IMG/VR virus record: IMGVR_UViG_3300010160_000036
Span: 1 to 64,000 of that record
Reading direction: 5' to 3' (one strand)
Length of the DNA stretch: 64,000 nt
Origin: a virus
Below the pieces are notes generated by a model. It saw only the letters and a list, made by a program, of their open reading frames with translations, was not told the DNA's origin and made no database searches. Positions 1 through 64,000 of the stretch are shown piece after piece. The position numbers and the translations under genes are program-made. Each line of letters starts with the position of its first letter. Position 1 is the first letter of the stretch.

Positions 1-2966
1 CCTAAGTTAGGGGTTGTAAAGTTTGCACTAGATTTAACAACAATGTTTCCACTAACAATAGCACTTTTTACATTATCAGTAGTTGCAGAAATAAGTGTAC
101 CGGTAATAGCAATACCATTACCTGCAGTATACGCGCCTGCTTGACTAAACTGACTGAATACTATATTATCTACACCAATTACTATTTCACCCGGTGGCGA
201 TGTTAATACATAAGATGCTCCTGCATATTGCGAACCCTGCATAATAAAGAAATATGAGCCTGCGCTCAATTGTGATTCGCTCTTAGGGGCATATGAATCA
301 CCATCACTTGCACGTGTAAGTATCCAATTAGTAGCACCGGTGCCAACTGTTGTTACAGCATAGATACCATTTTCAAATTGATTTGTTTGACCTTGTACAA
401 GAACTCTTGCCCCAACAGTCATCAAAATACTGTCAATGGTCAATGCTGCTTGTGCTCCTGCATTAGTAAGAGTTGCGCCAACTCCACCATTACCCAGTGC
501 CGCCTGTGTTAGACCAGTACCATTTGTAAGTGTTGTTACTTCAGCGCCAAAATAACCATCTTTTATAGTAATTTGATTTGGTGCTGGTACACTATATACA
601 AAATATGCCTCACCACCAATAATTCCGTTAAATGTGTTTGTAAATATAATATTATCATCAGCAACTAGTCCGTGATTTACACTGAATGTAATTGTTTTAT
701 TGCCAGCAATTGTAGTAGCAGATAATACAGTTCCGCCATTATCATATGTAGAATTTAAATTACTAATTGAAGTAACATTAGCAGCTGGGTGTATAAATAA
801 ACCCTGACTGATATTATCAACATATTCTTTTGTTGCCGCATCGTTAGGATTTACCGGTGCTCCTAATTGAGTAACTCTGTGTAGTCCAGTATCTACTGTA
901 CCGTTGCCAGTAGGAGCAAGAATAATATTGTTATCAGATCCGGCAGCACTGATTGTAATATTACCGGATGGTGCAGTAATATTTGAAGTTAATACACTAC
1001 CAAGTTCAGCTTGTCCGGTTACATTAGCGTTTGCGCTATTTAAGAAAAGATTTGCAGTAATGTTACCATTTGATAACATGTTACCTGCAGTAGTGTTAAT
1101 TTGCCCAACAACATATAGACCGGTAGAAGCAAATGTAGCGGTATTTGCACTACCACCAACTGTAATTTCTACGTTAGCATCTTGATATACTTTTACATTA
1201 CTATTACCGTTTGCCAATGATCCAATGAAGTTTGCCGCAATTACATTACCTGTAAAGTTAGCTGTATTACCGGCTAGTTCTAAGTTAACTGTTAAGTTAG
1301 GGGTGATTACATTACCACTAAAGTTAGCAGTGTTACCGCTTAACTCTAAATTGACTGTTAAATTACTAGTAGTTGTATTACTTGCTACATTGACAAAATT
1401 AGCCGTTGCTAAGTTGCCAAGATCAGCATTTAATGAAGTAATATTTCCAGTAAAATTAGCAGTGTTACCATCTAATTGAGTAGTAAAGTTTGCATTATTA
1501 GCAGTTACTAAGTTACCTAAGTTAGCATTTTGTACAGTGAGATTACCACTTGCATCCAAGTTTCCATTAACATTTGCACCAAGACCTGTTACAACAAATA
1601 CGTTAGCATTGCCATTTACTGAAGTATTGACATTGCCATTAGTATCTGGAATTGATACATTACTGGTGCCATTAGTAATACTAGTTGTACTTGCTGTAGC
1701 AGTCCAAGACAATCCACCTGAGCCGTCTGTTGTTAGTAAGTAACCATTTGTACCGCCATTAATATGAACATTACTAACGTCACCTAATTGTACGTTGGGA
1801 TTGTTTGTAGAAAAGTCTACTACACCACCATTACTTGTGAATGAGTTAGCGATTACAACGTTTGCACCAACTACATTACCACCAGTTAGTGTAATGTCGC
1901 CACCACTACCGTTTGTACTAAAGTTATTAGCGGTAGCTAAATTACCAAGATTTGCATTACCTGAAGTTAAATTACCAGTTACGTTTGCTGTATTACTTGT
2001 AATATTATTTGTAACACTAATATTATTTGCGTTAGCAATATTACCCTGAACAACTACGTCATTAGCAAAGTTTGCATAATTAGCAGTTACTAAATTACCA
2101 AGATTAGCATTTAATGTAGTAATATTGCCACTGAAATTAGCTGTATTACCTTCTAAGTTATTTGTAATACTGATGTTATTTGCATTTGCAATATTACCTT
2201 GAACGACTAAATTACCTACTATGTTAGCATTTCCACCTGCATACAAATCATTGTAGAAGTTAGCAAAGTTAGCAGTTACCAAGTTACCTAAGTTAGCAGT
2301 ACCAACATTAGGTGCTGTTAAGTTTCCGTCTACATCAAAAATCCAACGATATCCAATACCACTAGTATCTGGTTGACCATCATCAGTACCGATAACCATA
2401 GAACCGTCGGCGCGAGTACGAATATACTGAGTATCGTTACCTAAGAAAATACTAGTTGAACTTAAATTGCCACTAGTTAAATGTATGTGGTCACCTTCGC
2501 CTACACCTGTAGGATAAATCACCAACTGTTGATTAGTATTACTTCCACCTGATGGTGTTAAAGTAATTGTATTACCAAGACCTGAAGGACTTGAACCCTC
2601 TGTTATAATACCACCTAGTGGTAATACTAAATTGCCGCTAGTAGTAAAGTTCCATTGTTGGTCTGTACCGCTATTGGAATTGATGTAGACGTTACCATTC
2701 AAGTTGGGGATAGTTACATTACTATTGCCATTGTGAATTTGATTGACGTTAGCAGATGATGTCCATGACAAATTACCTGATCCATCTGTCTGTAATACTT
2801 GACCATTACTTCCACCAAAGATGTGAACGTTAGCAACATTGCCTAAATTTGCTGATCCATTAGATGTAAAATTAATAGTTGTTATATCGCCATTGGCTAA
2901 TATAATAGGAACCGGAACTTCTCCTACTGAAAATCCTGCTACTGAGTTTAACGCTTTAATTGCCAT
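1..2966 (-). CDS. Partial tail-fibre/adhesin-like structural protein (C-terminus beyond left edge)
   Basis: Reading leftward from ATG 2966 the frame stays open to the window edge, giving 988 codons without a stop. The N-terminus (MAIKALNSVAGFSVGEVPVP) matches the start of the neighbouring protein at 3007-4626, so the two probably share a virion-attachment segment. The body is a low-complexity Asn/Thr/Gly/Ala repeat protein with copies of NANLGNLVTAN and GGSNGYxLxTDGSGNLSW-type motifs. Around residues 690-720 it has the NDAATKEYVD motif common in phage fibres, followed by a beta module (NIIFTNTFNGIIGGEAYFV) that also recurs in the giant protein at 33939-52376. A GGA-type ribosome site and late motif lie just upstream. 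Fibre or adhesin function is inferred from composition and motifs; the receptor is unknown. Confidence 0.75.
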   Translation of the reverse strand, partial: MAIKALNSVAGFSVGEVPVPIILANGDITTINFTSNGSANLGNVANVHIFGGSNGQVLQTDGSGNLSWTSSANVNQIHNGNSNVTIPNLNGNVYINSNSGTDQQWNFTTSGNLVLPLGGIITEGSSPSGLGNTITLTPSGGSNTNQQLVIYPTGVGEGDHIHLTSGNLSSTSIFLGNDTQYIRTRADGSMVIGTDDGQPDTSGIGYRWIFDVDGNLTAPNVGTANLGNLVTANFANFYNDLYAGGNANIVGNLVVQGNIANANNISITNNLEGNTANFSGNITTLNANLGNLVTANYANFANDVVVQGNIANANNISVTNNITSNTANVTGNLTSGNANLGNLATANNFSTNGSGGDITLTGGNVVGANVVIANSFTSNGGVVDFSTNNPNVQLGDVSNVHINGGTNGYLLTTDGSGGLSWTATASTTSITNGTSNVSIPDTNGNVNTSVNGNANVFVVTGLGANVNGNLDASGNLTVQNANLGNLVTANNANFTTQLDGNTANFTGNITSLNADLGNLATANFVNVASNTTTSNLTVNLELSGNTANFSGNVITPNLTVNLELAGNTANFTGNVIAANFIGSLANGNSNVKVYQDANVEITVGGSANTATFASTGLYVVGQINTTAGNMLSNGNITANLFLNSANANVTGQAELGSVLTSNITAPSGNITISAAGSDNNIILAPTGNGTVDTGLHRVTQLGAPVNPNDAATKEYVDNISQGLFIHPAANVTSISNLNSTYDNGGTVLSATTIAGNKTITFSVNHGLVADDNIIFTNTFNGIIGGEAYFVYSVPAPNQITIKDGYFGAEVTTLTNGTGLTQAALGNGGVGATLTNAGAQAALTIDSILMTVGARVLVQGQTNQFENGIYAVTTVGTGATNWILTRASDGDSYAPKSESQLSAGSYFFIMQGSQYAGASYVLTSPPGEIVIGVDNIVFSQFSQAGAYTAGNGIAITGTLISATTDNVKSAIVSGNIVVKSSANFTTPNL

Positions 2967-2990
2967 GATTCTGATCCTTGCTTATAGTTG

Positions 2991-2998
2991 TATTTATC
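2991..2998 (-). promoter_or_regulatory. T4-type late promoter motif GATAAATA
   Basis: GATAAATA on the minus strand lies 24 bases before ATG 2966 of the left adhesin, with AAGGA between. It matches the T4 late consensus TATAAATA at seven of eight positions and the set of similar motifs in this window. Confidence 0.6.
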
Positions 2999-3006
2999 AT
3001 TTTTGG

Positions 3007-4626
3007 TCACTCTTGATACGATGTAACTTGTATTTTGTAAGTGGTCATGTTGCTTGTTGTTGGAAAAACATACAATGAAGCTGTTGCCGGAATTGATATA
3101 TTACCCGGCTCATATGTTATTGCAAAATTGCCAACTGGTCCATTTACTTGAATAGTGTTATATTCACTATAATGTACTGTATTTGCATAGTACACTGCTT
3201 CTAATTTACATATCTGCCTGTTGCCTGCACTAGCATCTGTTGAAATAATAGTAACATCTAATCCAGCAGTATCTGATGTTGGAAAGGTCATTAATAATGT
3301 TTCTGATGTTGTTACTGATGTAGCAAAGTATACGCTTGTTCTAGAGAACTTATATGCTCCTGAACCTATTGTTAATGAGTTTGCTACTAAATCTCCAGTA
3401 ACAGTAACTGTGTTTGTACTAGTGTTATAAGTGAAGTTTGCATCTGCTGCAAAATTTCCATTGTTATTATATTGTATTTGTGTGTTACTACCACCAATGC
3501 CACTAGATCCAGATGCCCATGACAAGTTACCCGATCCATCAGTAGACAACACATAACCATTTGATCCACCGGTTATTTTTACATTGCCTACATTTCCTAA
3601 GGTACTGATACCATTTACTGTCAATACAGTTAATGTGCCGGTACTTGTAATGTTCGGTTGATAGTTGGCAGTAACATAAGTTGCGGTAACAGATGCCGGA
3701 GCATTCTCCCAAGTTAAATTACCACTACCATTTGTAGTTAAAACTTGTCCGGAGTTTCCACCATAAACATGCACATTACTTACATTACCTAATATAACAT
3801 TTCCTGATACTGTTAAGTTAACTAATGTACCCAATGATCTGATATTTGGTTGAGCATTTGTTAATACTGTTCCAGTATATAACGACTCAAATACTTGACC
3901 AACAACATTAGAACCATTAATATTAGATAATGATGTACCTGACCCAATAAATCTAGCTGCCGTAACATTACCTGATACATTCAATGATGTTAATGTACCA
4001 ACGCTAGTGATATTTGCTTGGCCAGCAATTGTTACATTACCTGCATAATTTGCATAATTAGCTGTGTTAGAAGATGCAGATATAACACCTGATAACATGT
4101 ATCCGTTACCAGCATAGAAGTTAGCAGTAACATAATTACCTAAATTAGCGTTCCCGGCTGATATATTTCCAGTAGCTGTTATTTTTGTTACATTTAAGTT
4201 ACCACCTGATATGTTACCTGAGGCAACAACATTAGTAGCTGATACATTACCTGAGGCAACAACATTAGTTGATACTATGTTACCAGATATACTTAATTGA
4301 TTAGTTACATTGTTATAAGTGAAACCGGGATCGCCACCAAAGTTACCATCATTATTAAACTGTACTTCACTGTTGCTACCTCCAGGTACTCCGTTGCCAC
4401 CTCCACCATTGCCAGCCGGTGCCCATGTTAATCCACCTTCACCATTGGTTTGAAGATAGTATCCGTCTACCCCGCCCAATATAATAACATTGTTTATAGA
4501 GCCTAAATTTGATATCCCGGATACTTGCAGTCCAGGAAGAGTAGCTATACCGTTTGCATTGATAACTGGTGTTGGCGGAATACCTACTGAGTATCCACCT
4601 ACCGAGTTAAAAGCTTCAAATGCCAT
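3007..4626 (-). CDS. Tail-fibre/adhesin-like structural protein, paralogue of the left-edge protein
   Basis: This 539-residue protein begins MAFEAFNSVGGYSVGIPPTP, clearly related to the N-terminus of the next gene downstream (1-2966). It carries repeated GGxxGYxLxTxGxGxLxW motifs (about residues 50-70, 285-305 and 360-380) alternating with NxSGN-type beta repeats. The C-terminal ~120 residues (from about ANSLTIGSG) are less repetitive and may be the receptor-facing or trimerising domain. It is separated by 40 bases from the downstream paralogue and has its own late motif upstream. Similar low-complexity fibres are usual in marine T4-like phages; function is inferred. Confidence 0.72.
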   Translation of the reverse strand: MAFEAFNSVGGYSVGIPPTPVINANGIATLPGLQVSGISNLGSINNVIILGGVDGYYLQTNGEGGLTWAPAGNGGGGNGVPGGSNSEVQFNNDGNFGGDPGFTYNNVTNQLSISGNIVSTNVVASGNVSATNVVASGNISGGNLNVTKITATGNISAGNANLGNYVTANFYAGNGYMLSGVISASSNTANYANYAGNVTIAGQANITSVGTLTSLNVSGNVTAARFIGSGTSLSNINGSNVVGQVFESLYTGTVLTNAQPNIRSLGTLVNLTVSGNVILGNVSNVHVYGGNSGQVLTTNGSGNLTWENAPASVTATYVTANYQPNITSTGTLTVLTVNGISTLGNVGNVKITGGSNGYVLSTDGSGNLSWASGSSGIGGSNTQIQYNNNGNFAADANFTYNTSTNTVTVTGDLVANSLTIGSGAYKFSRTSVYFATSVTTSETLLMTFPTSDTAGLDVTIISTDASAGNRQICKLEAVYYANTVHYSEYNTIQVNGPVGNFAITYEPGNISIPATASLYVFPTTSNMTTYKIQVTSYQE

Positions 4627-4650
4627 AGAAAATCCATTATACTTATAGTA

Positions 4651-4658
4651 TATTTATG
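4651..4658 (-). promoter_or_regulatory. T4-type late promoter motif CATAAATA
   Basis: CATAAATA on the minus strand, 24 bases before ATG 4626, at the same distance as the motif before its paralogue at 2966. The spacing supports a real promoter for the 539-residue adhesin. Confidence 0.6.
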
Positions 4659-4705
4659 ATTTTTTACGTATTAGTACCATAGAAAAAAGCACTCTGGATA
4701 TCTTT

Positions 4706-4713
4706 AATAAATA
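4706..4713 (+). promoter_or_regulatory. T4-type late promoter motif AATAAATA, possibly leaderless
   Basis: AATAAATA ends five bases before ATG 4719. In T4 the octamer spans about -13 to -6, which would put +1 on the A of this ATG. No Shine-Dalgarno sequence precedes the gene. Confidence 0.4.
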
Positions 4714-4718
4714 GTTAT

Positions 4719-5084
4719 ATGCTAACTAGACAAAGTACAAGACCATTATGCGAAAATTGTAAAGTATCATTGGCAAAACCCAATGGTGTGAGTAAGCACG
4801 GTTTTAAACAATGGCACAAATACTGTGCAAGCTGTGCTAAGGCAGCATACAATAATAAATTTGGCTACTTGCTATACAAGAAAAACAAATGTGAGAAATG
4901 TAGTTTTGTACCAGAAGACAAATGCCAACTTGATGTAGTATACAAAGATGGTAATCAAAAGAACAAAGATAAAAGTAACTTAAAGACTCTTTGCGCTAAT
5001 TGCAACAGAATATATTCAAAAAAAATGAGAGAAAAGAAAAAATCTATACTAGATATTACAGTTGATACTGACTTTACACTTTAA
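4719..5084 (+). CDS. HNH-endonuclease-like zinc protein, probably lacking catalytic histidines
   Basis: The 121-residue protein has four CxxC pairs (C11/C14, C36/C39, C58/C61, C92/C95), consistent with two zinc sites. The C-terminal half follows the HNH layout: LDVVYKDGN at 71-79, then NL and LCxNC at 87-95. In active HNH nucleases the first motif normally carries paired histidines and the last has CxxCH. Here these are V74/Y75 and N96, so catalysis is doubtful; it may be a DNA-binding relic or a divergent enzyme. Related proteins occur in marine T4-like phages, annotated as HNH endonucleases. It converges with the gene at 5081-5464, overlapping by four bases. The start follows a late-type motif with no ribosome site. 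Confidence 0.6.
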   Translation: MLTRQSTRPLCENCKVSLAKPNGVSKHGFKQWHKYCASCAKAAYNNKFGYLLYKKNKCEKCSFVPEDKCQLDVVYKDGNQKNKDKSNLKTLCANCNRIYSKKMREKKKSILDITVDTDFTL

Positions 5085-5464
5085 TAACTTTTTTCTTCAA
5101 TAATATCACTACCAACTATTAGATTAATATCACGTTTAATCTTAGCACGTAAATCATTTTTTAAATAAACTTGTCTAGCAAGTTGAACAAATTCTTCAGT
5201 GAAGTTTTGTTCTTTTTCATGTTTACGTTTTGAATCTTCTATGTCCCATAATTGATTGTTAACATGATATAATTGATGAAACAATGGAGCAGTAAATGCT
5301 AATTGTGTTTCATTTAATGTGTTTGAATGTATCTCAATTAGTTGATATAATTCTTTAAGAATATTTTTCAGTTTAACACTATCTTGAATACGTTCTTGTT
5401 TAATTTGTAGTATGGTAATTTTGTCAATCAGTTCACCTACTGAGATTGGGGCTAAGACGATCAT
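5081..5464 (-). CDS. DUF6165-like protein
   Basis: The 127-residue protein starts with the APISVGELIDKITILQIKQERI signature that I recognise from the DUF6165 family, found in bacteria and phages. It is largely helical and charged, with no signal peptide or membrane segment. The biochemical role is not known to me; in bacteria such genes often sit near sugar-transfer genes, which is suggestive given the glycosyltransferase cluster at 55717-58550. A TATAAATG element lies directly before the ATG without a clear ribosome site. It is transcribed away from the capsid operon and separated from it by two terminators. Identification is by recalled family signature, not by search. Confidence 0.6.
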   Translation of the reverse strand: MIVLAPISVGELIDKITILQIKQERIQDSVKLKNILKELYQLIEIHSNTLNETQLAFTAPLFHQLYHVNNQLWDIEDSKRKHEKEQNFTEEFVQLARQVYLKNDLRAKIKRDINLIVGSDIIEEKSY

Positions 5465-5496
5465 ACATTTATATAGTCTACAAAATTATACCCAAC

Positions 5497-5518
5497 AAAA
5501 AAGCACTACGAATAGTGC
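5497..5518 (-). terminator. Strong rho-independent terminator (minus strand)
   Basis: On the minus strand a GCACTA stem, TTCG tetraloop and TAGTGC stem (5503-5518) are followed by six U residues (5497-5502). It ends whatever is read leftward from the late motif at 5552-5559, just before the DUF6165-like gene. Confidence 0.8.
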
Positions 5519-5546
5519 CTTAGTGTTTCTTCCCATCCCGTTGAGA
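5497..5546 (-). ncRNA. Candidate ~50-nt late transcript between promoter motif and terminator
   Basis: A late motif (5552-5559, minus) would start transcription near 5546, and a perfect intrinsic terminator ends at about 5497. No open reading frame of useful size lies between them. The segment may be a small RNA or a short attenuated leader for the DUF6165-like gene. This is inferred only from the placement of the two signals. Confidence 0.25.
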
Positions 5547-5551
5547 TATTG

Positions 5552-5559
5552 TATTTATG
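5552..5559 (-). promoter_or_regulatory. Isolated T4-type late promoter motif CATAAATA
   Basis: CATAAATA on the minus strand, followed by ACAAT, lies between the two minus-strand terminators rather than directly before a gene. Confidence 0.45.
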
Positions 5560-5604
5560 CTATCTTACGCTTTTTGCCACCAAGTTGCCAACCATCCCTT
5601 AAAC

Positions 5605-5626
5605 AAAAAAGGGCACTTTCGTGCCC
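5605..5626 (-). terminator. Intrinsic terminator of the capsid operon
   Basis: On the minus strand GGGCAC-GAAA-GTGCCC (5611-5626) is followed by six U residues (5605-5610). It lies 45 bases after the gp23 stop and would end the head-gene transcript. A smaller hairpin (AATATC/GATATT, 5639-5656) lies between it and the gene. Confidence 0.85.
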
Positions 5627-5671
5627 CTTTGTGTTGATAATATCTGTAAAGATATTAAAATGTAGTGAATT

Positions 5672-6868
5672 TCACTGGAAGGTGAGATTTTGTACGGCAA
5701 TTTCACCAACATAATCAGCCGCATTACCGAAAGATGATGCAGTGTTAGTCAATTCGATATAACCATAACGTGTCATAAATGACACGACTGGTTCGAATGT
5801 TGATGGATCTAGAACAACTCCACTGCTCATCAATGGGATGTATGGGCAATAGAATGCCGCTGCATCTGTTTCGCTTGAACCTTTGTAACCAACCAATACT
5901 GGTGTAGTGTCTGGAGCATAAGAATCAACGAAAACACGCATTGCGCCGTTTAGTGTACCAACAAACTTAGTGTTTGTAGGAGCTTCGAAAGTACCTTCTG
6001 TTGTACGTGCAAATGCACTAGTAGTTGCAGATTGCAATACTGTCAATGCAGCAGATGATACAACAGCCCAATTACCGGCACCGCGACGTGTGCGTTGTGC
6101 TATCAAGTTAGCAACACGGTTGATAAGAACAGCTAGAGCAGCGTGTTCGTCACCAACGTAAGTAGCTGTACCAGATACAGTAGCTTGGTTATATGTATAC
6201 TCTGTTGTTGCTAGAGTACGTAGACTTAACAAGATTTCTTGGTCGATCTCAGCAGTAATTTCTTGTGCTAGAGCAGCCATGATTTCTGCTTCAACGTCAA
6301 TACCATGTTGGCTTTGAGCGTCTTGAGCCGCTTCAAATGTCCAACGTGCTTGCAATTTACGTGACTTAGCTTCAACAGCTTGACGTAAGATTTGTACGCT
6401 GATTTGTTTACCGCCGTTACCTTCAAGAGCCGCTGTATTGTTACCGGTATAACCAGTAGCAGTAGCATCAGCTTGAGGAGTACGTGAATATGCTTGAGCG
6501 ATAGTGAATGGGCTCAATGCTTCTTGACCAGCAGTAACGCTAGTTTGAGCAGCACTGTTGTCCACTAGGCTTTGTGCATAGCGTACACGTAGTGTATGAA
6601 TTTGACCTACTGGGCCAGTCATTGGCTGAACGCCAACCAACTCGTTAGCGATAACTGTTGGCATAACACGACGGATAACTGGAAGAATCACACGGTTTAA
6701 TGTAGCGATGTTACCAGCTGTAGTTGTTCCTGCTGTAGATTCAGCAAGTAGTTGTTTCTTAGTATTTTCTAAGATAACACCCATAGTTGAGCGGCGAGTG
6801 CCTTTTAGACCTTCTAACAGGGCATCCTTGGTCTCGTCCCAACGGCTTTCTAATAGAACTTTTGACAT
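5672..6868 (-). CDS. 23: Major capsid protein gp23
   Basis: This 398-residue protein is the hexamer-forming shell protein of the T4-like head. The diagnostic stretch RVILPVIRRVMPTVIANELV followed by GVQPMTGPVGQIHTLRVRYA (about residues 61-101) matches gp23 of T4-like phages. It is shorter than T4 gp23 (521 residues), as in many marine relatives. LLAE|S at residues 40-44 fits the L/I-x-E cleavage rule of T4 protease gp21, so the mature protein probably begins at S44. The start is supported by GGAG seven bases upstream. It is the last gene of the 20-67-21-22-23 order and is followed by an intrinsic terminator. Confidence 0.96.
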   Translation of the reverse strand: MSKVLLESRWDETKDALLEGLKGTRRSTMGVILENTKKQLLAESTAGTTTAGNIATLNRVILPVIRRVMPTVIANELVGVQPMTGPVGQIHTLRVRYAQSLVDNSAAQTSVTAGQEALSPFTIAQAYSRTPQADATATGYTGNNTAALEGNGGKQISVQILRQAVEAKSRKLQARWTFEAAQDAQSQHGIDVEAEIMAALAQEITAEIDQEILLSLRTLATTEYTYNQATVSGTATYVGDEHAALAVLINRVANLIAQRTRRGAGNWAVVSSAALTVLQSATTSAFARTTEGTFEAPTNTKFVGTLNGAMRVFVDSYAPDTTPVLVGYKGSSETDAAAFYCPYIPLMSSGVVLDPSTFEPVVSFMTRYGYIELTNTASSFGNAADYVGEIAVQNLTFQ

Positions 6869-6898
6869 TATTATTTCTCCTAAACTTATGTCTTTGAT

Positions 6899-7996
6899 TT
6901 AAAGCCCTGCCAGACGTTTGATATCGATAACGTTATCACGTTGTTCCATATCAATTTCTTGCTTGGCAGCTTGTTTATCCCCGGTTACTTCCTTACTTTC
7001 GCTGATTAAAGACTTTGCAGCCTTTTTTTCTGCGCCAGTATTAAGTACTGCTGGTAGATACTTATCGAATGCGGCTTTCAACTTAGTTGTCTGCACACTT
7101 TCTAGTAAGTTTTGCATTGTCGTTGCTTTTTCTTCATTAAGATTTCCAAGCAATAGAGCCATAGTTTTCTCACGAATGTTAGACTCTTTGATAATGCGAA
7201 CTTCACGTTCTTTTGACTCTACTAATTTCTTAGCGTTGTCGATTTGTTTTTGTGATTCAGCTAATTGTTGTTCTTTACTAGCTAATGCGGACATTAGCTT
7301 ACGTGTTTCTTGTTTCTCACTTAGGTGAGTAACACTGAATTCACTTGCAAAACTTTCAAAGATACGGCGACCAAAGTTATTTTCTTTAGCAACTTTAATA
7401 TCTTCTTTCAATTGGCTCATTTCACCCTTTAACTGTCCAGCTACAGCAACACTCAATTTCTTAGCAGATTCAGACACGAAACGTGCTTTCAATCTTTCTA
7501 ATTGCTTGCGACCTTCTGCAACTAACTTAACCTTAGCTTCAACAACTGCTTGTTTGTCTTGTGCGAATTCTTTAATTTCACGTGCTAGAGCATGAACAAT
7601 AAATTGTTCTAGCTTTTGCTGACTTTCTTTAGCAATAATACGATCACTACGCAATTCTTTAATTTCTTCGGCTAGTTTAGTAACCATAAAGTTATTGAAT
7701 TTTGTTGCGTTTTCACGTAGTTTTAGTTGACCCTGTACGCGGTCTTCGTTCATTGCAGCCTTTTCAGCACGAAATTCTTCAATTTCATCTGATAAGCTGT
7801 CTGTAACCATTTTGTCAAGGGCTTCAACCATCACGATTCTGTCATGTTCATAACGTTGTGCAAACTCCTCATGAAGTTCTGCACGAACTTGTTGGCGAGC
7901 TTCGTTTAATTTTGATTCCCATGCTTCATTTAACTGAGCACCAACTTCATCATTAATAAGTCCACTTTCAAGTAATGGCTTGATAGCATCAAACAT
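6899..7996 (-). CDS. 22: Prohead core scaffold gp22-like
   Basis: The 365-residue protein is Glu/Lys/Ala-rich and predicted to be almost entirely helical, with long coiled-coil stretches (about residues 20-290). It has no membrane segment. In T4, gp22 forms the prohead core and is degraded by gp21 before DNA packaging. Position between gp21 and gp23, length and composition support the call; sequence similarity of scaffolds is low. The start has a strong AAAGGGG ribosome site ten bases upstream, and the gene sits 12 bases after gp21. Confidence 0.85.
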   Translation of the reverse strand: MFDAIKPLLESGLINDEVGAQLNEAWESKLNEARQQVRAELHEEFAQRYEHDRIVMVEALDKMVTDSLSDEIEEFRAEKAAMNEDRVQGQLKLRENATKFNNFMVTKLAEEIKELRSDRIIAKESQQKLEQFIVHALAREIKEFAQDKQAVVEAKVKLVAEGRKQLERLKARFVSESAKKLSVAVAGQLKGEMSQLKEDIKVAKENNFGRRIFESFASEFSVTHLSEKQETRKLMSALASKEQQLAESQKQIDNAKKLVESKEREVRIIKESNIREKTMALLLGNLNEEKATTMQNLLESVQTTKLKAAFDKYLPAVLNTGAEKKAAKSLISESKEVTGDKQAAKQEIDMEQRDNVIDIKRLAGL

Positions 7997-8008
7997 GCTG
8001 TTTCCCCT

Positions 8009-8644
8009 TTATTTGATTTTGAGATCCTTGATGAGGCGCATTACTTCCTCTTTCAAGTATTTCTCTACTTTTTTGTTACCCTGTGCGTCTTTTGCAATAT
8101 CCAACAATGTATGACCATGACGCATATTCATCATGCCTTCATATATTGCTTTAGGATACGCATTTGGTGCGCTTGGTTGGGCGACAATATCCACAGTGAC
8201 AATTTCAAAGTCACTAACTTTGCCATCATAGTCATTCACGTTTCCGCTACCACGACTAGATACGCCTAGTTTCACACCACTCTCCAACATAGTCTTAACT
8301 AAGTCTCCCATTGGAGTTGGTAAAATCTTTAACTTACCGAAACCGTTAGCACCGTCCATCCACATGCTTGTAATCATATGTGACACACGGTCTAAGTTAA
8401 TTTTTAAGTCATCTGGGTGATCTACTTCACCAAGAACTGAATAGCCACTTGTGATTTGTTCATTTAGAGTACCAACGGCAGTTTCAATTTCAGACACGGG
8501 GTAAACACGCTCGTTTGCGTTTTTAACCCCGCCCTGAATAAAGATACCTTTCATATAAAGGTTCTTCTTGTCGCCTTCACTGACTGATTCAACAACCATA
8601 CCGGCTCGGTCAAATGTCAGATGCTCTTTAAGATACAAAGCCAT
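8009..8644 (-). CDS. 21: Prohead core protease gp21
   Basis: This 211-residue serine protease processes the scaffold, core and capsid proteins during head maturation. The family signature is clear: LYMKGIFIQGGVKNANERVYP (about 29-49), the histidine in GEVDHP (H76), and the VSSRG motif with the likely nucleophile (S129/S130), followed by SAPNAYP near the C-terminus. I place the start at ATG 8644 because AAGGAA lies ten bases before it. A TTG nine bases further upstream would sit almost on top of that ribosome site. Confidence 0.93.
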   Translation of the reverse strand: MALYLKEHLTFDRAGMVVESVSEGDKKNLYMKGIFIQGGVKNANERVYPVSEIETAVGTLNEQITSGYSVLGEVDHPDDLKINLDRVSHMITSMWMDGANGFGKLKILPTPMGDLVKTMLESGVKLGVSSRGSGNVNDYDGKVSDFEIVTVDIVAQPSAPNAYPKAIYEGMMNMRHGHTLLDIAKDAQGNKKVEKYLKEEVMRLIKDLKIK

Positions 8645-8658
8645 TGCTCTCAAATTCC

Positions 8659-9522
8659 TTATACTCTACGCTTAGTAGAATTACGTGACTCAGCTACAGG
8701 GCTCTTTGTGTTTACACCACTAGCTTGTGTCTTAGTTGGGGCCGGTGCCTTTTCTAAGCTTTGTTTAGCTTGTGCAGGTGCATTCTTAAATGATCCAGCG
8801 CCTTTTACTTGTGTTTCGCCCTTAGTACCATAGTTAGTAGGAGCTTTTGGACTTGTTGGAACTGACTCAGCCGCACCAGAGAATTTAACTGGACGACTGT
8901 CCATACCAGCTTGTCCGCTGTTTGCTAAACTTGTGCTCTTTGTTTGAACTCCGTTGTCGCCACCAATCTTAGAACCATATAGTCCTGGAACGTTTTTCAA
9001 TGTAATAGCTTCCATTACTGATTCATCAGTGTCATCTTCGTCCATATCATCTTCCATCATGTCTTCGTCACCCATATTATCTGCATCATGGTCACTTGGT
9101 CCGCCCATGTTATCTGCATCTGGTTCTTCATGATCTCCGCCCATAATTTCTTCAAACTCAGCCATCAACTGATCTAGTTTGTCTTCTAAATCAACAACGC
9201 GGTCTTCTAGGCCTTCTTCTCCGCCTTCTTCATCATCCATGTCTAGATCGATTACTTCGTCATCACCGTCATCACCAAATTCTAAATCATCTTCTTCTTC
9301 TTCAGTCATGCCTTGTTCTTCAGCACCAATCTCGTCAAGTAGATCACCTACTTGACCGCCCATGCCGCCTTCCATTTGGCCGCCCATGCCGTCTTCGTCC
9401 ATCATTGATTCATAAATCTCGCGGCTTTTTTCAACTACGATATCATGAAATAATGCTTTAGCTTGTTCTTCATTCTCATTGATAATCAAATCAATAAGTT
9501 GTTCAAATTTTTTGTTGTCCAT
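8659..9522 (-). CDS. 67: Acidic prohead core protein, gp67-like
   Basis: The 287-residue protein begins with about 40 residues resembling T4 gp67 (FEQLIDLIINENEEQAKALF then a helical EKSREIYESMM). A very acidic Asp/Glu/Met/Gly region follows (about 45-170), then a basic, Pro/Ala/Thr/Lys-rich tail ending TKRRV. T4 gp67 is only about 80 residues, so the C-terminal half is an extension. Its place between portal and protease matches T4 gene order. It is probably a core component cleaved by gp21. The start is supported by AGGAG eight bases upstream and by a late motif at 9556-9563. Confidence 0.7.
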   Translation of the reverse strand: MDNKKFEQLIDLIINENEEQAKALFHDIVVEKSREIYESMMDEDGMGGQMEGGMGGQVGDLLDEIGAEEQGMTEEEEDDLEFGDDGDDEVIDLDMDDEEGGEEGLEDRVVDLEDKLDQLMAEFEEIMGGDHEEPDADNMGGPSDHDADNMGDEDMMEDDMDEDDTDESVMEAITLKNVPGLYGSKIGGDNGVQTKSTSLANSGQAGMDSRPVKFSGAAESVPTSPKAPTNYGTKGETQVKGAGSFKNAPAQAKQSLEKAPAPTKTQASGVNTKSPVAESRNSTKRRV

Positions 9523-9555
9523 TGAATTTTCTCCTAGTAATGGCTTTGTGTAAAG

Positions 9556-9563
9556 TTATTTAG
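9556..9563 (-). promoter_or_regulatory. T4-type late promoter motif CTAAATAA
   Basis: CTAAATAA on the minus strand, 34 bases before the gp67-like start and immediately after a terminator. It allows the core-protease-scaffold-capsid genes to be transcribed separately from the portal unit. Confidence 0.6.
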
Positions 9564-9571
9564 TGGGTATC

Positions 9572-9596
9572 AAAAAAAACAGCACATTAAGTGCTG
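9572..9596 (-). terminator. Intrinsic terminator between portal and core genes
   Basis: On the minus strand a CAGCAC/GTGCTG stem with a five-base loop (9580-9596) is followed by eight U residues (9572-9579). It ends the portal/78-residue gene transcript just before the late motif of the next unit. Confidence 0.85.
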
Positions 9597-9633
9597 ATTT
9601 TTTACGTTTTTGCCTAAGATAACTAGAATTTAT

Positions 9634-9870
9634 TTAAACAGTTGGTCCACCAGCTGCATCGGCATTTGCTTGAGGTCCATATTGTTCATGAACCTTCTTT
9701 AAATAATTAACTTTTTCATAGTTTCTAACATCATTCATCTTGCGTAATTTACGGATTTGTTTTAGTGTTAGTTTAGTTTTACGGCTTTCTCTCCATTTTG
9801 GGCTACTGTTGTCATCTTCAACATCTTGTAGACCTGGTATAGCCGGCTCGTACATTTCAAAAAGTTTCAT
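9634..9870 (-). CDS. Small conserved head-module protein (78 aa)
   Basis: This basic 78-residue protein lies between portal and gp67-like genes. Its central segment (KLTLKQIRKLRKMNDVRNYE, about 33-52) is likely helical and is of a kind I recognise from the same locus in marine T4-like phages; no function is known to me. Position suggests a head core or portal-associated role analogous to T4 gp67/gp68. The start has AGGAAAA upstream and a late motif at 9887-9894 in the short gap after portal. Confidence 0.65.
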   Translation of the reverse strand: MKLFEMYEPAIPGLQDVEDDNSSPKWRESRKTKLTLKQIRKLRKMNDVRNYEKVNYLKKVHEQYGPQANADAAGGPTV

Positions 9871-9886
9871 TATTTTTCCTATAATG

Positions 9887-9894
9887 TATTTATC
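9887..9894 (-). promoter_or_regulatory. T4-type late promoter motif GATAAATA
   Basis: GATAAATA on the minus strand, directly after the portal stop codon and 16 bases before the start of the 78-residue protein. Confidence 0.6.
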
Positions 9895-11697
9895 TTACAT
9901 TCCATTACCTGCGGGTGCTGGCATATTCTGTCCCGGTACTGCTTCACCTGGTTTTTGTACTTGTCCTGCAGCATCTAATTCTGGATTAACTTCATCATTT
10001 TCATCGCCGGCCAAAGCCTCTTCACCAGTTGTTGTGTCCGTTTCGATATCGCCTGCACTAATACCAATACTACGTAAGTCTTTACCTTGTGGATCAACTT
10101 CAATTTCTTTATTATTTTCTTCACGCCACATCTTCTCGTTCTTATTAATTTCGTCTTCTGTCAATCCCAAGAAGCGTTCTAGCGCAAATCGTTTAGATAT
10201 ATATGGGTACTGTTCTATACTTGTAAAAGTAGAAACACGTGCGGTATCTAGTTCTGTTTGACGATATGCGGCAAAGTTTTGTGGTGGATTAAACTCTAGT
10301 GTAAACAAGTTACTATCAATGTTTAAACCTCTCCAGCGTAAGAATAACTTGAATTCTTCATCAAGCTTTCTACCAATATAGTTTTGTAGTCGTTCACAAT
10401 ATTGATTGAAACGAAACTCTTGAATCATAGCAGTACCAACACGACCATCGCTTAAAGGTGTTGTATTATCATCAGGTCCAGTAGGTAAATAACTACTTGG
10501 AACACGTAGACCACGTGCTAAACGATTATTGAAATACTTCAAGTCATCAATCTCACCCAAATTTTGTCCACCGGGTAATAGTTCCACACTAGAACCACGA
10601 CCTTCAGCAGTAACTGGGAAGAAATAATCTTCGTTCATACTTAATGGATTATAAGTAGCATCAACAATTGCTTGTCCTCCACCTACACTAGGAATGCGTC
10701 TTTGATGAATCTCATTCTTAATACGTTCAACAAATGCCATGGCCATGTGACTTGGCATATTACCAACGTCAATTTTAAACACTCTACGTTCTGGCGCTCG
10801 TTGTACACGATAGATGAGAACTGCGTCTTCTAATAGTTCTTTTTGTTTATATACTTTAAAGATGTTCTCTAGTATTGACTGACCAAAGGGCCAAAATCTA
10901 TCAAGACCTTCTGTTAAGCTTAGATGCACTACGTGTTTAGCATCAACAGCGGCTTCATTAAATCCAAGACTGAATCGTGATCCAGTTGTGTTACTTCCAC
11001 TAGGAACTGTATATCCACCACTAGCACCTGATCCACCACCTGTACCGCCCATACCTGTAACAGGACTAGCGGCATAATCAGTATTTGTCTTTTCAGCCAC
11101 AGTCAAGTTTTCCAAGTTAATGTTCAAATCTTTTAAAACATATTGTTCTGGTTTCTTGCCTTCACTTTCGTTAACAATAACTTTGATAACTTTAATCATG
11201 TCAACCCAATATAACTTAAAGTTTTCCGGGTCGCGCACAAAAACTTGATCTCCATACTTTAAACAGTTTCTAAAGATTTTGAATAGTCGTGTGTTGAATT
11301 CGTTTAGTTTGCTCCATTGCTGAAGTTGAGTTTTTAGTAATTCAATTTCATGGGGAGTTGGATCATCTTTCCAATTTAAGTTAAAGGGAGTTTGATTGTG
11401 TTCATTTTTTTGTGTACTGAACTCAGCAATGATATCTAAACATGCGTTGATTTCAGCATCAACGTCCATCATCTCATATTGATTATATCGTTCAATACGG
11501 TTTGGGTGACCAGTATATACTTCTGGTAAACGACTGCGATAGTTTTTGTAACCAAAGTCATCATTGTTTGTGCCACCTGTTGGTGATCCATTTTGTCCTG
11601 AACTACCATTCCATGCACCATTGTTACTATTGCCACCGGCAATAGGACTCATTGTTCCAGCTGCATTAACTCTGGTAAATCGTTTCTTGTATGTCAT
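9895..11697 (-). CDS. 20: Portal protein gp20
   Basis: The 600-residue protein forms the dodecameric head vertex for DNA packaging and tail joining. It matches the gp20 family through the RLPEVYTGHPNRIERYNQYE region (about 56-75), MMDVDAEINACLDIIAEFST (about 76-95), VQRAPERRVFKIDVGNMP, and the TPLSDGRVGTAMIQEFRFNQ stem/clip region. It is longer than T4 gp20 (524 residues); the extra length includes a Gly/Ser/Asn-rich N-terminus, a Gly-rich loop near residues 215-240 and an acidic Pro-rich C-terminus. A late motif lies 17 bases upstream, but no strong ribosome site is visible. Confidence 0.95.
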   Translation of the reverse strand: MTYKKRFTRVNAAGTMSPIAGGNSNNGAWNGSSGQNGSPTGGTNNDDFGYKNYRSRLPEVYTGHPNRIERYNQYEMMDVDAEINACLDIIAEFSTQKNEHNQTPFNLNWKDDPTPHEIELLKTQLQQWSKLNEFNTRLFKIFRNCLKYGDQVFVRDPENFKLYWVDMIKVIKVIVNESEGKKPEQYVLKDLNINLENLTVAEKTNTDYAASPVTGMGGTGGGSGASGGYTVPSGSNTTGSRFSLGFNEAAVDAKHVVHLSLTEGLDRFWPFGQSILENIFKVYKQKELLEDAVLIYRVQRAPERRVFKIDVGNMPSHMAMAFVERIKNEIHQRRIPSVGGGQAIVDATYNPLSMNEDYFFPVTAEGRGSSVELLPGGQNLGEIDDLKYFNNRLARGLRVPSSYLPTGPDDNTTPLSDGRVGTAMIQEFRFNQYCERLQNYIGRKLDEEFKLFLRWRGLNIDSNLFTLEFNPPQNFAAYRQTELDTARVSTFTSIEQYPYISKRFALERFLGLTEDEINKNEKMWREENNKEIEVDPQGKDLRSIGISAGDIETDTTTGEEALAGDENDEVNPELDAAGQVQKPGEAVPGQNMPAPAGNGM

Positions 11698-11714
11698 ATA
11701 TTAGGGCCTATACA

Positions 11715-11722
11715 CTATTTAG
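11715..11722 (-). promoter_or_regulatory. T4-type late promoter motif CTAAATAG
   Basis: CTAAATAG on the minus strand in the 27-base gap between the tape-measure stop and the portal start. Confidence 0.55.
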
Positions 11723-11724
11723 TA

Positions 11725-14700
11725 TTAAGCTTGTGAATACTGCAATATTTTACTAGATATATTATTACCATCTTCTAATGCAGCCAACATTGATCCAAAT
11801 TTATCTTCCATCATTTCAGACAATTGTTGCATCATATCTGTCATATCAGTATTTGGCATGGCGCTTGTTACCGAATCATTTAGTGCTGGTATTGACATTT
11901 CGGCTGGTTGTTTTTCTACTTGTGCTAATTTTTGATTTATATTGTCAGTTTGAATTCCATTAAGTACAGTTTCTCTAGGGTGTAACATTATCGGGAAACC
12001 AGATGTTGGTCCATCAAAAAATCCCCCAGTAGCCGCGCCGGCTACATATGAAGGTGTTTCATTTTCTGACGAGAAAGTAGGCACAGTAACTGGATTTTTA
12101 GCTTTGTCTTTGCTTACAGGTTCTGCGCTTGCTACGTTAGTTGCTTTGGCTTTGTCTTTGCTTACAGGTTCTGCGCTTGCTACGTTAGTTGCTTTGGCTT
12201 TGTCTTTGCTTACAGGTTCTGCGCTTGCTACGTTAGTTGCTTTGTCTGCGGCAGCGCTAGCCATTTGATTTTCTCGGTCTATTTTGTTATAATCCCTCAT
12301 CCAACCAGCTTGATATCTCTCTGGTGTTAATCCTTTATTTACTGCCAAAGCTTCTTTGCTTATCTTACCTTGAAGATTACCCGTATACCAAGCATTAGGA
12401 ATTTTACTGACATCACCCTTAGATTGTCTTAGTAAATCTTCTACATAGTGTTTTGCAACTGCATCTTGCACTTCTTTTGGTGCATCCCTAGCATGTTTAT
12501 ATTCAGTGCCTATTCCTGCAGCTTTAGCTTGTTGTGCCCATGTACTGTCAATAAATTGATAGGCTCCGCTAGCAGATGACCCTTTAGCCTTTGCATTATA
12601 ATTATTACCAGATTCACGCTTACGAATCGTAGCCATTGCTTTGTCAACATCACTTGCATTTACTGGAAGATTACTCTGTTGTTCACGACCATATGTTGTT
12701 TTTTTAGAAGCCCCGAGTGTAGATGCATCCTTAGCTTTTCCTGTTGAACTTTCGTCTATAGGAGGTGCGGCTCCTGCCTTCCGCGCATCTTCCATAGTCT
12801 TGTAGACTTCTTTACCAATACTGCGTTGTTTCTTGTTTATTTCACGTAAATCATTTTGTTCTTTTAAGAAGGCTTCTCTTTTAGACGCCATTGCCTTCAT
12901 TGATTCTTTGTTAGCGTCATCTTCAGATTTTTGTGCAGATTCTTTTTGTGCTTTTGTTGCAGTTGGATCAGCTTGTATTTTTTTATTAGCATCCATCGCA
13001 GCCTGTTGTTTATTCAATGCTTCGGTATCTGCTTTTTTTGCTTTTTCTAATGGACTTACACCTGAAGGAGCTGTTGCTTTACCGGTACTACCTCCTGGGC
13101 CTGAACCTCCTGGGCCTGAACCTCCTGAGCCTGAACCGCCGGGCGCTTTGCCTTCAATTTTTAAGTCACCTTTAATGATTAAATCACCGGTGAATTCCAT
13201 ACTCTGATCTGATAGTGTTCCACTGGCATGGCCCGAACTACCCGGAGACGCACTACCCGGAGAACCTGCTTTATTTTTATAAGTTGATGGGAATAGATAC
13301 TCCCACCAATGAGTATCACCTCGAGGATTAGCCCAATTTCCATTGGGCCCATAATTGTTATTTGCAGAAACATCGGTGCTAGGCATACTACCTGAACCAT
13401 TAGATTTGTTACTATTACCGGGGCTAGATTTCCAAGGTGGTTCTTTAGATGTTAAACGTTTCCACCAGCTACCGTCACTTGCACCACCTGTTAAAAGTGA
13501 TCCGCCGCCGGTGTTCTTTCCAGGAGTTCCGCCAACCGGTCCCTTTGCACCTACAGTGTCTCCAAATACTTTAACTGCGTTTTCAAACGTTGTGGATGCA
13601 AATTTATTTAATTCTGCTGAATAATTAAATGACTTAACTACACTATCCATTGTCATAGCAGCCGCTTGTTGCGATCTGCCTGCATCAACCATGTTTTTAG
13701 TACTTTGATCTGGATTGTTTTCTTTTTCTTGTTGTAGTTTCTTTAATGCATCTGAAATACTCATTCCAGGATTCTTTTCTTGTAACTTTCGTGCTTGCTC
13801 AAATCTCTTACTTTCATCTACGGTAGAGCCTATTCCACCCAAGAATAATCCACTAGTGTCACCACTTATTTTAGCTAAAGGAGCAACACGGCGTGCCTGA
13901 TCTTTTGAACTTTTGTTTGCAGCATCTAGTATATCTTCAACGTTTCTATTGCCTTCACGTATTAAATCAAATCCTTTTCTGTATTGCTGACTTGCAATTG
14001 CGCCTTCTTGTGTAGTAAATCCACCTTTGTTTACACCTACGTCAACTATACCTTTTACACCTCTACTATTCCCCAACTCTTGTTCACGGGAAGCCAGTGC
14101 CATAACCATTTTTAATCGTTCAGATTCTTGAGTGTCACCTCTATCTTCAGCCATAAGCATTGCTGCTCGTAGCTGGTCTATTTTCATTACTGCTTCACGT
14201 GCTTCTTCTTGTTCTTTTTTAGTAGCTCCGGTTAACTGTGACAATCTATCTAATTGTTCAATGTATTCTTTAGCACCTCTAATTTGCTCGGCTTGAGTTT
14301 TATTAAGATCCAGTCCCATGCGAGTTTGCATAGACATATATTTTAGTGTATGCTCACGTTGTTCATCAGCAGTTACACCTAATAATTCTAATTTTGCACC
14401 AAGATCACTTTTATATAATTTACCAGCTACTTCGGCAAATTGTCTAGCACCTTCTGCGGTCGTAGTGCCAAAAAGTTTTAAATCTTTTGAATTACTTTTT
14501 AATAACGCATTGAATTTTTCTATCTCTGATGCTGCCATTCCCAATGTTTGAAGTGTATCAAACACTCCATCCATTCCTCTAGCAGTAGATAGACCGGACT
14601 TACTTAATTCATTGAAAGATTTGAATAGTCTGTCTGTTTGTTCGGCAGCAACTTCATTAAATTCAGCTGCCTTTTTAACCCCATATCCAACAGCTTGTAA

Positions 14701-15561
14701 TCCTACAGAAAGTGCTCTAGCACCTATTTTAGCTGCTAGTCCCAATCCTGGAATAAACCATAATGCGGCACTTATAAAGTTTATTGCACTGTTTAAACCA
14801 TCGGCAAATTTAGTTACAGCTTTTGCCCCTACCATTGCACCTCGCTCACCTGCATAGATAGATTTGGTTAGTTGCATAGTAGCAGCCGATAATCCCCCAA
14901 ATACTGCTTGAGCTGCCGCAAAACCAACATTTAATCTAGCAGAGCCTCCAACCAATTCTGATAGTCCATTAGTTACCGAACCAAAAGCACCACCGGATTT
15001 TTCAAATTCAGCAGATAAATTTGCAATATCTTTAGCAGACCCTATTTGAAGTTTGGCTGCTATGTTAGCATTTGATACTTGCTTACTACTAACAGCGTTT
15101 TCTTTTTCTATTTTTGCATTTGATGCTGCATTTTCTATAGCTGCTTGTGTTCTTCTTTCCGCATTTAATCTATCACCTTGCTGTAGAAATTCTTTCTGTT
15201 GTTTAGTTAGCTCAACAATGGTGCTAATTACTTTGCCGTTTTCATCGATAGCAATGTTTCTATTTTTCTTTTCTCTTTCAAATAGTTCGGTTTGATCTTT
15301 GGCTCTATTTTTTTCTTCTTCGGTTTGTTTTCTAGTGGCAGAGGTATTAGCACCAACAGCAGCCGTATTTGCGTCCGAGGCTGCGGCTGCCGCAGCCGCA
15401 GCTTTTGCTGCTTCCTCAGCTTGTGCCTTTAACTTGTCAACCCCTAGTCTTTTACCTAACTTCTCTACTGCTTGATCAGTAAGCTGTATGTTGCCAATAA
15501 GAGCAGTAAGGGCTTCATTAAGGAGTCTCAGCTTTTCTTGTTCAATTTCTTTTTCGTCCAT
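11725..15561 (-). CDS. Tail tape-measure protein with lytic-transglycosylase-like domain
   Basis: The 1278-residue protein has an Ala-rich coiled-coil N-terminus (about 1-180), a hydrophobic stretch typical of tape measures (about 205-300, including ISAALWFIPGLGLAAKIGAR), and long helical segments to about 620. Gly/Ser/Pro linkers with GGSGPG repeats follow (about 655-830). Residues ~975-1085 look like a transglycosylase: RESGNNYNAKAKG with likely catalytic E983, SASGAYQFIDSTW, and a C-terminal Trp/Tyr motif. This would cut peptidoglycan during DNA entry. Three perfect 16-residue repeats (ATNVASAEPVSKDKAK) follow. T4 gp29 is much shorter (590) and lacks such an enzyme. The gene diverges from the gp26-like chaperone locus, which supports the tape-measure call. 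The start is preceded by a late motif at 15588-15595. Confidence 0.8.
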   Translation of the reverse strand: MDEKEIEQEKLRLLNEALTALIGNIQLTDQAVEKLGKRLGVDKLKAQAEEAAKAAAAAAAASDANTAAVGANTSATRKQTEEEKNRAKDQTELFEREKKNRNIAIDENGKVISTIVELTKQQKEFLQQGDRLNAERRTQAAIENAASNAKIEKENAVSSKQVSNANIAAKLQIGSAKDIANLSAEFEKSGGAFGSVTNGLSELVGGSARLNVGFAAAQAVFGGLSAATMQLTKSIYAGERGAMVGAKAVTKFADGLNSAINFISAALWFIPGLGLAAKIGARALSVGLQAVGYGVKKAAEFNEVAAEQTDRLFKSFNELSKSGLSTARGMDGVFDTLQTLGMAASEIEKFNALLKSNSKDLKLFGTTTAEGARQFAEVAGKLYKSDLGAKLELLGVTADEQREHTLKYMSMQTRMGLDLNKTQAEQIRGAKEYIEQLDRLSQLTGATKKEQEEAREAVMKIDQLRAAMLMAEDRGDTQESERLKMVMALASREQELGNSRGVKGIVDVGVNKGGFTTQEGAIASQQYRKGFDLIREGNRNVEDILDAANKSSKDQARRVAPLAKISGDTSGLFLGGIGSTVDESKRFEQARKLQEKNPGMSISDALKKLQQEKENNPDQSTKNMVDAGRSQQAAAMTMDSVVKSFNYSAELNKFASTTFENAVKVFGDTVGAKGPVGGTPGKNTGGGSLLTGGASDGSWWKRLTSKEPPWKSSPGNSNKSNGSGSMPSTDVSANNNYGPNGNWANPRGDTHWWEYLFPSTYKNKAGSPGSASPGSSGHASGTLSDQSMEFTGDLIIKGDLKIEGKAPGGSGSGGSGPGGSGPGGSTGKATAPSGVSPLEKAKKADTEALNKQQAAMDANKKIQADPTATKAQKESAQKSEDDANKESMKAMASKREAFLKEQNDLREINKKQRSIGKEVYKTMEDARKAGAAPPIDESSTGKAKDASTLGASKKTTYGREQQSNLPVNASDVDKAMATIRKRESGNNYNAKAKGSSASGAYQFIDSTWAQQAKAAGIGTEYKHARDAPKEVQDAVAKHYVEDLLRQSKGDVSKIPNAWYTGNLQGKISKEALAVNKGLTPERYQAGWMRDYNKIDRENQMASAAADKATNVASAEPVSKDKAKATNVASAEPVSKDKAKATNVASAEPVSKDKAKNPVTVPTFSSENETPSYVAGAATGGFFDGPTSGFPIMLHPRETVLNGIQTDNINQKLAQVEKQPAEMSIPALNDSVTSAMPNTDMTDMMQQLSEMMEDKFGSMLAALEDGNNISSKILQYSQA
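12101..12244 (-). repeat. Three perfect 48-bp tandem repeats inside the tape-measure gene
   Basis: Units at 12101-12148, 12149-12196 and 12197-12244 are identical at the DNA level and in frame, each encoding ATNVASAEPVSKDKAK. Perfect identity points to recent duplication. They form an Ala/Lys-rich linker after the enzymatic domain. Confidence 0.95.
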
Positions 15562-15571
15562 ATTTTAACCA

Positions 15572-15579
15572 CTAAATAA
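15572..15579 (+). promoter_or_regulatory. T4-type late promoter motif CTAAATAA (rightward)
   Basis: CTAAATAA lies 50 bases before ATG 15630 of the gp26-like gene. It faces the leftward motif at 15588-15595, so the two transcripts would overlap slightly. Confidence 0.6.
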
Positions 15580-15587
15580 TTCAATAG

Positions 15588-15595
15588 TATTTATG
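15588..15595 (-). promoter_or_regulatory. T4-type late promoter motif CATAAATA (leftward)
   Basis: CATAAATA on the minus strand, 26 bases before the tape-measure ATG at 15561. Confidence 0.6.
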
Positions 15596-15629
15596 ATTTG
15601 AAAAAATACTAATTTTGGAGATTACAAAC

Positions 15630-16451
15630 ATGACAAACCCGCTAAAACAATACTTTCGCAGACCCGCAATATACATGAAACTTCCCAGTGAAGGTAAATT
15701 TTATTCAGAGGGGTCAATTGACCTACCGGATAACAAAGAACTGCCTATCTATCCCATGACAGCGATTGACGAGATTACTAGTAAAACACCGGATATGCTG
15801 TTTAATGGCTCGGCAATAGTTGAAATTATCAGAAGCTGTGTTCCTAACATTAAAAATCCATGGGAAATCCCACAGATTGATTTGGACCCTATACTAGTAG
15901 CCATCAGAGCAGCAACCAACGGTAATAGTTTGGATATCAACAGCACATGTCCATCATGTGAGGAAGAAGGAAAATACGGCATTAACCTTACGGGATTACT
16001 GACTTCACTTAAATCAGGTAACTATGATGAAGAAATTACTATCAATGAATTGAAATTCAAGTTTAAACCATTGTCATATAAACAAATTAATCAAGTTAAT
16101 AGTTCACAATTTGAAATACAAGCGGTGATGAATGGTCTAGAAAATATAGATGATGATGTAATTAGACAAGCTAAGACAACAGAATCTATGACAAAATTAA
16201 CTGAATTGAGTATGAGTTTTGTAGCTGAATCAATAGAGCATGTTACAAGCCCGTCAGCCTTTGTAGTTGAAAAAGAATATATTTTGGATTTCTTAAAAAA
16301 CTGTGATAAACAGACATTTGATGCACTAAGAAAATCTACCATTGATTTACGAGAATCAAGCGAAATTAAACCATTACGTATTAAATGCGTAAATTGCGCT
16401 AATGAATATGACCAAACATTAGTGTTAAATGCAACTGATTTTTTCGATTAA
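15630..16451 (+). CDS. 26: Baseplate hub / tail chaperone gp26-like protein (0-frame product)
   Basis: The 273-residue protein matches the T4 gp26 / T4 baseplate family: NPLKQYFRRPAIYMKLPSEG at the N-terminus, then LPIYPMTAIDEITSKTPDML. It has two CxxC pairs, one in STCPSCEEEG (about 105-115) and one in IKCVNCANEYDQ near residue 255, which could form a zinc site. I chose ATG 15630 because GGAG lies nine bases before it; a TTG at 15615 overlaps that ribosome site. The last codons contain the slippery heptamer T TTT TTC (16439-16445), so some ribosomes probably shift into the -1 frame and extend the protein by 76 residues. The divergent tape-measure gene starts 69 bases away. Confidence 0.85.
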   Translation: MTNPLKQYFRRPAIYMKLPSEGKFYSEGSIDLPDNKELPIYPMTAIDEITSKTPDMLFNGSAIVEIIRSCVPNIKNPWEIPQIDLDPILVAIRAATNGNSLDINSTCPSCEEEGKYGINLTGLLTSLKSGNYDEEITINELKFKFKPLSYKQINQVNSSQFEIQAVMNGLENIDDDVIRQAKTTESMTKLTELSMSFVAESIEHVTSPSAFVVEKEYILDFLKNCDKQTFDALRKSTIDLRESSEIKPLRIKCVNCANEYDQTLVLNATDFFD

Positions 16452-16484
16452 GGCTTCTCACCCTAGACTCCAAGGGTGTGAGCC
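16439..16484 (+). promoter_or_regulatory. -1 programmed ribosomal frameshift signal
   Basis: The sequence shows the complete canonical layout. A slippery heptamer T TTT TTC in the gp26 frame lies at 16439-16445, followed by a six-base spacer (GATTAA, holding the 0-frame stop) and a hairpin at 16452-16484. The stem pairs GGCT(T)C with GAGCC and CACCC (16459-16463) with GGGTG (16474-16478) around a ten-base loop. The -1 frame has a TGA at 16436-16438, so it opens exactly at the slippery site. Confidence 0.8.
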
Positions 16485-16675
16485 AATTAATTGAAAACAT
16501 GGAGCAAGAGTCTAATGACATAAAGAAATCTGCATTGAAGCTATCATGGTTTATGCGTGGAGGAGCAACCTATGAGGATATACTTAATATGTCAGATATG
16601 GAAAGAACAGCTATGTCTGAATTGATTGAAGAAAATTTGGATACAACTAAAAAGTCGGGATTACCATTCTTCTAA
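16445..16675 (+). CDS. -1 frame extension of gp26-like protein (tail chaperone C-terminal domain)
   Basis: From CGA 16445 the -1 frame runs 76 residues to TAA 16675. Joined to gp26 it makes a 348-residue fusion. The segment includes a helical LIENMEQESNDIKKSALKLS part and the conserved WFMRGGATYEDILNMSDMER and KKSGLPFF motifs, which I recognise as a small conserved module at this locus in T4-like phages. Within this frame the first possible starts are GTG 16478 and ATG 16499. Neither has a well-spaced ribosome site, and GTG 16478 lies inside the hairpin. Frameshifting is therefore the better explanation, by analogy with G/GT tail-assembly chaperones. Independent initiation remains possible. 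Confidence 0.75.
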   Translation, partial: RLRLLTLDSKGVSQLIENMEQESNDIKKSALKLSWFMRGGATYEDILNMSDMERTAMSELIEENLDTTKKSGLPFF

Positions 16676-17191
16676 CCATAGTAATTCATTTATCTAATTT
16701 ACGGGTTTCTTTACTTCTCACTAAAAGATGAACTTCGTTCATCTAAGAACTTCACTTCGTTCGTTCTTATATTTGACGGTCTATAATTCTTTTTTACAGT
16801 AAGTAGTTAAAGAGTATATTGCCGATTAGAAGCCATGGTAGTGCTAATCAGCACTACCAATGGTTAAGGACATTTGCCATGACCGTCATCCGTTGTCATT
16901 TTTCTCCCGTTTAATTGCCTATTTGAGACACTAAACGCTACCGGTTGCTCTGTAAAGTTTATGGAGCTGTAGTCAGGTCTATCAATTTATTTCAATTGAC
17001 GCCTACGCAACGCACATTCTATGATTCAAAAATGAAGTCATCATAGACTTGTTGAGGGTTCGCTTTGCCGATTGCCCTCTCGGTATTCCATATGTATCAC
17101 TACATATGCTTACTCTAGATCCGTCAGCACAGCACAATCTGTACAAACTCAAAGAGGTCTCCCAACGGAGACAACAAATTTTTATTTTAAA
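16676..17191. other. 516-bp hairpin-rich non-coding region between convergent genes
   Basis: No credible coding frame is present. Several strong inverted repeats are visible: GATGAAC/GTTCATC (16723-16739), AAGAAC/GTTCTT just after it, and CCAT-GGTAGTGCT/AGCACTACC-ATGG (16833-16863). Further along come ATGATTCA/TGAA-TCAT (17021-17041), GAGGG/CCCTC (17054-17079), CATATGTA/TACATATG (17089-17108) and GTCTCC/GGAGAC (17157-17172). This density suggests a structured RNA, either a stable 3' UTR of the gp26 transcript or an independent RNA. No tRNA cloverleaf, late motif or clear group I intron core was found. Strand and function are unknown. Confidence 0.45.
17157..17186 (+). terminator. Weak candidate terminator (plus strand)
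   Basis: GTCTCC-CAAC-GGAGAC (17157-17172) is followed on the plus strand by AACAAATTTTTATTTT. The U-rich run begins about six bases after the stem, so this is an imperfect intrinsic terminator, but it is well placed to end rightward transcription before the leftward genes. Confidence 0.4.
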
Positions 17192-17761
17192 TTATTGTAA
17201 TGGGGTGCTATCAAACGTGTTGATAAATTGTATGTTTGACTTGGTGTCTGTTGATGTTGAATATGTTTTTAATATATCGGTGTTGTGATTGAAGAAACTG
17301 TCAAACTCGAAAATTGTCCAGTCCCCTTGTTTTTTTGATGTGTAGTATATGAAGTTATCACTAACCCATGTTAGTTTGCTTTGACCAGCAACATAGCGAC
17401 CCTTACGATTAAACTTCATAAACAAAAGATTAATATCGCCTTCGTCAGCTACATCCATGAGTTGGTCTATCCAAGCATCTATTACTTTACAATCACCGGT
17501 AAGTAATAGATGAAAAGGAAAGTCAGCGTAGCTTTTCGCTTCAGCATTGAAATGCTTCCAATCATCAGGTGGAATGATATCACCTTTAAATGATTTAACT
17601 TGATTCTCACTTAGATATTCTTTTCGGTGATTGTTTGTTCCACCGATAAATGCACCGCTGTGTGCAGCCCTAACAAAAGATTCATTATAAGTTTTAGATA
17701 AAAAGTTAGCAACCTCACGTTCAAATGCGTTACCTTTATTTTTACTTTTTGATCCACTCAT
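17192..17761 (-). CDS. PD-(D/E)XK nuclease, Holliday-junction-resolvase-like
   Basis: The 189-residue protein shows the PD-(D/E)XK layout: KNKGNAFEREVANFL with E14, FKGDIIPP with D61, and FNAEAKSY with E74 and K76. It resembles archaeal-type Holliday junction resolvases and phage RecB-like nucleases, which cut branched DNA. The C-terminal part (about 90-189) is not recognised. It overlaps the end of the GIY-YIG gene by 20 bases and lies downstream of gp46/gp47, consistent with recombination or DNA-packaging repair. The exact substrate is inferred. Confidence 0.7.
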   Translation of the reverse strand: MSGSKSKNKGNAFEREVANFLSKTYNESFVRAAHSGAFIGGTNNHRKEYLSENQVKSFKGDIIPPDDWKHFNAEAKSYADFPFHLLLTGDCKVIDAWIDQLMDVADEGDINLLFMKFNRKGRYVAGQSKLTWVSDNFIYYTSKKQGDWTIFEFDSFFNHNTDILKTYSTSTDTKSNIQFINTFDSTPLQ

Positions 17762-18371
17762 TCAATGCCTCTTTGTATAAATTAATATCTTTGTGTATTC
17801 TACTTATCAGTTCCTGATCGCAACCAAACTTTTTTGATAATGTAACATACAATCCATGTGTATATGAAACTTGTTCTAGTTCTTCTATAATTTTTACTTT
17901 TAAGTCAACATTGGTTCTACGTATACTAGCTAAGGTGTATTTACGCTTAGATTCATCTGATCGTTTCTTCCCGACAAGTTGAGCCCTTCTGGTTTCTATA
18001 TGGGTTTCTGTCTGGATAACACCCCTTCGTTGCGTAGACCATAGATGTTTTGTTTTTTCTGTATGACTATATCCGGTATTTCCTTGCTCACCGCCGTCAG
18101 CATAATTAGTAAGTGTTCCTGTTCCTTTAATGATTCTTCCATATTGCTCTATCAATATTTTTTCACGCAATAAAGCTGAATCTTCGGTTTCATGCTCACT
18201 ATCTACCGCAATCACGGGGGACATTCCTGCAAGTTTAATCTCTTTGATAAATTTATTTTTTAGTGGGTTGCCACCCTTCATAGTCACTTTTAACCTTCGC
18301 TTGGCACCCTTACCTACGTAGAATGGTGTATTGTTTCTCGGGTCATGTAAAATATAAACGTACCACATCAT
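17742..18371 (-). CDS. GIY-YIG nuclease domain protein, possible homing endonuclease
   Basis: The 209-residue protein starts MMWYVYILHDP (GIY-equivalent VYI at 5-7) followed by TPFYVGKGAKRRLK (YIG-equivalent YVG). Conserved Arg residues follow, then KILIEQYG with the likely catalytic Glu. The C-terminal half (ETRRAQLVGKKRSDESKRKYTLAS onward, as separate short motifs) resembles DNA-binding modules of freestanding homing nucleases. I placed the start at ATG 18371 because AAAGGA lies just before it. An upstream ATG at 18407 overlaps the late motif GATAAATA at 18398-18405. Its position beside the non-coding hairpin region fits a mobile gene, but no intron is evident. Confidence 0.72.
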   Translation of the reverse strand: MMWYVYILHDPRNNTPFYVGKGAKRRLKVTMKGGNPLKNKFIKEIKLAGMSPVIAVDSEHETEDSALLREKILIEQYGRIIKGTGTLTNYADGGEQGNTGYSHTEKTKHLWSTQRRGVIQTETHIETRRAQLVGKKRSDESKRKYTLASIRRTNVDLKVKIIEELEQVSYTHGLYVTLSKKFGCDQELISRIHKDINLYKEALNEWIKK

Positions 18372-18397
18372 AATATCCTTTGTAAAATATACACAAT

Positions 18398-18405
18398 TAT
18401 TTATC
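18398..18405 (-). promoter_or_regulatory. T4-type late promoter motif GATAAATA
   Basis: GATAAATA on the minus strand lies in the gap between gp46 and the GIY-YIG gene, 27 bases before ATG 18371. Confidence 0.5.
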
Positions 18406-18429
18406 ATAATTTGTATATTTTAGACAGAT

Positions 18430-20502
18430 TTATTCTATATCTACCGCAGTGTTGTATTGCGTAAAACCGTTTTCTTTAATTACCTTAAGGACGCTCGGTA
18501 CACGACCAGCTAGTTCTTCACGATGTGAAACAAGCCAAATAGATTTCTGTCTACGACGGCTCATGTCTTTGAGAATTGCTAGACTGTTCTCAACACCCAT
18601 AGTGTCAAGACCACTGTCAATTAATTCGTCAATGAACAAAGTGTTGATTGGACTATACAATGATTCCCATACATCACGGAAAGCAAAACTTAGTCCAAGA
18701 ATCAGTCTGTTACGTTCTCCCCTCGAAAGGTTATCAAAATCAAGTTCACGACCCAACTCTGTAATTTCAACTTGCAAGTCATTCTTAAAGATAACCTGAT
18801 GTGGTAAACCAATCTTATCTAGGTAGTGAGTTAATCGTGCGTTTAGATAACTCAAGTTCTGGTCAATAATCTTCTTACGAACAAAACTATCTTTGCTAGT
18901 TAACAAATCTAACAAGAACTTCTGATGTTCCATTGTTCTAGTCAATCTGTTAATAGCATCAAAGTCAATTGCTTGTAGAGCCTGTGTCTCCATTTCAATC
19001 ACTTGTTCACTATATGGATCGGTCTCTTGTGATTTGTTATCAATTTGATTCAGTATGTTATCAACTCCACTTGAATGTTTTACCGCTTCTGCTTCTGTGT
19101 CATAATGAGTAACAGGCTGAGTTCCTAAAACAACAGGAGTAATCTCATTTAGTTGTTCACTGAAAGGATTGGACTCTTGTTTCTTGTCTTCATATACTTT
19201 CTTTAAGTTAGCTACATCGCCGCTGTGACGAATAGCTTCTGCTTCTGTTTTATACTTTGGGATAGGTTTGGAACCCAAGCTAGTAACCAATGACTGATTG
19301 CTTGACAATTTATTTTCAAGATCAGCTAACTCAGCACGGGCATTTTCAAGTAGGGTAGTCTTTTCTAATGTAACTTCTAAGTGCTTGTCATCATGGAAGT
19401 CTTGTCCACACGCATAGCACTTATGATCTTCAAGTTCTTTAACTTCCCGAACCAATTTATCAATTAATTTTTTTTCTTTTGTGATACTTTTATTTAGGGT
19501 ATCAATTATGGTTGCTATAGATTTTTGTTCAGCATCATCGTGTAGCCAATCTTTTAAGTTAGACCATGCTTGTAATTCAGCATCAATGTCATACTCATTT
19601 TTCAACAAATAGGCAGTATGTGCCACTGAAACATCACTGTTATGCTTTTGATGCCAAGCAGTAGAACGTGCAATTAATGCATCGTATGCATCTTGTGCTT
19701 CTTTCTGCTTAATCCAAATATTCAAATCTTTATGTGCTTGCAATTCTTTGGCAATATCAATCTTGCTTAGTTCATCGTATTGAAGTGCCAAACTAGTCAA
19801 ATCATCATCGTGTTTTCTCAACCACAATGTTTGTCTACGCTTCAATGCATCAATTTGTTCTTTAACACGTTTGTTAGCTTCTTCAATAGCTTTAACTCTA
19901 AATTCTTCACTTTGAATATCATCTTTGCTACGGCGAATCATCTCTTTGATGATTTCAGCCTTCTCGCTTAACAACGTAATACCCATCAATTGTTCAATGA
20001 TATCTTTCTGTTCATTATTCTTTAATGCTAAGAATGGTTCACTATATGTGTTTAGTACAACGATGTGCCGGAACATGTCTGCTGACATGTTAATAACTTT
20101 TTCAATTGCTAATTGAGTTTCTTTGTTCTCACCTTGTTGATCCTCAGTAGTTTTTGACTGAACATCATTAACGTAGAACTTGAGAATGTTTGGCTTACGG
20201 CCACGCTCAATCTTATAGTTAGTACCATTGACATTGAATGTCAATGTAACCAGCATACCCTTACCATTTGTACGATTAACTAAATTATCTTTACGAATAT
20301 TGTTAATGGGTGTACCAAACAATGCATAGGATAGTCCTTGAATTAATGTAGTCTTACCTGTACCATTTCTAGCACCATCACCACCTAAGTCTAGGTTCTC
20401 ACCTAGAATCAGTGTTAAGTCTTTCTTGTCAAAGTCTACTGCTTGTGTTACTGCGCCGATACTTAAAAAATTGCGTAATGTTATGTCTTGGAGGGTAATC
20501 AT
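18430..20502 (-). CDS. 46: Recombination endonuclease subunit gp46 (SbcC/Rad50-like ATPase)
   Basis: This 690-residue SMC-type ATPase pairs with gp47 to resect DNA ends for recombination-dependent replication and host DNA degradation. Visible features are a Walker A motif (GARNGTGKTT, 43-52) preceded by an insertion GENLDLGGD, two coiled-coil arms, and a zinc hook C362-Y-A-C365. Near the C-terminus are an ABC signature (LSRGERNRLILGL) and Walker B (LFIDELIDSGLD). It is longer than T4 gp46 (560) because of longer coiled coils. Its start overlaps the gp47 stop by four bases (ATGA), indicating translational coupling. Confidence 0.95.
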   Translation of the reverse strand: MITLQDITLRNFLSIGAVTQAVDFDKKDLTLILGENLDLGGDGARNGTGKTTLIQGLSYALFGTPINNIRKDNLVNRTNGKGMLVTLTFNVNGTNYKIERGRKPNILKFYVNDVQSKTTEDQQGENKETQLAIEKVINMSADMFRHIVVLNTYSEPFLALKNNEQKDIIEQLMGITLLSEKAEIIKEMIRRSKDDIQSEEFRVKAIEEANKRVKEQIDALKRRQTLWLRKHDDDLTSLALQYDELSKIDIAKELQAHKDLNIWIKQKEAQDAYDALIARSTAWHQKHNSDVSVAHTAYLLKNEYDIDAELQAWSNLKDWLHDDAEQKSIATIIDTLNKSITKEKKLIDKLVREVKELEDHKCYACGQDFHDDKHLEVTLEKTTLLENARAELADLENKLSSNQSLVTSLGSKPIPKYKTEAEAIRHSGDVANLKKVYEDKKQESNPFSEQLNEITPVVLGTQPVTHYDTEAEAVKHSSGVDNILNQIDNKSQETDPYSEQVIEMETQALQAIDFDAINRLTRTMEHQKFLLDLLTSKDSFVRKKIIDQNLSYLNARLTHYLDKIGLPHQVIFKNDLQVEITELGRELDFDNLSRGERNRLILGLSFAFRDVWESLYSPINTLFIDELIDSGLDTMGVENSLAILKDMSRRRQKSIWLVSHREELAGRVPSVLKVIKENGFTQYNTAVDIE

Positions 20503-21515
20503 AGGTTATTATAAATGTCCAAAAGAATCTTCTTATCAAAATTATTTGATTCAATACTGTTAATTTGGTCAATGATGATTTGGTCTACACTTTCAAACTT
20601 TAACCCATCTGCTGTTTGACCATTTTCATTTGTTTCTAATTTCATTGGTATCAATGCCATCTCTCTTAGTTTATGTTCTGGTATCCATGTCTCACGTAAG
20701 AAGTTTGCTTCCTCATATGAGATTTCAATATCAAGATGTACTCTAACATATGAGTCAATCAATAGCAAGCCCTCAGGGTTTTCTAATATATCACTTAATC
20801 TATGAACACGAAACACAGGTTGTCGTGGCCATGTATGAAACACAGGTTCAGTTCCCCATTCTAATATCATCATGCCACGCGCATCATCACCTGCATCAGC
20901 ATAGTTATGTGGGAAAGCATTACCGATGTACCAGATGTTCTTTCGTGCTTGGCGTTTGTGAAAGTGACCACTGAATACTTTTTCAAAACCACTCAATTGA
21001 TTTTCATTAATCTCACCGTGATCGGGCATTTCTACCATAGCGTTCATGTGAAAATAAGGTAATTCAAAATGACCAAACATATATTTGCCACTCATCTTTT
21101 GTAGTTTCTTGTAATCATCTTGTACAAGCCAAGGGGCAATGACTACATCTCCTTTGCTAAAGAAGTTATTGATGATTTTAACGTTTGGTAAATGTTTAGC
21201 CCACTCAACACTATGAATGTCCCTGCGGTCACGATAATAAAGATCGTGGTTGCCTGGGATAAAATATACAGTATCAAAGTTAGCACTTAGTTTCTCCAAG
21301 GCCTGTAGCCCAAATTGTAATGTATGAATGTTAATACTTGCACGATGGTGATTGTAATCGCCCAAGAAGAAACAGGTTTCACAACCTTCACTCTTTGCTT
21401 TAGCAATAAACCAATCTACGAAATCGGCACAGTCTTGATTGTGTTGTAAGCTGTTTGACTTCAATCCAAAATGAATATCAGTGAACACAGCGGCTTTTTT
21501 GAATAGGTTACTCAT
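20499..21515 (-). CDS. 47: Recombination endonuclease subunit gp47 (SbcD/Mre11-like)
   Basis: The 338-residue calcineurin-fold nuclease carries the metal-binding motifs of Mre11: FTDIHFG (D13, H15), FFLGDYNHHR, FIPGNHDLYYRD, FGHFELPYF and FSGHFHKRQ. It forms the exonuclease complex with gp46, encoded immediately downstream with a four-base overlap. Length equals that of T4 gp47 (about 339). A host-type promoter with -35 TTGCTT, 17-base spacer and -10 TATAAT lies directly upstream, consistent with early or middle expression, unlike the surrounding late-type genes. Confidence 0.95.
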   Translation of the reverse strand: MSNLFKKAAVFTDIHFGLKSNSLQHNQDCADFVDWFIAKAKSEGCETCFFLGDYNHHRASINIHTLQFGLQALEKLSANFDTVYFIPGNHDLYYRDRRDIHSVEWAKHLPNVKIINNFFSKGDVVIAPWLVQDDYKKLQKMSGKYMFGHFELPYFHMNAMVEMPDHGEINENQLSGFEKVFSGHFHKRQARKNIWYIGNAFPHNYADAGDDARGMMILEWGTEPVFHTWPRQPVFRVHRLSDILENPEGLLLIDSYVRVHLDIEISYEEANFLRETWIPEHKLREMALIPMKLETNENGQTADGLKFESVDQIIIDQINSIESNNFDKKILLDIYNNL

Positions 21516-21521
21516 GTGCTT

Positions 21522-21550
21522 ATTATATAGATGTTATTTGATAAAAGCAA
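21522..21550 (-). promoter_or_regulatory. Host sigma-70-type promoter for gp47-gp46
   Basis: On the minus strand TTGCTT (21545-21550) and TATAAT (21522-21527) are separated by exactly 17 bases. The promoter ends seven bases before the gp47 start, giving a very short leader. Confidence 0.6.
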
Positions 21551-21552
21551 TA

Positions 21553-22116
21553 TTATTGGTTAAATGTTTTATTAAAAAGATTAGTAGCGGTATCCCAATC
21601 ATAGTTATTTTTAAATCGCACACTTATGCATGTCCTACGACCGTTACCGGAAGAAATGGAATGTGGTATATCAGTTCTAACTAATGTCACGAAATCATTA
21701 ATTGAATGTTCAGCTTCTAATGATAGTTCTGCCATAGTAAAATTCATATATGGGGTATTCCCTGCACTAAGTAGAATTTTTTTTTCTAGCCACGGCAATC
21801 TACGAGTATACCATCGCATTGTACTAGGAACGTCAGTACTATCATCAAATACAATATTCAACCCATAATGAATATATACCAGTTCCTCATTAATTAATGC
21901 AACATCAACGTGTGCAAAATTATGGTTTAGATGATTAATTTTATTAAAAATCATCACTCCCAAAATTTCTGAAATGGTTGACAATTTGTCTACAAAAGCG
22001 GGAGTAAATATCTCAGTAAGATAATCACTACCTCTCCATTTAACTACATCTGTTGGTCTAACCCAAGATGGATTAATTACATCAAACTTTTTAAGATTTA
22101 ATGGTAAAAAGCACAT
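21553..22116 (-). CDS. 2-oxoglutarate/Fe(II) oxygenase-like (Asp/Asn hydroxylase-type) protein
   Basis: The 187-residue protein contains AHVDVAL (H69, D71), then LVRTDIPHSI (H152) and GRRTCISVRF (R161, R167). This HxD...H...R order and spacing fits the double-stranded beta-helix fold of Fe(II)/2-oxoglutarate hydroxylases, notably the aspartyl/asparaginyl hydroxylase type. The substrate is unknown and could be a protein side chain. I chose ATG 22116, eight bases after the gp55 stop. The frame extends to GTG 22152 inside gp55, but that adds residues unlikely to be part of the fold. It lies between the late sigma gene and gp47. Family assignment is by motif only. Confidence 0.5.
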   Translation of the reverse strand: MCFLPLNLKKFDVINPSWVRPTDVVKWRGSDYLTEIFTPAFVDKLSTISEILGVMIFNKINHLNHNFAHVDVALINEELVYIHYGLNIVFDDSTDVPSTMRWYTRRLPWLEKKILLSAGNTPYMNFTMAELSLEAEHSINDFVTLVRTDIPHSISSGNGRRTCISVRFKNNYDWDTATNLFNKTFNQ

Positions 22117-22123
22117 TGCAAAA

Positions 22124-23029
22124 TTATTCTTCGTATGTGACTGACACTCCACCAGAGCCTTGACGGCTCCAACTTGGGTTTAGTCCGTTGATTTCTAAGA
22201 TATCATCTCTAATGTTTTGATTGCGCTTTTCTGTGTTTAGTACACGACAGAAACTATTAGTGATAGCTGCTGTATAGTAGGCAAATGGATTAGCACTCTT
22301 TGCCTCATTGAACCTTAACCCAACATATGTAAGTTGTAAGATAGCACTGTTACGCATTTCATCATTGTATGTGTATCCACGCCAATTATATTTCATGGCA
22401 TATTTTTCACACATCATAATATACATACGGGCTAGTTTGTTTGTGACCTGACCATGATCTTTACTAAACTCACCGTTTTCTAGATCACCTCTCCAATGAC
22501 TTTTACCTACGCAATAGAATGTATTGTTACTATCAATTTTGTAATGCTGAAATGGGGGAAAATTAACCTTGACATGAACCATGTCATCAATCTCTGCTTT
22601 GGTTGTTTTATCTTCTAAGTCGGCAAAGATTTCATCTGGGTCAGGTTCTTCAAATTCAAAGATATCTTTTGCTGTTTTCTTTTTAACTGTCTTGCGGGGT
22701 TGTTTTGGCGCTACCGGTACATGATCCCAATTCATTACACGAAAAATTAAATCTGTAACTAATATAGAGTCTGGGCTAACTGCATCTTTAGAGCCCTGCT
22801 CTAAACTAAGACGCAATGCTCTGGTTTCTTTTGCTTGCTGAATGGATTCTGGACTAAAAGCATATTCTAAACTCTCGTTGATTGGGGCTTGAGGCATGTC
22901 TACTATAAAGTCGTAGCGATGATATTCCGGTTGTGAAAAGTGACAATAAGTAGTTTTGCTTTCGTGAATTTCTTTTAGAATGTCTTTATTATTTAGGTAA
23001 TTGACAGGTTTTCTTGATGGTAGGGACAT
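22124..23029 (-). CDS. 55: Late-transcription sigma factor gp55
   Basis: gp55 directs host RNA polymerase to T4-type late promoters together with the sliding clamp. The N-terminus has PVNYLNNKDILKEIHESK (about 8-25). The sigma-2-like core is near the C-terminus: LARMYIMMCEKYAMKYNW, YTYNDEMRNSAILQLTYVGL and AKSANPFAYYTAAITNSF, ending in NTEKRNQNIRDDIL. About 150 residues are inserted between these parts, making the protein 301 residues against 185 in T4. The insertion includes a Lys-rich and an acidic stretch and is usual in marine relatives as I recall them. GGAG precedes the start. Both a host-type promoter (23054-23082) and a late motif (23119-23126) lie upstream. Confidence 0.88.
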   Translation of the reverse strand: MSLPSRKPVNYLNNKDILKEIHESKTTYCHFSQPEYHRYDFIVDMPQAPINESLEYAFSPESIQQAKETRALRLSLEQGSKDAVSPDSILVTDLIFRVMNWDHVPVAPKQPRKTVKKKTAKDIFEFEEPDPDEIFADLEDKTTKAEIDDMVHVKVNFPPFQHYKIDSNNTFYCVGKSHWRGDLENGEFSKDHGQVTNKLARMYIMMCEKYAMKYNWRGYTYNDEMRNSAILQLTYVGLRFNEAKSANPFAYYTAAITNSFCRVLNTEKRNQNIRDDILEINGLNPSWSRQGSGGVSVTYEE

Positions 23030-23053
23030 AGTTCTCCGTTATTATGTTGATTG

Positions 23054-23082
23054 ATTATAGCATGACTGTTGCAGAATAGCAA
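23054..23082 (-). promoter_or_regulatory. Host sigma-70-type promoter for gp55
   Basis: On the minus strand TTGCTA (23077-23082), a 17-base spacer and a perfect TATAAT (23054-23059) lie about 25 bases before ATG 23029. This gives gp55 a route to expression before late transcription begins. Confidence 0.65.
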
Positions 23083-23118
23083 CTATTTTTTGAGATATAG
23101 GGTAAAAACAGCTCTTTT

Positions 23119-23126
23119 TTATTTAG
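23119..23126 (-). promoter_or_regulatory. T4-type late promoter motif CTAAATAA toward gp55
   Basis: CTAAATAA on the minus strand abuts the rightward motif; together they form the palindrome TATTTAGCTAAATA (23120-23133). It could allow late-phase autoregulation of gp55. Confidence 0.5.
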
Positions 23127-23134
23127 CTAAATAT
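23127..23134 (+). promoter_or_regulatory. T4-type late promoter motif CTAAATAT toward the baseplate module
   Basis: CTAAATAT lies 21 bases before ATG 23156, with AAGGA between. It is the right half of a divergent palindromic promoter element. Confidence 0.6.
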
Positions 23135-23155
23135 AAGTAAGGATAACAACATATT

Positions 23156-24094
23156 ATGGCAACACAACCAATAGACCCTACAATTGATGTTAATAACGGA
23201 GCAATTGGATTGGGAGTACCCACATCAGTAATTGAAAACGTCAACCCGTCGGGTAATGCCATTGGCATACAATTGGATTCAGCACGATCAACAGCTACAT
23301 ATCAAGACACTCAAAATTTTCAACAAGCAAAAGACTGGCGTGTTAGAATAAGTTTGGCACCAGGTGCAAATTATTTATACAGAGTAGCTGACAGAGCAAA
23401 TGCAGGTATACTTGGACCATTAATAGAAACCGATGGGGTAATTTTCCCCTACACACCAAACATATCAGTATCATATGTTGCAGGGTATGATTCTAGTGAG
23501 TTAGTCCATAGTAACTACAAAGTTTATCAGTATAAAGGTAGTAGTGTTGATTCTGTAACTATAACAGGTGATTTTACAGCACAAGATTCAAATGAAGCAG
23601 ATTATTTGTTAGCAGTTATTCATTTTTTCCGAAGCGTTACTAAAATGTTTTATGGTCAAGATGAAAATCCAAAGAACGGCGTTCCCCCACCATTATGCTA
23701 TCTGACAGGATTTGGTGCATATCAATTTGATAATCACCCAATGGTAATAACTAATTTTACTTATAACACACCAACTGATGTAGATTATATTCGCGCCGGT
23801 AGTCAAACTAATAATCCTGGACAAAATGTAGGGCAACAAGCCCCTGTAGTAAATAGTACATTAAGACTTAGTAGATTGAGTCAATCAGGGTTAATATCTC
23901 AACCCCCTAACTTCTCAACCCCAAATGTGTTAATTAATAGTGATGCAACATATGTGCCTACAAAAGTAAGTATATCTATTACTGCTACACCAATTGTATC
24001 ACGTGATGATATCAGTAATAACTTTAGTTTAAGAGATTATGCAACTGGTGGACTACTAAGAGGAAGTATAAACAATAGTGGAGGTATCTGGTAA
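23156..24094 (+). CDS. Baseplate-tail tube junction protein (gp48/gp54-type candidate)
   Basis: The 312-residue protein has a conserved core: KDWRVRISLAPGANYLYR (about 59-76), DGVIFPYTPNISVSYVAGYD (about 93-112), ADYLLAVIHFFRSVTKMFYG (about 152-171) and the PPPLCYLTGFGAYQF and ADVDYIRAG-like segments. I recognise this family from baseplate clusters of cyanophage-type myoviruses, where it is annotated as tail-tube/baseplate junction gp48 or as a virion structural protein. It would cap the baseplate and initiate tube polymerisation. The choice between gp48 and gp54 is not settled from sequence alone. Its stop overlaps the gp53 start (TAATG). Confidence 0.65.
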   Translation: MATQPIDPTIDVNNGAIGLGVPTSVIENVNPSGNAIGIQLDSARSTATYQDTQNFQQAKDWRVRISLAPGANYLYRVADRANAGILGPLIETDGVIFPYTPNISVSYVAGYDSSELVHSNYKVYQYKGSSVDSVTITGDFTAQDSNEADYLLAVIHFFRSVTKMFYGQDENPKNGVPPPLCYLTGFGAYQFDNHPMVITNFTYNTPTDVDYIRAGSQTNNPGQNVGQQAPVVNSTLRLSRLSQSGLISQPPNFSTPNVLINSDATYVPTKVSISITATPIVSRDDISNNFSLRDYATGGLLRGSINNSGGIW

Positions 24095-24405
24095 TGTCAA
24101 ATAATATTTTATATCCGCAATCTAGCCCCTATAATAATACAGGAGTTGTCAATCAAAGCTTCTTAGATATCATGGTGAATAGACCAATACCTAAATTACC
24201 AGACGACAAATATTGGGAAATTACTTCTATCTACAATCTACGTCCTGATTTATTGGCATATGACTTATATGGTAATTCAAGACTATGGTGGGTTTTTGCA
24301 AATAGAAACCCAAATACATTATTAGATCCATTGTTTGATTTTGTCACAGGTACTGGTATCTATATACCGTTGAATAGTACATTAACACAATCATTGGGAG
24401 TATAA
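24094..24405 (+). CDS. 53: Baseplate wedge protein gp53
   Basis: The 103-residue protein fits the conserved N-terminal domain of gp53: PDDKYWEITSIYNLRPDLLA (about 38-57), YDLYGNSRLWWVFANRNPN and DPLFDFVTGTGIYIPLNSTL, a LysM-like arrangement. T4 gp53 has 196 residues, so the C-terminal extension is absent here. It is translationally coupled to both neighbours (TAATG at the start, TAAATG at the end). Confidence 0.85.
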   Translation: MSNNILYPQSSPYNNTGVVNQSFLDIMVNRPIPKLPDDKYWEITSIYNLRPDLLAYDLYGNSRLWWVFANRNPNTLLDPLFDFVTGTGIYIPLNSTLTQSLGV

Positions 24406-26916
24406 ATGCCAATCATTTATGATGCGTTAGGTAATGTAATATCATCTACACCTGATAATAATTTAGGTGGAACTTCAGCCGGCGGAGATCAAACCGGAGG
24501 AGGGTCTACTACTCAAGCCGGCTCCGGCAATAATGCATCCGGTCCCACTACCACTACTACCCAAGGCACTAGTGGTACACAAAACGCGACAAACAACACA
24601 GCCGATAATGTCAACACTAATTCCGCAGGGTCTACCTCACTACCCGGAGCAAGACCAACTAATCCACTTGCTCAGTTTTCATCATACGCATATCAGCTTA
24701 GTTGGTACATGATCTCACCTGAAGCATTTAATGCATATGTAGAAGGTGGAAGAAAAGACATAAACGAATTAAAAACTGCCGGCGGTACTAGTGGAGTTTT
24801 TCTTCTTGCTCAAAGTGGTGGTATAAACAACGATGGCCCAATCAAAAGAGCTAATGGATTTGATTTAGATTATTATATAGATAATTTAAAATTAATTTCT
24901 CAAGTAGCAACTACTATGACTGCAACCACATCTAATGTTACAGACATTTCATTTGATATACATGAACCATATGGATTTTCATTACCAACTAAACTTAGAC
25001 GGGCATATCAACATATGATCCCTGACAGTGAAATAAACAAAAAAGGGGGGACAAATTATAATTCTCTTAGACAATTTTTTGTTTTAGGAATTAGATTTCA
25101 AGGTTATGATAAAGATGGTAACATAGCTGACTCTAGTAAATATTTTAACAATAGTACTGAAATTATAAACAGTGATGGGGTATTTGAAACATTGTACCCA
25201 ATTATGTTAACCGAACTCAAATTTAAATTAAATGGTACTGCCACAACATATCATATAAAAGCTAAAATAGCACCTACTCAAGTTGCTATGACCATTGCTA
25301 GAGGCACAGTGGACAATAACATTGAAATAATAGCTGACACAGTAAAAAATGCATTGTCCAGTGAGGGTGGTACCGGCAACAGAGGCATGGTGAGCCTGTT
25401 TGGTACACTGAATGTCAATGAAGAAAAGGCTGCAAAGGCAAGAAAAGACAAAGACGGAAATCCGGGTATACCAAACGAGTATAAAGTTCGTTATATTGGA
25501 GACACAGCATTATTTCGTACTGCTACTTTTAATAGTCCGGCCGATGCGGACAAGAAAAAACAAAGTATGAATTCAGCTAGCAAGCAATCTCAAGTTAACG
25601 ATCATACCGCAGTAAAAGCTATATCAGATCCAATTATACGAAAAATTACAATTGAACAAGGTACTAGCACATTACAAGCAATTAATAACATAGTAAAAAA
25701 AAGTTCTTATTTAGAAGATGCTTTAAGATTAGTAAACAATAGCGTAGAATCTCCGTCAACCGAGACTAGTAGTCCAGAATCAACTGTTACACCTGGTGCA
25801 ACATCAAATACATTACGTTGGTACAATGTAACACCTGAAGTTAAAGTTAAAGGTTGGGATGGTTCAATAAATGATTATGCATACGAAATAACTTATGTTA
25901 TACAACCATATGATACTCCGGCTGCAACAACACCTTACGGAAAAGTTTCAAAATATACAGGCCCGTATAAAAGGTACGATTATTGGTTTACTGGAAAGAA
26001 TACTGAAATTACAGGATATTCTCAATCATTTGATTTAACTTATTTTCTAACAGGCAACCCACCAGACGGTAATCCAGCATCAAATCAAGGAAATGCTACA
26101 GTACCAAATTACGATAACAAACGTACAGGTCAAGATAAGACTGGAAAAATAGGTGATGGTAATGAATCGCAAAACACTTACATGACAAGTTTATATGATC
26201 CAGCAGCATATACAGATGTAAAAATTGACATATTAGGTGACCCTGACTACTTGATGACAGAAGCAGCTCCTAGTGTCAATGAGCCTTATAATCAATCTTA
26301 TAGCAATGAAAACTACACAATAAATCCAAATGGCGGCCAAATATTCATTGAAGTTAACTTTAATGAAGGTGTTGATTATGATAATCAAACTGGATTGTTA
26401 AAAGTCAATGAAAGTATTTTGTTTTATGATTTTGGTTATGCAGTTCCCGATAATATTGACGGTGTCTGTTATCAGGTAAAACAAGTTAATTCTTCATTCT
26501 CAAAGGGAAAATTTTCACAACAACTATTGTGTACGATAATGACATTTCCTAGAGCAGCCGATGATAATGCAGAGTCTGCTTCTCAAAATTCAGCAAATCA
26601 AACTGAAGCCACTGCTCAAGGGAGAGGAAACACAGGGCTCAACCAGTCTGTATTATCTACACCATCATCAGGTGCATCAACATCAACTAATAGTGGATTT
26701 ACACCGGACAAGGCAGTTACTAATTCAAATCAATATAGCCCACCTGCACCACCTGTAATTCCAGTAAGCACTCAAGAAAAATCAGCAGTACCTACTAATA
26801 ATGCAACTAACTTAATAGTATCTAGCGGAGAAAATGTAGCTAATACTGGATTAACACAAGCAGGTAAAGCAAACTTAATCGATCAAGGTGGAAGAGAAAC
26901 ACCACCTAACCCATAA
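24406..26916 (+). CDS. Virion structural protein, candidate baseplate hub (gp27-position)
   Basis: The 836-residue protein begins directly after the gp53 stop. Residues ~15-85 are a Gly/Thr/Ser/Asn-rich linker. A folded domain then starts at QFSSYAYQLSWYMISPEAFN. A second region (about 465-550) includes WYNVTPEVKVKGWDGSINDY and YKRYDYWFTGKNTEITGYSQ. The C-terminal domain has INPNGGQIFIEVNFNEG, then VCYQVKQVNSSFSKGKFSQQ, of a type seen in hub proteins; the last ~110 residues are a Ser/Thr/Asn-rich tail. No gp27 is otherwise visible, and it lies directly before the gp5-like spike, so a hub role is plausible but unproven. Confidence 0.5.
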   Translation: MPIIYDALGNVISSTPDNNLGGTSAGGDQTGGGSTTQAGSGNNASGPTTTTTQGTSGTQNATNNTADNVNTNSAGSTSLPGARPTNPLAQFSSYAYQLSWYMISPEAFNAYVEGGRKDINELKTAGGTSGVFLLAQSGGINNDGPIKRANGFDLDYYIDNLKLISQVATTMTATTSNVTDISFDIHEPYGFSLPTKLRRAYQHMIPDSEINKKGGTNYNSLRQFFVLGIRFQGYDKDGNIADSSKYFNNSTEIINSDGVFETLYPIMLTELKFKLNGTATTYHIKAKIAPTQVAMTIARGTVDNNIEIIADTVKNALSSEGGTGNRGMVSLFGTLNVNEEKAAKARKDKDGNPGIPNEYKVRYIGDTALFRTATFNSPADADKKKQSMNSASKQSQVNDHTAVKAISDPIIRKITIEQGTSTLQAINNIVKKSSYLEDALRLVNNSVESPSTETSSPESTVTPGATSNTLRWYNVTPEVKVKGWDGSINDYAYEITYVIQPYDTPAATTPYGKVSKYTGPYKRYDYWFTGKNTEITGYSQSFDLTYFLTGNPPDGNPASNQGNATVPNYDNKRTGQDKTGKIGDGNESQNTYMTSLYDPAAYTDVKIDILGDPDYLMTEAAPSVNEPYNQSYSNENYTINPNGGQIFIEVNFNEGVDYDNQTGLLKVNESILFYDFGYAVPDNIDGVCYQVKQVNSSFSKGKFSQQLLCTIMTFPRAADDNAESASQNSANQTEATAQGRGNTGLNQSVLSTPSSGASTSTNSGFTPDKAVTNSNQYSPPAPPVIPVSTQEKSAVPTNNATNLIVSSGENVANTGLTQAGKANLIDQGGRETPPNP

Positions 26917-26929
26917 CTAGAAATTTAAT

Positions 26930-29900
26930 ATGCCACATAGTCTTTTTAAACCCAAAGGTCCTACTAAAGCATCTAGACCAGACGCCGGCGGAGCCGCACT
27001 ACGATCGGTGCCAGTACTAGGTGTAGTCAAAGATACAATTGATACCATCAGATGCGGTAGAATTCGTGTTTACATTGCTGATAAAAGCGGAAGAGATCCC
27101 AATGATTCAACTTCATGGACAACTGTTAATTACATGAGTCCATTCTATGGTACAACCATTGCTCAAGGTGCTAAAGATAATTACGGAACATATTTACAAA
27201 ACCCAAGTAGTTATGGTATGTGGAATGCACCACCTGATATAGGCAGTACTGTTATATGTATTTTTATTAACGGTGATCCTGACTATGGATATTGGATAGG
27301 TTGTGTACCCGAACCAGAATCATTGTATATGGTTCCTGCTATTGGTTCAGCAGAAACAGTTGTCACAAATGAAAATGAGGCAAAAAGTTACGGCGGGGCT
27401 ACACGATTGCCTGTGTCTAATATTAACACTAATAACACTGAGATAGATAAATCACCTACATTTTATAGTGAACCTAAACCAGTACATAGTTATGTAGCCG
27501 GTGTACTTGCACAGCAGGGATTGGTTCGTGATACTATCAGAGGTACTATAGGTACAAGCGCACAACGGGAGAGTCCGAGTAGAGTTGGTTGGGGTGTAAA
27601 CACACCCGGTCGACCTATCTACGACGGTGGTTTAACTGACGAAACTATTGCCGCAGCAGCCGACACCGGTACCAATGTTGCAGGATTGAAAGTTATATCA
27701 CGTAGAGTTGGTCATTCTATTGTAATGGATGATGGCGATTTAATTGGAAGAGACCAATTAATAAGATTGCGTACAAGCTTAGGGCATCAAATACTAATGA
27801 GTGATGATGGGCAAACGTTGTTCATCATCCATGCTAACGGACAAAGTTATATTGAGTTGGGTAAAGAAGGTACTATTGATATGTACGCTACTAATTCGGT
27901 TAACATAAGAACACAGGGTGATTTAAACCTACACGCTGATAATAACATCAACATCAATGCTAAAAAAGATTTGAATATGTATGGTGAAAATGTCAACATT
28001 CAGTCTGCTAAAAAGACTGACATGAGAGTTGGAACTAATTATTCTACACAAGTTCAAGGAAACTACACTGCCAAAACTAATGGTAAGATGAGTTTTAAAT
28101 CAGCCGGCGAAGCAAGTTTAGCAAGTTCTGCTACTACATACATTAATGGTAGTAAAATTAATTTAAATACAGGTGAATCAGCATTGACTCCGAGTGATGT
28201 AAAACCATTCACTACTGTATTACATACCGATACATTGTTTGATAAGGTAAAGGGTTGGGCAGCAGCACCGGCATCATTATTAAGTATTGTAAGCAGAGCA
28301 CCAGCACATGCGCCATGGGCCGGCGCAAATCAAGGAGTTGATGTTAAAGTAAATAATGACGCAGATGCAAAATTCCCATCAACACCAAATCCAGCCATTG
28401 CAGAATCAAACAACACAACCTCGTCAACACCTCCATCAACACCAGTATCTCCTTCTGTTTCAAGCACGGTTCCAATAACAAATCCAATCAGTGATAGCAT
28501 AGACACCAATGCAACTAATGCAATGGTAGCAGATATGTCTACTAGAGCACAATCTAATCCTGAAATTCAGGCAGCAATTGCAACAGGAGCAGGGGTAGTA
28601 AGACAAAATGGTATAAACACAGAAGCAATTGGATCTATGGCGCAGTCTTTCCAAACATTACAAGATTCCGGAGTTATTAAACCTGGTTTTGCAGCCTTGG
28701 CTGCATCTAATTTACAAAAAGGTATGACCATTCAACAAGTGCTACCCCCTAGTGCTTGGACAGGACAACCCGGAGCAACTAACTTGTCTAGTTATCTGAA
28801 TAATCCAGTGGCTCAAATACAAGCACAGGTTTCCGGTGGCTTTCAAGTTGCACAGAATAAAGCAACACAGGCTGGGTTAATTACAGGGTCAGAATCTTCT
28901 GGTCAACTTGCGGGTATAGTTTCAGCAGTAGCAACAGCTGGATTGAATGCCACAATAAATGCAGTCAGACAATCAGCAGGTAGATTGAGCGGGCTAATCT
29001 CTGGTAATGTTAGTGGTCCGGTTGGTGGAATTGTCAATCAATTATTTGCATCCGCTCAATCATCATTGACTTCGGGTAATTTTGCTGCCAATATGGCATC
29101 TACTCTGACCGGTGGGTTGAATTCAATCGCTAGCTCATTAAATGGATTATCAGCTAGTCAAGGTGGTGGAAGTTTGTTAAACACTGCTAAAGGAATTGCT
29201 GGGTCAGCGTTTGCTGCAATAATTAACTCGTTCCCTAATTTATTGCCCGGAGTTCCTCAAAACTTAAAACAGATCGCACTTAATGCTTTTAGGTTTGCAC
29301 AGAACACCGGAAATGAAACGACTGCTGGGGTAGGTGCCGGCGGCGCTATTTCAATATTACCAAATTCAATATCTACTGGTTTAGGGGCATTACCCGGTGC
29401 ACAAAAAGCAGTATCAACTATAGTTAATAATTCGTTAGCTGCATTGAATACTATTCCCGGTACTGCACAGTCATCTTCGGCAATAAGACAAATTACTGCA
29501 TCAGTCATTTCAGGACAGCCACTGGGAAATATCGCAGTTGGGTTATTAGCACAATTAAGATCTCCGGGAAATACGTTAACAGCAATTGCCTCTGCTGGAC
29601 TACAAGCAGGAGCTGCAGCCGCACTAAATTCTGCTATTAGTTCACTGAGTTCAGGAGGTTCTGTCCCCAATAAATTAGCAACAGTTGCAATAAACACTAT
29701 TAATCGTGCTAGTTTAACATCATTGGTAGGATCAGTGTTTGGTAATTCAAAAATACCAATTCCAAACTTTTCAGGTAATCCTGCAACAACGGGTGAAACT
29801 GCTGCAACAACTAATGTATCAGAAATACTAGCTAAATCAACCGCACAAAGCGTTGCAGCAATAGCATTGGGCAAAGCGGTTGATGCTGCTCGTGAAGCTC

Positions 29901-30034
29901 GATTAGCATATGAAAAAGCATCACAATCATTACCTGCAGGAGACCCGCAATTGGCTGTACTAAGAAATGTTTGGGATGAAAAACTTAAATTAAAAGATAT
30001 AGCTAGCGCAGTACTCAACAAATTTTTTGCATAA
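26930..30034 (+). CDS. 5: Baseplate central spike gp5-like protein without lysozyme domain
   Basis: The 1034-residue protein has an N-terminal OB-type domain (about 30-140; CGRIRVYIADKSGRDPNDST, MWNAPPDIGSTVICIFINGD, GYWIGCVPEP) and a beta-helix needle (about 268-415). The needle shows VgrG/gp5-like repeats: RLRTSLGHQILMSDDG, SYIELGKEGTIDMYA, LNLHADNNININAKKDL. The lysozyme domain that T4 gp5 carries between these parts is missing. Residues ~480-1034 form an Ala/Ser/Gly/Asn-rich extension with helical and linker segments and no recognised domain, ending in a charged helix (AAREARLAYEKASQ). It follows the hub candidate by 13 bases. Confidence 0.82.
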   Translation: MPHSLFKPKGPTKASRPDAGGAALRSVPVLGVVKDTIDTIRCGRIRVYIADKSGRDPNDSTSWTTVNYMSPFYGTTIAQGAKDNYGTYLQNPSSYGMWNAPPDIGSTVICIFINGDPDYGYWIGCVPEPESLYMVPAIGSAETVVTNENEAKSYGGATRLPVSNINTNNTEIDKSPTFYSEPKPVHSYVAGVLAQQGLVRDTIRGTIGTSAQRESPSRVGWGVNTPGRPIYDGGLTDETIAAAADTGTNVAGLKVISRRVGHSIVMDDGDLIGRDQLIRLRTSLGHQILMSDDGQTLFIIHANGQSYIELGKEGTIDMYATNSVNIRTQGDLNLHADNNININAKKDLNMYGENVNIQSAKKTDMRVGTNYSTQVQGNYTAKTNGKMSFKSAGEASLASSATTYINGSKINLNTGESALTPSDVKPFTTVLHTDTLFDKVKGWAAAPASLLSIVSRAPAHAPWAGANQGVDVKVNNDADAKFPSTPNPAIAESNNTTSSTPPSTPVSPSVSSTVPITNPISDSIDTNATNAMVADMSTRAQSNPEIQAAIATGAGVVRQNGINTEAIGSMAQSFQTLQDSGVIKPGFAALAASNLQKGMTIQQVLPPSAWTGQPGATNLSSYLNNPVAQIQAQVSGGFQVAQNKATQAGLITGSESSGQLAGIVSAVATAGLNATINAVRQSAGRLSGLISGNVSGPVGGIVNQLFASAQSSLTSGNFAANMASTLTGGLNSIASSLNGLSASQGGGSLLNTAKGIAGSAFAAIINSFPNLLPGVPQNLKQIALNAFRFAQNTGNETTAGVGAGGAISILPNSISTGLGALPGAQKAVSTIVNNSLAALNTIPGTAQSSSAIRQITASVISGQPLGNIAVGLLAQLRSPGNTLTAIASAGLQAGAAAALNSAISSLSSGGSVPNKLATVAINTINRASLTSLVGSVFGNSKIPIPNFSGNPATTGETAATTNVSEILAKSTAQSVAAIALGKAVDAAREARLAYEKASQSLPAGDPQLAVLRNVWDEKLKLKDIASAVLNKFFA

Positions 30035-30037
30035 ATA
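30030..30037 (+). promoter_or_regulatory. T4-type late promoter motif CATAAATA at the gp5/gp25 junction
   Basis: CATAAATA ends four bases before the gp25 ATG at 30042. No Shine-Dalgarno sequence precedes that ATG. The predicted transcription start falls within one base of the start codon. Confidence 0.4.
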
Positions 30038-30041
30038 CAGT

Positions 30042-30494
30042 ATGTCAACATATAACGGTTTTTCAACTATAAATGCTAACAAACCTAAAACTACCACAGC
30101 ATTACCAGGAGTAGACGGTGGCGTAGGTGGAATTGTGCAGCCTATTATTCTTGGTAAAAAGTTTAGATTAGTAGATGCCCCATTAGTTATACAAGATTTT
30201 ATAAATGCACTAAATATACCTAAAGGACAAAAAGTAGGTAATCCTGACTATGGAACAACTATTTGGTCTTATATATTTGAACCTAATAATACAAATACTC
30301 AGTTTAATATAGAAAACGAAATTAGAAAAATAGCAAAAAATGATCCTAGGCTTATTCTTAATAAAGTAAAATCGTTTGTGCAAGACAATGGTATACTACT
30401 TGAAGTAGAAATAGCAGTAGCGCCCTTTAATCAAGCTACTTTATTGAATGTATTTTTTAATAACCAAACTAATCAAGCAACAATCAGATCCTAA
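30042..30494 (+). CDS. 25: Baseplate wedge protein gp25
   Basis: The 150-residue protein belongs to the gp25/lysozyme-like wedge family that forms the conserved inner baseplate with gp6 and gp53. Recognisable segments are FRLVDAPLVIQDFINALNIP, GNPDYGTTIWSYIFEPNN (containing the conserved GTxxW/F-type motif) and EIRKIAKNDPRLILNKVKSF. T4 gp25 is 132 residues. I chose ATG 30042, eight bases after the gp5 stop; a TTG at 30027 would overlap gp5 and disrupt the late motif. Confidence 0.9.
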   Translation: MSTYNGFSTINANKPKTTTALPGVDGGVGGIVQPIILGKKFRLVDAPLVIQDFINALNIPKGQKVGNPDYGTTIWSYIFEPNNTNTQFNIENEIRKIAKNDPRLILNKVKSFVQDNGILLEVEIAVAPFNQATLLNVFFNNQTNQATIRS

Positions 30495-30515
30495 AAAACC
30501 ATGGTTTTCAGTTAA

Positions 30516-30523
30516 GATAAATA
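30516..30523 (+). promoter_or_regulatory. T4-type late promoter motif GATAAATA before gp6
   Basis: GATAAATA followed by CTTAAAAGAG lies 17 bases before ATG 30541, in the only intergenic gap between gp25 and gp6. Confidence 0.6.
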
Positions 30524-30540
30524 CTTAAAAGAGAAAAACT

Positions 30541-33500
30541 ATGGCTACAAGTTCAAGACAATCATCAATATTCGGTGTCAACGATTGGAAGGCAATATAC
30601 CAAACCTTCCGTGAGGCTGACTTCAGAAGTTACGATTATGAGACTTTACGTAAGAGTTTCATTGACTATCTGCGAGCATACTACCCAGAAACCTTTAACG
30701 ATTACATCGAATCTAGCGAATTTATTGCGTTGATGGATGTTATTGCATTTATGGGACAGGGTATTGCTTTCCGTAATGATTTAAACACCCGTGAAAACTT
30801 TATTGACACTGCTGAACGTAGAGACAGTGTTATCAAATTAGCCAACTTAGTCAGCTACAACCCAAAACGAAACATTACTGGTCAGGGATTTATCAAAGTT
30901 ACCAGTATAAGAACAACAGAACAATTAACTGACATTAATGGTATTAATTTGGGTAATCAAACAATTGTTTGGAACGATCCGGCTAATATTAGCTGGTTAG
31001 AACAGTTTAATACAATTGTTAATGCCACATTAATCAATAGTCAAAAAATTGGACGTCCGGGAAACATAGCAGAATTATTAGGTGTATTGACTAGTGAATA
31101 CGCTATAGAAATTCCACCAAACAGTTTACCTGTTATACCGTTCACCTCTACAGTTGATACAATGAATATGAATTTTGAATTGTGTAGTGTTACCAGCGTG
31201 AATGAAGATTATGTATATGAATTGCCGCCGGCACCAACTGGCAGATTTAATATGTTATATCGCAATGACAAATTAGGTTACGGTAGTCCAAACACAGGTT
31301 TTTTCTTTTATTTTAAACAAGGAAAATTACAAAGCTACGATTTTAATTTACCACAACAAATTTCAAATCAAGTAGTAAACATTAACATTCAAGGTGTTAA
31401 TAATACTGATACTTGGTTATATCAATTAAGCACCGCTAATGGTGGAAGAACTCTTTGGAAACAAGTTGAGAGTGTCTATGCAAATGCACAACTAAGTTCA
31501 ACCACATCAACTAAAAAAGTCTTCTCAGTTATTTCAGGTTTTAATGATTTAGTTAGTTATGCATTTGGAGATGGGGTATTTTCTGAAGCACCGGTTGGAT
31601 CTTTTAGAGCATATGTTCGTGCAGGTAATGCATTGACTTATACAATTGATCCAACTGAGATGCAAGGGATTCAAGTAACAATACAGTATATTAGCCGAGC
31701 AGGTCGAACAGAAGCACTTACATTAGGATTACAATTACAATTACCAGCATCAACTGCACAAGCAAGAGAAACAATAGCAAATATTAAACAACGTGCCCCT
31801 GCAAGATATTATACTCAAAACAGAATGGTTAATGGCGAAGATTATAACAATTTCCCATATACGTTATATAGTTCAATTATTAAAAGTAAAGCTATTAACC
31901 GAACTTCAGTTGGTGTGTCTAAAAATTTAGACTTACTTGACCCTACCGGAAAATACTCTAGCACTAATAGTTTTGCAAACGATGGTGCTTTATATCAAAA
32001 CAATGACAATGGTTGGTTGTTATTAACAATTAACAATACCGGTGACATCATTAAGTTTTTAACCGATGCATTGGCTAATGCATTGGCTGATACTAGAGCA
32101 AGACAGTATTACTTAGAAAATTACACACGGTATGATATCAATATTGCATCTGGTGACGGGACTGTATACTGGAATACCAGTACAGTAGATGCTAATAGTG
32201 TAACTGGTTATTTTTATAATATATCTGGATCAATAGATGTACCAATAGCTATCGGCACCTACTCAACGCATGATGTAAAATATATTACACCAGGAGCTAT
32301 GATTCGGGTGATTGCTCCAAGTGGTTATTACTTTGATCAAAATAACAGATTGATAGCAGGTATTGCAGGCCCAACCAATACCACATTCTTTTGGACAACA
32401 GTATTAAGTGTTATTGGTGATGGATATAATAACGGTACTGGTAATTTTAGTAACGGCATCGGTCCAGTTTCATTAAATGCGTATGTGCCAAATGGTGCCA
32501 TCGTTAATCAAGTTATACCTGCATTTCAAAACACATTACCTACTTTAGTAAGACAAGAAGCAATTACCAGAATGGAATTGAATCAAAGCTTTAGCTTGAT
32601 ATTTAATAATTCATTATTAGCATCACAGGATAGATGGTCTATAGGTGCATATAATCAAGATAATTGGTTTGTGAATTTTCAATCTACCGGTAACAATATG
32701 TACTCAGTGTATTACCGATCATTAAAGTATTACTTTGGATCAGTAGCTGACACACGATTCTGGTTTGAAATAGGTAAGTTAGTATATGATCCAGTAACTG
32801 GTAAGATTCTAGCAGATTATGTTAATATGTTATCAACTAATACCCAACCTGGAAATAACTATGCTTTAGCTAAACCAGTCAAAGTAAACATCGTTGGACA
32901 AACAATTGAAAGTGATGGTTATGTGAATGACTTTGAAGTAGAAGTTTCTAGTATTGATGTAAACAATAAAGAAATTATTTTAGATCCTGACTTCTTTACT
33001 ACTGTTACAGGCTATCAAGTTAACAATGCTAACATTGGTATATACGCATTTTTTGAACTAATTCAAGATGCGGTTAATTTATCACGTTATCAAGTGATAT
33101 CTTCAAGTGAAGTGGTATATCAGTATCCTAATTTAACTACCATCGAAGTTGTAAAATACGAATATCCATTAGGTCAGTTATTCTATGCATATAATGAAAA
33201 CAAGTTTTACATATCAGTGCAAGATACTACAGTGACAACACCATATTATATAATGACTCCGCAACCTCAATATCTAATGCAATCAGGACGCCAAGGATTG
33301 CAATTTCAGTATCGTCATAATAGTAATAACACTACACGTATTGATCCGGCAACTACAAACATCATTGATTTGTATTTGGTAACACAAGCTTACTATACAG
33401 CTTACCAAAATTATATACAAGATTCTACTGATACAGTACCAAAACCAGATATCCCTACAATTAGTGAATTGCAACAAGCTTATGGTCGTTTAGATGATTA

Positions 33501-33912
33501 CAAGATGCTGACTGATAACGTAGTACCAAATAGTGTTCGATTTGTTCCTTTATTTGGTCACAAGGCAACACCTCAATTACAAGGTACAGTTAAAGTTATC
33601 AAGTCACAAATGACAAATGCAAGTGATAGTGAAGTACGTAGTGCAACCCTAACTGCTATGAACAATTATTTTAATATCAATAATTGGAACTTTGGAGACA
33701 CATTCTACTTTTCAGAATTAAGTGCATATTTACATGCACAGTTAGGAGATTTAATGAGTTCAGTTGTATTAGTTCCAAATGATCCTACAATGAACTTTGG
33801 TGACTTGTACGAAATCAAATCAGCTCCTTATGAAATTTTTGTTAACGGTGCAACAGCAAATGACGTTGTAATCATCGCAGCTTTAACTCCAGTGCAATTA
33901 CAAATAAGATAA
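30541..33912 (+). CDS. 6: Baseplate wedge protein gp6
   Basis: The 1123-residue protein has the conserved gp6 N-terminus: WKAIYQTFREADFRSYDYET, FIDYLRAYYPETFNDYIESS, FIALMDVIAFMGQGIAFRND and RENFIDTAERRDSVIKLANL. gp6 dimers form the inner ring that holds wedges around the hub; gp25, gp6 and gp53 form the core wedge bundle, and all three genes lie close together here. It is much longer than T4 gp6 (660 residues). Insertions include a segment with conserved APARYYTQNRMVNGEDYNNF (about 420-439), a motif shared with gpJ/gp6-like proteins, and a C-terminal domain around 1010-1120. Confidence 0.92.
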   Translation: MATSSRQSSIFGVNDWKAIYQTFREADFRSYDYETLRKSFIDYLRAYYPETFNDYIESSEFIALMDVIAFMGQGIAFRNDLNTRENFIDTAERRDSVIKLANLVSYNPKRNITGQGFIKVTSIRTTEQLTDINGINLGNQTIVWNDPANISWLEQFNTIVNATLINSQKIGRPGNIAELLGVLTSEYAIEIPPNSLPVIPFTSTVDTMNMNFELCSVTSVNEDYVYELPPAPTGRFNMLYRNDKLGYGSPNTGFFFYFKQGKLQSYDFNLPQQISNQVVNINIQGVNNTDTWLYQLSTANGGRTLWKQVESVYANAQLSSTTSTKKVFSVISGFNDLVSYAFGDGVFSEAPVGSFRAYVRAGNALTYTIDPTEMQGIQVTIQYISRAGRTEALTLGLQLQLPASTAQARETIANIKQRAPARYYTQNRMVNGEDYNNFPYTLYSSIIKSKAINRTSVGVSKNLDLLDPTGKYSSTNSFANDGALYQNNDNGWLLLTINNTGDIIKFLTDALANALADTRARQYYLENYTRYDINIASGDGTVYWNTSTVDANSVTGYFYNISGSIDVPIAIGTYSTHDVKYITPGAMIRVIAPSGYYFDQNNRLIAGIAGPTNTTFFWTTVLSVIGDGYNNGTGNFSNGIGPVSLNAYVPNGAIVNQVIPAFQNTLPTLVRQEAITRMELNQSFSLIFNNSLLASQDRWSIGAYNQDNWFVNFQSTGNNMYSVYYRSLKYYFGSVADTRFWFEIGKLVYDPVTGKILADYVNMLSTNTQPGNNYALAKPVKVNIVGQTIESDGYVNDFEVEVSSIDVNNKEIILDPDFFTTVTGYQVNNANIGIYAFFELIQDAVNLSRYQVISSSEVVYQYPNLTTIEVVKYEYPLGQLFYAYNENKFYISVQDTTVTTPYYIMTPQPQYLMQSGRQGLQFQYRHNSNNTTRIDPATTNIIDLYLVTQAYYTAYQNYIQDSTDTVPKPDIPTISELQQAYGRLDDYKMLTDNVVPNSVRFVPLFGHKATPQLQGTVKVIKSQMTNASDSEVRSATLTAMNNYFNINNWNFGDTFYFSELSAYLHAQLGDLMSSVVLVPNDPTMNFGDLYEIKSAPYEIFVNGATANDVVIIAALTPVQLQIR

Positions 33913-33938
33913 GTATACAATAACAATTAGAGAGTTAT

Positions 33939-36900
33939 ATGGCAACAAGAATTAGAACACTAAACTTTTTACCTGAAGTATTTCAGACCCCTACTAACGC
34001 ACAATTTTTAGGAGCAACACTAGATCAAATTACGGATCAACCAAATACGATGCGTATTGAAGGTTATGTTGGTAGTAAGTTTGGATATGGTATTAATGCT
34101 AAAGACAAATATGTAATTGAACCTACAAAAACACGCACTGACTATCAATTAGATCCTGCTGTTGTATTTACAAAAACAAACACAGCAACAGCAGTCGATT
34201 TCATTAGTTATCCGGGCATAGTAGATGCTGTAAAATTAAACGGTGGCATCATTGATAATAACGACAGACTGTTTAACAGTCAATTTTATTCATGGGATCC
34301 GTTTGTTGATTTGGATAAAGTAATCAACTTTAATCAATATTACTGGTTGCCAACCGGTGCACCGGCAGTAACAGTTGCTACTGACATTGTTTATAATGTC
34401 AGTGATTATGTTGTAACAGATTTGCCAAATGGATACAACATTTCAAGTGACGTTAATCCAAGTGGCTCAACTAATCCATCATTGACTTTTATTCGTGGCG
34501 GTACATATACATTTACTGTAGATCAGAATACTGCATTTTGGTTACAAGGTAAACCGGGTGTAACCGGCTATGATCCAGCTCAACCTAATTTACAAACACG
34601 TAATATACTTGGTGTTGAAAACAACGGGGCCTCTAGAGGTGTAGTAACATTTAATGTACCTTATAAAAACGCACAGGATGAATATAATTTCCCAGGTAAC
34701 AACTTAGTTGATGTAGTATCAACTACGCCATTTGATGAAATCAATGGTCAGCTGTTAAGTTATGTTAAAAATATCGACGGTGTGACAGCATTAGGAGGTA
34801 GAACTGTACTGTTTTATAATACTGGCGTAGTTAATGAAACTGGATTTGTTGGCCCGTTTTATGATACAACACTGTATGATGAAAACGGTGGCAACGCCCC
34901 GTTCGTTTATCCGGGCACATCGATTGATAATAACAATTATAATGGTGGTTATTATACTGATCCTTCAGCTACATTTTATCTAATAACATATGTTGGTGAT
35001 CCTGACAACCCTACACTAAAATTAGTACCATATGCCCCTATCCCAACTGAAGAAAAGATAACAGCAGTTTACGGCACACAATGGAAAGCTAGAAATTTTT
35101 ATCGTAATATCGAAGGCGTAATTAACTTGATCCCGTATCTAAGCAGTTTGCTAGATACAATATATTATCAAGACGGTACTAGTCCAGACAAGGTTGGTGT
35201 TATTAAATTAATTAATAGCAACTCTGCAAATCAAATTAATGTCAATGATATTTTAGGTAAAAAGAATTACACTGCACCAAATGGTGTCGTGTTTACTAAC
35301 GGATTAAAAGTATCATTTGCAGGTAGTATCTATCCAACAACTTACAAGACAGGTGAATACTATGTTCAAGGTGTGGGTACTGCAATTGAATTATTAGACA
35401 TTGCTACACTAATTGCCCCAGAACCATTCACTGCAGGAACATATACACCATACGACACCTTACCGTATGACATTGGCAACTATGATAGTACATTATACGT
35501 TCCTGTATATCAAGATTATTTAACAATTGCAAGAAATAGTATTGACAGAAATGCATGGTCACGAAGCAATCGTTGGTTTCACATTGATGTTATTAATGCA
35601 ACTGCAGGTTATTTAAATGATCCTACAATCGTTACTACATATGCAACACAAAATAATAAAGCAAAACGCCCGGTCATAGAATTTTATCCTAACTTACAAT
35701 TATTTAATAACAACATTGTTGGCAAACAACCTATTGATTTCTTTGACACTAGAACAACAGATGCATTTACTCAAGTTGCCGGACAACTTGCTTACTACCC
35801 GGACGTAGAAGTATACACTGCATCAACCGCATCTATCGCATCAGCATCAAGCGCAACATCTACTACAATTACTGTATTGGCGTCAGACGTGGGTCCTGTA
35901 ACTAGTATTGGTGCCAGCATAGGTACATTTCAAGTAGGTCAATATATTACCGACAATGCTGGTAAACTACCACGTAATAGTCAAATCTCAGCTATTTCTG
36001 GTACAACAACATTGACATTGACGGTTACGTGGCCTTATGCATCATCATTTACATCAGCCACTAATGTGTCATTAATTGCAAACGGTTTACCAAATGATGA
36101 CTATGCATTGTATGACGGTGCAAAGATTGTATTCTCTGTAGATACAAATGTTGATGTTCGTAATAAAATTTATATTGTTCGTTTTTCAAGTATTGCCGGC
36201 TCAATCCCAGTTATTACATTGACTGAAGTTGAAGATGGTTTAGTATTACCAAACGAAGGTACATTTACATTCAAGGGCTATTACAATCAAGGTATGGATT
36301 TTTACTTTGATGGTTTAACATGGTTTGAAGCACAGCAAAAGACAACAATTAACCAAGCACCATTGTTTGATGTCTTTGACAATGATGGTGTAAGTTTTGG
36401 TAACAATAATGTTTATGTAGGTAGTTCATTCAAAGGTAACAAACTATTCAGTTATGGTATTGGTAGTGGAATCAATGATTTGATATTAGGCTTTCCGTTG
36501 CGCTATAGTTCCGTAAACAATGTAGGCGACATTAGCTTTGATGTACTAATAAACTCTGCGACATTTAATTATGTTAAGGGCATTGCACCAATAACACAAA
36601 AAGTAAACACTGGATATGTTCACAACTATAGTGACCTATCGACATTTAGTAGAGCATTAGGTTGGCAAACAGCAGTTGCTGAAAGTCGGCAGTACCAAGT
36701 GTTTAATTTTGATTATGTAGCATCTAACCCAGTAACAACATATACATGCGACATTGCGGCTGCAACAAACACTGCATGGCCTAACATTCAATTGTATGTA
36801 AATAATGATTTGCAAGCATCATCAACTTACACATATGAAATTACAGAAGATTCTACTGTAATTACATTTACACCACCTAATCCTTTAGTTGATACTGTAA

Positions 36901-39900
36901 TTGAAATTACTATACTAAGTGACCAAGTAAGTCCAACAGCTTACTATGAAATCCCTATCAACTTACAAAACAACCCATTCAATACTGATATCACAACAGC
37001 AAACGTTGGTGATATACGTGGTCAGTATCAAAGTATCTTTTACAACAATCCTGACACTACTGGCGTAGTATTTGGTTCAAACAACTATCGTGACTTGGGC
37101 AATCTTGTGCCATGGGGTAATAAGATTATTCAGAATAGTGCAAGTCTTGCACTTCCTGGCACATTCCTTCGCAAACAAAATCACAATTTAGTTGACTCGT
37201 TGCAGTATAATAGTCAACAGTATATTATATTTAAAAACTTGTTAGTAAATACAATTGATAGTACAGACTATACTTATTATCAGTTACCGGCAGTAATGCT
37301 AGATAACGCATTAGATCAAATTACCTCAGGTAAAATTGAATCTGGTCCATTCTTTTGGTCTGACATGCTACCTAACATGTCAGCATATGCTACCAACACA
37401 TATACTTTTGCTAACTCATTAGATGTAAGTATCTATCCATTGACTAGAATTTATGATTTTACTAAATCAAACTATTATGGTGTTCTTGTTTATCTAACAA
37501 GAACTGTTGATAACTTTACAACAACTACTCAGTTACTAATCAATATTGACTATACTGTCAGCACCGATACTCCTAGCTTAACAATTAGTACTGATTTGTT
37601 ACCAGGTGATATCGTAACAATTAAAGAATATAATCAAACATATGGTAGCTATGTTCCAAATACTCCTACTAAGTTAGGATTGTATCCAGCATTTGTACCT
37701 GAAGTTATCTTAGATAGTAACTACACACAACCTACATATTTTATTCGTGGACATGATGGATCATATAATCAATTGTACGGTGATTATATTGACGGGAATT
37801 TAGTAGACTTCAGAGATAAAGTATTGTTAGAATTTGAAACAAGAATCTATAACAATTTAAAACTAAGTGACATCATTCCAATTCGTGACTATGATGTTAT
37901 TCCTGGTTTCTTTAGAAATACTGGTTACTCATATGACGAAGTACTAAGCATATACTCGCAATACTTTTTAAATTGGATAGGTCAGAATCGTGTAGAATAT
38001 AAACCACAAGTAGGTTATAGTTCAATTGACCAGTTTACTTATAATTACAGTCAATCAGGAAATAAGATTGATGGTAGTCAAATATTACAAGGTTATTGGA
38101 GAGGTATATATCAATATTTCTATGACACCTCTGAACCTAATACAACACCATGGGAAATGCTTGGCTTCACTGCAATGCCATCATGGTGGACAGGACGTTA
38201 TGGTGCTGCCCCATATACAAGTGACAACTTAGTATTATGGAAAGATTTAGCACAGGGTATTAACTGGAACAACGGTGATCCCTACGTATTGAGTCAGTTT
38301 ATCAGACCGCAGTTGTTAGAAGTAATTCCTGTTGACAGTGCTGGTAATTTATTATCACCATTTGATGCTATTGTTGGTAACTATGTAGAACGTTCATTCA
38401 AACATGATTGGAAAGTTGGAGATGTAGCTGCAACTGAATTATCATATCGCAGAAGCAGTACATGGCCATTTGACTTGATGAAACTATTGTCATTGACAAA
38501 GCCAGCAGAATTTTACAACTTGGGTGTTGATGTTGACAATTACAAATACAACACAGAATTCAATCAATTCTTAGTTAACAACCGCAGCCACTTAGTAATT
38601 AGCGATGTACAAATTTATGGTAATGGCATAGCTAAAACTAGTTACATCAACTGGATTGTTGATTATGAAAAACAATTGGGCGTGGATGCAACAACCAACA
38701 TCACTAATTTGCTAGCTAATTTGGATGTTCGTTTAGCATACAGACTTGCTGGATTCAGTGACAAGACCCTATTGAATTTCTATGTTGAAAAAGGCACACC
38801 AAACAGTACAAATGCTTCATTATTGATTCCTAATGAAAGCTATCAAGTATTGTTATATGACAATGTGCCATTCGACAAAATTATATACAGTGGAGTTATT
38901 GTACAAAACGTAGGCACTGGATGGAAAGTATTTGGTAACTCACAGAACAACGCATATTTTAATATAAGTGTTCCAAAAATAAACGGAAATTATAATAAAG
39001 TATCAGTAGAAGGATTATCTGTACAAATTGCAAATGACTACTTTGACAATAAAAGTCAGTTAATCCCATATGGTACCGAATTCAATTCAATACATGATGT
39101 TGCACAATTTATAGGAAGCTATAATAATTATTTGCTCAACCAAGGCGTATTGTTTGACCAGATCGAATCTGGCTTAGCAGTAATTTGGAGTCAGATGGTT
39201 GCTGAATATTTATATTGGGTTCAATCAGGATGGGAAAAAGGAAGTTTGATTAACTTAAATCCAGCAGCCAATATTATGACTATTAACAAAGATAGTTACA
39301 TTGTTCAACCATTAACACTACAAAAACAAAACTTTGTATTGAATCAAAACTTATATCCAATTAAATCTACTGATTTAGCTGTGGTTCGTGAAGGTACTTT
39401 ATTCACAGCTACACCATTAAATCAAGGTGATACCGTTGCATATGGTCAGTTTAACATTAGTAATTTTGAACATGGTATTGTTTTCAACAACGTAACACTA
39501 TTTAATGATATCATCTACAATCTTATAACCGGTTTACGTCAAGCTCGTATCCTAACAAAGGGTGTTAAAACTGCCGATTGGAATGGTACAATCGATGCAC
39601 AGGGTTTTATATTAAACCAAGACAATATCTTAGAATGGGACAGTATCACAAAGTATACCAAAGGTTCTATTGTATTATACAAAAATAGATATTGGACTGC
39701 GTTACAAGTGATTAATGCTAGTGCGATTTTTGATACTAAGTTATGGAAAGAAACTAACTACAACGAAATTCAAAAGGGCTTACTACCTAACGGTTCAACA
39801 CGTTCGTATGAATCTACGTTGTTCTATAATACAAACATTAGTAACCTAGACAGAGATAGTGATATACTAAGCTGGTCATTAATTGGTTATCGTCCCCGTG

Positions 39901-42900
39901 ATTACCTAGCACTTGCCGACCTAACAGATATTACCCAAGTCAATGTTTATAAGAACATGATTAAACAAATGGGTACAAGAATCGCCGCTAATAACTTTAA
40001 GGGCGTAACTTTACTACAAGGTGGTATTGACTATGATATCAATGATAATTGGGCTATCAAGACAGGTGAGTTTGGTGGTGTGTTGGATAATAACTTTGTT
40101 GATTTTAGATTAAATCAAACTCAATTGACCGGCAACCCAAGCACAGTAGCATTGACTACAGGAGATTATACTGACGGAGTAGAACAAGAAGTTCCGTTGT
40201 ATTCTGTATTTAATTATAGTAGACCATTGACTAACCCTAATGTTCTACCTACATTACCAGTTGACACTCCCAACAGATTATATCCTGCAGCAGGTTATGT
40301 AAACTTTAACGATATTTCAGTTTACGGTTATTACTATAATGATTTAAACACTGCTCAGACTCCGTTGGAAAAATTATACGTAGGTGAATATGTTTGGATT
40401 GCTGATTATAACGGAACTTGGCAAGTATACACCCCTATCAGCAATGGTCAATTAATTGAAGTGGTTAATAACTTGAATGGAACAGTGACCTTGACTTTTG
40501 CTGAACCACACAACTTAACTAAGTATCAAACTATTGCTATTATTAATTTTAATGCAGGTGTCAATGGGTATAGAATCGTACAATCAATTATAGATAATAA
40601 CAGAGTTACAATTGCACTTAACTTGTTAGCATCAGTTACAAGACTTACCGGTACTGGCATAGTGATGAGATTTCAATCTCAACGTGTAAATCAACCTAGT
40701 GACATCAATTCATTACCGTTACTAAACACAGAATTTGTTAAGAATAAAGTATGGGTAGATACAAATACTGACGGTGATTGGGCTGTCTATCGCAAGAGTT
40801 TAAATTATGTTTATGATTTAGAATTATTAAGAACAGGTGCATTGAAATTTGGTAGTGCAGTAGCAACTACAAGTGACTTAGGCTATTTAATTGGTGACAG
40901 TGACTTGGGTGTAGCATACAGATATGTATATGACCCTGTATTTAAAGTATTCGTAATGCGCCAAAGTATAACTGGATCAGAAAGTTTTGGTTCTACTATT
41001 TCTTATAGTGGTAACAAATTTGCCATCAGTCAACCAACCGGTGCATTATTAGCTAACAGATTAGTTAAAGTATATGATTTGATTGTGTCTATCACACAAA
41101 ACATATTACAATTATCTCAAACAATTCAAGCACCAACAGGTGCAACAAACTGGGGTTCTGCTACAGCATTCTCCGGTGATGGTAACTGGTTGTATATCAG
41201 TGCATATGAACAAAACAGTGTATATGTATATCGCAAGTCACAAGTAACTGGATTGTATGAGTATTCAACTATTATCAATGTTTTAGGATTGGTAGCAGGG
41301 GATAACTTCTCTTACTCACTGTCAACTAATTATTACGGGGACACTGTAATTATTGGTGCACCTGATGTAGATACCACAGTAGACAATACAGGTTCAACTT
41401 ATATTTTTGAACGATTAGTTCAGAATTTTGAATCACAATACAACAGTCAGCCACTAGTTCCTCAAACATTCAAATTAGTATATACTCCCGGCACAACTAT
41501 TAGAACCGCATCGGCCATTGCAAGTAACGCAGTAACATTGAATAGTGTTGCAGGATTAACAGCAGGTGTAAATGGTACTGCAATCGTGTTTACTGGCACA
41601 GTATTTGGTAGCATTGCACTAAATCAAGTTTATTATGTTAAGTCTATTGTAGGTTCTACTGTTACGTTGTCTTTAACTCGTAACGGTACTACATTAACCT
41701 TGACTAATAGTTCAGGCACAATGTCTGCGGTAGTACAGACTCAACCATTGTTTGTAAGTGTTAACGGCACACTAATTACAGATAATAATTATGCTGTCAC
41801 GGGTACTACGTTAAATGTCTATCAAAGTTTGATCGCAGGTGATATCATAACATCTAGCAGTTCACAATTTGTATTGATTGAAACATTGGTATCTCCTGAT
41901 AATCTAACAATAGGTGAACAGTATGGTTACAGTTTAGATACTAACACATACGGTACTGAAATATTAGTTGGATCACCGTTTCAACTTAATTCACAAAATC
42001 AGGAAGGTGCTGTCTATCGATACACTGATGGCGGCGGCAAATACGGTATCATAACTGGTTTGCTTGACTGCCAAGTTTCAACACCTACAACTATATTAAT
42101 AAACGGTTATGTAGTTGATATACCATTAGGTAATGCAACTATAGTTGCTAATTCAATAGCTTCCGCTAATATCACCAATGTAACTGCTACTACACAAAAC
42201 GGTAAGTTGGTAATTTCTACTATTAGCAATGAATTAGCATATGTCAATGATAAATTAAACATTGTAACATTAAGCGCACATGACTTCTATCAATTGGGTA
42301 TTAGTAAGTATCAATTGACACAAACTATTAATGATCCACACAGTCAAGGTAGAACACAATTTGGTACTACTATTAAATTTAATGAAAGCAGCTCATTTGT
42401 AGTAAGCTCACCTGTATCAACACGGTATGAAGAAACAACCTTTGATGCTTCTGATGATGCCAACTATAACAATGACACATTGTTTGATAACAATACAACT
42501 CAATTTTTAGACACCTATACTAATGCTGGCGCAGTATACATGTTTGACTATGTAAGCAACTACGATGAAAATTTAAACAATGTGGGTCAATTTGTATATG
42601 CTCAAAATGTTAATGCGTTTGATTTAGACTACGGCGCACAACCATACTATGGCACAGCATTAGATTTTAATAACAATCAAGTTGTTGTTGGCACACCTAA
42701 CTTTAGACCAAATATTAATAACGGTCAAGTAATAATTTATCAAAACGCCACTGGTGTACAAGACTGGAGTGTATATCGTAATTCAACTCCTATCGTTGAT
42801 GTAAACGCAATTCAAAATGCCCAGTTATATAGTGCATCTACTAATAACACATTGATCAATCTAGATTACATTGATCCATTACAGGGTAAATTATTAGGTG

Positions 42901-45900
42901 CTGTTGCTGAAAATATTGATATCACGAGCAACCGTGATCCTGCTGCATACAATGGTCCAAATTCTACTAACACTAGTTCTATTGTTTGGGGAGCCAAACA
43001 TGTTGGTAAATTGTGGTTTGATACAAGCACTACTAAATTTGTAAACTATCATCAAAGTAATGATGTGGTATATAATAGCAAATGGTGGGGTCAAGTATTC
43101 CCTGGAAGCAGTCCTGTAGTTTGTAGTTGGATATCTAGTAACGTTTTACCTACAAATTATGCAGGCCCCGGTACTGTCAAAGACGTAAACGAATATACAA
43201 TCGAATACACATTGAACACTACTGGAGCTATTGTTCCGGTATACTTCTATTGGGTTCGTAACACAAACATTGTGTTTACACAATTAGGCAAAACACTGTC
43301 AGATACAATATGTGAATCATATATTGCAAATCCACTGACAACTGGTATTTCTTACTTTGCACCACTATTACCAAATGCGTTTGGTTTGTATAACACTATG
43401 GACTATGTAAACAATACAGACACTGTAATGCATGTTGGTTTTGCTACTGGAACAAATGATGATGTTTCACACAGTGCATACTCATTGATACGTGAGAACA
43501 CGGATGATTTCTTGCCTGGTTTGCCAGGAACCCCGGGTGTAACATACCCCAAATCATTGTACAATAGAATGCTAGAAAGCATGAGTGGTGTAGATGAATC
43601 AGGAGCAGTTGTACCTGATCCAAATCTACCAAAACCAGTACAAAGTGGTATACTAGTACGTCCTCGCCAAAGCTTCTTCTACGATAGATTTGGTGCATTA
43701 AAGAACTATTTGACAACTGCTAATGAAATACTAGCAAAGTATCCATATAACGAAACAAGTTATAGTACATTCTTAAATACATCAGGCGCTGTCAATCCAT
43801 CTACTGTTGGTAATCCAAATTGGTCTGGTGCTGAAGAACTATTCTACAACACACAAGATTATTGGACACCAATTAATTGGTGGGCAATTGGATACAATGA
43901 CAACACACGTCCAGCAATGATGGTTCAATCATATTATGATTTGGCTACGTTGAATGCACAAAATGGATTAATCGTTACTGTTGCTAAGAACGGTCAAGGT
44001 CTACAAGAGACATATAAATATGACATTATAATCAATGATTGGGTTCGTATTGGATTACAAAATGGTACAATACAGTTTAAGAGTTCATTGTGGGACTATG
44101 CTACTGCTCGTTTAGGATTTGGTGATAATTTCTTTGACACCACTCCATTCGACACCTACCCAAGTGAGGAGACTCGTTATATTGTTCGTGCATTGAACGA
44201 AGAAATGCCTACAGAATTAGGATTCTTTAAGAATGAGGGCTTGATATTGTTGTTCAACTACATTATTAGTGAGACAATCGAAAGTCAAAATTACTTGCCG
44301 TGGTTGAACAAAACATCATTTGTTGATGTGTCACACACTATTCGTGAGTTACTTCCATTAAAAATATTCCAATCAGACAATCAAGATTTCTTGAGTGGTT
44401 ATATCAATGAAGTTAAGCCATATCATGTAGTCATTAAAGACTTCTTGTTTAGATATACTGGTCTTGATTTATGGCGCGGTAATGTCACCGACTTTGATTT
44501 GCCCGCAACATATAATACAAACTTACAAAAGTATATTACTCCTGAATTGGTATATACTAATCCAAGTCAAGATAATCAATATTTGCCCACAGATCCTATC
44601 TGGCAAACACCGCCCTATGTTGAATGGTTTAACAATCATGGGTTGAGCATCACCGGAGTAAACAATTACCCAATTACTACACTAGCATCATATCTAACAT
44701 TAAATTCTATTGACATGGTAGTAGATAACGTCTATGGTTTCCCAGTAGACAGTGTTATTCAAATAGGTGAAGAACAAATTGCTTATTCAGGTGTTGACAG
44801 AGCATATGGATTATTAACTGGATTAACTCGCGGTGTTAATGGGACTCCTGTGACAAATCATATTCCAGGAGAGCAAATCATTACAGATTTGCCTGCCGTA
44901 TTGTTACTAAACGGTGGTCGTGGTTATACCGAACCTCCTAAGGTAACAGCATACATAGATACAACCGTGTTCCCGGCGCCAACACGCGCCGCTATATTAC
45001 AACCCGTAATGAACTTGGATACGATCTTACGCATTGATGTAGTTGATCCAGGTGAAGGATATGTTGAATTACCACAAATCTTAATTGAACCAAGTGCTAT
45101 AATTACGTTCCCAAGTTCATATGTAGATTTGAGTAATGACACAGTTATCATTCAAAGTCAGTTGCTACGAACTGGAGATTTAATTCGTTACAGTGTGGGT
45201 GCAAATACAACTCCAATAGGTGGCCTAAAACAAGGAGAATATTATTATATTTCAGTATTGGAAACTATACCTAATTTTGTTATTTCTTTCTATACAACTT
45301 ATGTAGGTGCATTAAAGGATCAGGACAGAGTTAATTTATTAAATGGTGGATCAGGATCAAACAACTATATTGCTATTAGTGCAAGAGCAAGTTGTGTTTC
45401 TACTGCAATACCAATTCGTGAAAATCAAATTACACTAAGATTTGATAGAACATCATACACCTCACAAGTACAAGATTGGGCTCCTAATAATTTTTACGGC
45501 TCGTTCTATGCAGGTGTATTTAGAAATACAACTCAAGTTGCTAGTTCCGGATTGACATTGGAATCTAGCGCACCTCCTATTGATTCTATACTAGCTAGTG
45601 CTCAAGGTGCTCCGTTCTACTTACAGGATGTGTCTAATAATCATGTAGTTGATTGGTCATCACGTACTAGAATTGTAACTAACACCTCTAATACTGGTTA
45701 TATTACTATTGCCCCTAGTGAAGGCGGTACTCCTTTAGAGGGCTATGTTGGACCAACAACTGGCTTCTATATTGGAATGCCAATAAAATTCACTGGTGCA
45801 AAATTTGGTGGATTAGTTGTTGGGACTGTATATTATATTAGTGCTATCAACGGATTAACTCAATTTAAATTGGTTGATGGTGTTGGCAACCCCGTAGTAT

Positions 45901-48900
45901 TAACAACAGAAACTGCCCCAGTGGCCGGCCTAACTGCAATGATTGGTGAAGTATCAAACACTGCTGTAGTAACAATTGACTATCCTGGTATTTTACCAGT
46001 AACTACAACACAATCAGCAACTAATTATGTAATATCTCCATTGTTGTCAGGTAGCCAAGGTGGTACAGCAGGATTCTATCAAGGTATCTCATTGTTCTTT
46101 ACAACTAATTCTACTGGAAATTATCAAACATTTGGTAATATCGTAGAAAACGAAACATATTATGTCACTACTGTGATTAATTCTACGACATTCACTATGT
46201 CAACTAGCAACAATCCTATTAATTTAACTGCTACACAAGTATATGGTACCGGTGATTATGTGAAACTAAGTACAGTCTCATCATTAAGCATCAATGATCC
46301 AATCATCTTTACTGCCATGTACATAGTTGGATCAAGTGTTTCTAACTTTGGTGGCATCATTGCTGGACAAGTTTACTATGTTGCATCTATTGATTATAGC
46401 ACTAACAGAATTACTATATCTAATACTGTTAACGGAGGCAACGTAAATCTATCAGATGTAGCAGCCGCAACCAATACATACTGTACAATGACTGACCAAA
46501 AGGATACAGTTAAATTAACAACAGCCACTGGTAATATAACAATGAATGTTGGATTACCAATCAGTCCCGGCCAAATTACAGGTCAGAAGTTTACATTCTA
46601 TAAAACATCAGGTAACTACATAAACGGCGGTGCCGGATATACTGGAACAGTAAGTAATCTAGTTACAAGAATAACAGTAGCTACAACAGCAACATCAAAC
46701 TATCTATATTTAAATCAGTTGTATGGTGGTACAACACATATGTATGTAAACATGCCATTCAAAGTTACTGCTAATATTGGTAACTTGATTGCAGGAACTA
46801 CATATTATGTTAAATCATTAGGTACAATTAGTGTTGATATTTCAAGTAGTTCTTCATCTACTAATTTGTATACCGCAGCAAATACAACCGGCTTCTATGT
46901 AGGTATGCCAATAATATTCACCGGGGGTATATTTGGTAATGTCAAACCATTGGTCACTTATTATATTAAATCATTACCTGATTCTACTCACTTTTCTATT
47001 AGTGAGTATTTAGGTGGACCTACATTTATACTGTCAGGTAACAACGGATTAATGACTGTTTCTGCTAACGATCCATATATTACAGTAAGTAGTAGTTTAG
47101 GTGGAAGTACATTTGCTCTTGCTAATAGTACAACAGTTACTACCCTAACTCAATATGTAACTTCAACTCCAACTTTCTATGTAAGTTACAAGCTAGGTGG
47201 TTATAGTGTGACCACTCATACTGCTGGTTCTGGATTTGCATATAACAACAATATAACGCTTCTTGGAACAAACTTTGGTGGTACAACACCATTAAATGAT
47301 GTAATAATTAATGTCTCTGGAATCGGCACAACCGGAGAAATAACTTCTACTATTATTTCTGGTACACCCGCAGAATTAGCAAAACAATACTACTTGAAGG
47401 TTATAAGTGACACCCAATTAGAAGTGTATGAAAATGCATTGATGACTATCCCAGTAGATGGAACTATTCTTGCCATTGAATATGCAGCAGGTGATTATGT
47501 GTTCTTACCTGAACCATTTTACTTCAATCAAAGTATTGTAAAATACAACAACAAAGTATGGCAATGTATTGTCAGTAATAGTGACGCAGAATTCATTCTA
47601 GGTAAATGGGAGCTAATGGATAGTGGAAGTCGTAGACTAAATGCATTGGATCGTATCGTTGGTTACTATCAACCAACAGTCAACATGCCTGGTTTAGATT
47701 TAACTCAGCTAGTTTCCGGAATTATATATCCAAATAATACTTATTTGGATAATGCTTTCCCTCCGGCAGACGAGTATCCATTAGATACATTATTATCAGA
47801 TCAACCATTCTATCCTACTAGCATAAACAACATGGCTATTACTTGGGACGGAGTAAAATATGTAGGTGGTGCAAATAGCCCTACATATTCATCTGCTATT
47901 ATAAGTGAAAACTCAATTAATTGGGCAATTGACAAGATTGCTGATTCACCGGTTAGTATTACTAGTATTAAATATGTAAGTGGTTTATATGGTAGTGGAT
48001 TGTATGTAATAACAACTGCGAATTCGGCCACCCCAATTTATATCAGCCAAGATGGTATACAATATGCAACATCCGGCGGAGCATACATACCGTATGATTC
48101 AACAGCATACAGTATTACACCATATGATTTCAGCTCATTAAAAGTAGAATCAACATTACTAAACAGTGTTGATTATTTTAACAACATATGGGTAGCAGTT
48201 GGAGAAAATATCGTAGCAAGTACAGATTCATATTTCTGGGGCGAAGTATACAAATTGCCTTATCCAGGTGTACTGCGTTCAGTACATTATGTAAATAATC
48301 CAGGCTTTACTGGATGGCTAGCAGTAGGTAACTGGACAATTGGTAATACAACTAGTTCTGTTATATTATCAAGTGATGATGGATTTGTTTGGACACAAAT
48401 CAATGAAGGCATTACTACAATCATTACTAGCGCAACATTAAATGTTGTTTATAGTAGCAACGATTTAATTATTTTTGCAGGAGCAAATGGTAAACTATTC
48501 TCTAATGCATCACCTGCATCATATACACAACAAACAACTAATGTAGTAACTGGGTTGAACGATGTGATATATGCGGATGGTGTATATGTTGTAGTAGGTG
48601 ACAACGGAACTATCATTACAAGCACAGACACAATCACATGGACAACAAGAGTATCAACTACTACAAATAATTTAAATGGAATTACATATGATGTAGTCAA
48701 CAATAGATTTGTAGTAGTAGGGGATAATAATACAATATTGACAAGTATTAATGCAGGTGTTACATGGATACTATCAAGTGTATACACAGTTGATCCTACT
48801 GTTTATACTGTACAAGGTGATGCATTTACATCTGGTTATGGACCGGAAGAATTAGTTCCCGGTGTTGTATCTGACAATTTGACTATGATTGTTAACACAC

Positions 48901-51900
48901 GTCCAGGAACTAACTGGAATGTGGGTGAATATGGTCATACTGGTTTTAATGTAGTATCAACTCAAATCACACCAAACACATTGACTCAGACTCAATATTC
49001 ATTCTTAAATATTGTTCAGAACCCTGCTACTATAGCAATATATGATTTAGACTTGTCTACCGGATTGAGTGTAAGAACATTTAATTTTACAGTTGATTGG
49101 GTCAACAAGATTATCACGTTGACCAATTATCTGGCGGTTAACCATCAATTAGTAATTGATTTGTATGAAGTTGGTAACGGAGATCAATTAGAAAAATCAA
49201 ATTCTCAAGTTGTACCATTCATTGATGATGTTGGTACTGGCTTTACTGAGATTCCATTGAACTGTAACTACTCTGCTAGTCGATTTAATGGATCAGGTGT
49301 GATACGTCCTGGCACCGGCCCAACAGAAATACTATGTACTAGTACCCGAGCATTAGATAATTCAATATTGTGTGCTAGTACAACTGACTTTGTATTGAAT
49401 CAATCAATAATGTTCCAAGGTGATGTTTTAGGTGGATTGGAATTGGATACTGATTATTATGTAAAAACTATCAGTCTTATTACTAATAGAATAACAGTAT
49501 CTGCATCTACCGTCGATGGCTTAGCAGGACCCGCATATGTATTAACTGACGACACTGGTTCTATGGAGGCAATTATCATATCTGCAATTGATTTAGCTTG
49601 GACAGATCCAATTGTATTACATAACGGTAATATATTAAACTTTGGCCATCAAACTATTGCAACTCAGACAAAGAGTTTAACAAACTCAATTGTATGTAAC
49701 ACAACCGGAGAATTCTATCCCGGAGATATTGTTACATTTAGTGATGAAATTGCAGTAATACCAGTTGGTAACTTCTTATACACTACTGGATTGACACCTC
49801 AATATCAATATACAATTCTATCTATAATTGACGACAATGAGTTTACAGTTGAAGATCCTGCAAACTTAGGCAATGCTTTAACACTATCAGATTCAACTGG
49901 TATTGCAATTTGTATTGTAGGTGATTATGCATTTGCTGAAGAAACTAATGGCATAACTGCAAAACTAGTATTTGCAACTCAATACAACCAAAACGATGAT
50001 TTTGTACAATTTACTGTGTTTGGTGAAACACAACCACAACAATATGGTTATAGTATCCCGCTAACTCAATTATATACTGCACAGGGTGGTGAAACTCAAC
50101 TTGCACTAGAAAACTATGTAGGCGGGGATAACGCAGACAATGCAATTGTAGAGAAAAATGGCCTACGTTTAATTAACATAAGCGATTACACAATCAGTTA
50201 TGCTACTGGTTTCATATACTTGAATTCAAGTTTGGCTCCAAACGATGTATTAGCTATCACTACGTATAATCTAACTGATCGTCAATATTTGAACACAACA
50301 TATGGCGGTACATTTGCGGGTTCTTCAACCGCAATTCTAAACATTGTTGCTACGACACACCAATCTGCGTTTGACGAATTAGTAGTTGCTGGACATTTCT
50401 TAACAGGAGTACAATATCAGATTGTATCTGTTGGCACAACTGACTTTACCTCAATTGGTGCATCAAGTAATACAGTTGGGGTAATATTTACTGCTACTGG
50501 TTTAGGTACAGGTACTGGTACTGCTGGCGTTGGTTGGGGAGATCATTTCTCACCTAGCCCAGACTACTTAACATTAGGTTCAGGAGATACTAGCGCATTA
50601 GTTACAAACTTAGCAGTTGTGTTTTCTGCCCCGACAATAGGTGGAATTGTTGCTAACAAGTATTATTATATCTCGACTATCATTGACAGTACAACATTCT
50701 CTATATCTGAAACTGTCAGTGGTCCTACATTCTCGTTGATAACAGATTTTGGCTCAATGTCTGGATATATTAACCCTGCTATTGTTGCTAATATTACTAA
50801 TATTGAAAACACAATTACAGCACCTGCCCAAGTTACAACATGTTCTCAGACATATTTTGGTACAAATGTAATTGATTGTGCTAATATACCATTAGGCTCA
50901 GCAGGATTAAATGTAATATTTAAAGGTACTAGTTTTGGTAATATAGCAACTGATGGTACAGTATACATTGTTGATACTGTTGTAAGTGCAACTTCATTCA
51001 CTATCAAAGATGAATATGGGGATCCAGTAGTATTGTCAGATGACACAGGATCAATAGTTGCGTACATAGGTGGCACTCCAGCCGTGACAGTGTACACTGG
51101 AATCCCTCACGGCTTACAAGAAAATAATATTGTACGAATTAACGGTGTAACTGGATCTGTTCAATTAAACAACAATACATATTATGCTAAGATAGTAAAC
51201 ATTACAACGATTGAATTATATTATGCACCGTATGACCCTACGTTAAACTATACAAACTCGCCTGTAACAGGAGTTGGTGCTTATACAGGTGGCGGTTATG
51301 TATGGTTAGATAAGACATTCACATTAACTATAACTAACGGTACATCAACTAGTTCGACTGGAAATAAAATTACAGTTAATAGTACACGTAATTTAGAATT
51401 AAACACTCCTGTATACTTCACAGGTAATGTGACTGGAACTAATTTAGTAATAGGTACCAAATATTACATCAAAGAAATTTCTAGCTTAACAGAATTCACT
51501 GTCTCTACTACATATGACGGAGCTGTGTTTGTATTAGCTAATGCTACTGTATCATTTGGTGTAAGTGAGTGGGAACAATCAAATGTAGATAGAATTTGGG
51601 TAACTGTAAACGGATATAGAATTCCATCAAGTTCTTTGTATATTAACCCTAACAATAACTTGAGTATTTTACATACAATTAGTCCGGGTGATGCAGTTAT
51701 CATTACAAACATGATTCCAACATCAACTCCTAACGAATTGACTTATATATTGAACGTGACAAAAGATAGTATTCCATCTGTGTTCCGTGCTAATTCACTA
51801 ACTACAACTTGGCTAACACGAACACTACAATATACCGATTCTATAATTTATGTTGAGGATGTATCAAAATTGACTAATACTATTGTTCAAATTGATACAG

Positions 51901-52376
51901 TTCCCGCACTAGTTAATGGTATAGCGACTATTGGTTTAGAAGCTGACAAGAGAACAATTGCTCAAGTCATTGTTAAAAATGGTAATATAACGTTATCATC
52001 CAGTGACTACAATATAGATATTGTTGATACTGCTCCCGTACTGAAAATAACTTCAGGAGTTGCTGAAGGCGATACTGTAACTATTACATTGATTTTGGGT
52101 AATATAATATACTTGGCCGGAGAACAAATTCGTTTTACTACCATTGACTTTGATACTAATACTATCACAGGATTACAACGCGGAGCTAATGGAACTGGTA
52201 CACGAAGCTTTATTCCTGTTTACCAAAAGGTCTATAGCGCATTGTCTCAGGACAGACTACCTGACACTTACTACAATCAAACATGGAATTCATATGTTTA
52301 TAACACTGTATTGGGTGATCCGTTACAGATTAGTAACACTTTCAGCGCAAATTTCTTAAATCAGGACTATGCCTAA
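33939..52376 (+). CDS. Giant baseplate-associated structural protein (6145 aa)
   Basis: One uninterrupted frame covers 18.4 kb, more than a quarter of the window. The N-terminus (TLNFLPEVFQTPTNAQFLGA, then FNQYYWLPTGAPAV near 130) resembles long structural proteins following gp6 in marine T4-like phages, the position of T4 gp7. Visible regions: cupredoxin-like TYTFTVDQ at 185-250; FG-GAP-like repeats about 2346-2925 (for example YYGDTVIIGAPD); GLTRGVNGT motifs near 3640 and 6075. BNR/sialidase-like repeats lie about 4698-4947. About ten copies of a beta module (FxGxxFGxhxxxxxYYVxxI) fall mostly at 3950-5850. No catalytic site is evident. It probably forms outer wedge and host-contact structures; the assignment to gp7 is tentative. 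Confidence 0.7.
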   Translation: MATRIRTLNFLPEVFQTPTNAQFLGATLDQITDQPNTMRIEGYVGSKFGYGINAKDKYVIEPTKTRTDYQLDPAVVFTKTNTATAVDFISYPGIVDAVKLNGGIIDNNDRLFNSQFYSWDPFVDLDKVINFNQYYWLPTGAPAVTVATDIVYNVSDYVVTDLPNGYNISSDVNPSGSTNPSLTFIRGGTYTFTVDQNTAFWLQGKPGVTGYDPAQPNLQTRNILGVENNGASRGVVTFNVPYKNAQDEYNFPGNNLVDVVSTTPFDEINGQLLSYVKNIDGVTALGGRTVLFYNTGVVNETGFVGPFYDTTLYDENGGNAPFVYPGTSIDNNNYNGGYYTDPSATFYLITYVGDPDNPTLKLVPYAPIPTEEKITAVYGTQWKARNFYRNIEGVINLIPYLSSLLDTIYYQDGTSPDKVGVIKLINSNSANQINVNDILGKKNYTAPNGVVFTNGLKVSFAGSIYPTTYKTGEYYVQGVGTAIELLDIATLIAPEPFTAGTYTPYDTLPYDIGNYDSTLYVPVYQDYLTIARNSIDRNAWSRSNRWFHIDVINATAGYLNDPTIVTTYATQNNKAKRPVIEFYPNLQLFNNNIVGKQPIDFFDTRTTDAFTQVAGQLAYYPDVEVYTASTASIASASSATSTTITVLASDVGPVTSIGASIGTFQVGQYITDNAGKLPRNSQISAISGTTTLTLTVTWPYASSFTSATNVSLIANGLPNDDYALYDGAKIVFSVDTNVDVRNKIYIVRFSSIAGSIPVITLTEVEDGLVLPNEGTFTFKGYYNQGMDFYFDGLTWFEAQQKTTINQAPLFDVFDNDGVSFGNNNVYVGSSFKGNKLFSYGIGSGINDLILGFPLRYSSVNNVGDISFDVLINSATFNYVKGIAPITQKVNTGYVHNYSDLSTFSRALGWQTAVAESRQYQVFNFDYVASNPVTTYTCDIAAATNTAWPNIQLYVNNDLQASSTYTYEITEDSTVITFTPPNPLVDTVIEITILSDQVSPTAYYEIPINLQNNPFNTDITTANVGDIRGQYQSIFYNNPDTTGVVFGSNNYRDLGNLVPWGNKIIQNSASLALPGTFLRKQNHNLVDSLQYNSQQYIIFKNLLVNTIDSTDYTYYQLPAVMLDNALDQITSGKIESGPFFWSDMLPNMSAYATNTYTFANSLDVSIYPLTRIYDFTKSNYYGVLVYLTRTVDNFTTTTQLLINIDYTVSTDTPSLTISTDLLPGDIVTIKEYNQTYGSYVPNTPTKLGLYPAFVPEVILDSNYTQPTYFIRGHDGSYNQLYGDYIDGNLVDFRDKVLLEFETRIYNNLKLSDIIPIRDYDVIPGFFRNTGYSYDEVLSIYSQYFLNWIGQNRVEYKPQVGYSSIDQFTYNYSQSGNKIDGSQILQGYWRGIYQYFYDTSEPNTTPWEMLGFTAMPSWWTGRYGAAPYTSDNLVLWKDLAQGINWNNGDPYVLSQFIRPQLLEVIPVDSAGNLLSPFDAIVGNYVERSFKHDWKVGDVAATELSYRRSSTWPFDLMKLLSLTKPAEFYNLGVDVDNYKYNTEFNQFLVNNRSHLVISDVQIYGNGIAKTSYINWIVDYEKQLGVDATTNITNLLANLDVRLAYRLAGFSDKTLLNFYVEKGTPNSTNASLLIPNESYQVLLYDNVPFDKIIYSGVIVQNVGTGWKVFGNSQNNAYFNISVPKINGNYNKVSVEGLSVQIANDYFDNKSQLIPYGTEFNSIHDVAQFIGSYNNYLLNQGVLFDQIESGLAVIWSQMVAEYLYWVQSGWEKGSLINLNPAANIMTINKDSYIVQPLTLQKQNFVLNQNLYPIKSTDLAVVREGTLFTATPLNQGDTVAYGQFNISNFEHGIVFNNVTLFNDIIYNLITGLRQARILTKGVKTADWNGTIDAQGFILNQDNILEWDSITKYTKGSIVLYKNRYWTALQVINASAIFDTKLWKETNYNEIQKGLLPNGSTRSYESTLFYNTNISNLDRDSDILSWSLIGYRPRDYLALADLTDITQVNVYKNMIKQMGTRIAANNFKGVTLLQGGIDYDINDNWAIKTGEFGGVLDNNFVDFRLNQTQLTGNPSTVALTTGDYTDGVEQEVPLYSVFNYSRPLTNPNVLPTLPVDTPNRLYPAAGYVNFNDISVYGYYYNDLNTAQTPLEKLYVGEYVWIADYNGTWQVYTPISNGQLIEVVNNLNGTVTLTFAEPHNLTKYQTIAIINFNAGVNGYRIVQSIIDNNRVTIALNLLASVTRLTGTGIVMRFQSQRVNQPSDINSLPLLNTEFVKNKVWVDTNTDGDWAVYRKSLNYVYDLELLRTGALKFGSAVATTSDLGYLIGDSDLGVAYRYVYDPVFKVFVMRQSITGSESFGSTISYSGNKFAISQPTGALLANRLVKVYDLIVSITQNILQLSQTIQAPTGATNWGSATAFSGDGNWLYISAYEQNSVYVYRKSQVTGLYEYSTIINVLGLVAGDNFSYSLSTNYYGDTVIIGAPDVDTTVDNTGSTYIFERLVQNFESQYNSQPLVPQTFKLVYTPGTTIRTASAIASNAVTLNSVAGLTAGVNGTAIVFTGTVFGSIALNQVYYVKSIVGSTVTLSLTRNGTTLTLTNSSGTMSAVVQTQPLFVSVNGTLITDNNYAVTGTTLNVYQSLIAGDIITSSSSQFVLIETLVSPDNLTIGEQYGYSLDTNTYGTEILVGSPFQLNSQNQEGAVYRYTDGGGKYGIITGLLDCQVSTPTTILINGYVVDIPLGNATIVANSIASANITNVTATTQNGKLVISTISNELAYVNDKLNIVTLSAHDFYQLGISKYQLTQTINDPHSQGRTQFGTTIKFNESSSFVVSSPVSTRYEETTFDASDDANYNNDTLFDNNTTQFLDTYTNAGAVYMFDYVSNYDENLNNVGQFVYAQNVNAFDLDYGAQPYYGTALDFNNNQVVVGTPNFRPNINNGQVIIYQNATGVQDWSVYRNSTPIVDVNAIQNAQLYSASTNNTLINLDYIDPLQGKLLGAVAENIDITSNRDPAAYNGPNSTNTSSIVWGAKHVGKLWFDTSTTKFVNYHQSNDVVYNSKWWGQVFPGSSPVVCSWISSNVLPTNYAGPGTVKDVNEYTIEYTLNTTGAIVPVYFYWVRNTNIVFTQLGKTLSDTICESYIANPLTTGISYFAPLLPNAFGLYNTMDYVNNTDTVMHVGFATGTNDDVSHSAYSLIRENTDDFLPGLPGTPGVTYPKSLYNRMLESMSGVDESGAVVPDPNLPKPVQSGILVRPRQSFFYDRFGALKNYLTTANEILAKYPYNETSYSTFLNTSGAVNPSTVGNPNWSGAEELFYNTQDYWTPINWWAIGYNDNTRPAMMVQSYYDLATLNAQNGLIVTVAKNGQGLQETYKYDIIINDWVRIGLQNGTIQFKSSLWDYATARLGFGDNFFDTTPFDTYPSEETRYIVRALNEEMPTELGFFKNEGLILLFNYIISETIESQNYLPWLNKTSFVDVSHTIRELLPLKIFQSDNQDFLSGYINEVKPYHVVIKDFLFRYTGLDLWRGNVTDFDLPATYNTNLQKYITPELVYTNPSQDNQYLPTDPIWQTPPYVEWFNNHGLSITGVNNYPITTLASYLTLNSIDMVVDNVYGFPVDSVIQIGEEQIAYSGVDRAYGLLTGLTRGVNGTPVTNHIPGEQIITDLPAVLLLNGGRGYTEPPKVTAYIDTTVFPAPTRAAILQPVMNLDTILRIDVVDPGEGYVELPQILIEPSAIITFPSSYVDLSNDTVIIQSQLLRTGDLIRYSVGANTTPIGGLKQGEYYYISVLETIPNFVISFYTTYVGALKDQDRVNLLNGGSGSNNYIAISARASCVSTAIPIRENQITLRFDRTSYTSQVQDWAPNNFYGSFYAGVFRNTTQVASSGLTLESSAPPIDSILASAQGAPFYLQDVSNNHVVDWSSRTRIVTNTSNTGYITIAPSEGGTPLEGYVGPTTGFYIGMPIKFTGAKFGGLVVGTVYYISAINGLTQFKLVDGVGNPVVLTTETAPVAGLTAMIGEVSNTAVVTIDYPGILPVTTTQSATNYVISPLLSGSQGGTAGFYQGISLFFTTNSTGNYQTFGNIVENETYYVTTVINSTTFTMSTSNNPINLTATQVYGTGDYVKLSTVSSLSINDPIIFTAMYIVGSSVSNFGGIIAGQVYYVASIDYSTNRITISNTVNGGNVNLSDVAAATNTYCTMTDQKDTVKLTTATGNITMNVGLPISPGQITGQKFTFYKTSGNYINGGAGYTGTVSNLVTRITVATTATSNYLYLNQLYGGTTHMYVNMPFKVTANIGNLIAGTTYYVKSLGTISVDISSSSSSTNLYTAANTTGFYVGMPIIFTGGIFGNVKPLVTYYIKSLPDSTHFSISEYLGGPTFILSGNNGLMTVSANDPYITVSSSLGGSTFALANSTTVTTLTQYVTSTPTFYVSYKLGGYSVTTHTAGSGFAYNNNITLLGTNFGGTTPLNDVIINVSGIGTTGEITSTIISGTPAELAKQYYLKVISDTQLEVYENALMTIPVDGTILAIEYAAGDYVFLPEPFYFNQSIVKYNNKVWQCIVSNSDAEFILGKWELMDSGSRRLNALDRIVGYYQPTVNMPGLDLTQLVSGIIYPNNTYLDNAFPPADEYPLDTLLSDQPFYPTSINNMAITWDGVKYVGGANSPTYSSAIISENSINWAIDKIADSPVSITSIKYVSGLYGSGLYVITTANSATPIYISQDGIQYATSGGAYIPYDSTAYSITPYDFSSLKVESTLLNSVDYFNNIWVAVGENIVASTDSYFWGEVYKLPYPGVLRSVHYVNNPGFTGWLAVGNWTIGNTTSSVILSSDDGFVWTQINEGITTIITSATLNVVYSSNDLIIFAGANGKLFSNASPASYTQQTTNVVTGLNDVIYADGVYVVVGDNGTIITSTDTITWTTRVSTTTNNLNGITYDVVNNRFVVVGDNNTILTSINAGVTWILSSVYTVDPTVYTVQGDAFTSGYGPEELVPGVVSDNLTMIVNTRPGTNWNVGEYGHTGFNVVSTQITPNTLTQTQYSFLNIVQNPATIAIYDLDLSTGLSVRTFNFTVDWVNKIITLTNYLAVNHQLVIDLYEVGNGDQLEKSNSQVVPFIDDVGTGFTEIPLNCNYSASRFNGSGVIRPGTGPTEILCTSTRALDNSILCASTTDFVLNQSIMFQGDVLGGLELDTDYYVKTISLITNRITVSASTVDGLAGPAYVLTDDTGSMEAIIISAIDLAWTDPIVLHNGNILNFGHQTIATQTKSLTNSIVCNTTGEFYPGDIVTFSDEIAVIPVGNFLYTTGLTPQYQYTILSIIDDNEFTVEDPANLGNALTLSDSTGIAICIVGDYAFAEETNGITAKLVFATQYNQNDDFVQFTVFGETQPQQYGYSIPLTQLYTAQGGETQLALENYVGGDNADNAIVEKNGLRLINISDYTISYATGFIYLNSSLAPNDVLAITTYNLTDRQYLNTTYGGTFAGSSTAILNIVATTHQSAFDELVVAGHFLTGVQYQIVSVGTTDFTSIGASSNTVGVIFTATGLGTGTGTAGVGWGDHFSPSPDYLTLGSGDTSALVTNLAVVFSAPTIGGIVANKYYYISTIIDSTTFSISETVSGPTFSLITDFGSMSGYINPAIVANITNIENTITAPAQVTTCSQTYFGTNVIDCANIPLGSAGLNVIFKGTSFGNIATDGTVYIVDTVVSATSFTIKDEYGDPVVLSDDTGSIVAYIGGTPAVTVYTGIPHGLQENNIVRINGVTGSVQLNNNTYYAKIVNITTIELYYAPYDPTLNYTNSPVTGVGAYTGGGYVWLDKTFTLTITNGTSTSSTGNKITVNSTRNLELNTPVYFTGNVTGTNLVIGTKYYIKEISSLTEFTVSTTYDGAVFVLANATVSFGVSEWEQSNVDRIWVTVNGYRIPSSSLYINPNNNLSILHTISPGDAVIITNMIPTSTPNELTYILNVTKDSIPSVFRANSLTTTWLTRTLQYTDSIIYVEDVSKLTNTIVQIDTVPALVNGIATIGLEADKRTIAQVIVKNGNITLSSSDYNIDIVDTAPVLKITSGVAEGDTVTITLILGNIIYLAGEQIRFTTIDFDTNTITGLQRGANGTGTRSFIPVYQKVYSALSQDRLPDTYYNQTWNSYVYNTVLGDPLQISNTFSANFLNQDYA

Positions 52377-52378
52377 AA

Positions 52379-52386
52379 GATAAATA
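52379..52386 (+). promoter_or_regulatory. T4-type late promoter motif GATAAATA after the giant gene
   Basis: GATAAATA begins three bases after the giant gene's stop. By T4 spacing, +1 falls at 52392, the A of the second ATG of the 47-residue gene, suggesting a leaderless message or a promoter mainly for the next gene at 52533. Confidence 0.5.
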
Positions 52387-52388
52387 AT

Positions 52389-52532
52389 ATGATGAGTGAA
52401 CAAAAACCAGTTGAAAATAAGACAGAAGTAGGACCTAAACCAGATGAACATGGTGGGTTTTACTTCAGCTCATTTTTAAAGATTATAGATCCGGAAACAC
52501 AAGAAGTTCTGGTTCAAACAAGAGGCGATTAA
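52389..52532 (+). CDS. 47-residue protein resembling the N-terminus of the next gene product
   Basis: The frame starts ATGATGAGT and ends at TAA immediately before the ATG of the next gene. The C-terminal half, FLKIIDPETQEVLVQTRGD, closely parallels residues 13-31 of the following protein (FIKIHDPNTGEVLVDKKNA). The N-terminal half is charged and Pro-rich. It may be a truncated paralogue or a small plug or adaptor using the same virion-contact strand. No function is known to me. The start could be either adjacent ATG. Confidence 0.65.
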   Translation: MMSEQKPVENKTEVGPKPDEHGGFYFSSFLKIIDPETQEVLVQTRGD

Positions 52533-53153
52533 ATGTCAGGAATACAATTAACATATAAAATTGAGGGTTTTATTAAAATCCACGATCCCAACACAGGGGA
52601 AGTTCTAGTGGACAAAAAGAACGCTATCAATTATGAAAATATGTCAGAAGCTATTGCTGACACACTAAGCAGTCGTGGTTACGGAGAAATTTATCAAATG
52701 GCGTTTGGGAACGGTGGTGCAAGCGTAGATGAAACAGGCGTTATCACATATCTACCCCCAAACACAACTGGTCAAAATGCTGCACTATACAATGAAACCT
52801 ACGCTAAAATCGTTGACGATACTAGCGTTTTCAACTTAGATCCTACACGTAACAAAATGACGGTTTCACACACTGTTGGTACTGTGTATACAGACATTTT
52901 AGTACAGTGTTTGTTAGATTACGGTGAGCCAGCAGGGCAGGCAGCGTTTGACAATAGCACTCAAACTGATTCTAGCTATATCTTTGATGAACTAGGATTA
53001 TTAGCAAATTACGGAACAGACAACGCAGGAAATGTCATCACACGACTATTAACTCATGTTATTTTCCACCCAGTTCAAAAAAGCTTGAACAGACAGATTC
53101 AAATTGATTACACCGTCAGAATTCAGGCGCTAACAAACTTAGTTACAATCTAA
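52533..53153 (+). CDS. Conserved virion structural protein (206 aa), baseplate/fibre module
   Basis: The protein opens with YKIEGFIKIHDPNTGEVLVD, a motif seen in fibre- and baseplate-associated proteins of marine myoviruses. It continues with YGEIYQMAFGNGGASVDETG, YIFDELGLLANYG and ends QIQIDYTVRIQALTNLV, a beta-rich pattern without enzyme motifs. It directly follows the 47-residue protein with which it shares the N-terminal motif. Probably an outer baseplate or fibre-connector component; the specific T4 counterpart (gp8, gp9 or gp10 region) is not determined. Confidence 0.6.
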   Translation: MSGIQLTYKIEGFIKIHDPNTGEVLVDKKNAINYENMSEAIADTLSSRGYGEIYQMAFGNGGASVDETGVITYLPPNTTGQNAALYNETYAKIVDDTSVFNLDPTRNKMTVSHTVGTVYTDILVQCLLDYGEPAGQAAFDNSTQTDSSYIFDELGLLANYGTDNAGNVITRLLTHVIFHPVQKSLNRQIQIDYTVRIQALTNLVTI

Positions 53154-53161
53154 GATAAATA
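53154..53161 (+). promoter_or_regulatory. T4-type late promoter motif GATAAATA
   Basis: GATAAATA starts directly after the preceding stop codon and 30 bases before ATG 53184, with CGGAG at 53171-53175. Confidence 0.6.
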
Positions 53162-53183
53162 AGATATAATCGGAGTTATATAA

Positions 53184-54401
53184 ATGGCATATACAATAGT
53201 TAAAAGTGATGGAACAGTATTAACTACTATCGCTGATGGAACAATTAATACTACTAGCACCTCTTTAGGGTTGCCTGGTAGAAACTACGCAGGGTATGGT
53301 CAGCAATTAGATACTAACTTTGTGCACCAAATAGAAAATTTTGCGTCAACAACCCCGCCAGCAAACCCTCTAAGAGGTCAGTTATGGTATGATATCAACA
53401 ATACCTTGTTGAAATTATGCCCAACTGACGGGACTTCAAACGCTAATGCCTGGATAACTATTGCAGTTAGTTCTGGAACATCAACCACAACATTTGGTTC
53501 TGTCAACGTAACCGGTAATTTGACTGCAAATAACGTTATTGCTGTTAATGGTTTATACGGAGACACAATCACTGTTCGTTTAGCTACAGTAACATCACTT
53601 GCAACTATTGCAAACGCTAACATTACTACAGCAAACATTGGTACATTAAACACAGCAGTTATTAACGCTGGAGTAGCAAACACAACGACAGGTACATTGA
53701 CTGGTACATGGACAGCAAACGGTGGCGCATCCGGTAACACATTCATTGTTACTAACGGTAACTTAGTCGCTATCACCGGTATCAAAACAGATAACTATTA
53801 CTATGCTAATGGTGGCCCGTTCAATCCAACCGGTACATACACAAACGGTAACGTTTTTGACTATCTAACTGGTGCAAATGCAATCGTTCAATTTACTGGA
53901 AACATTGCCCCTACAAAAATTACAACAACTAATATTACTACAGGAAGTAATGTTACTAGTGGTACAATGACAGGCAACTTCACATTGACAGCAGGTTCAC
54001 GATTTAACGCAACATATGCTGACTTGGCAGAACGATTTGAAGCAGATGCATATTATGATGCAGGAACTGTAGTTGAAATGGGCGGAGACAAAGAAATTAC
54101 TGCGGTGCAATACGAACTGTCAGACGATGTATTTGGTGTTGTATCTGATACAGCAGCCTACTTGATGAATGCCGGCGCCGGTGACGACAGTACACACCCG
54201 CCAATCGCAGTTGGTGGCCGTGTTAAAGTTAAAGTAACTGGTAAAGTTAAAAAAGGTCAACGTTTAGTTTCTGCTGGTAATGGCATCGCACGTGCAGCCA
54301 AACTAGGGGAAGCAACAGCATTCAACATCATTGGTCGTGCATTGGAACACAAAACAACAGATGATTTGGGTATTGTGGAAGCATTCGTTAAAATAAATTA
54401 A
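53184..54401 (+). CDS. Tail-fibre-like structural protein (405 aa)
   Basis: The N-terminal part (about 1-110) has GLPGRNYAGYGQQLDTNFVH and PLRGQLWYDINNTLLKL, typical of fibre/collar proteins of marine myoviruses. Residues ~110-275 are a Thr/Asn/Ala-rich beta repeat region. The C-terminal domain begins FNATYADLAERFEADAYYDA (about 275-294) and contains VGGRVKVKVTGKVKKGQRLV and a GRALEHK segment; this domain is widespread at fibre C-termini and is beta-rich. Likely a fibre or fibre-tip protein; receptor not predictable. CGGAG and a late motif precede the start. Confidence 0.65.
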   Translation: MAYTIVKSDGTVLTTIADGTINTTSTSLGLPGRNYAGYGQQLDTNFVHQIENFASTTPPANPLRGQLWYDINNTLLKLCPTDGTSNANAWITIAVSSGTSTTTFGSVNVTGNLTANNVIAVNGLYGDTITVRLATVTSLATIANANITTANIGTLNTAVINAGVANTTTGTLTGTWTANGGASGNTFIVTNGNLVAITGIKTDNYYYANGGPFNPTGTYTNGNVFDYLTGANAIVQFTGNIAPTKITTTNITTGSNVTSGTMTGNFTLTAGSRFNATYADLAERFEADAYYDAGTVVEMGGDKEITAVQYELSDDVFGVVSDTAAYLMNAGAGDDSTHPPIAVGGRVKVKVTGKVKKGQRLVSAGNGIARAAKLGEATAFNIIGRALEHKTTDDLGIVEAFVKIN

Positions 54402-54411
54402 GGGATAATAG

Positions 54412-55365
54412 ATGAGCTACGCACAATTTCAAACAATAGCAGCCGCAGACTTTAACGGTCTAGTTGGTGCAAACCCCGGAAGTACGGCAAACGTGTTAAA
54501 CACTGTTTGGGCAACAGGTTCTGTAGCAGCCGGGTATGGACAAACTGCTGAGGGAAATGTTGCAGTGGGTGATACCATTACTGCTATCAAGTGGGCTAAC
54601 TTAGTTAATAAAACTGCAAGCGCAGCAACACACCAAGGGTCAAGTATTACTGCTGTTAGTGCCCCGGTTACAGGTGGAACAATTACATACCTGTCAGCTA
54701 TCCCAACTAACTTAACTACAATTTATTCTAATAAGGCAAATGCTTCACCTGCACACAGTACAACAACTGCTAACACAGCTACTACAGTAGCTACTTGGAC
54801 TGACATTGCAACATTTACTCATACCGTTACATTCGCTAACGGTGATGCTACTCGTTATTTCTTCAACTCAGGTGGACAATTAGCAGTTACTGTTGCACAT
54901 CCTTCAGGAACTGGTATCAATTTGCTTTTAAACAATTTATGTTCAAATGTTGGTACAGTGGTATTAAGCTCACCTGTATCTGGTACAGCAAGTATTGCAG
55001 GTACGTCTTACAACGGTGTGACACGTATAGGTGGAGGTGGCAATGCTCCAACTATTGCTACTAACACTGGATATTATGCATTGACAACAGCCAATGCAAA
55101 CGTTTATTATCAAACTGCATCAACTGGCCCGGCTGGTTACCTATCAACTAACATTAATATCTTTATTAAAACTAATGGTACAGTTGGGTCAAACGGTGAC
55201 GTAGGTAACATTGTGACCATCACTACGGTTTGGGATGAAATTCCAAACGGGTTAATAGTCGCATCTGGTTCTACTACTACTGTTACAGCTAGGGTCCCGG
55301 AAACAACCAACTTAGCCAACAGTTGGGGAACTATTTCCCTAGCAGGCTCTGTAACACAATCTTAA
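54412..55365 (+). CDS. Fibre-associated structural protein (317 aa)
   Basis: The N-terminus (FQTIAAADFNGLVGANPGST, then VWATGSVAAGYGQT and IKWANLVNK) is a conserved structural-protein segment in cyanophage-type myoviruses. The rest is Thr/Ala/Ser/Gly-rich and predicted beta, including ATRYFFNSGGQLAVTVAHPS (about 145-164) and a C-terminal Ig-like-looking domain. No enzyme motif is visible. It starts ten bases after the previous gene with an AGGGA ribosome site, so it is cotranscribed with the fibre-like protein. Probably a fibre or neck decoration component. Confidence 0.6.
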   Translation: MSYAQFQTIAAADFNGLVGANPGSTANVLNTVWATGSVAAGYGQTAEGNVAVGDTITAIKWANLVNKTASAATHQGSSITAVSAPVTGGTITYLSAIPTNLTTIYSNKANASPAHSTTTANTATTVATWTDIATFTHTVTFANGDATRYFFNSGGQLAVTVAHPSGTGINLLLNNLCSNVGTVVLSSPVSGTASIAGTSYNGVTRIGGGGNAPTIATNTGYYALTTANANVYYQTASTGPAGYLSTNINIFIKTNGTVGSNGDVGNIVTITTVWDEIPNGLIVASGSTTTVTARVPETTNLANSWGTISLAGSVTQS

Positions 55366-55390
55366 TTTTTATCAACGTCTTGGTATCTAT

Positions 55391-55398
55391 CTAAATAC
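55391..55398 (+). promoter_or_regulatory. T4-type late promoter motif CTAAATAC heading the modification operon
   Basis: CTAAATAC lies 16 bases before ATG 55415, with AGGAG between. No further gap longer than eight bases occurs between genes up to the right edge, so this motif could drive the whole operon. Confidence 0.6.
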
Positions 55399-55414
55399 TC
55401 TTAGGAGTACACAG

Positions 55415-55720
55415 ATGGATACCAAGACCTTAATTGCTGATGCAAAAGCCAGATTTAATCACAACAGTGCCAAAGCACAATTAAAAGACAAATATGATGG
55501 TAAGTTTATTGTTGCCGATCAAGGAGGACTATGGAAAGCCAATTTAGAAATCATTACTATCCTTAGTTCTTATGATGAAGATGATATTATATTAATAGAC
55601 AATTTTGATAATCCGGTTAAAGTTAACCGCATTGAGTTACTAACTAAATTAAAAATTACATATAAATCTGTAATGGAAACATGGTATACTGAATGGAAAG
55701 AAATAGAGTCTAATCGATGA
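55415..55720 (+). CDS. Small conserved marine-myovirus protein (101 aa)
   Basis: The protein begins MDTKTLIADAKARFNHNSAK and contains GKFIVADQGGLWKANLEIIT and ETWYTEWKEIESNR. I recognise this as a widely conserved small protein of T4-like marine phages, with no assigned function. It is charged and soluble. It has a strong AGGAG ribosome site and is the first gene after the late motif; its stop overlaps the start of the first glycosyltransferase-like gene by four bases. Confidence 0.6.
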   Translation: MDTKTLIADAKARFNHNSAKAQLKDKYDGKFIVADQGGLWKANLEIITILSSYDEDDIILIDNFDNPVKVNRIELLTKLKITYKSVMETWYTEWKEIESNR

Positions 55721-56517
55721 ACAGAGGCGCAATATTATTTGCGTTCAACTCGCCAAAGTTTGATTACTATAAAATGGCAGTTGCTACTGCAAAAAGAATC
55801 AATCACTTTTTAAATATTCCTGTTACTGTGGTGACAGATGAAAAGTCCATCACGGACCAAACATATGTATTTGATAAAGTAATTACGATGACACCTGATC
55901 TTAATAACATACGTGAGGGATCTATTTGGATTAATAAAGGTCGTTATCAAGCATATGATTATTCACCGTATGATGAAACATTATTATTAGATACAGACTA
56001 TATGGTCAACTCAAATAAGCTGTTACAAGTATTTAATTATTATGATGATTTTTGTTGTCATGATACAACTAGTTTTCTAATGCAGCCCGGAGTACCACAA
56101 GAGATTCTTAGTGCATATAGTTTTAAAACATTATGGGCTACTATTGTTGCATTTAAAAAAACAAATAGAGCTAAACAAATATTTGAATGTTTAGAAATGA
56201 TTCAAAAAAACTATGATCACTATTGTAATCTACATAGTTTTGTAGGCGGTGTATATCGCAACGATTACGCATTGACATTGGCACTTAGAATTGCGAATGG
56301 GCATTCGGATAATAAACAAGATATTATTCCTTGGAATTTAATTCATGTGGGTAAAAACACAAGCATATATAAAAACTTCAATTATGAGTTTAACACTGAA
56401 TACACAGTTATGTATGATAATTGGCAACGTGGTAAAATTCGTAAAGAATATATTACTATCAAAGACATGGACTTTCATGTAATGAATAAATTAAACTTTA
56501 TGGAGCTTATAACATGA
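55717..56517 (+). CDS. GT-A-type glycosyltransferase-like protein (first)
   Basis: The 266-residue protein opens with a Rossmann-like GAILFAFNSPKFDYYKMAVA, followed by NIPVTVVTDE. It has the signature SPYDETLLLDTDYMV with a DxD metal/nucleotide-sugar site at D92-T-D94. The closely related next protein shares the SPYDET-xxL-x-x-D pattern. Donor and acceptor are unknown. As part of a late-type operon directly after fibre genes, it may glycosylate virion proteins. It overlaps both neighbours by four bases. Confidence 0.65.
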   Translation: MNRGAILFAFNSPKFDYYKMAVATAKRINHFLNIPVTVVTDEKSITDQTYVFDKVITMTPDLNNIREGSIWINKGRYQAYDYSPYDETLLLDTDYMVNSNKLLQVFNYYDDFCCHDTTSFLMQPGVPQEILSAYSFKTLWATIVAFKKTNRAKQIFECLEMIQKNYDHYCNLHSFVGGVYRNDYALTLALRIANGHSDNKQDIIPWNLIHVGKNTSIYKNFNYEFNTEYTVMYDNWQRGKIRKEYITIKDMDFHVMNKLNFMELIT

Positions 56518-57275
56518 CCAAAGGTTTTGTAATTATGGCACAGGATACTGAAAAAGTCAGTTATACGAAATGTGCTGAAATGTTAAAAAAATCTATATTA
56601 AGCGTGATGGCGGGGGCTAATGTAACTATCATCACAACTGATATGCTACCCCACGGCGATCAAGCACCTGGTAGTAATTGGAAATTAATCAATGATTGGC
56701 AAGTATATGAAGCTAGCCCATATGATGAAACAATTAAATTAGAAGCAGATATGTATCTACCGCGTAATATTGAACACTGGTGGAATATATTGTCAATTAA
56801 CGATGTAAATATTTGCACGACTATTAGAAACTTTAAAGGTGAGATTTCTCATAACAGAGGGTACAGAAAGTTCATTGATGATAACAACTTACCTGACACT
56901 TACAATGCTATCACTTACTTTAAAAAGTCAGATACCGCAGAACAGTTCTTTGGTATTGTTAGAGATGTGTTTGAAAATTGGGAAGATTATAAGACAATAA
57001 TGAAATGTAATCCACAGGAAGAAGCAACAACTGATTGGGTATATGCCATAGCAAGTCATATTGTTGGTGTAGAGAAAACCACTCTTCCCGGCTTTACCGA
57101 ATTTTGTATGACACACATGAAGCAATTCATTAATGACATGCCCACTGAGAATTGGACAGACACATTAGTATATGAATGTTTTCCTGATATGATACGCATC
57201 AACACTTGTCCACAGTCTTACCCACTTCACTATCATGTTAAGAGCTTTGTTGATATAATAGGAGAACAAGTCTAA
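56514..57275 (+). CDS. GT-A-type glycosyltransferase-like protein (second)
   Basis: The 253-residue protein parallels the preceding one: VIMAQDTEKVSYTKCAEMLK, then ANVTIITTD, then YEASPYDETIKLEADMYLPR with E77-A-D79 at the DxD position. The first acidic residue is Glu rather than Asp, so activity or metal use may differ. The C-terminal half is Trp/Cys-rich and not recognised. It appears to be a diverged duplicate of the upstream gene. It overlaps the previous gene by four bases and the next by one. Confidence 0.58.
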   Translation: MTKGFVIMAQDTEKVSYTKCAEMLKKSILSVMAGANVTIITTDMLPHGDQAPGSNWKLINDWQVYEASPYDETIKLEADMYLPRNIEHWWNILSINDVNICTTIRNFKGEISHNRGYRKFIDDNNLPDTYNAITYFKKSDTAEQFFGIVRDVFENWEDYKTIMKCNPQEEATTDWVYAIASHIVGVEKTTLPGFTEFCMTHMKQFINDMPTENWTDTLVYECFPDMIRINTCPQSYPLHYHVKSFVDIIGEQV

Positions 57276-57610
57276 TGGAACACGTACTTATTTGGGAACC
57301 CAAACCAATACCTAAAGTTGAATTTAGATTATATTATGACGACAAGGGTAAAGTGATATGTTATTCCGGAGAGCAATTAGACGGTAATTATATCATTATA
57401 GATGCCGCAACATATGCAGAAGGTCGCCCTGATATAAGGATTATTGATGGTAAAATATCAAAAGCATCTACAAGTGCAATAGTTACTAAGTTAATTGCAA
57501 ATGATGTTGAAGGGATTGAGTGTGCATTTGAAGATGTAAGCATAGTGATTGATAGTAGTTATATTGGTAAAAAACAAAAATGGAAGTTAGATATACATGA
57601 GCTTGGATGA
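57275..57610 (+). CDS. Unknown protein in the modification operon (111 aa)
   Basis: No family assigned. The protein is beta-rich with a readable pattern KVEFRLYYDDKGKVICYSGE (about 14-33), then LDGNYIIIDAATYAEGRPDI (about 36-55). It has no signal peptide, membrane segment or cysteine cluster (two cysteines only). Similar small proteins neighbour glycosyltransferases in marine phages as I recall. It could be an accessory or substrate-presenting factor of the operon; this is speculative. It is coupled to both neighbours (one-base overlap before, 14-base overlap after). Confidence 0.5.
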   Translation: MEHVLIWEPKPIPKVEFRLYYDDKGKVICYSGEQLDGNYIIIDAATYAEGRPDIRIIDGKISKASTSAIVTKLIANDVEGIECAFEDVSIVIDSSYIGKKQKWKLDIHELG

Positions 57611-58550
57611 TATTATTGACGTAGCAGACTTGGACTGCATTTATCTAAGTTATGATGAGCCACAAAAAGAAGAATTTTGGCTTAAAGTAAAGAACATGGT
57701 GCCTTGGGCAAAGCGTGTTGATAATGTTAAAGGTAGTGACGCAGCACACAAGGCTGCAGGTGAAGCAAGTGATACAGAACGATTTATTCTAATTGATGGT
57801 GACAACATGCCAGAAGAAAGTTTCTTCAACATTCAGTTAGACTTTACAACTAAAGACGAAACATTTAGAAAAGCACAGTTTAGATGGAAAGCAATTAACA
57901 GTATCAATGGCTTGCGCTATGGTAATGGTGGTATGAGCAGTTGGACAAAGACTTACGTGCGTGAAATGCAAACGCATGAGCATCAAACGGAGGGTGATGT
58001 TTCACGTATAGCTGACTTTTGTTTAGACAGCAAAGATAATCTATATTGGGCGATGCATGATTGTTACAGTACAACATATCCTAACTATACAAGTTTTCAA
58101 GCATGGCGTGCAGGTTTCCGTGAAGGTGTTAAAATGAGTTTGAATCGAGGCGTGCGCCCAACGGTAGATGAATTCAAAGAAACAGTTGCAAGCAGAAATT
58201 TAAATAATTTGACCATCTGGCAGAACGTGGGAATAGATGTAGAGAACGGTGAGTGGGCGATCATGGGAGCACGTATGGGAACTCATATGACTATGCTAAC
58301 TGATTGGGACGTACATAATGTTCAATGGTTTGATAACTATCCTGCAATGTGGGAAACAGTTAAAGATGAAGACCCACTAGAACTATCAGAATCATATGGT
58401 GTTGAACTAAGTACCAAACTAGGACTACCTATGTGTGTGTTAGATAGAGAACAAAGTAAATTCTTTAAACGTCATTATGGATCAAACTTTCATAACAAAG
58501 GTCCATTAGTAACTGAGATGGAAGTGATTCGTAAGATTGAAGGTTGGTAA
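57597..58550 (+). CDS. GT-A-type glycosyltransferase-like protein (third)
   Basis: The 317-residue protein contains VPWAKRVDNVKGSDAAHKAA (about 35-54) followed by SDTERFILIDGDNMP, with the DGDN motif (D67-G-D69-N70) expected of a nucleotide-sugar and metal site in the GT-A fold. Further conserved parts include GGMSSWTKTYVREM (about 118-131) and FQAWRAGFREGVKMSLNRG (about 173-191). It differs from the two upstream glycosyltransferase-like proteins and is probably of a separate family. The acceptor is unknown. Its stop and the next start share one base (TAATG). Confidence 0.6.
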   Translation: MSLDDIIDVADLDCIYLSYDEPQKEEFWLKVKNMVPWAKRVDNVKGSDAAHKAAGEASDTERFILIDGDNMPEESFFNIQLDFTTKDETFRKAQFRWKAINSINGLRYGNGGMSSWTKTYVREMQTHEHQTEGDVSRIADFCLDSKDNLYWAMHDCYSTTYPNYTSFQAWRAGFREGVKMSLNRGVRPTVDEFKETVASRNLNNLTIWQNVGIDVENGEWAIMGARMGTHMTMLTDWDVHNVQWFDNYPAMWETVKDEDPLELSESYGVELSTKLGLPMCVLDREQSKFFKRHYGSNFHNKGPLVTEMEVIRKIEGW

Positions 58551-59212
58551 TGCAATTATATGATCCATCTAAGAAAGGTACAATCGTAGTTGGACATATG
58601 CGTTCAGGTTCTCAATATTTATTGAGTCTAGTTAAACTAGAATTGCAAAAAAATAATGTTGAATTTGATGACAACGGAGAATACTTTAAAGATATATTCA
58701 GTGCCATTAGATATACTGATAATAGTTACTCATTCTTAAATGTTATTGACAAAATAAAAGAACAGGACATTGGTACTAATTATAGTGTGGGTACTATTGT
58801 CTATCCTAATAGCTTAGATATGATTAGTCAGCATAAGTCAAATTATAATTATTTTTCTAATAATTATCATCTTATTAAAATGATTAGAAAAGATGTTATG
58901 GCACAATTTATGTCATACATGATATTTATTGAATCAAAGGCACTACATAGCGGTATAAAATCAATAGACGAAGTTAAAATAAATACTCCTTATACAGCAG
59001 GCAGAATTCATATAATATATTATTTAAATAAACTATTAGAATTGGACAGATTTAAGACTGATACAACTATATACTATGAAGATTTACCGCACTTACCCAC
59101 ACCAGGTCTAACAAAAAATAATTATAATATGACTCCTAAAGAATTTTTTAAAAATTACGATGATATTGCAAATCAAATTAACGAATTAAATATAACACAT
59201 TATGAGCGGTGA
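58550..59212 (+). CDS. Sulfotransferase-like P-loop protein
   Basis: The 220-residue protein has an N-terminal GTIVVGHMRSGSQYLLSLVK (10-29) resembling the 5'-phosphosulfate-binding loop of PAPS-dependent sulfotransferases. A later YHLIKMIRKDVMAQFMSYMI segment corresponds to the 3'-phosphate-binding Arg/Ser region. The rest is Tyr/Asn/Ile-rich and helical. If active it would transfer sulfate from PAPS to a glycan or protein tyrosine. I chose ATG 58550, overlapping the previous stop by one base; a TTG six bases upstream is less likely. Assignment is by motif only. Confidence 0.55.
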   Translation: MQLYDPSKKGTIVVGHMRSGSQYLLSLVKLELQKNNVEFDDNGEYFKDIFSAIRYTDNSYSFLNVIDKIKEQDIGTNYSVGTIVYPNSLDMISQHKSNYNYFSNNYHLIKMIRKDVMAQFMSYMIFIESKALHSGIKSIDEVKINTPYTAGRIHIIYYLNKLLELDRFKTDTTIYYEDLPHLPTPGLTKNNYNMTPKEFFKNYDDIANQINELNITHYER

Positions 59213-60767
59213 ATACGATCAATTCGCTAGAGATATGCGTGACCGCTTGAATGCGGTAAGTCCATCACTATGTCTTGCTAAGTGGCAACAAGTTTCTATA
59301 CACTTACCTAGTGGATTGACACAGAGTTGCTATCACCCACCTACTCATAAAATACCTCTAGAGTTATTGAAAGATAAGCCTAGCGTATTACACAACACCC
59401 CAATTAAAATACATGAACGTAAGCAAATGCTTGAGGGAAAAAGACCTGAAGGTTGTAGTTATTGCTGGAAAGTAGAAGATGCTAAGAGTGATGATCCTAA
59501 AGGTCATATGAGTGACAGACATTATCGTAGCAGTGAATGGTGGAATGCACCCACATTTGAAGAAGTAACTCAAAACAAGTTTGATTATGATGTTGTCCCT
59601 CGATATGTAGAAGTTAACTTTAATCAAGCATGTAACTTTAAGTGTATGTATTGTAGTCCTCATCTTTCTAGTAGTTGGGAAGAAGAGGTTAAAAAGCACG
59701 GTGGTTATCAATTAACCGGTATGATACATAATAACTTAGAAGCATTAGAACAAAAAGGAATGATGCCACTCAAGGTTGCAAATAAAGACAACCCCTATGT
59801 TGAAGCATTCTGGCAATGGTTTCCTGAAATCTATCGCAAATTACGGGTGTTCAGAATGACAGGTGGCGAGCCACTTATGGACAAAAACACATTCAAAGTG
59901 TTAGATTATGTAAATGAAAATCCTCATGGTCAACTTGAAGTAAGTATAACAAGTAATATGTGTCCGCCGGATCAAAAATTGTTTGATAGGTTTGTGGATA
60001 AAGTCAAAGCACTAGAAGAACTACGTACCTACGAAGATAAAGAAAACTTCAATGTACATAGCGGTAACAACTGGTATGTAGACAAAGGATTCAAGCACTT
60101 TTGGTTGTTTGTATCATTAGACGGCTTTGGTGAGCAAGCAGAATATATGAGAACTGGATTAGAGTTCGAACGCATGTTGAATAACGTTAGAACTTTCTTA
60201 CGTGAAACAAAATATTCTACTGTGAGTTTTATTAACACATTCAATATCATGTCTATACCAAGTCTGCACAATTTCCTAGCTATGGTTTTAGAATTACGGG
60301 CAGAGTTTGGTGGAAGAAGCCAAGTTGAGTTTGAGATTAGTCCTGATCAAACTGAGACTGAAAAAGAGAACAACATTGTTCACAAAGTTTATACCCAAAA
60401 AAAATATCAACGTGTATTCTTTGATATTCCAATACTAAGATATCCACCTTGGTTCAACATTCAGAATGCAGGACTATATGGTATCGATGAAGTAGAACGT
60501 TGTCTAAAGTATATGGAAGACAACGTACAAGGTGATGACTATCTGGAAACATTTGAGGGATTTAAACCGTATGAGATATTGAAAATTAAACGAGACCTTG
60601 CTATAATGAAAGAATCTCTACCTCAAGATCAATTACTACTAAATAAAAAGAACTTCTATATGTTCATCACTGAATATGATAGACGCAGGCAGACTAATTT
60701 TATGGAAACGTTTCCGGAACTAAAAAGTTACTGGAGAGAATGTATCAAAGCACACACCAAACATTAA
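59202..60767 (+). CDS. N-terminal-twitch radical SAM protein 1
   Basis: The 521-residue protein has the radical SAM cluster motif C144-N-F-K-C148-M-Y-C151 and the SAM-binding T220-GGEPL. Before the core lies a Cys-containing module: CLAKWQQVSIHL, SCYHPPTHKI and MLEGKRPEGCSYCWKVED. These cysteines could bind an auxiliary iron-sulfur cluster as in SPASM/twitch enzymes, but at the N-terminus. The C-terminus has EYDRRRQTNFMETFPEL, a motif repeated in the next protein. Such enzymes do radical chemistry on peptides or sugars; the substrate here is unknown. It overlaps the sulfotransferase-like gene by 11 bases. Confidence 0.82.
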   Translation: MSGEYDQFARDMRDRLNAVSPSLCLAKWQQVSIHLPSGLTQSCYHPPTHKIPLELLKDKPSVLHNTPIKIHERKQMLEGKRPEGCSYCWKVEDAKSDDPKGHMSDRHYRSSEWWNAPTFEEVTQNKFDYDVVPRYVEVNFNQACNFKCMYCSPHLSSSWEEEVKKHGGYQLTGMIHNNLEALEQKGMMPLKVANKDNPYVEAFWQWFPEIYRKLRVFRMTGGEPLMDKNTFKVLDYVNENPHGQLEVSITSNMCPPDQKLFDRFVDKVKALEELRTYEDKENFNVHSGNNWYVDKGFKHFWLFVSLDGFGEQAEYMRTGLEFERMLNNVRTFLRETKYSTVSFINTFNIMSIPSLHNFLAMVLELRAEFGGRSQVEFEISPDQTETEKENNIVHKVYTQKKYQRVFFDIPILRYPPWFNIQNAGLYGIDEVERCLKYMEDNVQGDDYLETFEGFKPYEILKIKRDLAIMKESLPQDQLLLNKKNFYMFITEYDRRRQTNFMETFPELKSYWRECIKAHTKH

Positions 60768-60775
60768 GGAATAAA

Positions 60776-62299
60776 ATGGCAGGCAAGAAACACGAAGAAT
60801 CATTTGCACAATATAAATCACGACTTATTGACCCAATTAGTGACAGTTATTGTGCCGCTAAATGGTTGAATGCTACAATTTGGCTAGGTAACGGACAAAC
60901 TACTAGTTGTCATCACCCATTAGGTCATCAAATTGACGCAAAAGAATTACTCACAAATCCGTCTGCAATTCACAATACGCCGCACAAGAAACTAATGCGT
61001 AAGATGATGCAGGAAGGTCAGCGCCCTCAAGAATGTGAATATTGCTGGAAGATTGAAGACATTGGTCGGGATAACATGAGTGACCGTGTTTATAAAACTG
61101 CTGTATTCGAAGAATCAGATATTCTTAAAACTGCTACCGCTGATTGGCAAGAGAATACGATGTTAAAAACATTAGAGATTTCTTTTGATCGTACTTGTAA
61201 TTTTGCTTGTTCATATTGCAACCCTTCGTTTAGTACAACATGGGTTAAAGACATTCACAAATTTGGCCCATATCGTAACATTGACGGTGATGCACGTAGT
61301 CACTTTATTAATGAAGCTGACCATGCTAAACCACTACCGGAAGATATTAACCCATACAGTCAAGCGTTCTGGCGTTGGTGGGAAGAAGGTCTTGCAGACA
61401 ATTTAGAAGAAATTCGCATTACGGGTGGTGAACCACTTATGGCTCCCGGTGTTTGGAAGTTGTTTGAGTGGTTTCGTAATAACCAAGAACGGGCGATAAA
61501 TCGTCCAGATGGTAAGGTATTGCGCTATGCTATCAATAGTAACTTAGTTCCTAAAGATGATATTATGGACAAATTGATAGAGTACAGTCAGTTTGTTCCT
61601 TACATGGAAGTCTATACAAGTTGTGAATCATTTGGTGCTCATGCTGAATACATTCGTGATGGACTTGATTGTAACAAATGGATTCATAACTTAGGTAGAT
61701 TACACACTGAAGGTAATATTAAAAAGACACACATGATGATGACTATCAACAGCTTGTGTTTGGCTAGCATTGTACAATTTATGGACCAGATGATGGAATT
61801 TAAAAAGATTCATAATACAGTTTATCCCACAATGAGTTTGAACATCTTGCGTTTCCCTAGCTTTCAAAGTTGTGCTATGCTGCCAACAGAGATTCGTCAG
61901 AAATATAAAGACCTGCTACAAGTATGGTTAGACAATCAGATTGCTATGGATTTCCGCACTACTGATGGTAAACAAATGTTTATGAGCATTGAACGTGAAC
62001 AAACACAACGATTGATTGACTACCTTGACGTTATCAAGACACCACACAAGAATGTTAAAGACATTGAACAGAATCGTAGAGACTTTAAGCAGTTCTATGC
62101 TCAGTATGATGTCCGTCGTGGTAAAAGCTTCCGTAATACTTTCCCACCAGAGTTTGTTGCATTCTACGATAGTATTCAAACAGAGTTACCAACGGCGGAT
62201 GAAATCATCACACAGAATTATCGTCAAGGGGTTGATTTAATCCCTGATCATCCACCGGAAGATCCTAGTAAAGATGTATTCTTTAACCCAGATTTATAA
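60776..62299 (+). CDS. N-terminal-twitch radical SAM protein 2
   Basis: The 507-residue protein is a close paralogue of the preceding one: core C141-N-F-A-C145-S-Y-C148, T216-GGEPL, N-terminal module CAAKWLNATIWL, SCHHPLGHQI and MQEGQRPQECEYCWKIED, and C-terminal QYDVRRGKSFRNTFPPE. It therefore has both the SAM cluster and a likely auxiliary cluster. I chose ATG 60776 because TAAGGA lies just upstream; an ATG at 60740 lies inside the previous gene. The divergence between the two paralogues suggests different substrates or successive steps rather than simple dosage. Confidence 0.82.
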   Translation: MAGKKHEESFAQYKSRLIDPISDSYCAAKWLNATIWLGNGQTTSCHHPLGHQIDAKELLTNPSAIHNTPHKKLMRKMMQEGQRPQECEYCWKIEDIGRDNMSDRVYKTAVFEESDILKTATADWQENTMLKTLEISFDRTCNFACSYCNPSFSTTWVKDIHKFGPYRNIDGDARSHFINEADHAKPLPEDINPYSQAFWRWWEEGLADNLEEIRITGGEPLMAPGVWKLFEWFRNNQERAINRPDGKVLRYAINSNLVPKDDIMDKLIEYSQFVPYMEVYTSCESFGAHAEYIRDGLDCNKWIHNLGRLHTEGNIKKTHMMMTINSLCLASIVQFMDQMMEFKKIHNTVYPTMSLNILRFPSFQSCAMLPTEIRQKYKDLLQVWLDNQIAMDFRTTDGKQMFMSIEREQTQRLIDYLDVIKTPHKNVKDIEQNRRDFKQFYAQYDVRRGKSFRNTFPPEFVAFYDSIQTELPTADEIITQNYRQGVDLIPDHPPEDPSKDVFFNPDL

Positions 62300-63696
62300 T
62301 GACAAACAAAATAATCCCTGTATGGGAACACGCTAAGCCGCACAAAGATAGTAAGAACAAGGTGTTCTGTATGGCACCTTGGACTCATACTTATATCAGT
62401 CCGCAATCTGAAAGACGATTGTGCTGTGCCTCACGTGAAGAACACTCATTTCAAAAACAATATATTGATAGTAGTAACGATTCAAAGTATGGAACTGTTA
62501 CTGAAAGTAAGACAGCACTAGATGACTACCAACCAGTAAGTTTAAAAGAACACTGGAATAGTGAATACATGAAAGACATTCGTGTGAAGCTAATGCGCGG
62601 CGAAGAGATTCCTCAATGTGATGTATGCAACAAGAACTTGTTGATGGAAGGTTATAGTTATCGTGGCTGGTTTACCGGCACCCTATTCAAAGATAAGATA
62701 GAAGAAGCTTTTGATAAGACAGATGACACTGGTTATACAACAATGGAACCAATAAGTTTTGATTATCGCTTTAGTAATCTATGTAACTTTAAGTGCCGTA
62801 TGTGCGGTGAGCAATTATCTAGTTCATGGGAAACTGAAAAGAAAGTAAATAATCTTTGGAACGAAAAGAATCAACCATTCATGATTCCTGAAATCAAATC
62901 AGCAATGAAAACTTTCCAAGAAGAAGTTGTTGAAGTTGAATTTCGTGATGCAGTAAGTCGTGGCATTGTAGAAGAAATGTATTGGGTCGGTGGTGAGCCA
63001 TTAATGTACGATATTCACTGGTGGACACTAGAAGAAATGTTAAAAAATGGTTCTTCTAAGAATTGCTACATGCGTTATAATAGTAATTTAAGTCGTGTTC
63101 AATTTGGTCAAAAGAATCTGTATGATTATCTTCCATTGTACAAAGATTGGATGATGTGTGCTAGCATTGATGGTACAGGCGAGATTGTAGAATACATTCG
63201 CACGGGTATCAAGTGGGACAAATGGCTTGAAAATTTTAAGAAAGGTCTAGAACTACCCAATGGCAAAGACAAGATGATACTTGACTTGACATTAACCGCA
63301 CCCGGTATGTTCTCGCTTAAAGAGTTGTTTGACTTGAGTATTGAGTTAGATGTTAAAATTGAAACTAAAACGACATTTGGCTTTCATGCTGATATTATGT
63401 GGACCCCATTAAGTTGGCCACGTGAAATATTAGACGAAGTGATTGATGATATCCTTGCATATATTACACCACGCGCTACTTGGAAGCAAGCAACATTAAT
63501 TGGTAACTTAGAAGCACTAAAGAATACACGTAAGACACATGAAGAAGAATGGCCTGATACTTATAAGCAAGCCGCATTGAACGGCAAGAATTGGGTCAAG
63601 AGATTAGAAAGTATCCGTGGAGATACAGATGTTACAATGCGTAGTATATACAGTCGCAATTCAAAACTATTGCAATGGTGGGACAACATAGGATGA
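62299..63696 (+). CDS. N-terminal-twitch radical SAM protein 3
   Basis: The 465-residue protein has C162-N-F-K-C166-R-M-C169 and V230-GGEPL. Its N-terminal Cys module reads CMAPWTHTYIS, RRLCCASRE and MRGEEIPQCDVC. It is more distant from proteins 1 and 2 and lacks their C-terminal YDxRR motif, ending instead in SIYSRNSKLLQWWDN. It is translationally coupled: one-base overlap with the previous gene and a four-base overlap (ATGA) with the next. Function is inferred at class level only. Confidence 0.82.
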   Translation: MTNKIIPVWEHAKPHKDSKNKVFCMAPWTHTYISPQSERRLCCASREEHSFQKQYIDSSNDSKYGTVTESKTALDDYQPVSLKEHWNSEYMKDIRVKLMRGEEIPQCDVCNKNLLMEGYSYRGWFTGTLFKDKIEEAFDKTDDTGYTTMEPISFDYRFSNLCNFKCRMCGEQLSSSWETEKKVNNLWNEKNQPFMIPEIKSAMKTFQEEVVEVEFRDAVSRGIVEEMYWVGGEPLMYDIHWWTLEEMLKNGSSKNCYMRYNSNLSRVQFGQKNLYDYLPLYKDWMMCASIDGTGEIVEYIRTGIKWDKWLENFKKGLELPNGKDKMILDLTLTAPGMFSLKELFDLSIELDVKIETKTTFGFHADIMWTPLSWPREILDEVIDDILAYITPRATWKQATLIGNLEALKNTRKTHEEEWPDTYKQAALNGKNWVKRLESIRGDTDVTMRSIYSRNSKLLQWWDNIG

Positions 63697-64000
63697 GTAA
63701 TACATTATGCGTATTACCCTGGATGCATCTAGCAACACATCCAAACGGGGGCGCAAGCCTCTGTTGCCGTAGCAACCACACAGACGCAGTTAGTTGGGCA
63801 AAAAAATCTAACACACATAATCTTGTTATGTTAGATAACGATAGTGTGGAAGATATAATGAACAGCGAGAAGTTCGTTGAAGTTAGACAAGCAATGATTG
63901 ATGGTAAACGACCTGTTGAATGTGAAGGTTGTTGGAAAGATGAAGATGCTGGCATTAAAAGTAAACGCCAGTACGAGAATGAGCGTTGGGCACACATTAT
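63693..64000 (+). CDS. N-terminal-twitch radical SAM protein 4 (cut by right edge)
   Basis: The first 102 codons are present and open to the window end. They encode the N-terminal Cys module of this family: CVLPWMHLATHP, GASLCCRSNH, then MIDGKRPVECEGCWKDEDA. The module closely matches those of the three preceding genes, so a fourth radical SAM enzyme is expected although the CxxxCxxC core lies beyond the edge. It starts within the stop region of the previous gene (ATGA overlap). Confidence 0.75.
   Translation, partial: MSNTLCVLPWMHLATHPNGGASLCCRSNHTDAVSWAKKSNTHNLVMLDNDSVEDIMNSEKFVEVRQAMIDGKRPVECEGCWKDEDAGIKSKRQYENERWAHI

Follow-up and report, generated by a model that had tools for sequence, protein, structure and literature searches.

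Why would a phage carry an operon with eleven or more intact radical SAM enzymes, far beyond what a phage would be expected to need, directly behind its fibre genes? The locus lies in the source record G000, 76,352 bp from a large, uncultured, T4-like tailed phage, of which a 64,000-nt stretch (the window) was analysed. We give an even chance to a cytosolic pathway that would glycosylate the Ser/Thr-rich fibre-like protein f317 and then edit the glycan by radical chemistry.

Layout of the fibre-linked operon

An earlier note on the window, made from its letters, had described ten overlapping or nearly touching genes behind fibre genes. This layout was borne out, with overlaps of 1 to 28 nt between each of the ten operon genes and the preceding one, all on the + strand. 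The features are as follows.

52533..53153, + strand: f206, conserved structural-region protein (phrog_11259), start of the conserved block
53184..54401, + strand: f405, spike/fibre protein with a C-terminal Peptidase_G2 (intramolecular chaperone) domain
54412..55365, + strand: f317, conserved fibre-like protein, Ser/Thr-rich (26%), candidate acceptor; no database name, RxFFNxGG motif in the family alignment
55392..55397, + strand: TAAATA, late-promoter-like element of the operon, kept in 17 related loci
55415..55720, + strand: a101, conserved small protein, operon gene 1
55717..56517, + strand: GT1, predicted GT8-like glycosyltransferase with an LDTD motif (alignment with GT2; profile match to glycogenin)
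56514..57275, + strand: GT2, predicted GT8-like GT-A glycosyltransferase (AF2 pLDDT 95.2; Foldseek glycogenin/LH3, E 1e-6)
57275..57610, + strand: b111, small protein
57597..58550, + strand: GT3, predicted divergent GT-A-fold enzyme with a DGD motif (AF2 pLDDT 86.3; Foldseek GT-A matches)
58544..59212, + strand: ST, P-loop sulfotransferase-like at motif level only, accessory
59202..60767, + strand: R1, N_Twi radical SAM (NF033640, E 3e-84; CNFKCMYC, GGEP, N-terminal Cys)
60740..62299, + strand: R2, N_Twi radical SAM (NF033640, E 4e-86)
62299..63696, + strand: R3, N_Twi radical SAM (NF033640, E 2e-89)
63675..64000, + strand: R4, N_Twi radical SAM, ending at the window edge and 398 aa in the full record (NF033640, E 7e-29 on the window part)

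The operon spans ~20 kb and runs past position 64000 to the end of the record at base 76352. Following it rightward, as the earlier note had advised, revealed six more N_Twi_rSAM enzymes together with a radical SAM of the C-terminal-SPASM type, three SGNH hydrolases and a carbamoyltransferase whose start alone lies in the record, in the order R5–R9, SPASM enzyme, two SGNH, R11, SGNH, carbamoyltransferase. The record therefore encodes ten N_Twi enzymes (NF033640) and one SPASM enzyme, at least eleven in the operon. No Rfam elements were found in the 50–64 kb region.

Radical SAM enzymes and glycosyltransferases

All four radical SAM enzymes proposed for the window were recovered by NF033640 (N_Twi_rSAM), as part of a larger array. 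The three complete copies scored 283–300 bits (E 1e-84 to 1e-89), clearing the curated 170-bit cut-off, and the R4 fragment scored 101 bits, with relatives reaching up to 424 bits. The catalytic CX3CX2C motif, GGEP and the four N-terminal (auxiliary) cysteines are intact in 10 of 10 N_Twi enzymes of G000 and in 456 of 472 phage copies, and pairwise identity among the ten is only 21–30%. In profile comparison, the N-terminal twitch aligns with the one that the cyclitol dehydrogenase BtrN carries C-terminally; SkfB is also among the profile matches. We found 88 candidate stretches encoding R3 relatives in IMG/VR, and of 25 related records 10 have A-type Fe-S carriers that score above cut-off. 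To our knowledge, the N-terminal-twitch family has no known substrate.

Pfam alone gave no name to GT1, GT2, GT3, ST, a101 or b111. Nevertheless, the three GT-A enzymes claimed earlier are supported by profile and predicted fold. GT1 and GT2 match glycogenin by profile (E 2e-4), and the predicted fold (AF2 pLDDT 95, Foldseek E 1e-6) also points to glycogenin. Both have a glycogenin-type GT-A fold with a DxD-like motif, although full-length TM-scores are only 0.4–0.5. The predicted fold of GT3 (pLDDT 86) matches SunS, TarP and WrtF at E about 1e-3, and GT3 is the most conserved block gene outside the radical SAMs. On profile and predicted fold, GT1 and GT2 are GT8-like and GT3 is a divergent GT-A enzyme. 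For ST, described earlier as sulfotransferase-like, the P-loop and 3'-loop motifs (RSGSxYL and RKDxxxxxxS) are present, but it matched no curated sulfotransferase profile (Pfam, E 0.1) and no PDB structure. Most relatives lack ST, and one N_Twi_rSAM enzyme carries a fused sulfotransferase-motif domain.

Conservation, array exchange and promoters

The spike-f317-a101-GT1-GT2-b111-GT3 block is conserved in dozens of phages, including 6 of 6 inspected relatives picked by capsid protein alone, so that the fibre/GT block travels as a unit across phage genomes, the comparison that the earlier note had called for. At 35 of 36 testable loci f317 lies no more than 3 genes upstream of GT1, the lone exception being a contig edge. 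This invariant tie to one fibre gene provides a concrete candidate acceptor and supports the claim of a pathway-like operon tied to fibre genes. The earlier note held that scattering independent of fibre genes would count against it; some phages do carry R1-R2-R3 with neither GT1 nor any fibre gene (f317) within 10 kb. The f317 family averages 24.6% Ser+Thr compared with 12.1% over all ORFs, but fibre shafts in general are often rich in Ser/Thr and low in charge, a point against the fibre-glycan reading. Divergence of f317 follows that of a101, GT1, GT2 and b111 (rho 0.85–0.90) more closely than that of GT3 and R1–R3 (0.46–0.67). Because f206 likewise tracks f317 (rho 0.82), this covariation may partly reflect physical linkage.

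The array behind this block is more fluid. Its copy number varies, reaching 21 in one record, and in three loci (L252, L253 and L257) R1–R9 are swapped for non-orthologous radical SAMs while f317 to GT3 are still 42–89% identical. These alignments indicate that the array is exchanged as a cassette behind a stable fibre/GT core. In two other loci (L066 and L071), independent GT7-lectin enzymes precede the array. Accessory genes across such operons include UDP-Glc/GDP-Man dehydrogenase, GDP-Man dehydratase/epimerase, NeuB, carbamoyltransferase and methyltransferases. The earlier suggestion of glycan building gains support from the GT folds, the nucleotide-sugar genes, the GT7 replacement and the sulfotransferase-motif/radical-SAM fusion.

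The exact T4 late promoter TATAAATA was dropped in favour of the shorter TAAATA, because it was not enriched (4 found vs. 10.5 expected) and was absent at the operon. TAAATA lies 18–23 nt 5' of the operon's first start codon, and by-eye inspection placed it upstream of 10 of 24 gene starts, against a chance rate of about 3% for a window of 75 nt. Distant lineages instead start the operon with a perfect consensus sigma-70 promoter, whereas their fibre genes keep TAAATA. As judged from these elements, the late-type control proposed earlier holds for the G000 clade, where TAAATA is conserved, and is not universal. Early expression, which the earlier note took as contrary evidence, is accordingly suggested in part for the distant lineages.

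Possible products and comparison with known systems

The sequence itself shows which genes are present, their intact motifs and synteny, the GT folds, the exchange of the array and the promoter elements, whereas the acceptor, the order of steps, the chemistry and any effect on host recognition are inferred. The operon would be a soluble, phage-encoded line that builds and tailors a glycan for the phage's own fibre, and its product would presumably be located on the virion. GT1, GT2 and GT3, with help from a101 and b111, would attach a short glycan to f317. The N_Twi enzymes would then work on it serially, each using a SAM-derived radical and its N-terminal auxiliary Fe-S cluster to alter one C-H position, possibly by oxidation, epimerisation or deoxygenation. 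The SGNH enzymes, the sulfotransferase-like protein and the carbamoyltransferase may add or trim substituents. With a constant fibre/GT core and a swapped array, the phage could diversify the surface chemistry of its receptor-binding structure. More tentatively, and with rather less than even confidence, we propose that a virus-borne, modular radical-SAM line of 1 to about 20 enzymes edits the glycans of receptor-binding fibres, diversifying host recognition post-translationally rather than genetically. In favour of a fibre glycan we counted the motifs, the BtrN twitch, the GT folds, the f317 linkage and covarying divergence, the array exchange, the GT7 enzymes, the sugar accessories, the sulfotransferase-motif fusion, the Fe-S carriers, the lack of a membrane segment and the gene set of Vibrio phage K566; against it, we counted the sigma-70 promoters, the arrays without f317 and the bacterial N_Twi enzymes, which are also found far from any phage.

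The main rival, which we consider unlikely but a serious contender, is that the operon alters the host O-chain or capsule during infection, blocking superinfection or re-adsorption to debris. Such remodelling was proposed for GTs of the pelagimyophage host recognition cluster (PMC7029224), and the sigma-70-type promoters of distant lineages would permit early expression. Polysaccharide clusters, too, contain nucleotide-sugar enzymes, SGNH hydrolases and carbamoyltransferases, and SGNH, GT2 and carbamoyltransferase are among the neighbours of bacterial N_Twi genes. That neighbourhood analysis included a distant-gene control and left out L176, L178, L181, L192 and L227, five bacterial MAG contigs judged to be phage. 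SGNH accounted for 7 of 84 near genes and did not appear among the top entries listed for the 68 distant genes, an enrichment that is suggestive and statistically not strong. However, we saw no polytopic flippase, polymerase, ligase or prenyl-phosphate transferase, and no clear membrane protein: none of 21 products has a hydrophobic membrane segment (Kyte-Doolittle 1.6). The near-obligatory linkage to f317 and the late element in the G000 clade also argue against host remodelling.

It is less probable still that the target of the radical SAMs is the fibre polypeptide, which would acquire crosslinks or epimerised or hydroxylated residues as in RiPP maturation, with the GTs acting separately. 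Most solved SPASM/twitch radical SAMs act on peptides, SkfB is a profile match, and the operon is coupled to a structural gene. Yet the twitch sits N-terminally, the companions are sugar enzymes, including the sulfotransferase-motif fusion, and the overlapping genes leave no intergenic space for a precursor. This was not our first choice because Pfam and NCBIfam scans found neither a precursor gene, as the earlier note had remarked, nor a PqqD-like (RRE) domain. Hypermodification of DNA or nucleotides, in which the radical SAMs would edit a base and the GTs would glycosylate it, is very improbable: T4-like phages do glycosylate DNA and the KVP40-group radical-SAM locus has QueC-like and NAMPT-like genes, but the GTs here are of GT8, GT7 and GT-A types unrelated to DNA glucosyltransferases, the linkage is to fibres rather than replication genes, and the accessories are carbohydrate decorators.

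If true, tailoring of a fibre glycan would place the glycans of aquatic-phage fibres among the most heavily tailored known, and would matter for how phages in natural waters adsorb and which hosts they infect. Phrase searches of the literature on phage radical SAMs returned no match. The abundance of radical SAMs in such phages is already published (2017, 2020), and no earlier description of the fibre-linked module was found in the literature searched. TARA_ERS488813_N000010, a 183-kb T4-like environmental viral genome, has 12 radical-SAM genes alongside genes for Fe-S assembly (Nishimura 2017, PMC5332604), treated there as Fe-S metabolism with no GT or fibre link drawn. In the pelagimyophage cluster, as in G000, a single region of a T4-like phage holds fibres and GTs together with radical-SAM cassettes (Zaragoza-Solas 2020, PMC7029224). 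That paper devotes a single sentence to the cassettes and attributes the GTs to the host O-chain; the invariant fibre-GT1-GT2-GT3 core, ordered array, N-terminal twitch and promoter types are not described there.

In gene layout, as in virion glycosylation systems, GT genes adjoin virion structural genes. Mycobacteriophage Maravista encodes two putative GTs, and phage-encoded GTs are proposed to act on virion proteins; radical SAM, sulfo, carbamoyl and SGNH tailoring go unmentioned in the abstract of that report (PMC11256854). Phage O-antigen conversion (Gtr) differs in its polytopic flippase and membrane-bound, acceptor-specific GT, neither seen in the 21 products, and RiPP SPASM/twitch maturases differ in their precursor peptide and RRE, not found in the operon. 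BtrN and other sugar-acting twitch radical SAMs share the radical-SAM core and twitch auxiliary-cluster domain, with segments that align, but here the domain order is permuted and one operon holds at least 10 paralogues.

Among isolated phages, searches with R1, R3, GT3 and a101 returned nothing or weak Vibrio matches only, and a consensus-like radical SAM query reached Vibrio phages at 20–23% identity. In cultured KVP40-group Vibrio phages and K566, GT-type and Ser/Thr-rich genes lie near two to four N_Twi radical SAMs; K566 has four, with two GT8, one GT4-like and one Ser/Thr-rich gene. Vibrio natriegens phage QD01 (host strain Vmax) has two, and a 'cell wall mannoprotein' gene. Unlike in G000, their clusters are short, no GT3 or a101 relatives were detected, and KVP40-type loci also hold the QueC-like and NAMPT-like genes. 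Still, these cultured relatives offer a bench system in which the substrate of the N_Twi enzymes becomes directly testable.

Extent of the operon and its radical SAM enzymes

The window covers bases 1-64000 of an IMG/VR record of 76,352 bp. Gene content places its source among T4-like phages, as the record carries T4-like families for the portal (phrog_213), the major head protein (phrog_138), SbcC/D (gp46/47) and a late sigma factor, and baseplate and prohead protease genes are also present. Adjoining the portal gene is a 1278-aa protein (11725-15561, -) without any PHROG match. A single 6145-aa ORF (33939-52376, +; 18.4 kb), a giant structural protein, has baseplate genes on one side and fibre genes on the other.

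From 55415 on, every gene lies on the + strand and overlaps its neighbours. The earlier note had called for extension rightward, and reading the record end (L010) showed that the operon continues past 64000 to the end of the record.

Genes at the record end (record coordinates, strand, product)
63675, +, R4, N-terminal-twitch (N_Twi) radical SAM
64868, +, R5, N_Twi radical SAM
66145, +, R6, N_Twi radical SAM
67322, +, R7, N_Twi radical SAM
68628, +, R8, N_Twi radical SAM
69959, +, R9, N_Twi radical SAM
71212, +, radical SAM with C-terminal SPASM
72381, +, SGNH
73112, +, SGNH
73945, +, R11, N_Twi radical SAM
75334, +, SGNH-like
76155, +, carbamoyltransferase, cut by the record end

The four radical SAM enzymes first reported are real, but the count was too low: the record holds ten N_Twi enzymes and one SPASM enzyme. 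All ten N_Twi enzymes retain CX3CX2C, GGEP and the four N-terminal cysteines, yet share just 21-30% pairwise identity, so these intact enzymes expanded long ago and do not stem from a recent duplication. Of 472 full-length copies at related loci, 456 have the complete set of three features. A FastTree phylogeny placed R1, R2, R4, R8, R9 and R11 in well-supported clades with their positional counterparts in other phages (R3, R6 and R7 group less clearly), and this clustering by position suggests distinct conserved steps. The N-terminal 70 columns of the family profile match the twitch domain of BtrN; compared with that enzyme, the order of domains is permuted.

A conserved fibre-glycosyltransferase block

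Relatives of R3 are encoded in 88 IMG/VR stretches, from which 80 loci were kept. Down to about 30% identity, these share the order f405 (spike/fibre) - f317 (fibre-like) - a101 (small protein) - GT1 - GT2 - small gene - GT3 - R1 - R2 - R3. Where upstream sequence sufficed, the f317 gene lies at most three genes upstream of GT1 in 35/36 loci, the remaining one being at a contig edge; a101 immediately precedes GT1 in 36/36, and GT2 and GT3 fall within three genes after GT1 in 39 loci. To avoid selecting on radical SAMs, we also sampled phages by capsid protein. All six inspected carried f405-f317-a101-GT1-GT2-b111-GT3, b111 being the small gene, which supports these families travelling as a unit from f317 to GT3.

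Radical SAM content after GT3 differed widely among those six, the smallest set being a single copy (L252, L254) and the largest five or more. Each of the nine capsid-selected records of at least 80 kb had N_Twi copies above cut-off (170 bits), 1 to 17 per record, and records overall held up to 21. Identity to R1-R9 is only 20-36% for the radical SAMs of L252, L253 and L257, against 42-89% for f317-GT3 in these loci, a pattern indicating that the array is exchanged as one cassette. Within the L253 array lies a 605-aa protein like B12-binding radical SAM enzymes (L253:8602-10419). One 303-kb phage record (G033) has a second radical-SAM-rich region at 285000-303057 (L258), its fibre-linked module being at 174-190 kb.

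The last operon genes of a 250-kb relative encode a full carbamoyltransferase and a protein of 1310 aa (L246:4638-8570) with about seven FDFSWxPDP..PPYIYVFG repeats, a GT3-like C-terminus and no Pfam or PHROG match; its relatives end the operon in several other loci. Five contigs filed under bacterial MAGs (L176, L178, L181, L192 and L227; Betaproteobacteria, Verrucomicrobia, Pelagibacter, Rickettsiales and Rhodobacteraceae) carry the module and are thus probably phage.

Proposed glycan, candidate acceptor and timing

GT1 and GT2 matched glycogenin by profile and gave confident, GT8-like models. The GT3 model is GT-A-like, its best PDB and viral neighbours being mostly GT-A enzymes at low TM-scores. 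In another lineage, unrelated GT7-type galactosyltransferase-lectin proteins (E 1e-20) sit directly upstream of the array. Accessory genes located within the arrays encode, among others, UDP-Glc/GDP-Man dehydrogenase, GDP-Man dehydratase/epimerase, NeuB, carbamoyltransferase and methyltransferases, and a 651-aa phage protein (L041) combines a sulfotransferase-motif domain and an N_Twi radical SAM in one chain. Together, these folds, the GT7 replacement, the sugar accessories and the fusion support glycan building by the module. SGNH, GT2 and carbamoyltransferase genes also neighbour bacterial N_Twi genes, with modest enrichment over a distant-gene control. An Elusimicrobia MAG (G042; L175, L179-L198, L226) has 72 reported N_Twi matches, many in proteins of 600-1200 aa with long fused N-terminal TPR-like repeats, in tandem arrays.

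The f317 family averages 24.6% Ser/Thr vs. 12.1% for all ORFs, although a high Ser/Thr content is common in fibre shafts at large; it has few charged residues and always precedes the GT genes. The divergence of f317 correlates better with that of a101, GT1, GT2 and b111 than with that of GT3 and the R genes, which lie farther away, though part of this could come from linkage alone. On these sequence features, f317 is a candidate acceptor on the virion.

A late-type operon was proposed, which the promoter elements support in the clade of our record but not in distant clades. In the former, 17 loci have TAAATA at a distance of 9-27 nt from a101, on its upstream side, and no sigma-70 promoter accompanies it. 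In distant clades, 19 loci have a sigma-70 promoter that departs from consensus at two positions or fewer (background 3.9%; 0.57% for at most one), ten of them a perfect TTGACA-17-TATAAT, although partly near-identical loci make the independent number smaller. TAAATA is also present in just 1/19 of these, and the fibre genes retain it in most of the same loci. The enzymes are therefore probably late in our clade and probably early or host-polymerase-driven elsewhere. Early enzymes and late fibres are compatible with virion modification, yet such a split leaves remodelling of the host surface by the operon products a live alternative. No operon product has a hydrophobic membrane segment, unlike O-antigen conversion systems, and this absence fits a cytosolic acceptor such as f317 would be.

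Comparison with known systems

Among cultured phages, the KVP40 group encodes two N_Twi radical SAMs each. In phi-pp2, their neighbourhood holds a GT52-like gene and a protein with 48% Ser/Thr that is annotated as "cell wall mannoprotein", but QueC-like and NAMPT-like genes as well. K566 has four, with two GT8 genes, one GT4-like gene and one Ser/Thr-rich gene. We regard these loci as leads, not proof.

Nishimura 2017 (PMC5332604) noted that a single T4-like genome encodes 12 radical SAM enzymes, and the A-type Fe-S carriers that we found above cut-off in 10/25 related records agree with that study. Zaragoza-Solas 2020 (PMC7029224) reported glycosyltransferases, and cassettes of radical-SAM genes, in the pelagimyophage host recognition cluster. 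The fibre-linked module is undescribed in both, although this covers open-access literature and priority is not fully certain. Zaragoza-Solas 2020 proposed modification of the host O-chain by such glycosyltransferases; by contrast, we favour a glycan on the fibre.
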